28,643 bases of DNA from Allobrachymonas sp. Its GTDB lineage: Bacteria > Pseudomonadota > Gammaproteobacteria > Burkholderiales > Burkholderiaceae. The DNA lies in the NCBI GenBank assembly GCA_030529305.1, contig JAUMXD010000008.1, forward strand, positions 1 to 28,643, in the 5' to 3' direction. Each line of letters begins with the position of its first letter. Position 1 is the first letter of the stretch. Positions 1-28,643 of this stretch are shown here, piece by piece. The notes beneath the pieces are model-generated. The model did not search any database. It was not told the origin of the DNA and was given only the letters and a program-made list of their open reading frames with translations. A program made the translations under genes and the position numbers.

Positions 1-91
1 GTTCATCCATCCCGCTTTCCTGGCTCTCATCCCAAAAAGATCTTGAACAGGTTCTTAGAGCGTACAGCCTATTTTTTTAAGAAAAGGTACA

Positions 92-120
92 TTCGAAGCA
101 AAGAGCAGAGCCGTTACAAT
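92..120 (+). promoter_or_regulatory. possible promoter of the split tRNA-Ser
   Basis: A TACAAT -10-like hexamer at 115-120 lies 17 bp after a poor -35-like TTCGAA at 92-97, about 28 bp before the tRNA 5' half. If real, it is the original chromosomal tRNA promoter, and it would now read through the orphan 5' half into the complete tRNA-Ser at 304. The -35 match is weak, so this is only suggestive. Confidence 0.3.
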
Positions 121-147
121 CTCTGCTTCTTGAGCAAGCAATGGTTT

Positions 148-186
148 GGAAAAGTGGCAGAGCGGTTGATTACACCGGTCTTGAAA
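148..186 (+). pseudogene. 5' half of an interrupted tRNA-Ser(UGA)
   Basis: The sequence reads as a tRNA-Ser 5' half: acceptor strand GGAAAAG (148-154), TG, a D-arm (157-173), anticodon stem CCGGT (175-179) and loop CTTGAAA (180-186) with anticodon TGA. No variable arm, T-arm or CCA follows. Its missing half is at 9591-9646: CCGGT pairs with the ACTGG there, and the acceptor strand pairs with CGCTTCC at five of seven positions. The two acceptor mismatches and a weakened D-stem suggest decay since the split. It is inferred to be the chromosomal side of the left attachment site. Confidence 0.75.
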
Positions 187-191
187 GCTGG
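180..191 (+). repeat. attL core
   Basis: CTTGAAAGCTGG at 180-191 matches CTTGAAAACTGG at 9591-9602 in 11 of 12 positions, and the flanks diverge on both sides. The repeat spans the anticodon loop and 3' anticodon stem of tRNA-Ser, a usual crossover region for tyrosine integrases. With the integrase gene next to the distal copy, this is best read as the left attachment core. Confidence 0.65.
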
Positions 192-303
192 TGGTTTCTC
201 AACTAGGGGTTGGTTGAAAAGGGAATAAAAACAACGTGTTAGCGTTTTCTGCTTGTGTTCAACGGGGCACCGTTTAGCAGATTCATGGCACGTCACGAAA
301 TAC

Positions 304-393
304 GGTGGGTTGGCCGAGCGGTTGAAGGCACTAGTCTTGAAAACTAGCAAGGGGGCAACCCCTTCCAGGGTTCGAATCCCTGACCCACCGCCA
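304..393 (+). tRNA. tRNA-Ser(UGA), complete, inside the element
   Basis: A full class II tRNA: acceptor GGTGGGT (304-310) pairs with ACCCACC (383-389), anticodon stem CTAGT/ACTAG surrounds loop CTTGAAA with anticodon TGA at 338-340, there is a long variable arm, the T-arm is CAGGG-TTCGAAT-CCCTG (366-382), then discriminator G and an encoded CCA (391-393). Its stems differ from those of the interrupted chromosomal tRNA-Ser, so it is not a simple duplicate. It lies 112 bp inside the left core and probably supplies the UGA-anticodon serine tRNA that the insertion destroyed. No convincing promoter of its own was seen. Confidence 0.97.
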
Positions 394-446
394 TCACTAC
401 AAGAAGCAGGACGCAAACCGGCTGATCGGATTCGTTAGGGGCAGCG

Positions 447-1286
447 ATGTTTAATCTCTTGATGTTCAACGTCGATTGGCCGTCAGGCCGTGTCACCGTC
501 CCGATGGGGCGGATGTTTGAATACACCGATGACCACATCACCGAGCAGTTCCGCGAAGGCGGCAACCCCCTGCTAGATCGCCTCATTGAGCTGCCGTGCT
601 TGTTCTGCGAGGAAGGCACGACGGACGAAACCGCTTATGTCGGCCAGATCAACCGAGCACGCATCGTCGGCAGAGATGTGTCTCTCAAAATCAGCATCGA
701 CGCAGAAGTGCCCCCACTTCAGAACAGCATGATTCACGCGAACCGGGCAGAGCTGCACATGCCCCATGACTTCGAGTTCTCGCGGAACCATTGGGCCATC
801 AAGGACGTCGATCTTTACCGCTTCCTACTGCGCAACGTACGCCCTCGCAGGCAGCGCCCGACCGTGTTCCAGATACCTGAGCATGAAAACATCGAGCCGA
901 CCCTAGCGTCAGCAATGATGCCCTTCGATGCCGGGTTCAACCCGGTCTATGACGCAATTCGGCAAGCCGCTGACAATGCGGGTCTGCGTTGCAGGCGAGC
1001 CGATGACATTTGGGAGAACGCTGCGATCATTCAGGACGTGGTTGCCCTGATCGACCGCTCTCGAATCGTGGTGTGCGACTGCTCTGCTCGGAATCCGAAC
1101 GTATTCTACGAAGCTGGCATTGCGCACACGCTTGGGCGTGAGGCGATTCTTATCACGCAGAGCGAGCACGATATTCCCTTCGATCTTCGGCACCTTCGCT
1201 ATATCCGTTACCACAACAACGGCGAAGGGCGTGCAGCGCTGACGCAAGCGCTACAGGCAAGAATGCAGACATTACTCGGACACTAG
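447..1286 (+). CDS. TIR-like / nucleoside deoxyribosyltransferase-fold protein
   Basis: A 279-residue protein. The C-terminal half (about 155-258) has the pattern of TIR-like and nucleoside deoxyribosyltransferase-like domains: MMPFD at 157-161, RADDIWE around 184-190, then DCSARNPNVFYEAG at 211-224, with Glu222 in the place of the catalytic glutamate of these N-glycosidases, and an ILITQ strand near 234. Such domains hydrolyse nucleotides or NAD, and many are anti-phage effectors. Residues 1-150 form a domain I do not recognise, possibly a sensor. The ATG at 447 is preceded by AGGGG at a 5-nt spacing. It is the first protein gene inside the element and likely cargo. A defence role is inferred from fold and context only. 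Confidence 0.8.
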   Translation: MFNLLMFNVDWPSGRVTVPMGRMFEYTDDHITEQFREGGNPLLDRLIELPCLFCEEGTTDETAYVGQINRARIVGRDVSLKISIDAEVPPLQNSMIHANRAELHMPHDFEFSRNHWAIKDVDLYRFLLRNVRPRRQRPTVFQIPEHENIEPTLASAMMPFDAGFNPVYDAIRQAADNAGLRCRRADDIWENAAIIQDVVALIDRSRIVVCDCSARNPNVFYEAGIAHTLGREAILITQSEHDIPFDLRHLRYIRYHNNGEGRAALTQALQARMQTLLGH

Positions 1287-1289
1287 AAA

Positions 1290-1305
1290 TTCGGGCGTGC
1301 CCGAA
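1290..1305 (+). terminator. small hairpin after the TIR-like gene
   Basis: TTCGGGC and GCCCGAA form a 7-bp perfect stem with a 2-nt loop (really a longer loop with fewer pairs), starting 3 nt after the stop codon. No T-run follows, so it may be a weak terminator or a 3'-end protecting hairpin. Confidence 0.3.
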
Positions 1306-1531
1306 AATATCTAGCGACAACAACAGCTTGCAAAGACTGCCGCAAGCGTTTTACAGTTACCCCTAACACACCTCGCCTCTCCGTCACGTCGCGCAATGCG
1401 CCGGGGCGGATCAACGAAAAGTGCTGCATGGACAAATGGCAGGCAACTGGCATCGGTAACGCGATGCGGTTCGCTCACCGACTGCCCTTTTTGCATCTGC
1501 GCATCGGTGGGCATGCTTAGAGGCACTGCCC

Positions 1532-1804
1532 ATGCAAGCCGACACCCTGACCTCCGAGCAGCTTTGCTCGGTCTTCAACTACACCCCCAAGAACCGCCCG
1601 CTTAGCACCGACGAGGTTGCTGACTTTCTCGGTGTTGCCCGCAACACGCTGGAGCAGCACCGCCTCAAGGGCACCGGCCCGCGCTACCTCCAGCCCCCGG
1701 GCACCCGTCGCGTCTGGTACTCGGAGCGCGACATGCTGGCGTGGCTCGCTTCCGGCGCGCGCAACAGCACCAGCCAACAGCCGGGCGACGCCCTGTGCAT
1801 CTAG
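1532..1804 (+). CDS. AlpA/excisionase-type helix-turn-helix protein
   Basis: A 90-residue protein with a MerR-like winged helix-turn-helix of the AlpA/HTH_17 type. LSTDEVADFLGVARNTLEQHR (about 24-44) is the helix pair, followed by GPRYLQPPGTRRVWYSERDM, which is the usual 'xxxG.R.RY...D...WL' continuation ending at WLAS. In satellites and prophages such proteins activate integrase or act as recombination directionality factors. Here it sits just upstream of the replication gene at the opposite end from the integrase. The start ATG follows a weak GAGG-like site. The role in excision is an inference from family and position. Confidence 0.8.
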   Translation: MQADTLTSEQLCSVFNYTPKNRPLSTDEVADFLGVARNTLEQHRLKGTGPRYLQPPGTRRVWYSERDMLAWLASGARNSTSQQPGDALCI

Positions 1805-1837
1805 CCGACCGCCAAACACAGAAAACGGTGGTCGCCC

Positions 1838-2014
1838 ATGCCCAAACAGAACGCACGCGCGGCGCGCGCTCCTGTTGCGTCAGCGCCGTCTAGCCCACTT
1901 GCAGCCAATCGACAAAAAAGCGGCGGGGTCTGCACACCGCTGCCGCTTCAAGAGGACGAATATGAATCAACGCGAAGGCATGGTAGGACAGCGCTCGCCA
2001 GCCATACAAGATGA
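1838..2014 (+). CDS. possible 58-residue basic peptide
   Basis: An ATG at 1838 opens 58 codons in a frame different from the genes on both sides, overlapping the first 53 bp of the replication gene. The product is Ala/Arg-rich at its N-terminus (MPKQNARAARAPVAS) with no motif I recognise and only a poor ribosome site. It may be a coupled leader or may be chance reading. Confidence 0.2.
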   Translation: MPKQNARAARAPVASAPSSPLAANRQKSGGVCTPLPLQEDEYESTRRHGRTALASHTR

Positions 2015-3593
2015 CATGCTACGGCGCTTCGATCCCGACGACGCCGACTGGTACATCATGCAGTGCGCCTTTGATGCTGGGCTAGACCCGCATAAGACTG
2101 TGCGCAGCGTGCGCACGGCACAGGCCAAGGGGGTAAGCACTGGCGCGGTGCCGATCGTGGCCCCTGCCGCTGCTGCGGGGCCAGCGCCCGCACTGCCTGC
2201 CCCGGCTTTCGGTTGGCCGCCCGGTATCGCAGGAGAAGTTGCGCGCTTTGTGTATCAAGCCGCGCCGCGTCCAGTGCCCGAGGTCGCCGTGGCGGCATCA
2301 CTGGGATTGCTCGCGGGTATCTGTGGCCGACGCTGGGTCGCTCCCGGATCCTCAGGCCTCAATCTCTACATCATGCTTGTGGCACGTAGCGCTATTGGCA
2401 AGGAGGCTATGCACAAGGGCATCGGAACGCTTGTGCGCGCCATGTGCATGAAGCTGCCGACAGCAGGCAATCACGTCGCATTCGACAACTTTGCATCAGG
2501 ACCAGCATTGCTCAAGTTCGTCGCCACGAACCCTTGCTTCGTCAACGTCGTCGGGGAGTTCGGCAAGAAGTTTGAAAAGATGGCATCGGATAAGGAAGGC
2601 CCGCACTCCACGCTGCGCACGGAGTTGACGAACCTGTATCAAAAATCGGGGCCGGGTTCGGTTGCAGGCGGTATCGCCTACTCGAACAAAGACAACAATG
2701 CGCGGGTCAGTACGGACGTGGCCTATAGCCTGCTGGGCGAGACAACACCGGGCACCTTCTTCGAGTCCATTACCCCAAGCACGATGTCCGACGGCTTCAT
2801 GTCACGATTTACGGTTATCGAATACGACGGTGAGCGCCCGCCGAGGAACATGCACCAAGTCTCCACGCCCAGCGACGCGCTTATCAACTCGCTCGTATCC
2901 CTGGCAGGGCTGGCGCTCGATTGGGACTCGCGGAACATTTACGAGCTTGTTGGACTGACCCAAGATGCCCAGCGCGCTTATGACGCATTCGAGGATAGGT
3001 GCGACGACAAGATCAAAGAGGCTGGGGCCGATGAGTCGCGCAGGCAGGTATGGAACCGCGCTGCGTTGAAGGTGTTGCGCAGCGCCTGCTTGCTGGCAGC
3101 GGCAGATAACCCGACACATCCCCGTGTGACGACCGAGCACTTCGGCTGGGCGATTGGTCTGGTTGAGCGCGACATTGCGCTATTCCTCAACCGTCTCGAC
3201 AGCGGTGACATTGGTACGGATGACCACGCGCGGGAGCAGAAGGTCTTGGACGTGTGCCGTCGATTCTTGACGCAGGAAAAGGTCGCGGAACGCTACGAAA
3301 AGTCCTTTGAGAGCATGCGCCTCAACTCGATTGTGCCTCGCGCCTACCTGCAAACCATGACACAGAAACTTGCCCAGTTCGGAGGTCACAAGTTCGGCGC
3401 AACATCCGCACTCGACTTGACGCTGCGCAGTCTTATTGCTGCCAGCAATCTGATGGAGGTAGACAAGAGCAAGGTTGGCGAAGGCTACAACTACCACGGC
3501 ACTGTGTACCGCGTTCTTCGATTCGACTTCTCTAAGCAAGGCGAAGAATCGAAGGCGGCGATAAGGACAGCTATGAGCTTCTGGAAGGATTAG
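1962..3593 (+). CDS. DUF3987 family replication/primase-helicase-like protein
   Basis: 543 residues. The middle and C-terminal part matches the DUF3987 (YfjI-like) pattern found in prophage, satellite and plasmid replication modules. There is a P-loop-like ARSAIGKE at 141-148 and an acidic strand FVNVVGEFG at 193-201 in the Walker B position, then a region with GETTPGTFFESI and a helical C-terminus. An Ala/Pro-rich linker (about 64-84) separates a short N-terminal domain. I chose ATG 1962 because AGAGGA lies just upstream; the open frame continues further upstream but overlaps the AlpA-type gene. It probably acts in replication of the excised element, with the repeat cluster just downstream as a possible target. 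Family call is good, biochemical role inferred. Confidence 0.75.
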   Translation: MNQREGMVGQRSPAIQDDMLRRFDPDDADWYIMQCAFDAGLDPHKTVRSVRTAQAKGVSTGAVPIVAPAAAAGPAPALPAPAFGWPPGIAGEVARFVYQAAPRPVPEVAVAASLGLLAGICGRRWVAPGSSGLNLYIMLVARSAIGKEAMHKGIGTLVRAMCMKLPTAGNHVAFDNFASGPALLKFVATNPCFVNVVGEFGKKFEKMASDKEGPHSTLRTELTNLYQKSGPGSVAGGIAYSNKDNNARVSTDVAYSLLGETTPGTFFESITPSTMSDGFMSRFTVIEYDGERPPRNMHQVSTPSDALINSLVSLAGLALDWDSRNIYELVGLTQDAQRAYDAFEDRCDDKIKEAGADESRRQVWNRAALKVLRSACLLAAADNPTHPRVTTEHFGWAIGLVERDIALFLNRLDSGDIGTDDHAREQKVLDVCRRFLTQEKVAERYEKSFESMRLNSIVPRAYLQTMTQKLAQFGGHKFGATSALDLTLRSLIAASNLMEVDKSKVGEGYNYHGTVYRVLRFDFSKQGEESKAAIRTAMSFWKD

Positions 3594-3940
3594 ATAACCA
3601 CACCATGCAAGTGCCCTAGTACGCAATAGTGGCGGGGCCACTAACGCCACAAACCCTTACGCAGCAAGGCTTTACATACAGAAAAGTAGTTGTTGTTAGT
3701 GCGTTAGTGCGAGGGTGTATGTGTAAGAGGGCATTGGGGCATTAGGGGGGTTGGCACGACCCCGACTAACGAACTTACGCCACTATTGCGCTAACGCCTT
3801 GCACATCAGTTCAGCCGAACGCCAATTTCCATATTTGCTGTTCGGTTGCCTGCAAGTCCGCATAGGCTCTGGGCGCGTGCCCGCGCGTGGTCAGCCCGCC
3901 TAGCCCATGCGTAGCGACAGCCGACTTTCGCCGTGCTCGC
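3594..3940. other. intergenic candidate replication origin of the element
   Basis: No gene is seen in these 347 bp between convergent genes. The segment holds five copies of an approximately 10-bp repeat (3639-3798), a 12-bp inverted repeat CGCAATAGTGGC at 3622-3633 with its complement at 3779-3790, and a tandem GGCATT(G/A)GGG. This is the kind of organisation expected of an origin or a replication-protein binding region. Confidence 0.45.
3639..3798. repeat. iteron-like repeats, consensus CACTAACGCC
   Basis: Copies: CACTAACGCC at 3639-3648 (+), CACTAACAAC at 3692-3701 (-), CACTAACGCA at 3700-3709 (-), GACTAACGAA at 3764-3773 (+), CGCTAACGCC at 3789-3798 (+). The set is bracketed by the arms of a 12-bp inverted repeat. 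Spacing is irregular, unlike classical plasmid iterons. Confidence 0.5.
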
Positions 3941-4633
3941 TCAAGCCTGCTTCGTCGCTTCTAGGTCGGTGTCATTCGCCTCAATCCAGCTTTCCAGCTT
4001 TTCCATGAACGCAGGCCACACGTCGTTGTATTCGTGATGGAACGTACTCATGCACAACTCCATAGACCCGAGGTGGCGGTCGCCGTACAACTCCATCCAT
4101 CGGTTAGAGAAGTGCGTCTCATACTCGCTGTGGTCAATCTTCGAGTAACCGGCAACCATGCCTTCGTAATTCGGATGGGCGCTCTCGGACAGGATGCCGT
4201 AGAGCTTTGCGATGCCGGGATACCGCTTATCGCACTTCTCAAGCACCGTCATGATGTTGACGGACTGGTGTTCCGTCGAGCCATCCCGCGAGCCGAGCAG
4301 CAGCGTGGCCGTCTTGTCACTGAAGGCATGAAAGCTCAACTTGCCATCTAGCACCTGCTGCATGAGCTGATTGAGGTAGATCAGCGTGGCAAGCGACTCG
4401 AACCCGCTTCGCAGCAGAATGCGCGCACCCAAGCCGTGCCCCTGCTGATGCAAGGCATAGGATTGAGTCATCAAGTCGTTGAGGTGCCAGAACACAGCCT
4501 TGCGCAGCATCCAGACCCGAAAGGTCGCCTTCCATTTGTACGCGACAGGGTTACGGGACAGCAGACCGCCAACCGGAATGCTTGATAAGAGCGAATCCTT
4601 CCAATTGGCGAGGTTCTGTTCGACGGCGTTCAT
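3941..4633 (-). CDS. DUF5677-like protein, possibly HEPN-type
   Basis: 230 residues, mostly helical by composition. It has RILLRSGFESLATLIYL (about 71-87) and later LSESAHPNYEG (about 148-158), a pairing I associate with DUF5677-like proteins. The arginine plus conserved histidine recall HEPN RNases, but a canonical Rx4-6H motif is not clear. The start at 4633 is favoured by AGGGA four bases upstream; a longer reading to 4705 would run into the terminator of the preceding gene. Neighbouring replication and defence-like genes make an accessory or abortive-infection role possible. Function is not established. Confidence 0.7.
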   Translation of the reverse strand: MNAVEQNLANWKDSLLSSIPVGGLLSRNPVAYKWKATFRVWMLRKAVFWHLNDLMTQSYALHQQGHGLGARILLRSGFESLATLIYLNQLMQQVLDGKLSFHAFSDKTATLLLGSRDGSTEHQSVNIMTVLEKCDKRYPGIAKLYGILSESAHPNYEGMVAGYSKIDHSEYETHFSNRWMELYGDRHLGSMELCMSTFHHEYNDVWPAFMEKLESWIEANDTDLEATKQA

Positions 4634-4694
4634 GGTGTCCCTGATATTCGTTTCTTTGATAATAAATCGAAGCGCCATCTCCCGCACAAACGAA

Positions 4695-4716
4695 AAGCGC
4701 CCCATGCGGGGCGCTT
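4695..4716 (-). terminator. rho-independent terminator for the Ala-rich gene
   Basis: AAGCGCCCC and GGGGCGCTT form a 9-bp stem with a 4-nt loop. On the minus strand it is followed by TTTTCGTTT. It lies 25 bp after the stop of the gene at 4741-5217. Confidence 0.75.
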
Positions 4717-4740
4717 ACGTGCCGAACAGATGCTAGGCGG

Positions 4741-5217
4741 CTACTTCGCGGCAGCCCGTGACAGGCCCATGAACTTGCGCCAGCCGTACAGTTCGATCAG
4801 GGCGTTGTTCTCGTTCCAGCCCTTTTCAGCGGCGACCGGCTTCAAGTCCTTCGGCTGCATGTTGCCGTGCTGGTCGAGGTATTCCCACGCAGCAGCGCAA
4901 GCGCCACCAGCGCGCGGGCGCTTCACGTCGTTGCGTTCCTCGCGCGGCACCTTCGGCGCTGCTGCCTGCTTGGGCTTGCTTGTGGTCACCACATGCGCGG
5001 CAGCAGGGGCCGCTACAGGCTCGCTTTCGGTAGCGGTCGCCGCTGGGGTATTGGCGGCACCCTGCGCAGCGCTTGCAGCGGCGTCCTTCGCCTTCCAGCC
5101 AAAGCGCACGCCCTCCGCATCCTTGTGAACGGTGATCTCCACCAGCTCCGCGGGCACCCCTGCGGCGATGGCTGCGCGCTTGGCGTTCTCGCGCTTCGTG
5201 TCGGTCTTGGCGGTCAT
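4741..5217 (-). CDS. Ala-rich protein of unknown function
   Basis: 158 residues in three parts: a basic N-terminus (MTAKTDTKRENAKRAAI) with a short motif KDAEGVRFGWKAKDA, an Ala/Thr/Pro linker of about 50 residues, and a conserved-looking C-terminal domain, AWEYLDQHGNMQPKDLKPVA, then GWNENNALIELYGWRKFMGL. The last part looks like a small helical, possibly nucleic-acid-binding, domain, but I cannot name it. The start at 5217 is set by GGAG seven bases upstream. It has its own terminator and faces away from the next operon across a 234-bp divergent region, where it could be a regulator. That is only a positional hint. Confidence 0.65.
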   Translation of the reverse strand: MTAKTDTKRENAKRAAIAAGVPAELVEITVHKDAEGVRFGWKAKDAAASAAQGAANTPAATATESEPVAAPAAAHVVTTSKPKQAAAPKVPREERNDVKRPRAGGACAAAWEYLDQHGNMQPKDLKPVAAEKGWNENNALIELYGWRKFMGLSRAAAK

Positions 5218-5451
5218 ATCGTTGCTCCTGTGCGGGTTGAAGGAGGCACATTGCAAGACAGGTCTCCGACGACCGGCAACGACTTTTTGGATGTGTCAAA
5301 GCAAAGCGACAAACAGCTTATTTACTGTTCTTCGTTTGCTCTTGAACTGTAGTGCGTTGTTTTAAAACTGTTTTCCTTGCGGACCTTCGTTGATCTTTCG
5401 CAGCATGCAAGCACATGCGCAGCCGCGCCGCGAAATCAAAGGAGTTTCATC
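5218..5451. promoter_or_regulatory. divergent promoter region
   Basis: 234 bp between the minus-strand Ala-rich gene and the plus-strand operon starting at 5452. It is more AT-rich than its surroundings (especially 5300-5390), as expected for promoters in both directions. I see no confident -35/-10 pair; TTGAAC at 5342-5347 is a possible plus-strand -35. A strong ribosome site GGAG lies at 5441-5444. Confidence 0.4.
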
Positions 5452-6165
5452 ATGCCCACGCCGGTTGATATTCGTATCACGCCTTCTCTGCACACCGACA
5501 CCTTGAAGGAGGTGGACGGCTACGATGAGGAACTTACCGCCCCCATTCTTGCCCCCGCGCTCGAAGCGCTGGACGACGCCTATATCACGCTTGGCAAGCT
5601 GCACGACGCACGCGGTGCAGCGAAGAAGAACCAAGCATGGACGGAAGGCCAGCAGGTGCTTGCCGTATCCGATGCCGCTTGGAAGCAACAGCAGCGCCTT
5701 GCCAAGAAGTTGGACAACGTGCGCGTCACGTTGGAAAAGCAGATCGCCCATTTCGAGGGTGAGCTGTCGCAGCCCTTGGAGTCGCGCGCTGCGGTGACGA
5801 TCTCCGGCTAGGTGCGGAAGTTCGTCAAGGACATGCCGACCGAGAAGCGCCACGAGTTCTTGCGGCAGGCAATCGAGGATGGAGACCACGTCACTATCAG
5901 CGCAGTATGCGGCGCGCCTCCGTACCTGTCCGGCCTCGATGCGAACTTCCAGAAGACCTACACCCGCATGTGGCACGAGCGCACCTCGCCTGACTTGGCG
6001 CAGAAGCTGAAAGCGGTGCGCGGTGCCAAGGCCGTCATCGAACAGTGTGGCGCACTGATCTTCAAGGAGGTTGAGAAGGCAATGGGCGCCCCGTGGACGC
6101 GCGTGCAGGCTCTTCGTGAAGGCAATGACAAGGCTCTGGCCGCGCTCAAGTTCGACGGTCAGTGA
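5452..6165 (+). pseudogene. gene split by an in-frame amber codon
   Basis: An open frame from ATG 5452 (GGAG seven bases upstream) gives 119 residues, ending in RAAVTISG, then TAG at 5809-5811. The same frame continues at once with VRKFVKDMPTEKRHEFLRQ for another 117 residues to 6165, including GAPPYLSGLDANF. Both halves read as one globular protein of about 237 residues. A single G-to-T change in GAG, restoring Glu before VRKF, would rejoin them. Alternatively the second half may be made from the GTG at 5812 by coupled re-initiation. I do not recognise the family; similar proteins occur in prophage-like gene trains. It begins an operon with the DUF5681 gene. Confidence 0.65.
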
Positions 6166-6206
6166 GCACCGCTGCTGATCCTCTGCAAACAACAAGAGGT
6201 GAAAAC

Positions 6207-6668
6207 ATGGCGGAAGTTGAATCGCCTGAATGGATGAAAGGCTTCGTGCCCCAGCCCAACAAGCCGCCGCGTGGCTGGCAGCCCGGACAGTCGGGAAACC
6301 CGGCAGGTCGTCCGAAGGGCAGCAAGAACCGCAAGACGCTGCTCGCCGAGGAACTGCAAAAGGACGGTTCCGATCTTGCGCGCGCCATCAAGGAAGCTGC
6401 GCTCGCGGGCGACACCAGCGCCATGAACCTATGGGCGCAGCGACTTGAGCCACCGCTGCGCGCACGCGCTGCCGCTGTCGGGTTTGAGCTAGACCCTGAA
6501 AAGCCCCTGCACGAGCAGGCGCAGCAGGTGCTCGCAGCGGTATCCGAAGGGCGCGTTGACCCCGAAACCGGGCGAATGCTGATCGACTGCATCCAGTCGG
6601 TCGCGGGCATCCGTGCCGTTGATGAACTGGAAGCGCACCTCGCCGCGCTGGAGGAAAAACAGGCATGA
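6207..6668 (+). CDS. DUF5681 protein, terminase-small-subunit-like
   Basis: 153 residues. The N-terminal GWQPGQSGNPAGRPKGSKNRKT (from about residue 22) is the DUF5681 signature, a Gly/Pro/Lys-rich DNA-contacting segment often placed at the start of phage small terminase-like proteins. A helical region follows, with a C-terminal tail AVDELEAHLAALEEKQA typical of a coiled helix. The start at 6207 is preceded by AGAGGTG; an upstream in-frame ATG at 6162 overlaps the previous gene. In a satellite such a protein could steer packaging, but there is no large terminase here. Its stop overlaps the next start (ATGA). Confidence 0.75.
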   Translation: MAEVESPEWMKGFVPQPNKPPRGWQPGQSGNPAGRPKGSKNRKTLLAEELQKDGSDLARAIKEAALAGDTSAMNLWAQRLEPPLRARAAAVGFELDPEKPLHEQAQQVLAAVSEGRVDPETGRMLIDCIQSVAGIRAVDELEAHLAALEEKQA

Positions 6669-6868
6669 GTATCGAAGACGCCGAATGCATCCCGCAGCAC
6701 GGCTGGCGGACTGTTCCCTTGAAGGACACACCGCAGGGGCAAGCCGATCTCAAGCTAATTGTGGCCGCTTGCTACGAGGCAATTCTGAAATGCGACGATC
6801 CCGCCGTGCGCTGGCAGGCCGCAAAACTCCTTCAACAGATCGGCCCACTGAAAGGAACGCTCCAATGA
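6665..6868 (+). CDS. small element protein, homologue of 12595-12736
   Basis: 67 residues. The first ATG overlaps the previous stop as ATGA, so translation is probably coupled. The C-terminal part (ADLKLIVAACYEAILKCDDPAVRWQAAKLLQQI) is helical and has a decayed relative in the second element remnant, with shared CDD...A.. spacing. No known domain is recognised. Conservation in two related elements shows that it is a real gene. Confidence 0.7.
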   Translation: MSIEDAECIPQHGWRTVPLKDTPQGQADLKLIVAACYEAILKCDDPAVRWQAAKLLQQIGPLKGTLQ

Positions 6869-7056
6869 AAAGCGACAACCTCGACCACGAGAACCGCCCC
6901 ATCAAGTATGGCGTCACGCCCGACGAACTGCAACAGATTCAGCAGCGCCGTATCGAAGCGCACGTGGAGCAGCAGGCAGCGGACACGCTGAACCTCGCCC
7001 GTGCGGTGAAGCTGGGGCAAGCCCTGAAACAACACGAGGAGGCATCACATGGTTGA
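6865..7056 (+). CDS. small element protein with KYGVTPDEL motif
   Basis: 63 residues, starting by ATGA overlap with the gene before. It contains ENRPIKYGVTPDELQQIQQRRIEAH, charged and probably a long helix. The same protein, 'ENRPVKYGITPDEL', is encoded at 12428-12598, where it is broken by a stop codon. The protein-level conservation supports coding. Function unknown. Confidence 0.75.
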   Translation: MKSDNLDHENRPIKYGVTPDELQQIQQRRIEAHVEQQAADTLNLARAVKLGQALKQHEEASHG

Positions 7057-7258
7057 ATGGCAGATCACCAGCACGAAGGACGTGCGCGACCGCGAGCGCT
7101 ACCAGATTGACCGCGCGGACGAACGCTACAGCCACCCGATGTGCATCTGCTCCTTGCACCCGTGCGTCCCTGAATACGTCGCGGAAGAAATCATGGCGCT
7201 ACTCATGAAGCGCATGAAAGACCGACTAGCGGCGCGTCCGGGTCGGCGGGAGCGCTGA
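7049..7258 (+). CDS. small Cys-containing element protein
   Basis: 69 residues, overlapping the preceding stop by 8 bp and preceded by a strong GGAGG. It has HPMCICSLHPCVPEYV (about 30-45), a Cys cluster that might bind metal, then a helical basic tail. No counterpart is present in the second remnant. Function unknown. Confidence 0.6.
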   Translation: MVEWQITSTKDVRDRERYQIDRADERYSHPMCICSLHPCVPEYVAEEIMALLMKRMKDRLAARPGRRER

Positions 7259-7262
7259 CCAC

Positions 7263-7487
7263 ATGAGCATCGGCAGCGCCAAGGGCATGCTGGCCCAACT
7301 CAAGAAGCTGGAACGCTCGAACACCGCCACAGACGAGCTGCGCCAGTGGGTCAGTGACACCTTCGGCGTAGCTATCGATGACGGTCGCATGTGCGGCATG
7401 GATGGCTCCGTGGTGCTGCGCTGCCTGCTCAACTGGATCAGCGACGGCACCGCTCGCGGCTATGCGGGCGAAGGGACGCTGCGATGA
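7263..7487 (+). CDS. small element protein, homologue of 12223-12423
   Basis: 74 residues. MSIGSAKGMLAQLKKLERSNTATDELRQW is followed by SDTFGVAIDDG and VLRCLLNWISDGTARGY. The copy at 12223-12423 is clearly homologous along its length, and many differences are conservative, so the gene is under or was recently under protein selection. Its TGA overlaps the next ATG. Role unknown; probably a helical DNA- or protein-binding factor. Confidence 0.75.
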   Translation: MSIGSAKGMLAQLKKLERSNTATDELRQWVSDTFGVAIDDGRMCGMDGSVVLRCLLNWISDGTARGYAGEGTLR

Positions 7488-7840
7488 ATGTCGAAGAGCC
7501 AGTGTGGTTACCAGCATGGCGCGAGGGAAAGCGTGCAGCACCGCAGCCCGTGCCCGCTCCAAAGCCGAAGCGCCCGCCGCCAGCCAAGCCCACAGCAAAG
7601 GCGAACTATCTTGGATTCGTCGAGCCGCAGCGCTGGCCGCAGGATGACGGGACACGGCGGGAACCCGTGCTTGATACTGACCACAAGCCGCCGCGCGTCG
7701 TGCGCTATGTCGGCTGGCGGCGGTGCATGTGCTGCGGCGTGTTGTTCTGGTCGCAGGACGTGCAACGCTTGCGCCTCTGTACCGGCGACGGTGTGAGCCG
7801 CCTTGGTTGCCGCTCACGGGACGACACAGACGGAATCTGA
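7484..7840 (+). CDS. putative zinc-binding element protein
   Basis: 118 residues, begun by ATGA overlap. A Pro/Ala/Lys-rich N-terminus (to about 45) leads to a conserved core: YLGFVEPQRWPQDDGTRREP, then VGWRRCMCCGVLFWSQDVQRLRLC and a final Cys in LGCRSR. The arrangement C-x2-C-x16-C with a further Cys nine residues on looks like a zinc-ribbon-like module. The core is conserved in the copy at 11960-12199, which keeps every cysteine of the pattern (CMRC...LRLC...GC). Last gene of the operon; probably nucleic-acid-binding, by inference. Confidence 0.75.
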   Translation: MNVEEPVWLPAWREGKRAAPQPVPAPKPKRPPPAKPTAKANYLGFVEPQRWPQDDGTRREPVLDTDHKPPRVVRYVGWRRCMCCGVLFWSQDVQRLRLCTGDGVSRLGCRSRDDTDGI

Positions 7841-8160
7841 AAAGCCCTGCGTCGGCTCGTCACCGTTGCAGCGGTGCCCGGATAACGAGAAGGCCGGGCC
7901 GTCCCAAAGCGAACCGTTGGACGTAAATCAAACGGGCGCAGTAGCGGGGACGTGCTGCTCCCACCTCCTGACGCTGCCTTCAACGGGTGCCGCATGGTGC
8001 CCGTTGTCGTGGCTGGGGCGGCACAGGCCGCGATCACCACACTGCCGCCGCCAGGGTACTGGCGAGCGCTGCGCGTGCGCTGTAGCCGCGTTTTTGCGGG
8101 CAAGCCGGGAACGCCAAACCCTGAATTAGTCGGCCACGACCGCTAAGAGCTTGCTGCGCT
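7841..8160 (+). ncRNA. conserved structured non-coding segment, copy A
   Basis: The segment between the last small gene and the integrase is conserved with 11630-11957. Shared blocks: AACCGTTGGACGTAAATC and onward (7912-7935, 24 identical bases), a hairpin at 7981-8006, AGGGTACTGGCGAGC (near 8055-8070), a GGAACG...TTAGTCGG segment (8107-8132) and CGCTAAGAGCTTGCTGC at 8141-8157. The hairpin has an 11-bp stem here with two G-T pairs that become Watson-Crick pairs in copy B, which points to an RNA structure. Reading frames across the two copies match only in pieces and shift, so coding is less likely. An RNA class named int-alpA has been reported near integrase and AlpA genes; membership was not tested. 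Confidence 0.5.
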
Positions 8161-8218
8161 GCCGGTTTGGTCGGCTGGGCCGGTTGCGGCGTAGCCCATT
8201 GGGAGCAGGGGCGGCGAT

Positions 8219-9427
8219 TCACGCCCGCAGCGCCACCACGTTCTCACCCGTTGCGACCGCTTCCGCGATCTTGCCCTGTTCGCTGATCCAGTCTCCGATG
8301 CGCTGCACTTCGGGGAGCAGGTATTGCAGGCGCGAGGTCTTGAGGTAGTGGCGGGCGGTCACGCCCTTGGGCACATGGTTCGTGAGCAGTTCCATCTTGT
8401 AGAGGTCGATGTCGCACACCGACACGCCCAGCGTTACGAACGTCCGGCGCAGGTCGTGCGGGGTGATCTTCCGACCGGCTGCCTCGCTGACCTTCTTCAT
8501 CATGTCGCGCGGGTCTTTGATGTGGCCCGTATCGCCCCATGACGGAAAGACGTGCGGATTGCCTTCGATGCGCTGGCGCGTGGTCAGCAGTTCCACCGCC
8601 TGCGACGACAAGGGTAGCCACACCGGGTTCCGATTCTTCGGGTCAGGGATGTGCCACCAGCAGTTTTCCGGGTCGTCCTTGTCGATGCTGACCCTGTCCC
8701 ATGTCAACGCGGACGCTTCGCCAATGCGCGCGCCGGTCAGCATGAGGAACATCACAAGGTCGATGCTTGACCACGTATCCCGGTTGTAGGCGTTCGCGCG
8801 TGCCTGCGTGAGCATGTGCCACACCGCGCCGACAGGGATGTGCAGGATGAGCGGGGTGCCGTCGTGTTTCTTGTACTGCCGACCGGCGTAGTTGATGAGA
8901 GCGCGAAGAACGCTGAACGCCTGATTGGCTTGGGCGGGTGCTGGCCCTTTGCCCGTGGTGCCTTTCGTCACGATCTCCCGGTAGCGCTTGCGGCAGTCGT
9001 CCTCGGTGATGGCGGCGATGGGCTTCTGTTCCCACGCCTTGAAGGTTGTAGTCACGTGGCGCTCAATCTCGGTCTTACTGCTGTCCTTGAGCTTGCCCGG
9101 ACGCCCCATGTAAGCGTCGGCCACCTGGCGCAGCGTTACCTTGGCCGCTTCGTTTGCCTTCTTCACGTCGCGCGGGTCGATGCCCTCGCGCATGTCCTGC
9201 AAGATGCGCCGCGCCTTCTCGCGCCCCTCGTATTCGGTGAGCTGCCCGTATGGACTAATCGTGAAGCAGACCGCTTTGCCTCTGACGCGCCCCTGAGCCA
9301 CGAACACGCGCTTGCCCGCAGCGGTGACGCGCAGCCCGTATCCCTTCAGCGCGTCGTCCCAATGAATCTCGTAGCCCGTCGCCGGTGCCTGCACCTTGTC
9401 GATGTAGGTCTTTGTCAATTTCGCCAT
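8219..9427 (-). CDS. int: P4-type tyrosine integrase
   Basis: 402 residues. The N-terminal Arm-binding (DUF4102-like) domain includes WDDALKGYGLRVTAAGKRVFV. A core-binding SAM-like domain follows (about 100-190), then the catalytic domain with Arg234 (TGARIGEASAL), His324-x2-Arg327 (PHDLRRTFVTLG), His351 and Tyr361 (ARHYLKT). All the catalytic residues are present, so the enzyme looks intact. The start at 9427 is preceded by GGGGG; an in-frame ATG 54 bp upstream is possible but less fitting to the family. It lies 164 bp from the right attachment core and points inward. It should catalyse insertion into the tRNA-Ser anticodon-loop site, with the AlpA-type protein a candidate regulator. Confidence 0.95.
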   Translation of the reverse strand: MAKLTKTYIDKVQAPATGYEIHWDDALKGYGLRVTAAGKRVFVAQGRVRGKAVCFTISPYGQLTEYEGREKARRILQDMREGIDPRDVKKANEAAKVTLRQVADAYMGRPGKLKDSSKTEIERHVTTTFKAWEQKPIAAITEDDCRKRYREIVTKGTTGKGPAPAQANQAFSVLRALINYAGRQYKKHDGTPLILHIPVGAVWHMLTQARANAYNRDTWSSIDLVMFLMLTGARIGEASALTWDRVSIDKDDPENCWWHIPDPKNRNPVWLPLSSQAVELLTTRQRIEGNPHVFPSWGDTGHIKDPRDMMKKVSEAAGRKITPHDLRRTFVTLGVSVCDIDLYKMELLTNHVPKGVTARHYLKTSRLQYLLPEVQRIGDWISEQGKIAEAVATGENVVALRA

Positions 9428-9590
9428 GTCGTCAGCCCCCAGAAGCGCGCTTTTTAGCGCATGTTTAGCAATGTGGGGCACGTTACGACAAGCTACGCCA
9501 AACGCGCAATGACGATAAGTCGTTGATTCATAAAGGTTGTTATGGCTAAATAAAGCTGCTTCTAGCTAGGCCAAAACGAGCTGGGGTAAA

Positions 9591-9602
9591 CTTGAAAACT
9601 GG
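9591..9602 (+). repeat. attR core
   Basis: CTTGAAAACTGG, the partner of the left core with one mismatch. It also matches 11 of 12 bases inside the element's own tRNA-Ser (336-347). Just upstream (9545-9585) short AGCT-containing repeats could be integrase arm sites. Confidence 0.65.
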
Positions 9603-9646
9603 CGATCCGCGAGGATCCGTGAGTTCGAATCTCACCGCTTCCGCCA
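9591..9646 (+). pseudogene. 3' half of the interrupted tRNA-Ser(UGA)
   Basis: It begins at the anticodon loop CTTGAAA and continues with the 3' anticodon stem ACTGG, a variable arm, T-arm GTGAG-TTCGAAT-CTCAC (9619-9635), acceptor strand CGCTTCC (9636-9642), G and an encoded CCA (9644-9646). The bases before it do not continue a tRNA, so the 5' part is missing; that part lies at 148-186. Unlike the 5' half, this one shows no obvious decay. The chromosomal tRNA terminator follows at 9706. Confidence 0.85.
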
Positions 9647-9705
9647 ATAAAAACAAGCGCTTAGCTTAGTTTGGTGGGCATGCAAAGAGCTTGTGAAAAA
9701 CGATG

Positions 9706-9733
9706 AAAGCCCCGCTAGTCGGGGCTTTCTTCT
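9706..9733 (+). terminator. terminator of the original tRNA-Ser
   Basis: AAAGCCCC and GGGGCTTT form an 8-bp stem with a 7-nt loop, followed by CTTCTT. It lies 60 bp after the tRNA 3' end and marks chromosomal (non-element) DNA to the right of the insertion. Confidence 0.8.
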
Positions 9734-9761
9734 TGGCGGCGAATTTGTACCCCGTAAGCAT

Positions 9762-9794
9762 ACCATAAGCGAGCGGTGGCGCTTACAGTATGGT
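9762..9794 (+). promoter_or_regulatory. inverted repeat upstream of the methyltransferase
   Basis: TAAGCG (9766-9771) and CGCTTA (9780-9785) face each other across 8 bp. Outer arms ACCAT (9762-9766) and ATGGT (9790-9794) extend the symmetry with a small offset. It lies about 70 bp before the methyltransferase start and may be an operator; no controller gene is seen nearby. Confidence 0.35.
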
Positions 9795-9861
9795 CGTGTA
9801 CAGGTAGCTGGCTTGCGTCCTATGCTTGGGCCAATGTTGCAGGCTAAATAATGGAGTGATG

Positions 9862-10791
9862 ATGTTCCCGAAAAGTGTTGTGCCCAAAGCCCCTCCCATC
9901 AAGACGCAAGGGATCAAGACAAAACTCACGCCCATGATCGCAGCCAGCATTCGATGGGACGGTCAAGGACGATGGATTGAACCGTTTATTGGCTCAGGGG
10001 CAGTTGCCTTGAATCTTGCCCCTAGGCGTGCGCTCCTTGCTGACACGAACAAACACCTCATCAATTTCTACAAGGGAGTGCAGTCGGGGGCAATTACGGG
10101 CGACTCTGCGCGTCGGTTCCTTGAGATCGAAGGGCAGCGACTCTTGGAGGTAGGTGAAGATCACTTCTACTTCATTCGAGAGCGATTCAATAATGAAGGG
10201 AGTCCGCTCGACTTCCTGTTTCTAAGTCGTGCTTGCTTTAACGGCGTTATGCGCTTCAACTCGAAGGGACGTTTCAACGTGCCTTTCTGCCGGAAGCCGG
10301 AACGCTTTCGTCAGGCCCTGATTACGAAGATCGCCAATCAGATTGATTGGGCAGCAAGTGTTATGAAGGGCAAAGACTGGGAATTTGTAGTGCAGTCGTG
10401 GCAAGAGACAATCGAGGCTGCACAGCGGGGTGACATGATTTACTGCGACCCGCCCTATGTCGGTCGTCATACCGACTATTACAACGGCTTCACTGATGAA
10501 GAAGCGGACGCGATGGCCCTTGCGTTAATCAATTGCGATGCTGATTTTGCGCTCTCAATGTGGCTTGAAAATAAGTACCGCAAGAACGAGTACCTAGCTC
10601 GCTGGTTTGCAGGCTATCCGATGGAAACCACGTCGCACTTCTATCACGTCGGTTCTAGCGAAGAACTTCGTAACGAAATGACTGAAGCGCTTGTGGTCTC
10701 CCACGGTGCAGCAGTTATCGAGAAGGTCGAACTTACTCCCAGCGTTTCAGACCTTCCGCTCTTTCAGAGCACGGAATCCCTGAATGTCTGA
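9862..10791 (+). CDS. EcoRV-type adenine-N6 DNA methyltransferase (D12 class)
   Basis: 309 residues, strongly resembling M.EcoRV from memory: PPIKTQGIKTKL near the N-terminus, motif I EPFIGSGAV (40-48, SAM binding), ERFNNEGSPLDFLFLSRACFNG, FNSKGRFNVPFCRKPERF and catalytic motif IV DPPY at 196-199, then HFYHVGSSE near the end. It should methylate the first adenine of GATATC and protect host DNA from the paired nuclease. The start at 9862 is chosen for GGAG five bases upstream and the family's N-terminus; a TTG at 9826 would add unneeded residues. It converges on the nuclease gene with a 45-bp overlap. It lies outside the integrase-bounded element. Confidence 0.95.
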   Translation: MFPKSVVPKAPPIKTQGIKTKLTPMIAASIRWDGQGRWIEPFIGSGAVALNLAPRRALLADTNKHLINFYKGVQSGAITGDSARRFLEIEGQRLLEVGEDHFYFIRERFNNEGSPLDFLFLSRACFNGVMRFNSKGRFNVPFCRKPERFRQALITKIANQIDWAASVMKGKDWEFVVQSWQETIEAAQRGDMIYCDPPYVGRHTDYYNGFTDEEADAMALALINCDADFALSMWLENKYRKNEYLARWFAGYPMETTSHFYHVGSSEELRNEMTEALVVSHGAAVIEKVELTPSVSDLPLFQSTESLNV

Positions 10792-11490
10792 AAAATCTGT
10801 CCGCTCTCCCTTCGTGCGCCCATAACCACGCCAGTATTCAAGGAACTCATCTTCCGACTTGAACGGCCCTGCGCCGTTACGGAATTCATTAATCGTACCG
10901 TTGATGCTGCCAATGTTCGTCGTGTTGCCGCTACCTGCCCGGTCGCTGGCGACACGCCATTTTTCCTGAACGAAGAACTCCACGTTCGAGAACGGAAGGG
11001 GGATCTCTGCAAGCTGATCGACTTTATAGAGATGTTCAGCGCCAGCCTTCTTCTGTGCGACTCGGTTATAGACAAAACCGATAACCCAGTGCTCCGTGTA
11101 GTCTCCGAAGGGGAATACGATGTTCTTCTTCTCGTTTCCCTCACGGATGAAGCTGGTATATCCGCCTAGCGTGTAGCTAAATCTGTCGCCGTCGCTGATG
11201 CGGTACGTCGTCTTCACATCAACTGCAATTTTCTGTTTGCAGTTAGGTCCCGTGCAGAGGGTGAAGTCCGGGTAGTGGTTCTGCACCGTAGGCTCGATAA
11301 CTTGCAATCTCAGCTTCTTGGCTGCCGCATATACTGCTGGCCGACTTACCAGTTCAAAAATGGTGCTAAGAACCTTTGTGTCGGCTCCAAGCGGATACAC
11401 GGCTCCGGCCCTATCAATGATTCCGCAGACTTCGTAGCTACCCTGAAGCTTGCTAAGTTCAGCTTCCAGCACTTCTTTTATACCTGCCAT
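10747..11490 (-). CDS. EcoRV-type type II restriction endonuclease
   Basis: 247 residues with near-collinear similarity to R.EcoRV recalled from memory. YEVCGII, YPLGADTKVLSTIFEL, QNHYPDFTL, IAVDVKTTY, FTLGGYTSFIR-like TLGGYTSFIR, and AGSGNTTNIGS all recur at the same spacing. Counting Met1, Asp75, Asp91 and Lys93 correspond to the EcoRV metal-binding residues Asp74, Asp90 and Lys92. The AGSGNTTN segment is the base-contacting recognition loop. The predicted target is therefore GATATC, cut bluntly. The start at 11490 follows GAGGGAG; a reading from 11520 lacks support. The gene lies just downstream of the second element remnant and tail to tail with its methyltransferase. Confidence 0.96.
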   Translation of the reverse strand: MAGIKEVLEAELSKLQGSYEVCGIIDRAGAVYPLGADTKVLSTIFELVSRPAVYAAAKKLRLQVIEPTVQNHYPDFTLCTGPNCKQKIAVDVKTTYRISDGDRFSYTLGGYTSFIREGNEKKNIVFPFGDYTEHWVIGFVYNRVAQKKAGAEHLYKVDQLAEIPLPFSNVEFFVQEKWRVASDRAGSGNTTNIGSINGTINEFRNGAGPFKSEDEFLEYWRGYGRTKGERTDFSDIQGFRALKERKV

Positions 11491-11629
11491 GCTCCCTCGC
11501 TCAAGAAATATGCAGCACACTCTGATGCCAATTTCTTGATCCTACCATCGGGGCATAATGTTCGGAAAGAGTGCAGGTCTGTTTACGCTGTACTTATGCC
11601 TTGCGGGGGTTGCCGACCTAACCACAGTG

Positions 11630-11957
11630 GCAGCAAGCTCTTAGCGGGCAAGCCCGAATAACTCCGTGTTTGTCGTTCCTTGCCCGCTGGCATGCGCGCC
11701 GCTACAAGCCGCGTGCCGTGCTCGCCAGTACCCTAGGTGGTGATCGTCGCCCCAGCCGCCCGCAGCGCTCGCGCAGCCGTGCAAACGACAACGGGTGCCA
11801 GCGGCACCCGTTGAAGGCCAGGTCGCACGGGTAGGAGCGGCCCCGTTCCTGGCTGAGTCCGTTTGATTTACGTCCAACGGTTTTCGATGGGACGGCGCAG
11901 CTTCTTCGGGATTGCGCGCCACTGCACCGCGGACGACGATAAGGGCGGTGCAGGGTT
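11630..11957 (-). ncRNA. conserved structured non-coding segment, copy B
   Basis: Counterpart of 7841-8160 on the other strand. The 24-base identical block is at 11859-11882 and the hairpin at 11789-11813, whose 11-bp stem is fully Watson-Crick here. A second stem is clear in this copy: AGCGGGCAAG pairs with CTTGCCCGCT around a loop resembling that of copy A. The segment ends with the shared GCAGCAAGCTCTTAGCG at 11630-11646. Its upkeep in a remnant whose small genes are decaying is notable. Confidence 0.5.
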
Positions 11958-11959
11958 TT

Positions 11960-12199
11960 TCAGATGCCGTCGTTTTGCCTGCTCCTGCATCCTTGCTTGT
12001 TGGGTTGGGAGCTGCAAAGGCGCAAGCGCTGCACATCCTCAGTCCAAAAGAAGTGACCGCATCGCATGCACTTGTTCCTCCCTACACGGCGAACGACACG
12101 GGGCCGGTCACTGTTCATGTCTAGTAAGGGTTCGCGTCGTGCGCCTCCATCCTGTGGCCACATGCGCGGCTCAACGAAGCCTTGGAAATTCGGCTTCAT
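11960..12199 (-). CDS. zinc-binding core protein, remnant copy
   Basis: 79 residues from ATG 12199: MKPNFQGFVEPRMWPQDGG, then CMRCGHFFWTEDVQRLRLC and GCRSRQNDG. It matches the C-terminal core of the protein at 7484-7840 and keeps its cysteines but lacks the Pro-rich N-terminus. The start position corresponds to the upstream gene's end in the other copy. It may still be functional, though its operon partners are damaged. Confidence 0.65.
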   Translation of the reverse strand: MKPNFQGFVEPRMWPQDGGARREPLLDMNSDRPRVVRRVGRNKCMRCGHFFWTEDVQRLRLCSSQPNKQGCRSRQNDGI

Positions 12200-12222
12200 C
12201 GCAGCAGGCCCCAGCCAGCAGT

Positions 12223-12423
12223 TCAGGCGCGAGCGGTGCCGTCGTCGATCCAATTCAACACGCAATGCCGCACCACAGGGCCATCAACCGGGAACATGCA
12301 ACCGTCCGCAATGGCAGCGCTGAGCATGTCACTGACCCAGCCGCGCATCTCGTCGGTCGCACCTTGCGAGCGTTCCAAGTGCTTGAGGCGGGCTAGCACG
12401 CCTTTGGCGCTGCTGACGCTCAT
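12223..12423 (-). CDS. small element protein, remnant copy of 7263-7487
   Basis: 66 residues: MSVSSAKGVLARLKHLERS, TDEMRGWVSDML and VVRHCVLNWIDDGTARA. It is similar to the 7263-7487 product throughout but ends eight residues earlier. The frame is intact. Function unknown. Confidence 0.65.
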   Translation of the reverse strand: MSVSSAKGVLARLKHLERSQGATDEMRGWVSDMLSAAIADGCMFPVDGPVVRHCVLNWIDDGTARA

Positions 12424-12427
12424 GTGG

Positions 12428-12598
12428 TTACTCGCGCAACGCAGCGCCCAGCTTGAAAGCGCGGAGCAGGTTCAGCGCTTCGTCAGTCTCGCGGTCTGCT
12501 TGCGCCTCGATTCGGCGCTGCTGAATCTGTTACAGCTCGTCGGGCGTGATGCCGTACTTGACCGGGCGGTTCTCTTGGTCTGGGTTGTCATTCTTCAT
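12428..12598 (-). pseudogene. KYG.TPDEL protein broken by a stop codon
   Basis: From ATG 12598, MKNDNPDQENRPVKYGITPDEL is followed by TAA (12530-12532) where the intact copy has CAA (Gln). The frame then continues QIQQRRIEAQADRETDEALNLLRAFKLG to 12428. A single C-to-T change explains the break. The ATG overlaps the stop of the preceding gene fragment, as in the intact copy. Confidence 0.75.
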
Positions 12599-12736
12599 TT
12601 CCCACTCCTTGACCAAAGGCTGTTCTCGGCGTGTCGAAGAAACTGCGCCGCGTGAAAGTACACCTCTGAATCGTCGCAGTTGCGAATCACATCAAGGCAG
12701 TGTTGCACTTGTTGCGTCGTAGTCAGCCTGCATCTG
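12595..12736 (-). pseudogene. 5'-truncated homologue of the 6665-6868 gene
   Basis: The frame ending at TGA 12595 reads VQHCLDVIRNCDDSEVYFHAAQ and onward, alignable with the C-terminal half of the 6665-6868 product. Upstream similarity stops near 12736 where the DNA becomes AT-rich, and no start codon or ribosome site is present. The left edge of the remnant therefore cuts this gene. Confidence 0.55.
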
Positions 12737-13009
12737 TTAAGCAATTTGTAGCTTAGCAATCAAAAACATCGAATGTCTAACAATATTGAAGCTCTTGCGC
12801 CAGACTATGGATCTCTGCCCTGTACTTCATTTTTTTGAGCCTACGGCTAACAGTCGGCCCGGAGGTATTAAGTACCTTCGCGATATTGGCCTCTTCCGCC
12901 AGATTCGCTATTCAGAATGGGTATTTGACATGATTTCGTTCAAATCCCGCCTAGAGCTAAAACTAAACACTGGAAAATCGCAAGATCCAATAGGGTGCAA
13001 AATGAAAAT

Positions 13010-13032
13010 CTGCCTTCGTAGGCGGTTTTTTT
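13010..13032 (+). terminator. orphan terminator-like hairpin
   Basis: CTGCCT-TCGT-AGGCGG followed by seven T. The stem is 6 bp with one G-T pair. No plus-strand gene is seen just upstream, so it may end a small RNA or a lost gene. Confidence 0.6.
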
Positions 13033-13225
13033 GTGCATGTGGAAATCTTTTTGAACTACTGCCCTGGACAACTACAAGCTGTAGCATGCAAATATTTCTT
13101 TTTCCAACCTGCAATGCAGGTACTACTCGCACTAACGCCGAGGCAGTCCTTCACTTTGCTAGCAAGCTTTCAGTTTCACCAAAGACTGTATCTACACTAC
13201 AACATCAAATACATGGGCCTAGCCT

Positions 13226-13249
13226 CGAAGTCCAAGATCATGGACTTCG
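13226..13249. repeat. perfect 9-bp inverted repeat
   Basis: CGAAGTCCA and TGGACTTCG flank the 6-nt spacer AGATCA. There is no T-run, so it is not an obvious terminator; it may be an operator or recombination-site remnant. Confidence 0.5.
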
Positions 13250-13809
13250 TGTTATCTGGGATAAATGAAGTCTACAAAGGCGGGTCTTTGTACGATTTGT
13301 TCGGAGGGGGGTGCTTTTCTGGCAGGAACACTTGGTGATCAAGCTGCCATTCACTCCAACGGCATTCAACGCTACTCTGCAGTGCTTGCACGGGCGTACC
13401 TCGCATCATGGCGCACCGAATCATCGCCAATCTTTGCCTCAATCATTAGCAGGCAAAGGCTATAGTCGAAACGGATCGACAGTCTATCGATTATCTCCTC
13501 TACTACTCTGTGCCTGTATCGTCAGAAATTCAATATTATTGAAAGGAAACAGCATTTCCTATTTTGACTACGAACTTTCTCATCCGCATCACTTGTTTTG
13601 AAGTATTACTCAGGTATTTTGTAATCTGTGAAGCAGACACTATAGATTGATACCATATGCGAGGTAGCTGCTCTTTGTAAAATAAATCCTTGCACAAGCT
13701 CATTCTGTTATCGCATAGCCTGTCAGATACTCTTCAAGCACTTTGGCTGTTTTGCGTCTTCTGCATCGCAGTAATCATCTCGTATCCCAGCACAAATTTC
13801 ATTGCTTTT

Positions 13810-14346
13810 TTACTTGGCCCGCTTTTCGGGCAAGGGGCAGCTCACCAGCAGGCTTTCGGGGTTCTGTCTGATCTCCAGGCTGCGGCGCTCAATCTCTTTG
13901 CGCAGGGTGCTGCGCAGCTGGCCTGCGGCCCAGCGCCGGCGCTCGTCGGGCGTTTCGGGCACCAGCGGCGTGGTGGGGATGGGGCGGCCTTCGTCGTTCA
14001 CCGCAATCATGGTGAAGTAGCAGGTGATCACATGGCGCACGGCGCGGGTGCGGATGCTCTCTGCTTCAACCCGCACGCCCACTTCCATTGAGGTTTTGCC
14101 GGTGTAGTTGACCGATGCCTTGAACGTGACCAGCTCGCCCACGTGCACCGGCGCGCGAAACGACACCTGATCGACCGAGGCCGTAACCACATAACGCCCG
14201 CAATAACGCGCCGCGCAGACATAAGCCACCTGGTCGAGCAAGCGCAAAATGGCACCGCCATGCACATGGCCCGAAAAATTGGCCAGATCGGGTGTCATCA
14301 GCACGGTAAGCGTGGTGGAACGTTCGGGGAGTTTGTTGTCAGACAT
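13810..14346 (-). CDS. hotdog-fold acyl-CoA thioesterase
   Basis: 178 residues. NFSGHVHGGAILRLLDQVAY (about 23-42) is the hotdog helix with the Asn and the GHVHGG loop and Asp38 expected of BACH/YciA-type acyl-CoA thioesterases. ASVDQVSFRAPVHVGELV and VRHVITCYFTMIAVNDEGRP complete the sheet. The enzyme should hydrolyse acyl-CoA to free acid and CoA in the cytoplasm. The C-terminal 35 residues are a charged helix. The start at 14346 is supported by GAGAG upstream. It stands alone, with long non-coding stretches on both sides. Confidence 0.93.
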   Translation of the reverse strand: MSDNKLPERSTTLTVLMTPDLANFSGHVHGGAILRLLDQVAYVCAARYCGRYVVTASVDQVSFRAPVHVGELVTFKASVNYTGKTSMEVGVRVEAESIRTRAVRHVITCYFTMIAVNDEGRPIPTTPLVPETPDERRRWAAGQLRSTLRKEIERRSLEIRQNPESLLVSCPLPEKRAK

Positions 14347-15273
14347 GCGACTCTCTCATCAAGAATAAAAAACGAAGAAGCTGTTGGCGATGTGTTCGGG
14401 ATCATGAAGGCGCACATTCGAGCAAGACGCTTGCAATTGATGCGCTAGGCACCGATCGCTTCATGGAGCAATATCACTACTAGCAAACTTGCCACACCAA
14501 CACATCAAATCTGTCCAAGTCATACGCCCAACTTGCCGCTTGGCACCAACGGGCGCTTTGCCGTGATCAGGCGCATTAAACAGGCAGAAGCCGACTCATG
14601 CCAGTGGGGCTTTTACCGATTCTGTCCCTTGCCTCCATCCAGCTTGGCAAGCCCCTCAAAAAAACAAATGCTGCCTTGATGCCTCACCTGTGCTTTACCG
14701 CAAAAAAGTTCTGAGCAGCGCGCCTGCATCTCATCTTCCTCTCATCCACCGTCGGGCAATATATTCAACAAACCTGCAAGCACGCATTTGTTGCCAGATG
14801 TAATGTATTCACATTGAATTTGATCGAAGACATCGCCCCGGCAATCAGGCTGCATAAAACTGTCCAAGCGATCATTTTAGTGAGATAAACAAGATAAAAC
14901 TTGTGCCTACCCTCTGCAGAAGCTCAGTCATTATCGTTAATTAAAAAACATTATTTCAATAAAAGGAACTAAGTTCTTGATATCCATTATTCATTAATAC
15001 TCTTTCATTTTCTGTATTTGATGAAATTTGTAAAAATAAATCGCTGGATTTTTACATAAAGCGCATATTTTTTATCGGACTGTTTCTGCTTTATTCGCTA
15101 CCATTCAAACTCAGCCACACGCAATGATGTCACTTGCGAAAATGACTTTTTTGTGTATCTGGCTGATACCAAAAGCTGTGCCGAAAATATTCACCCTTTG
15201 TGATGCAGTTTCTTTGCACAGCTTGATAGTTACCGCAATGAAATCAACCACTTGATTTAAAGAGGAGATCCAT
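14347..15273. other. AT-rich intergenic stretch
   Basis: About 930 bp without a supported gene. AT content rises towards 14930-15070. The last 150 bp presumably carry the promoter of the 55-residue gene, but no clear -35/-10 pair was identified. A GATATC site lies at 14979-14984. Confidence 0.6.
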
Positions 15274-15441
15274 ATGAAAAACCCTATCGGCACACTCGTA
15301 CGCACTGGTGAACGCTGCCCTGAAAGCGGTATCTGGGTTCTGCAAGATGAGCCCAATCAAACAGTTTCCATGTACGAAGGTAAAATCGTTCCTCCACACA
15401 ATAACAAAACCGCCAACTGGAAACTGTTGAGCTACCTCTAA
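15274..15441 (+). CDS. 55-residue protein with CPESGIW motif
   Basis: ATG 15274 follows a strong AGAGGAG at a 6-8 nt spacing and opens 55 codons: MKNPIGTLVRTGERCPESG, IWVLQDEPNQTVSMYEGK, IVPPHNNKTANWKLLSYL. A textbook terminator begins 13 bp after the stop, so this is a self-contained transcription unit. The short strands separated by Gly/Pro turns suggest a small beta-barrel (SH3-like) domain; CPESGIW...G..P seems familiar from small proteobacterial proteins, but I cannot name the family. It has no signal peptide. It may be a regulator, an immunity-like factor or a stress protein. Confidence 0.85.
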   Translation: MKNPIGTLVRTGERCPESGIWVLQDEPNQTVSMYEGKIVPPHNNKTANWKLLSYL

Positions 15442-15454
15442 TCCATTAAAAAAC

Positions 15455-15482
15455 AAAAAAGCCACCTTTTGGTGGCTTTTTT
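15455..15482 (+). terminator. rho-independent terminator of the 55-residue gene
   Basis: AAAAAAGCCACC-TTTT-GGTGGCTTTTTT, a perfect stem with A- and T-tracts, able to work in both directions. Confidence 0.95.
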
Positions 15483-15483
15483 A

Positions 15484-15678
15484 TTATCTGGCAATAAACT
15501 CATTCACATCAATCATTGATCGTTGAAGCCAACCGCACCCACTGCAAAAGCGCATCAGCACCCGTGGATGCTGTGAGCATAAGCAGCATCTTGTGTTTGG
15601 TATCAACCGTAGAGCAAGTGAGGCCAATTTTCGTTCAGGAACGTTGTTAGCGTTCACTTCTTTACTATCCTCTTTCAA
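15484..15678 (-). pseudogene. zinc-ribbon-like fragment
   Basis: The minus-strand frame reads RLIPNTRCCLCSQHPRVLMR and FCSGCGWLQRSMIDVNEF, a C-x2-C-x10-C-x2-C zinc ribbon, ending beside the bidirectional terminator. The same frame stays open upstream to about 15740 (FARKFEQAPPPLQAALKEDS) but then meets a stop, with no ATG or ribosome site; the nearest start would be TTG at 15678. It is probably the 3' end of a truncated or frameshifted gene. Confidence 0.35.
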
Positions 15679-15943
15679 TGCGGCCTGCAGCGGAGGCGGT
15701 GCCTGCTCGAATTTCCTGGCAAAATCCTTTCAGTCACCCCTGCATTCATACAACGCGTAGTGAAACAGTACAGTATTTAATTGAATCAGAGATGTAAATA
15801 ATATATCAATCGTTATTAATCAAACCACTTGATTTCATGAGTGATGCAGATTTTCCATTCTGACATCAGTTTTCCTAACAAGATAAACCGACTTTATATG
15901 ACAAAGGACATCGTCCAGCAATACCCTGCTTCGGTAAGCACCA

Positions 15944-16315
15944 TTACAACCTGCTATTCAAGCAACCTGAACTTTTGCATTCACGCAAACGATCTTGCAG
16001 AAACTGCACTCTTTCAATGGTTTGTCTTGCCGCGCAATCAAGATTGACAAAAAAATTATTTCCTTCCCGACGGGAACATTCATTGTTTCTTTGTCTGATC
16101 CAAGCGAGTTGGCCGCGTTTCAAAGCGGATTTGCCAGAGCTGTCCAGAAATGGCATCAATTCCTTGTAACGTGCATTCAGTTCCTTGTCTGCTTCAACAT
16201 ATACTTTATTCAAGCAGTAAAGCCCATCAAAATCATTCACTGGTTTGTCGCAATTGGAATTAGCCGAAGCCATGAATGGTGTTAACAAAGCAAGAAGTGC
16301 AATACTCTTTTTCAT
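15944..16315 (-). CDS. LprI-like (DUF1311) secreted protein
   Basis: 123 residues with a signal peptide (MKKSIALLALLTPFMASA, cleavage near residue 18). The mature part has the lysozyme-inhibitor LprI N-terminal/DUF1311 pattern: DGLYCLNKVYVEADKELNARYKEL, then LKRGQLAWIRQRNNECSRR and DLDCAARQTIERVQFLQDRL-like ending. Cysteines probably form disulfides in the periplasm. Family members are proposed to inhibit lysozyme or are of unknown role. AGGAGG lies five bases before the ATG. It is monocistronic. Confidence 0.88.
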   Translation of the reverse strand: MKKSIALLALLTPFMASANSNCDKPVNDFDGLYCLNKVYVEADKELNARYKELMPFLDSSGKSALKRGQLAWIRQRNNECSRREGNNFFVNLDCAARQTIERVQFLQDRLRECKSSGCLNSRL

Positions 16316-16414
16316 TCATCCTCCTTATTCAATATCATAAAACAACCATAACACAATTCATTTGCGTTTTTATCAAACACCTTCAATATTTCATTGAAAG
16401 TTCATCCAAGTCGA

Positions 16415-17179
16415 TTATTTTCTGCTGCAAACAGCGATGAATCCCAGTTTTTTGGCCGGATCGTTGAAAGTTTTGAACATCTTTTTGAAGCTTTCCCGAT
16501 TTTCCGGCTTCATTGCATTAAAGATGATCTTTAAAGCACCACCAAGCCCTTCATCACGAATCAAGCCTTGAGGTGAAAGCAGGCTCATTTCACCGGTAAT
16601 CGAGTCCGTTTTTTGAAAACCTGCTTGCAAAAACAGGTTTTTCCAATCATTTTGAGTGAGTGGTGTAACTTTGATCTGAATGGTATCTCGCAATCGCTTG
16701 AGTACCTGCTCGCTTTCTGTTGCGTCATGCGTATTGAGCAGCACATCGTGCGTGAGCAAGATGCCATTAGGTTTTAGCACACGCAAGTACTCACTCACAG
16801 CCTTTTGCTTGGCTTCAAGAGGCAGCATGGTGAGCATGGCCTCGTTCAACACGATGTCGAAACTGGCATCATCAAAAGGCAGGCGAGTGGCATTGCCATG
16901 CATGACTTCAACCCGATCGGCAACGCCATGCTCGCGGATATTGCGCTGGGCTTTTTCCAATACCGAGTGATCCAGGTCTATGCCCGTGATGTGGCAGCCA
17001 TATGTTTTAGCCAAACCAATGGCCGTGGTGCATATATTGCATGCCACTTCAAGCACTTGCTTGTCTTTGGAAAAATTTCCCTGACTGATGAGCCAATCCG
17101 TTGCCCGCTTGCCACCTGGCCGCAAACGGGTTTTACCCAAACGCGCCAGAAAATGATGGCCAACCTCGTCTTTTTTCAT
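16415..17179 (-). CDS. class I SAM-dependent methyltransferase
   Basis: 254 residues. Motif I is VLEVACNICTTAIGLAKTYG (about 43-62), followed by an acidic strand end GIDLD (about 66-70), then GNATRLPFDDASFDIVLNEAML and a post-motif LRVLKPNGILLTHDVLL, the usual Rossmann series of small-molecule methyltransferases. The Gly-rich loop is unusual: CNICTT replaces the common G-x-G-x-G. Substrate unknown. The start at 17179 is set by AAAGG upstream and the family's N-terminus. It is placed directly after rsmG, where parA would be expected. Confidence 0.88.
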   Translation of the reverse strand: MKKDEVGHHFLARLGKTRLRPGGKRATDWLISQGNFSKDKQVLEVACNICTTAIGLAKTYGCHITGIDLDHSVLEKAQRNIREHGVADRVEVMHGNATRLPFDDASFDIVLNEAMLTMLPLEAKQKAVSEYLRVLKPNGILLTHDVLLNTHDATESEQVLKRLRDTIQIKVTPLTQNDWKNLFLQAGFQKTDSITGEMSLLSPQGLIRDEGLGGALKIIFNAMKPENRESFKKMFKTFNDPAKKLGFIAVCSRK

Positions 17180-17341
17180 CGCCTTTTCCTGATTCAAAAA
17201 CAAGCACAGCTTGTTGCTCGCTACTGATAATCGCTTGCCATGCGATAAACAGATCAGAGCGTAACACTAAAATTCAGAATCAAAAGCAATAACCGGATAC
17301 AAAGTAAGTATTTCAAACGTTATAGATCATCATTTTTATAT

Positions 17342-18031
17342 TCACGAAATGCCGTTCTGTACAGTCTCGATAAATGAGGATGCGCGTTTTCTCATCCAGA
17401 TCAGACAACGCTCAGCGTCCAAGCCCGGCACCTGAAGTGGTTCCACATGAAACACTTCCACCGATGCAGGCAAGGCAGCCATTTCATCCAATGGTTGTTT
17501 GCCTTTCATGGCCAACCACACACCGTTTTCAGCCAAAGCCGATGCCGACCAATCCGTGAAATCAGGCAATGAAGCAAAAGCCCGTGAAACAACAAGATCG
17601 TAAGGGGTATGGATGTTTTCGACGCGTATGTGCTGGGCCTGCAAATTATTCAATTTCAAAGCGCCTGCTACCTGTTGAATAAAAGCCGTCTTTTTAGCTA
17701 CTGCGTCCACGCAAGTGACTTGTATTTCGGGGCAGCAAATGGCAATCACCACGCCTGGCAAGCCGCCGCCACTGCCCACATCCAGCAGTTTCATCGCCTT
17801 GCCCTGGGTATGGCGGTGCAAAGGGGTAATCACCGCCAAGCTATCCAACACGTGATGGGTCAACATATCAGCCGGATCGCGCAAAGCAGTGAGGTTGTAG
17901 ACCTTGTTCCATTGCGCCAGCAATTCCATGTAGCGCAAGAGTTGCGCTTGCTGCTCGACACTCAAGCTCAGATCCAAAGCTTGAAGTCCGTTTTGCAATT
18001 TCTGCTGCATAGCGTTTGCTAATTCAGTCAT
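17342..18031 (-). CDS. rsmG: 16S rRNA (guanine527-N7)-methyltransferase RsmG
   Basis: 229 residues, the normal length. WNKVYNLTALRDPADMLTHHVLDSLAV is the RsmG signature; the SAM loop is LLDVGSGGGLPGVVIAI; VVSRAFASLPDF follows. It methylates N7 of G527 in 16S rRNA in the cytoplasm. It begins 4 bp after the mnmG stop, so the two form an operon. A parS-like sequence lies in its 3' part. The downstream genes are not parA-parB. Confidence 0.97.
   Translation of the reverse strand: MTELANAMQQKLQNGLQALDLSLSVEQQAQLLRYMELLAQWNKVYNLTALRDPADMLTHHVLDSLAVITPLHRHTQGKAMKLLDVGSGGGLPGVVIAICCPEIQVTCVDAVAKKTAFIQQVAGALKLNNLQAQHIRVENIHTPYDLVVSRAFASLPDFTDWSASALAENGVWLAMKGKQPLDEMAALPASVEVFHVEPLQVPGLDAERCLIWMRKRASSFIETVQNGIS
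17439..17454. promoter_or_regulatory. degenerate parS-like site in rsmG
   Basis: GGTTCCACATGAAACA matches the ParB consensus TGTTNCACGTGAAACA at 14 of 16 positions; the central CACGTG is changed to CACATG, which usually weakens ParB binding. Confidence 0.4.
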
Positions 18032-18035
18032 GTTT

Positions 18036-20120
18036 TTACTTTGCTTCAGCAGACGGGTTATTCAGCATGCTTTTAACCGCGTGTTGCTTTTTCAAATGAA
18101 TCAACAGCAAAGAAATAGCTGCTGGCGTAACGCCTGATATGCGACTGGCCTGCCCCAGTGTCTCTGGGCGATGCTCTTGCAATTTTTGCCGCACTTCGAT
18201 AGATAAGCCACTAATCTGTTGATAGTCCAAATCAGCTGGTAAACACATATTCTCGTAATGCGCTGCCCGCTCGATCTCTTCATACTGGCGTTCGATGTAC
18301 CCCGCGTATTTGGCAGCAATCTCTATCTGCTCAACCACAGACCCGTACAAATCACCTAACGTTTCACGTGAAACAGATTCATCCATGAACGCACCTTGGT
18401 TTACGCTGAGCAACTCGGTATAGCGAACCTCTGGCCGACGTAGTAGATCAAACAAGTTGTACTCGTGCTCGATGGTTTTACCCAATACCCGCACGCTTTC
18501 ATCAGCCGAAAGATTTTTCGGGTTTACCCAAACAGATTTCAAGCGCTCTGTTTCACGTGAAACCGCATCACGTTTTCGACAGAAGGCTTCCCAGCGCGCA
18601 TCGTTCACCAAGCCCAGTTTTCGCCCCGTTTCCGTCAAGCGCATATCGGCGTTATCTTCCCTCAACTGCAAGCGGAACTCGGCCCGGCTGGTGAACATGC
18701 GATAGGGTTCGGTCACGCCTTTGGTGATCAAATCATCCACCAACACGCCGATGTATGCCTCGTTGCGTGCGGGCAGCCAGCTGAATGCCGTCCATTGCGG
18801 TGCGATGCGTTCAGCCTGCGCACTACCCTGCTCTCGCGCATGCAAGGCCGCATGCAAGCCAGCAAACAAGCCCTGTACTGCGGCTTCTTCATAACCCGTG
18901 GTGCCGTTGATTTGCCCACCAAAAAACAGCCCACTAATCTGACGTGTTTCAAAGCTGCCTTTGAGTGAACGGGGATCGAAAAAGTCGTATTCAATGCCAT
19001 AGCCAGGTCGCAAGATGTGCGCCTTTTCCAGTCCAGGCATGGCTCTTACCAAGGCCATTTGCACATCAAAAGGCAGACTGGTGGTGATGCCGTTGGCGTA
19101 CACCTCATGCGTCGTCAACCCTTCGGGTTCCAAAAAAACCTGGTGGCTTTCTTTATCGGCGAAGCGTGCCACTTTGTCTTCAATGCTGGGGCAATAGCGC
19201 GGCCCTACGCCTTCTACCGCCTCGCCGAACATGGGATTGCGTTCGGTTGCATTGCGCACCCACTCATGCGCCTGCGCATTGGTGTGAGTGACCCAACAAG
19301 GCAACTGCAAAGGATGCATGCGGGCATGCCCCATCAAACTCGCCACCGGGGCATCAGGCAAAGTTTGGCGAGCCTTGCCCCGCCAAACGCTGCTGAGCGC
19401 ACGCTCATCAGCAACAGTCACCAGTTCTCCCACTCCATCACCCAACTGTTCTTCACAACGCGAAAAGTCGATGCTGCGACCATCAATGCGTGGTGGCGTA
19501 CTGGTTTTGAGGCGGCCCTGTGGCAACTTCAATTCCTTGAGCCGATCCGATAAAGCCACGGCCGATGGATCGCCCGCACGTCCCGCTCCGTAGTTTTGCA
19601 GGCCGATGTGCACATGGCCATTGAGGAAAGTGCCCGCCGTCAACACCACGGCATGGGCCGAAAAACAAATACCGGTTTGCGTGATCACACCACTGACACG
19701 ATCACCTTGCAGCACCAGATCATCCACCGCCTGTTGAAACAGCCACAGATTCGGCTGATTTTCCAATCGCTGGCGAATGGCCGCCTTGTACAACACCCGG
19801 TCGGCCTGGGCACGGGTGGCCCGTACGGCTGGGCCTTTGCTGCTGTTGAGCACACGGAATTGAATGCCCGCTTTGTCTGTGGCCAGCGCCATGGCACCGC
19901 CCAAGGCATCCAGCTCGCGCATGAGATGGCTCTTGCCAATGCCGCCGATGCTGGGGTTGCAGCTCATCTGACCCAAGGTTTCGATGTTGTGGGTGAGCAA
20001 GAGGGTATCAGCGCCCATGCGAGCCGCTGCCAAGGCGGCTTCCGTCCCCGCATGCCCGCCTCCGATCACGATCACATCAAACTGTTGCGGGTAGTGATAA
20101 AAAATATGAGACACGGTCAA
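18036..20120 (-). CDS. mnmG: tRNA uridine-5-carboxymethylaminomethyl modification enzyme MnmG
   Basis: 694 residues, a little longer than the usual 620-650. FAD-binding [17 protein letters not shown] lies near residue 20, then [14 protein letters not shown] and [12 protein letters not shown]; later come [15 protein letters not shown] [30 protein letters not shown] and TSRAEFRL. With MnmE it modifies U34 of several tRNAs. The frame starts at TTG 20120 or GTG 20114; AGG upstream fits either, and no ATG is available. Two near-perfect parS palindromes are embedded in the coding sequence, each encoding VSRET. It is the first gene to the left of the candidate origin. Confidence 0.97.
18360..18375. 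promoter_or_regulatory. parS site 1
   Basis: CGTTTCACGTGAAACA matches TGTTTCACGTGAAACA at 15 of 16 bases, with the full 14-bp palindrome GTTTCACGTGAAAC. This is the binding site of chromosomal ParB. Confidence 0.9.
18549..18564. promoter_or_regulatory. parS site 2
   Basis: TGTTTCACGTGAAACC matches the ParB consensus at 15 of 16 bases, with the palindrome intact. It lies 189 bp from site 1. Confidence 0.9.
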
Positions 20121-20661
20121 ACTACCTAAAAAATATGCAATTCAGAGTCGTTTTTAACGGGCATCAAGCCTTTTTTTGAGCGGATTTCAGTTGAAAAATA
20201 CTGCCCATCATTGAATAAATTGCCTAAAAAATCAGCAAAATATCTGTTCAGCAAAAAAGAAAAACTCAGCCTATTCTTTATAGATGTAAATTTATGTAAA
20301 ATAAATTCAAGTGAAGTTGTGCCCAAGCCTGTGAACAAACAGAGGGCAACTGGCTGTTTGTACACAACTCTGCTTGAACAAACTGAAGATATGCTTTTCC
20401 CTTCACAGCTCAATCTGCTCCATTCCACAAACTTGTACTGCGGCTAAGCAAATGATCTTGCAAGAGAAAACACACTTATCCACAGATTGTGCCCTGCACC
20501 TATCTATCTATTTCCAAATTTAAAAATTTAATTTAAAGAAAACAATCCCCAGACGAAACGCGCAAAAGAACATCCAGAATTTTTAAACTATGCCCCTCGA
20601 TAGAATTCGTTTCGGTTTGAAAAGCCTACAAGTCTCAAACAGAGATGCAGTCAACAAGCGT
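20121..20661. other. candidate chromosomal origin (oriC)
   Basis: 541 bp without a gene. It has one perfect DnaA box TTATCCACA at 20476-20484 and two one-mismatch boxes, TGTGAACAA at 20330-20338 (reverse) and TTGTACACA at 20358-20366. An AT tract at 20514-20545 (AAATTTAAAAATTTAATTTA) could be the unwinding element. Genes diverge around it and parS sites lie 2 kb away. Origins next to mnmG are known in several proteobacteria. No dnaA is in the window. Confidence 0.6.
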
Positions 20662-21096
20662 TTAGCATCCATTGGCTTTTTCAGAGAGGGTGTGCTCTTT
20701 ATAAGCTGCGCGTTCGAAGGCATTGTCCCAATACGGATGGCGGCCTTGCCCAAGTGCCAGCAAGCTGCTGATGGGATAGGCCAGAAAGAAGAACAGGCCC
20801 CAGCGTTCGTATTGGCGCACATGCACCCACTCGTGGCTGCGAAGAGCTTGCAAGCTGGGTTGGGAAGTTCCCAGGATGACATGCCCGAAGGTGATGCCTT
20901 GCCAAGGTAAACGGGCCCAGAGTGAGCCAGCGGGAATGCCTGTGGCAAAGCGGCTGAATTCCAGCGTGTGCTGCACACGGCGGCACTGCCCACCGCAAGC
21001 CAGCATCAGCAGGCCCAGCAGCAAACCCGGCAAAGAGCAAGGGGCTGCCCAGACCCAACGGCCCATGAGCGATAAATGCGATGTGAAAGATGGCAT
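20662..21096 (-). CDS. membrane-associated protein with HExxH motif
   Basis: 144 residues. Hydrophobic stretches lie near the start (PCSLPGLLLGLLMLACG) and later (GLFFFLAYPISSLLALG). Between them is LRSHEWVHVRQYERWG: HEWVH fits the HExxH zinc-peptidase pattern and is typical of a family of small bacterial proteins of unknown role. The C-terminus HPYWDNAFERAAYK holds a possible third ligand (Glu in FERAA). Activity is not demonstrated. The ATG at 21096 has only a weak ribosome site. It is the one minus-strand gene to the right of the candidate origin. Confidence 0.75.
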   Translation of the reverse strand: MPSFTSHLSLMGRWVWAAPCSLPGLLLGLLMLACGGQCRRVQHTLEFSRFATGIPAGSLWARLPWQGITFGHVILGTSQPSLQALRSHEWVHVRQYERWGLFFFLAYPISSLLALGQGRHPYWDNAFERAAYKEHTLSEKANGC

Positions 21097-21313
21097 GTGT
21101 GGCTCAAAGTACTGAACGAGGATGGCATTCTGTACAAAATCGCTGTGGCTTGTTGTAACGGCCTGCCGCCAGTATCTTTACCTGCGGTTTGGGTAGAAGC
21201 TTGTGTTCAGGTCTTGAATGCGGATGAGGATGAAGGGATAGCAGAAACGGCGCCGAACAGCAGCCAAACGGATCAGCCAGCTATTTTTGAAGTGTTTTTA
21301 AAACGGTTTTGCC

Positions 21314-22183
21314 ATGTGCCAACTTCTGGGAATGAACTGCAACACGCCCACGGACATCACTTTCAGCTTCCGGGGTTTCAGCCAGCGTGCAGGCGTAACC
21401 GACGAACACACCGATGGCTGGGGCATTGCCTTCTTTGAAGGTGCATCTGGCGCGCAAACGACGCAAGCAGCCCCCGTTGATTCAGATGCAAGCCGACCTG
21501 AGGCACCAGTTGTTGCCACAAACCAAGCAACAACAAGCGCAGTGGCTGAAAAAGGCCTGCGCCTTTTCATCGATCACAAAGCCGCCAGCGATTCACCCGT
21601 GGCCGATCTGGTGCGGCGTTACCCCATCAAAAGCTGCCACGTGGTGGCGCACATCCGCAAAGCCACGCAGGGCGTGGTGGCCTTGCAAAACTGCCACCCT
21701 TTCGTGCGCGAGCTGTGGGGTCACTACTGGGTGTTTGCGCATAACGGCAACCTTGAAAATTACCAGCCCCGACTGCACAGTCACTTTCGCCCTGTGGGCG
21801 ATACAGATAGCGAATGCGCCTTTTGCTGGCTGATGCAGGAACTGGCCAAGGCCCACGCTGCCCTGCCCAGCGTGGCAGAAATCAGCCGCACCCTGGCTGA
21901 GTTATTGCCGCAGATCGCAGGCCACGGCACTTTCAACATGTTGCTTTCCAACGGTACGGCCCTATGGGCGCATGCCAGCACGCACCTGCACTACCTCGTG
22001 CGCCAGCATCCTTTTGCCCGCGCGGCTTTGAGTGACGACGATCTGGAAGTGGATTTTTCCACCCTCACGCAAGTGCAAGACCGTGTGGCCGTGATTGCCA
22101 CCCAACCGCTTACGCGCAACGAGCAATGGACGATGATTGCACCTCATACCTTGATGACTTTTGTGGATGGGCAGCCGGTTTAG
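21314..22183 (+). CDS. yafJ: class II glutamine amidotransferase, YafJ-like
   Basis: 289 residues, closely resembling E. coli YafJ. MCQLLGMNCN gives Cys2 as the N-terminal nucleophile after Met removal. HTDGWGIAFFEG, RYPIKSCHVVAHIRKAT, LQNCHPFVRELWG, FAHNGNLENY, GDTDSECAFCWL and a final VIATQPLTRNEQWTM complete the family signature. It is a glutaminase-type enzyme whose substrate is unknown. Residues about 44-79 are an Ala/Thr/Pro-rich insert absent from YafJ. The start is fixed by the catalytic Cys. Confidence 0.93.
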   Translation: MCQLLGMNCNTPTDITFSFRGFSQRAGVTDEHTDGWGIAFFEGASGAQTTQAAPVDSDASRPEAPVVATNQATTSAVAEKGLRLFIDHKAASDSPVADLVRRYPIKSCHVVAHIRKATQGVVALQNCHPFVRELWGHYWVFAHNGNLENYQPRLHSHFRPVGDTDSECAFCWLMQELAKAHAALPSVAEISRTLAELLPQIAGHGTFNMLLSNGTALWAHASTHLHYLVRQHPFARAALSDDDLEVDFSTLTQVQDRVAVIATQPLTRNEQWTMIAPHTLMTFVDGQPV

Positions 22184-22353
22184 AGAATCGCTGCCTCAGA
22201 TACCGCTCAACAACAGGCAAAGCCCATTAAGCGCGGGAGCATTTTCAATCCAACAAACATGGCCCGACTTATTAAGAGAGCCGTTTACCGAGGTGCAAGC
22301 GCTGTGAATCAAAGACAGCTTGCCAGCAGGTTTGTGCGCAAACCGTCATAATC

Positions 22354-22375
22354 AGCCCAGCTTGGTTGGCTTTTT
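22354..22375 (+). terminator. weak terminator-like hairpin
   Basis: AGCC and GGCT pair around an imperfect loop and are followed by TTTTTG. It is 170 bp after the amidotransferase stop. Confidence 0.4.
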
Positions 22376-22432
22376 GTTTGCTTCCAATAGGGGGTTGCTT
22401 GTCATAGCCTTGCCATGGCTAGATAAAAGCCA

Positions 22433-22446
22433 CACAACATGTTGTG
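22433..22446. promoter_or_regulatory. 14-bp perfect palindrome upstream of yaaA
   Basis: CACAACATGTTGTG, about 135 bp before the yaaA start. It has the form of a dimeric repressor operator; the regulator is unknown. Confidence 0.4.
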
Positions 22447-22579
22447 GCCGCTATTTGATTGGGCTTGTGTGGTTCTGGTGCCGCTTCTACCAAGCAATCT
22501 GTTCCATCAAGCTTTGCCTGATTTTTCCTGCCTGTAGCGAGCCAATCATTTCGTTGCAGCGCGCTGTTTTCAATTTGCC

Positions 22580-23398
22580 ATGCTCTTCGTTCTTTCCCCT
22601 GCCAAATCGCTGGATTACGACACCCCTGTTGCGCCTGCAGCGCACAGCGCCCCCTTGTTCATGGACGACGCGGCCGAGCTGATCGAGCTGCTCAAAACCC
22701 AGTCGCCGCAGCAGATCGCCTCGCTCATGGGCATCAGCGACAAGCTCGCGCTGCTGAACGTGGGGCGCTACGCCGCCTGGCGCAAAAAGGCCACGCCCGA
22801 TAACGCCCGCCAGGCCGTGCTGGCTTTTGATGGCGATGTGTACGATGGCTTGTCGGCGCGCACGCTCAACAGCGCGCAGCTCGATTGGGCTCAGCAGCAC
22901 CTGTGCATCTTGAGTGGCCTGTACGGCGTGCTGCGCCCGCTGGATCTGCTGCAAGCCTACCGCCTGGAAATGGGCACCAAACTGGCCAACGCGCGTGGCA
23001 GCGATCTGTACCAGTTCTGGGGCAGCAAGATTGCGCAATACCTCAACACGCGCTTGGCCGAGCAAGGCGGCGAGCCAGTGCTGGTGAACCTGGCCTCGCA
23101 GGAATATTTCAAGGCGATTGATCTGCGCACGCTCCAGGCCCGCGTGGTGGAATGCGTGTTTGAGGATTACAAGGACGGCAAATACAAAATCATCTCTTTC
23201 TTTGCCAAACGCGCGCGCGGTTTGATGATGCGCTATGCCATCGAGCAGCAGGTGGATACGGTTGAGGGCCTCACGGGCTTTGATGCCGATGGCTACGCTT
23301 GGGCGCCCGATGCCTCGGGGCCAGACCGCCTGGTGTTCCGCCGCAGGCAGGCGGGGGGCGTGAACAGCTTTCAAAGCCAGCAGGCAAGCAAGCCGTAG
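22580..23398 (+). CDS. yaaA: peroxide stress protein YaaA (DUF328)
   Basis: 272 residues. It opens with MLFVLSPAKSLDYDTP, the YaaA signature, and has ALLNVGRYAAWRKKAT, VLAFDGDVYDGL, LYGVLRPLDLLQAYRLEMGTKL, NLASQEYFKAI and FFAKRARGLMMRYAI. YaaA lowers free iron damage under hydrogen peroxide stress and binds DNA. Length is close to the family norm with a short extra C-terminus. The next gene, queF, follows after 70 bp. Confidence 0.96.
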   Translation: MLFVLSPAKSLDYDTPVAPAAHSAPLFMDDAAELIELLKTQSPQQIASLMGISDKLALLNVGRYAAWRKKATPDNARQAVLAFDGDVYDGLSARTLNSAQLDWAQQHLCILSGLYGVLRPLDLLQAYRLEMGTKLANARGSDLYQFWGSKIAQYLNTRLAEQGGEPVLVNLASQEYFKAIDLRTLQARVVECVFEDYKDGKYKIISFFAKRARGLMMRYAIEQQVDTVEGLTGFDADGYAWAPDASGPDRLVFRRRQAGGVNSFQSQQASKP

Positions 23399-23468
23399 CA
23401 AACAGAGCCACCTGAAAAACGATTTGAAAACAGCTTGCTGATTTCGTTTCTATACACCAGCCATCGTC

Positions 23469-24416
23469 ATGCACACCCACACCCCCGAACAATCGCAACT
23501 GGGCAAGGCCACGCACTACCCCGATCAATACGCGCCCGAAGTGCTTTACCCCATTGCGCGCCAGCAGTCGCGCGATGCGCTGGGCGTGGCAGCCAAAGCC
23601 CTGCCTTTTACCGGCGCCGATTTGTGGACGGGCTATGAGCTCAGCTGGCTCAATCTGCGTGGCAAGCCGCAGGTGGCGCTGGTGCAGGTGACCATCCCGT
23701 GCGAAACGCCCTGCATCGTCGAGAGCAAATCTTTCAAGCTCTACCTCAACAGCTTCAGCAATAGCCGCTTTGCCGATGCCGAAGCCGTGCGCCAGCGCAT
23801 TGCCACTGATGTGGGCGCGGTGGTCTGGTCAGCCGGCAATGCCACTTTGCCAGCGGCGGACGAGGCAGCGGGCGCAGCAAGCAAGGTAAAGGCAGGCGAT
23901 GCAACCGGTGCGGCGAGTGGGGCGACTTCAGCGGCTGCGCCCAGCGTGCGCGTGCAATTGGTGTTGCCCGAGCAGTTTGCCGAACAACGCATCGAAAACC
24001 TGTCGGGCCTGAGCCTGGATCGGCTCGATGTGGAATGCAGCGATTACGAACCGGCCCCGCAATGGCTGCGGGCGGCCAGCGGCGAAGCCCCGGTAAGCGA
24101 AACCCTCACCAGCCATCTGCTGCGCAGCAACTGCCCCGTGACCAATCAACCCGATTGGGGCGACTTGCAAATCAGCTACAGCGGCCCGGCCATCGACCAC
24201 GAAGGGCTGCTGCGCTACATCGTGAGTCTGCGTAATCACAACGGCTTTCACGAGCATTGCGTGGAGCGCATCTTCATGGACATCATGCAGCGCTGCCAGC
24301 CAAGCCAACTCACGGTTTATGCCCGTTACACGCGCCGCGGTGGGCTGGACATCAACCCCCTGCGCACCAACAGCCCGCAAACCCTGCCACCCAACCGGCG
24401 CACGGCCCGGCAATAA
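23469..24416 (+). CDS. queF: NADPH-dependent 7-cyano-7-deazaguanine reductase QueF
   Basis: 315 residues of the two-domain (E. coli-type) form. [14 protein letters not shown] (84-97) is the QueF motif; Cys222 in [13 protein letters not shown] is the thioimide-forming nucleophile and Asp229 the partner acid. [13 protein letters not shown] near 257-269 and [14 protein letters not shown] near 284-297 complete it. It reduces preQ0 to preQ1 in queuosine synthesis. Residues about 124-159 are an Ala/Gly/Thr-rich insert missing from standard QueF, between the two tandem domains. Confidence 0.97.
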
Positions 24417-24786
24417 AGCGGCGGTCAAGCCGATTCAGCCCATACCCATATGGATGGTGCTGGCGCCAAGGGCTGGTCGCTCTACTTTGCTTGATAACGG
24501 CGTTTTGTACAGTCCCAAGCTTCTTCACGGTAGCGCTTGGGGCTGAGGCTTCATGAACCGCTTGCAGCGGATGAATGCAAAGTGCAGCACATCAAAGTAT
24601 GCATGCGTGTCACCCATGCCCTGCTCTGCATGGCAGAGGCATGCCACAGAGATAAAGAACGAGAACAGGTGTCCGCATCAGGCCGCTAGGCAGGCAGCGG
24701 CGGGGCAAGGCCGCAGGGCCAAGTATTTGCAGCAGCCCTTGTTGACCAGGCTTGTTCGACGGCCATCTGTGCTGTAATGTGACCCC
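24417..24786. other. intergenic region before the TetR gene
   Basis: 370 bp in which I see no supported gene. TTGTTC (24750-24755) and TAATGT 17 bp later could be a weak promoter that would make a nearly leaderless tetR transcript. Confidence 0.45.
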
Positions 24787-25560
24787 ATGAAACCGGCAAA
24801 AACGGCTCTTTCTTCCAAGCCTTCTGGCACAGCAGCAACGCGTGAACGGGCGGCGGGTACGCGCGCATCGGGCCGCCGCTCGGGCCGGGCCGATGGAGAG
24901 GCCGCGCGAGCGCGTCTGCTTGACGAAGCCGTGCGCCTGTTTGCTGAGCAGGGTTTTGCTCGCACGTCCACACGGGCCATTGCCCAGGCCGCTGGCGTGA
25001 ACATTTCGGCCATCAGCTACTACTTTGGCGATAAAGAGGGGTTGTATCGCAGCGCCTTTTACGAGCCCTTTGCCGTCCAGGACTTTCAAGGCACCATCGC
25101 TGCCATTGCCGACCCCGCTCTGCCTTTGCCCGATGCGCTGCATGCTTTTTTCAGCCACATGCTGATTTCTTTCGGGCAAGACACGCAAGTACAGCGCTGC
25201 CTGCGCCTGCACATGCGCGAAATGCTCGAACCCACCGGCCTGTGGCAGCAAGAAATCGAAACCCGCTTTCTGCCCATGCACCAGGCCATGCAGGGGCTGG
25301 TGCTGCGCCAATTGGGGCTGGCCGCTGCAGATGCAGGCGTGCAGCGCCTGATATTGGCGATTGTGGGCATTCCCGTGTATCTGATGCTGGCGCAGGAAGA
25401 CCTGCTGCACCGAATCCAACCGAATCTGCTGCAACGCCCCGTGGCCGAAGCGGTGCAAGCCTGCACGCGCTATGCCCTGGCCTTGATCGACAGCGAAAAG
25501 CAATTGCGTGCGGCAGGAGAGTCTTTGCCATCATCCAGGCCACAAAGCGGCGGGGTTTGA
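24787..25560 (+). CDS. TetR-family regulator with CerR-type C-terminus
   Basis: 257 residues. A basic, Ala/Arg/Ser-rich leader of about 35 residues precedes the DNA-binding domain (about 38-85): ARLLDEAVRLFAEQGFARTSTRAIAQAAGVNISAISYYFGDKEGLYRSAF. The rest resembles the DUF1956 (CerR) ligand domain, with LHMREMLEPTGLWQQEI. Such regulators often control efflux or membrane genes; the target here could be the downstream VanZ-like gene, but they are 109 bp apart and nothing proves it. The true start may be later than 24787, since the leader is unusually long. Confidence 0.9.
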   Translation: MKPAKTALSSKPSGTAATRERAAGTRASGRRSGRADGEAARARLLDEAVRLFAEQGFARTSTRAIAQAAGVNISAISYYFGDKEGLYRSAFYEPFAVQDFQGTIAAIADPALPLPDALHAFFSHMLISFGQDTQVQRCLRLHMREMLEPTGLWQQEIETRFLPMHQAMQGLVLRQLGLAAADAGVQRLILAIVGIPVYLMLAQEDLLHRIQPNLLQRPVAEAVQACTRYALALIDSEKQLRAAGESLPSSRPQSGGV

Positions 25561-25669
25561 TGCAGCGCCCGCCTTGCTTGGCCAGAGAAACATGGCGCAG
25601 CTTTGTGGGTCGTGAACACATGGGCTGGGTGGCTATGCACAAGAATAAAAACAGAAAATAGGCCCCGTC

Positions 25670-26863
25670 ATGTCTCGCCCCTCACCTTCTTCAGCCGGTC
25701 CTTCATCTACCCGTGCGCTTGCGCCGCGGGCAGCGGGTTCGCCCCTGCCTGTGCGCCGCCGCGCCGTGCTGGAATTGGCCCTGATCTATGCGGGCCTGAT
25801 CGTTTACGCTTCGCTCTACCCCTTTGCGCCGTGGAGCAGCAACGGCCTGCCGTGGTGGGGCTTTGTCGCCCAGCCCTGGCCCCGGTACTGGACGCGCTTT
25901 GACTTCATCGCCAATCTGCTGGGCTATGTGCCGCTGGGCTTTCTGATCGCCCTGGCCGCCTTGCGCAGCGCGGGCCAGTGGCGGCGGCGCTTGAGCGTGG
26001 TTTGGAGCGCGCTGCTGTGCGCCCTGCTCTCTTTCAGTGTGGAAGTCTTGCAAAACTGGCTGCCGCAGCGCGTGCCCTCGAATGTGGACTGGTTGCTCAA
26101 CAGCGCAGGCGGCCTGCTGGGCGCGGTGCTGGCTTGGCTGGTGGTGAAGTGCGGCGCGCTGGAAGCGTGGTCACGCCTGCGGCGCACCTGGTTCGTGCCC
26201 GATGCGCAGGAAAACCTCGTGCTGCTGCTGCTCTGGCCCTGGGCCTTGCTCTACCCGCAACCCCTGCCCTTTGGCCTGGGGCAGGTGCAAGAGCGGCTCG
26301 AAAACCAGTTGGCCCAGTGGCTGGCTGGCACGCCTTTTGTGGACTGGCTGCCCCTGCGCACCATCGAATTTCAGCCGCTGCTGCAATGGCAAATCACGCT
26401 GGTGGTGGCGCTGGGCCTGGCCCTGCCCTGCCTGCTGGCCTTTGGGGCCATGCCTGCCTGGCGCAAGCGCGCTGCGTTGGCCGTGCTGCTGCTGGGGGTG
26501 GGGGTGCTGGCCAATGCCCTGGGCAATGCTTTGGGCTTGGGCCCGGTCCATGCTTGGGCCTGGCTGTGGCCGCCGGTGCAAACGGGCCTGCTGGCGGGGG
26601 CCGCGCTGGCAGCGGTGGCTGTGGGCCTGCCGCGCTGGCTGTGCCGCTTGCTGGCCGTCACTGCGCTGCTGGTGCAGCTCTACTTGGTCAATGGCGCAGC
26701 GGTGTCGGCCTATTTCGGGCTGGAGGAAGAATGGCTGCCCGGTCGCTTCATCCGCTTTTATGGCCTCACGCAATGGATCGGTTGGCTCTGGCCCTATGCC
26801 ACCCTGCTGTATCTGATGGCAGTGGTGGGCGCTGCGCTGCGGCGGGCGTGGGCAAACCGTTGA
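25670..26863 (+). CDS. VanZ-like integral membrane protein
   Basis: 397 residues with about eight or more hydrophobic segments. The N-terminal half is a VanZ-like domain: YASLYPFAPW, then FDFIANLLGYVPLGFLIAL, SVEVLQNWLPQRVPSNVDWLLNSAGGLLGAVLAW, which includes the family's conserved Glu, Gln, Arg, Asp and Asn positions. The C-terminal half adds further membrane helices of no known family. VanZ confers low-level teicoplanin resistance in enterococci, but most proteobacterial relatives have unknown roles. Codon use is very GC- and Leu/Ala-rich. Confidence 0.9.
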   Translation: MSRPSPSSAGPSSTRALAPRAAGSPLPVRRRAVLELALIYAGLIVYASLYPFAPWSSNGLPWWGFVAQPWPRYWTRFDFIANLLGYVPLGFLIALAALRSAGQWRRRLSVVWSALLCALLSFSVEVLQNWLPQRVPSNVDWLLNSAGGLLGAVLAWLVVKCGALEAWSRLRRTWFVPDAQENLVLLLLWPWALLYPQPLPFGLGQVQERLENQLAQWLAGTPFVDWLPLRTIEFQPLLQWQITLVVALGLALPCLLAFGAMPAWRKRAALAVLLLGVGVLANALGNALGLGPVHAWAWLWPPVQTGLLAGAALAAVAVGLPRWLCRLLAVTALLVQLYLVNGAAVSAYFGLEEEWLPGRFIRFYGLTQWIGWLWPYATLLYLMAVVGAALRRAWANR

Positions 26864-27084
26864 AGCAAGGTTTGATTCCAATCTGGCGATGGCCTTGAAG
26901 CGATGATTGGCTCAGCTGCATCCTTGGGGTGTGCCACCGTGCAGACTTGCCCGCAGCAAGCCGCTCTGCTTTACACAAGCCCTGATCCACACAAGCTTTT
27001 GTTGGGCCTGCCTACAATGGCCGCCCGTTTTTATGGCGCTTTTGATAACGCGTCTTTTGGTGGGCCATTCTTCTGATTTACGCC

Positions 27085-27468
27085 ATGTCCAATCATCCTT
27101 GCTCGTCTGGCCTTGTGCCTTTTTCTGATCCAGCATTTGCCCAGCCGCCCTACTTTGCGCGGCATATTTTTTTCTGCTGCAACCAGCGCGAGGCGGGCAA
27201 GGATTGCTGTGCCAACCACGGTGCTGAAGCGGCGGCGGCCCATTGCAAAAAGCGCCTCAAAGACTTGGGCCTGCATGGCGAAGGCCAGGTGCGCGTGAGC
27301 CGATCGGGTTGCCTCGGGCGCTGCCACGAAGCACCAGTGGCCGTGGTCTATCCCGAAGGCGTGTGGTACAGCTACCAGAATCTCGCCGATATCGACGAAA
27401 TCGTCAGCCGCCATTTGCAAGGCGGGCAGATCGTGGCGCGCCTGTTGATTGCGCCAAGCGCGGATTGA
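27085..27468 (+). CDS. thioredoxin-like [2Fe-2S] ferredoxin domain protein
   Basis: 127 residues. HIFFCCNQREAGKDCCANHG (about 27-46) and VSRSGCLGRCHEAPVAVVYPEGVWY (about 71-95) supply the four cysteine ligands of a thioredoxin-like [2Fe-2S] ferredoxin (C-x8-12-C and C-x3-C). The NLADIDEIVSRHL helix closes the fold. It probably transfers electrons in the cytoplasm; partner unknown. The start is ATG 27085. Confidence 0.94.
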   Translation: MSNHPCSSGLVPFSDPAFAQPPYFARHIFFCCNQREAGKDCCANHGAEAAAAHCKKRLKDLGLHGEGQVRVSRSGCLGRCHEAPVAVVYPEGVWYSYQNLADIDEIVSRHLQGGQIVARLLIAPSAD

Positions 27469-27888
27469 ACGCGGGCGGCGCTTGATGCATCGCTGCCGCA
27501 GGGCGGTGTTTGGGTTGATGGCGGTGCCCGTTAAAGCCACAGAGCAGCCGCCGCTCAACCGCGAGTAAACGGAACGGGATAGTCCGAGTTCAACCCGTTC
27601 TATTTCCATCGCAGTGGTGTGAGGCCATCCATCAAGGCCGGCCAGTGCTGCGCAATGCAAGCGCTGGCAAGACACGTCCTGTCACGCTTGCGCGCGCAAT
27701 GCCCATCTTTTTCGCCAGGCTTTTCATAGACAATTGCCAGGCTCCGGCGCTTGTGAGCGGGCGGCTTGTTTGTTGGCGTTACCCCCTGTGTAATCAGGCT
27801 TTACCATCCATCGCCAGCCATGCCCAATGGCGCAGCAGCGCCGATGAAAAATCGCAAACAGCCCCCAAGCCGCGAGCCGCGTAACCCC
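27469..27888. other. intergenic region before dacA
   Basis: 420 bp without a supported gene or a clear promoter. A long minus-strand frame covering the preceding gene extends into it, but its sequence has no protein-like character. Confidence 0.5.
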
Positions 27889-28643
27889 ATGATGATTGCT
27901 TCCACCATGTCTTCTGCCCTGCCCTTTTCTTTTCGCTCTGTTTCTTTTTCTTCGCGTTTATTGGTGGCTGCTTGCGCAGCGGCGTTGATCGGGGGGCAGT
28001 GGCCGCTGGCGGCATCGGCGCAATCCACAGCGGCTGCGCGTGCAGCGGTGGCCAGCCAGGCATCCAGCGCGGCCGATGCGGCTAAAAGCACGGGCGAAGC
28101 GCAAGCCGTGGCTCCGGTGCAGCCAGGCTTTCCGGCCCCGCCGCCTTTGGCCGCGCGCAGTTTCTTGCTCATCGACATCAACTCCAACAAGCAGATTCTG
28201 GCCGCCAAAGACATCGATGCGGTGATGGAGCCCGCGTCGCTGACCAAGCTCATGACGGCCTACATCGTGTTCGACGCCCTCAAAAGCGGCAAGATCACGC
28301 TCGAACAAACTTTTGGCGTGAGCGAAAAAGCCTGGAAGATGGTTGGCTCGCGCATGTTCATCAAGCCCAACACGCAGGTGAGCGTTGAAGACCTGCTCAA
28401 AGGCATGATCGTGCAATCGGGCAACGACGCCACCATGGCCCTGGCTGAGGGCCTGTTTGGCAGCGAAGAAGCCTTTGTGGCGCGCATGAACGAAGTCGCG
28501 CAGCAACTGGGCATGCGCAACACCGGCTACCGCAACCCCGAGGGGCTAACGGCCCAGGGCCACACCACCACCGCGCGCGACATGGCCTTGCTCTCCACCC
28601 GCTTGATGAGCGACTTTCCGCAATACGTGCACTACTACGCCAT
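27889..28643 (+). CDS. dacA: D-alanyl-D-alanine carboxypeptidase (DacA/PBP5 type), partial
   Basis: The frame runs off the window end. From ATG 27889 there is a signal peptide (core LLVAACAAALIGG, cleavage near AASAQ), an Ala/Pro-rich linker of about 45 residues, then a peptidase S11 domain: ARSFLLIDINSNKQILAAKD, Ser117 and Lys120 in PASLTKLMTAYIVFD, and SGN at 177-179. The KTG box lies beyond the window. It trims the terminal D-Ala of peptidoglycan pentapeptides in the periplasm. The start is uncertain: ATGs at 27844, 27892 and 27907 are also in frame and none has a good ribosome site. Confidence 0.95.
   Translation, partial: MMIASTMSSALPFSFRSVSFSSRLLVAACAAALIGGQWPLAASAQSTAAARAAVASQASSAADAAKSTGEAQAVAPVQPGFPAPPPLAARSFLLIDINSNKQILAAKDIDAVMEPASLTKLMTAYIVFDALKSGKITLEQTFGVSEKAWKMVGSRMFIKPNTQVSVEDLLKGMIVQSGNDATMALAEGLFGSEEAFVARMNEVAQQLGMRNTGYRNPEGLTAQGHTTTARDMALLSTRLMSDFPQYVHYYA

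Follow-up and report, generated by a model that had tools for sequence, protein, structure and literature searches.

A 9.4-kb island that splits a tRNA-Ser(UGA) gene of Allobrachymonas sp. and carries a complete tRNA-Ser(UGA) of its own

Organization of the island and the split tRNA gene

The window, i.e. the whole stretch of 28,643 nucleotides that was analysed, contains an island of 9.4 kb with integrase, AlpA and primase genes. Orphan halves of a tRNA-Ser(UGA) gene, cut at the anticodon loop, flank the island at positions 148–186 and 9591–9646, which confirms the split proposed in the initial annotation. The 5′ half (148–186, plus strand; 87% identity to a typed native-type tRNA-Ser(UGA) probe) is partly decayed and ends in the core CTTGAAA, which forms the left junction. 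At the right junction, the core is followed by the 3′ half (9591–9646, plus strand; 93% identity to the typed native-type probe). The core (7 bp; 180–186 and 9591–9597) is the sole sequence common to both junctions. Neither junction yields a tRNA in ARAGORN, either in the window or at a related locus, L156, with the same 7-bp core, indicating that the core is too short to rebuild the tRNA. Insertion by an integrase at an attB site in the host tRNA gene is indicated, in sequence only, by the integrase gene beside the right junction, the cores at both ends and the presence of relatives with a contiguous gene.

A single tRNA was identified in the window by ARAGORN and by Rfam, i.e. a complete tRNA-Ser(tga) at 304–393 (plus strand; 59.3 bits, gathering cut-off 29; acceptor stem GGTGGGT/ACCCACC), sharing 98% identity with the cargo tRNAs of loci L160, L197, and L198. 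It lies just inside the left end of the element and is co-oriented with the host gene. The initial annotation correctly placed a complete and different tRNA-Ser(UGA) here, but the offset is 117 nt after the core, not 112 bp. By locus comparison, the last 33 nt of this left-end segment (187–303, plus strand) were recognized as a conserved leader.

The tRNA is adjoined by a candidate defence gene (447–1286, plus strand) for a 279-aa protein, which has a TIR-like C-terminal part (PADLOC TIR effector, 3.8e-8), no Pfam match and, next to the cargo tRNA of L157, a copy with 91% identity. It is followed by genes for an AlpA-like helix-turn-helix protein, an excisionase or regulator (1532–1804, plus strand; HTH_17, 1.5e-7; phrog_66, 2.4e-6), and a DUF3987 primase/helicase (1962–3593, plus strand; PF13148, 1.4e-14; phrog_3022, 5e-137). 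The region 3941–7796 contains ORFs for a protein with a weak DUF5677 match, proteins of 171, 144, and 117 aa, a DUF5681 protein, and a 102-aa protein, as well as small ORFs; homologues of the 171-, 144-, 117-, and 102-aa and DUF5681 proteins are present in the element at L217. A tyrosine integrase gene (402 aa; 8219–9427, minus strand; PF00589, PF13356; phrog_1, 7.7e-39) adjoins the right junction, and its product is 57–62% identical to the integrases of L156, L201, and L202 (tblastn). The combination of integrase, AlpA-like regulator and primase/helicase, characteristic of P4/PICI-like elements, is present in the window and in these three elements. No virion gene was found among nine proteins of the window element or 10 proteins of L156, L201, and L202 (a subset of the ORFs), so that the proteins scanned do not identify a temperate phage; no packaging gene was recognized among them either. 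With its defence-like cargo, this gene set is presumably like that of P4/PICI-like phage satellites.

Contiguous relatives, recurrence, and replacement of the target tRNA

The joined halves (148–186 plus 9598–9646) are called as tRNA-Ser(tga) by ARAGORN and matched 56 of 60 family genomes at E ≤ 1e-3, with a best match of 90% over all 88 nt and no match in G018, G019, G042, and G045. Matches covering at least positions 13–88 of the 88 were counted by hand from the table in 53 of the 60 genomes, a number that takes in three cargo copies (G025, G028, and G038); only partial matches were present in G001, G048, and G051. A search for contiguous empty sites, suggested in the initial annotation, thus identified relatives with an unbroken tRNA resembling the joined halves. 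Left flanks matched those of contiguous loci at 8 of 15 element loci tested, and those of the other seven, including L156, L160, and L201, had no match to any contiguous locus kept. The rsmG-mnmG neighbourhood was rejected as an empty site: L001 contains no tRNA, and the right side of the window therefore differs from G001. A flank gene (L082:3865–4794) was matched in 59 of the 60 genomes, but a tRNA lies near its homologue only at L096 (G001 itself) among 30 loci kept, and this neighbourhood is therefore not general.

Among 399 family genomes, at least 16 share the layout of core, gap, and complete tRNA-Ser(UGA); 7 of these were identified by the left end, 8 by a short-gap pattern and one (G038) in addition; the reversed control of the short-gap pattern gave 0 matches in the 399 genomes. 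Complete element-borne tRNAs are thus present in the window and in 16 relatives, and were classified by eye into six types. By pattern search, none of the 16 relatives contains a second complete tRNA-Ser(UGA), i.e. the target appears to be single-copy in the host, a status inferred from relatives of which many are drafts or MAGs of unstated completeness. Both halves lie on one contig in the window, L156, L160, L201, and L202, and the islands, four of them with integrase, are 9–16 kb in size and occur in the Brachymonas family. The joined acceptor stems pair at 7 of 7 positions in L156, L201, and L202, 5 of 7 in the window and 4 of 7 in L160, and the cargo acceptor stems at 7 of 7 in all five. 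No integrase of the window's clade was found in the stretches examined from 13 of the 16 relatives, and those loci are therefore either remnants or were moved by something else.

Over 36 locus pairs, mean identity was 94% for the cargo tRNA, 76% for the leader, and 56% for the rest of the gap; that of the orphan half was 60% with L217, in which the 39 nt do not represent a tRNA half, and 63% without it (28 pairs, calculated by hand). The conservation of the tRNA over its surroundings (mean identities of 48–76%) and the lack of a second complete copy in the relatives make it very unlikely that the element tRNA is optional cargo in a host with another tRNA-Ser(UGA). The contiguous relatives, the recurrence and the sole complete copy support the view that an element-borne copy has replaced the target tRNA, as the initial annotation had proposed.

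The orphan 5′ half was found by BLAST in 9 of 11 relatives, with just 17 nt left in L082; it had no BLAST match in L197 and L198, which were read by eye. In a set of five relatives, it is eroded in L212 and L213 and located further upstream in L211. In the pair of loci from G026 and G365, the flanks are ~93% identical on both sides, while the element and the host 3′ half are gone and a 9-nt scar and the foreign tRNA remain; judged from its sequence, this pair is a completed tRNA swap from which the element has been lost. Successive stages can therefore be seen side by side, from halves that pair to halves under erosion and, with the element gone, a completed swap. The earlier suggestion that the host is locked into keeping the element agrees with relatives whose orphan half is eroded or lost (L082, L197, L198, and L215), but in the window decay is partial, the joined gene retaining five acceptor pairs and still being called by ARAGORN.

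Remnants of a second, related element occupy 9647–12599, just to the right of the 3′ half. They comprise an EcoRV-like restriction-modification system (9826–11520) and a segment (11612–12599) that is an inverted copy of 6864–8175; 11648–12574 is 85% identical to the element at L217. Their position implies that the 3′ half may derive from the cargo tRNA of an older element. It is accordingly conceivable, but in our estimation rather doubtful, that the elements are stacked and that the split tRNA was itself cargo of the element that left these remnants. Both resemblances above fit such stacking, as does that of 9607–9699 to the end of the L201 cargo tRNA and 53 nt beyond (78% identity over 96 nt), and in L211 a series of tRNA-Ser-like fragments, as judged by eye, precedes the complete tRNA. 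However, position 148 is not preceded by any visible older orphan 5′ half, and the stem CCAGT of the decayed 5′ half in L082 pairs by eye with ACTGG of the window, as expected if the 3′ half is native to the genus. The left junction of L217 lies outside any tRNA half and borders ORFs that are phage-like by eye, and a tandem insertion is our guess for this element; no tRNA or left end was recognized in the rest of the contig of L218.

A canonical island is extremely improbable. In that reading, 304–393 would be the native gene, rebuilt at the left end, with 9591–9646 as its displaced 3′ fragment, and the Islander signature as described in PMC4383910 does combine a complete tRNA at one end with a 3′ tRNA fragment at the opposite end. 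The IMG/VR contig L216 (integrase 78% identical to that of L156) may be such a case, as it contains a complete tRNA-Ser together with a 3′ half that is identical to this tRNA over 58 nt. In the window, however, BLAST gave no match between the fragment and the complete tRNA (E ≤ 0.01), the acceptor strand CGCTTCC of the fragment cannot pair with GGTGGGT, the variable arm does not fit either, an orphan 5′ half is left over upstream, and contiguous relatives resemble both halves joined.

Probable promoter capture and proposed mechanism

The split tRNA gene is preceded by a −10-like hexamer, TACAAT (115–120, plus strand), which conforms to a conserved TANANT and is part of the probable promoter now serving the cargo tRNA. 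TANANT is present 10–66 nt upstream of the orphan half at all 15 loci measured; L197 and L198, outside this measurement, contain TAGAAT 167 and 169 nt before their cargo tRNAs. It was also found at 26 of 30 complete tRNA-Ser(UGA) loci (25 of 28 when two cargo copies are left out), compared with 205 of 6000 random segments. TACAAT has no −35 match, and no sigma-70 site with a −35 was identified in window positions 1–460 or L156 positions 3850–4200. A second hexamer, TACATT, is located at position 88.

The gap between core and cargo tRNA is only 9–20 nt in eight loci, and transcription of the cargo from the host tRNA promoter is therefore most likely in these. For the window, with a gap of 117 nt that contains no good −10, transcription from the original tRNA promoter is plausible; this part of the initial annotation is thus well supported for the short-gap loci and less so for the window itself. 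The cargo tRNA of L158 may have its own promoter (TACACT, 20 nt upstream), and weaker −10-like hexamers are present in the gaps of L157, L082, L200, and L197.

The observations are very probably explained as a whole by replacement through a site-specific element that carries its own tRNA-Ser(UGA) and places it behind the host promoter. The tyrosine integrase would act on the core, recombining it with the single tRNA-Ser(UGA) gene of the host at the anticodon loop. As the attP lacks any tRNA fragment from which the target could be rebuilt, integration would destroy the host gene, stranding its 5′ half on the left and its 3′ half on the right, and the complete tRNA just inside the left end would land behind the host promoter. 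The transcript would comprise orphan half, gap, and tRNA, trimmed by RNase P and 3′ nucleases. Host survival would then hinge on the substitute tRNA, tethering the element and the tRNA-adjacent gene. Once the orphan halves have decayed, or the remainder of the element has been lost by deletion, the foreign tRNA would persist as the sole tRNA-Ser(UGA). An altered anticodon stem of the cargo as a guard against re-insertion was considered and dropped, as short-gap cargos keep host-like stems.

Relationship to known systems and implications

The underlying logic is that of the tRNA-dependent lysogeny known in actinobacteriophages such as Fionnbharth, LeBron, and Gaia, as far as the account in PMC10865867 extends. 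In both, a tyrosine integrase uses an attB in a host tRNA gene, the loss is complemented (in the islands, presumably) by an element tRNA of the same isotype, and the core is too short to rebuild the tRNA (8–17 bp in the phages, PMC10865867 Table 2; 7 bp here). In the same account, the carriers are phages of Actinobacteria and the Fionnbharth tRNA overlaps gene 37 with a strong promoter in the upstream region, whereas here the carriers are islands of the Brachymonas family without recognized virion genes, the target is tRNA-Ser(UGA), the tRNA sits just within the left junction and is co-oriented with the host gene, and decay leaves the tRNA swapped. A tRNA gene is likewise inactivated on integration, with a prophage-borne copy of that isoacceptor able to take its place, in the vB_MloP_Lo5R7ANS-like prophages of Sinorhizobium meliloti (PMC11476347) and in Lactobacillus johnsonii prophage Lj965 (as cited in PMC10865867). 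Both cases, unlike the islands here, are prophages, the S. meliloti one concerns tRNA-Leu(UAG), and these accounts, as far as they go, do not describe promoter capture or element loss after the swap for either prophage. Islander-type islands, as outlined in PMC4383910, share the tyrosine integrase and the anticodon-loop crossover but restore the target with a tRNA fragment that they bring along, whereas the islands here carry a complete second gene and leave both halves stranded.

The window integrase alone found nothing in IMG/VR, and an alignment of four integrases found three loci. Window positions 1–12000 had no near DNA match in phages or plasmids. For the L156 integrase, no relative of ≥60% identity was present in 120 phage and 337 plasmid records, the best identities among the ten listed for each being 30.8 and 32.4%, respectively. 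At the order level, integrase matches at E ≤ 1e-50 (8 of 300) were 30–37% identical (tblastn), and in seven of these eight, L225 being the exception, the 3′ end of another tRNA lies beside the integrase, as read by eye on the integrase side. No description of this layout in islands was found among the titles and abstract starts listed from the open-licence PMC literature. What is new here is the carrier, in which no virion genes were recognized, the probable promoter capture, and the lasting tRNA replacement.

There is about an even chance that these loci represent a defence-carrying island family anchored on a host tRNA. The promoterless cargo tRNA would be silent when the element is free and switched on by capture at integration, which would make insertion self-checking and prevent imprecise loss, and repeated rounds would have swapped the tRNA-Ser(UGA) in several percent of the species of the family for foreign copies that outlive their elements.

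Islands of this kind may be misread by programs that expect a restored tRNA together with a fragment matching it, and an orphan tRNA half located upstream of a tRNA serves as a marker of a past swap. These data take the principle behind tRNA-dependent lysogeny beyond phages and into another phylum, to small islands with defence-like cargo, and the promoter-capture layout would make expression conditional on integration. For the family, they point to a route along which a tRNA gene that is presumed essential and present in a single copy gives way to a foreign one.

Structure of the split locus and its candidate defence genes

The only tRNA recognised in the window by ARAGORN and Rfam is a complete tRNA-Ser(UGA) at 304–393, hereafter the cargo tRNA. 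A second tRNA-Ser(UGA) is present as two orphan halves on the plus strand, i.e. a 5' half (148–186) ending in the anticodon-loop heptamer CTTGAAA (the core) and a 3' half with CCA (9591–9646) beginning with the same heptamer 9,411 bp downstream of the first. Genes for a TIR-like protein, an AlpA-like protein, a DUF3987 primase, and several small genes lie between the halves, and a minus-strand tyrosine integrase gene adjoins the right junction. No virion genes were recognised among nine element proteins compared with PHROGs, a scan that covered ORFs outside 6668–8219.

The tRNA-adjacent gene matched a defence model in all six element loci examined, in a scan of selected proteins rather than a census: TIR-like in the window and L157, trypsin-like PDC-S45 in L160, PDC-S32 in L082 and L200 (the latter also AbiJ_NTD4), and a type II methyltransferase in L156. 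Five proteins were scanned in L202, none of them tRNA-adjacent; matches were to PADLOC Hp1 and Hp2 (two proteins) and to a type IV restriction enzyme (one protein).

Sequence comparisons place the remnant of an older related element to the right of the 3' half. Positions 9607–9699 match the end of the L201 cargo tRNA and the sequence following it (78% over 96 nt), and 11612–12599 is an inverted copy (66–78% identical) of 6864–8175 in the island, with 11648–12574 being 85% identical to element L217. The tRNA split in the window may itself have been cargo of that older element. The remnant contains an EcoRV-like restriction endonuclease gene (PF09233, 6.7e-54) beside a D12-type adenine methyltransferase gene (9826–11520). 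The internal block of the island is inverted relative to L217.

Recurrence of the layout and contiguous sites

In all counts, the family is that containing G001, the genome of the closest relative by RsmG protein (MAG Brachymonas sp. S15M_Sa_29; 77%); NCBI assigns the genus, now Allobrachymonas, to Comamonadaceae. In a 399-genome family sample, the left end and its tRNA were present in seven genomes at E ≤ 3e-34; the remaining 21 of 28 left-end matches covered roughly the tRNA part only, one being the cargo of G113. Eight genomes matched a pattern of core, 8–38-nt gap, and tRNA-Ser start, the reversed pattern giving no match, and G038, with a 128-nt gap, was found in the 60-genome search described below. 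The layout is thus present in at least 16 of the 399 genomes, a lower bound because further gap lengths lay outside the search. A BLAST search recovered the orphan 5' half in nine of the 11 relatives compared (17 nt in L082). It was recognised by eye in L197, L198, and five further loci, of which L212 and L213 retain it in eroded form and L211 has it further upstream. Both halves lie on a single contig in the window, L156, L160, L201, and L202, and a 3' half is on a separate contig in G038 and G243. In the stretches examined, integrases of the window's clade were found in only 3 of 16 relatives (G028, G366, and G113), one per complete element.

In L160 (G048; oriented 9180–10495), a 1.3-kb minimal cassette consists of the 5' half, the tRNA, the trypsin-like PDC-S45 gene, and the 3' half; no integrase of the window's clade was found there, and L160 could be either a degenerate element or a cassette mobilised in trans. 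L211 (G243; oriented about 1518–1741) carries serial tRNA-Ser-like fragments before one complete tRNA-Ser(UGA), with the -10 retained upstream of the first fragment; the series resembles the outcome of successive insertions into the same site.

The initial annotation had proposed that the two halves once formed one gene, and as a gene type this is borne out: the joined halves (148–186 plus 9598–9646; 88 nt) matched in 56 of 60 family genomes (E ≤ 1e-3), spanning at least positions 13–88 in 53 of them by hand count. A complete tRNA-Ser(UGA) was present at each of the 30 best-matching loci, those for which the anticodon was checked; two of these (L141 and L149) are cargo copies, as is the G028 match. 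The empty sites that it had suggested seeking in relatives were also found, the left flanks of 8 of 15 element loci (L157, L158, L199, L200, L202, L211, L214, and L215) matching contiguous tRNA-Ser(UGA) loci. Among the loci compared, no contiguous partner was found for L156, L160, L197, L198, L201, L212, and L213.

Aligned DNA stretches of the window and L001, the locus found in G001 by RsmG, are 76–94% identical. L082, also in G001, is probably the same locus as the window's tRNA site, as suggested by its 17-nt remnant of the 5' half, window-type left end, GGTGGGT-type tRNA-Ser(UGA), and weak upstream similarity (79.5% over 44 nt including the -10; E 0.014). Its cargo and right flank differ from the window's. 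Compared with L001 and L082, the right neighbourhood in window 9647–13810 (thioesterase, rsmG, and mnmG) is unlike that of the G001 tRNA locus, which has an ORF judged exbB-like by eye; either the window or G001 has presumably been rearranged.

Expression, copy number, and replacement of the tRNA

The cargo tRNA probably uses the promoter of the gene that was destroyed. In all 15 loci measured, a TANANT hexamer precedes the first orphan half by 10–66 nt; it is also found upstream of 26 of 30 complete tRNA-Ser(UGA) loci (25 of 28 once the two cargo copies are set aside) versus 205 of 6000 random segments. In eight loci, the gap between core and cargo tRNA is 9–20 nt, too short to accommodate a promoter. 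A stringent scan identified no sigma-70 site in window 1–460 or L156 3850–4200, and the promoter assignment therefore rests on the -10 and the geometry. In L197 and L198, the hexamer TAGAAT precedes the cargo tRNA by 167 and 169 nt, respectively, and the L158 cargo tRNA may have its own promoter. Mean identity over the 36 pairs among nine GGTGGGT-type loci (shuffled baseline, 38%) was 94% for the tRNA, 76% for the leader formed by the last 33 nt of the gap, 56% for the rest of the gap, 48% for the 100 nt that follow the tRNA, and 60% for the orphan half, the last figure including L217, whose 39 nt are no tRNA half.

Additional tRNA-Ser(UGA) copies, which would have spoken against replacement, were not found: by the pattern CTTGAAA-N22..46-GTTCGAATC, which would miss genes with an unusual loop and was applied to genomes of unstated completeness, the cargo copy is the one complete gene in each of 16 relatives. 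The second match in G028, G048, G366, G113, G038, and G243 is the orphan 3' half. Two controls with a contiguous gene (G017 and G026) likewise have one complete copy each.

With the halves joined, the acceptor stem is fully paired (7/7) in L156, L201, and L202 and has 5/7 pairs in the window and 4/7 pairs in L160. The cargo stem is fully paired (7/7) in these five, and each of the joined sequences is still recognised as a tRNA by ARAGORN. In G365 compared with G026, the flanks are 93.6 and 93.4% identical and the 5' half is the same; in G365 it is followed by nine nucleotides and then by a foreign tRNA-Ser(UGA), which is complete and runs straight into the shared right flank. G365 represents the end point of the replacement series.

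Related elements and known systems

Integrases of the tRNA-Ser(UGA) clade were 54–91% identical in the comparisons made; eight order-level matches were 30–37% identical, seven of them with the 3' end of another tRNA at the junction (by eye). In the related element L216, whose contig begins 8 nt before the tRNA, the 3' half on the right shares 58 identical nt with the complete tRNA-Ser(UGA); L216 is possibly a tRNA-restoring sister element. L217/L229 is homologous to the window's element and has a GGTGGGT-type tRNA, with no tRNA half at its left junction and phage-like ORFs (by eye) to its left.

The logic of the window island equals that of tRNA-dependent lysogeny (PMC10865867), of which Sinorhizobium (S.) meliloti prophages (PMC11476347) are another case, and the authors of the former consider cases beyond actinobacteriophages plausible. 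Within the reach of our literature searches, the new features are a carrier without recognised virion genes, the way in which the tRNA is placed and oriented at the left junction, its probable transcription from the promoter of the gene that was destroyed, and a foreign tRNA visibly fixed after loss of the element.
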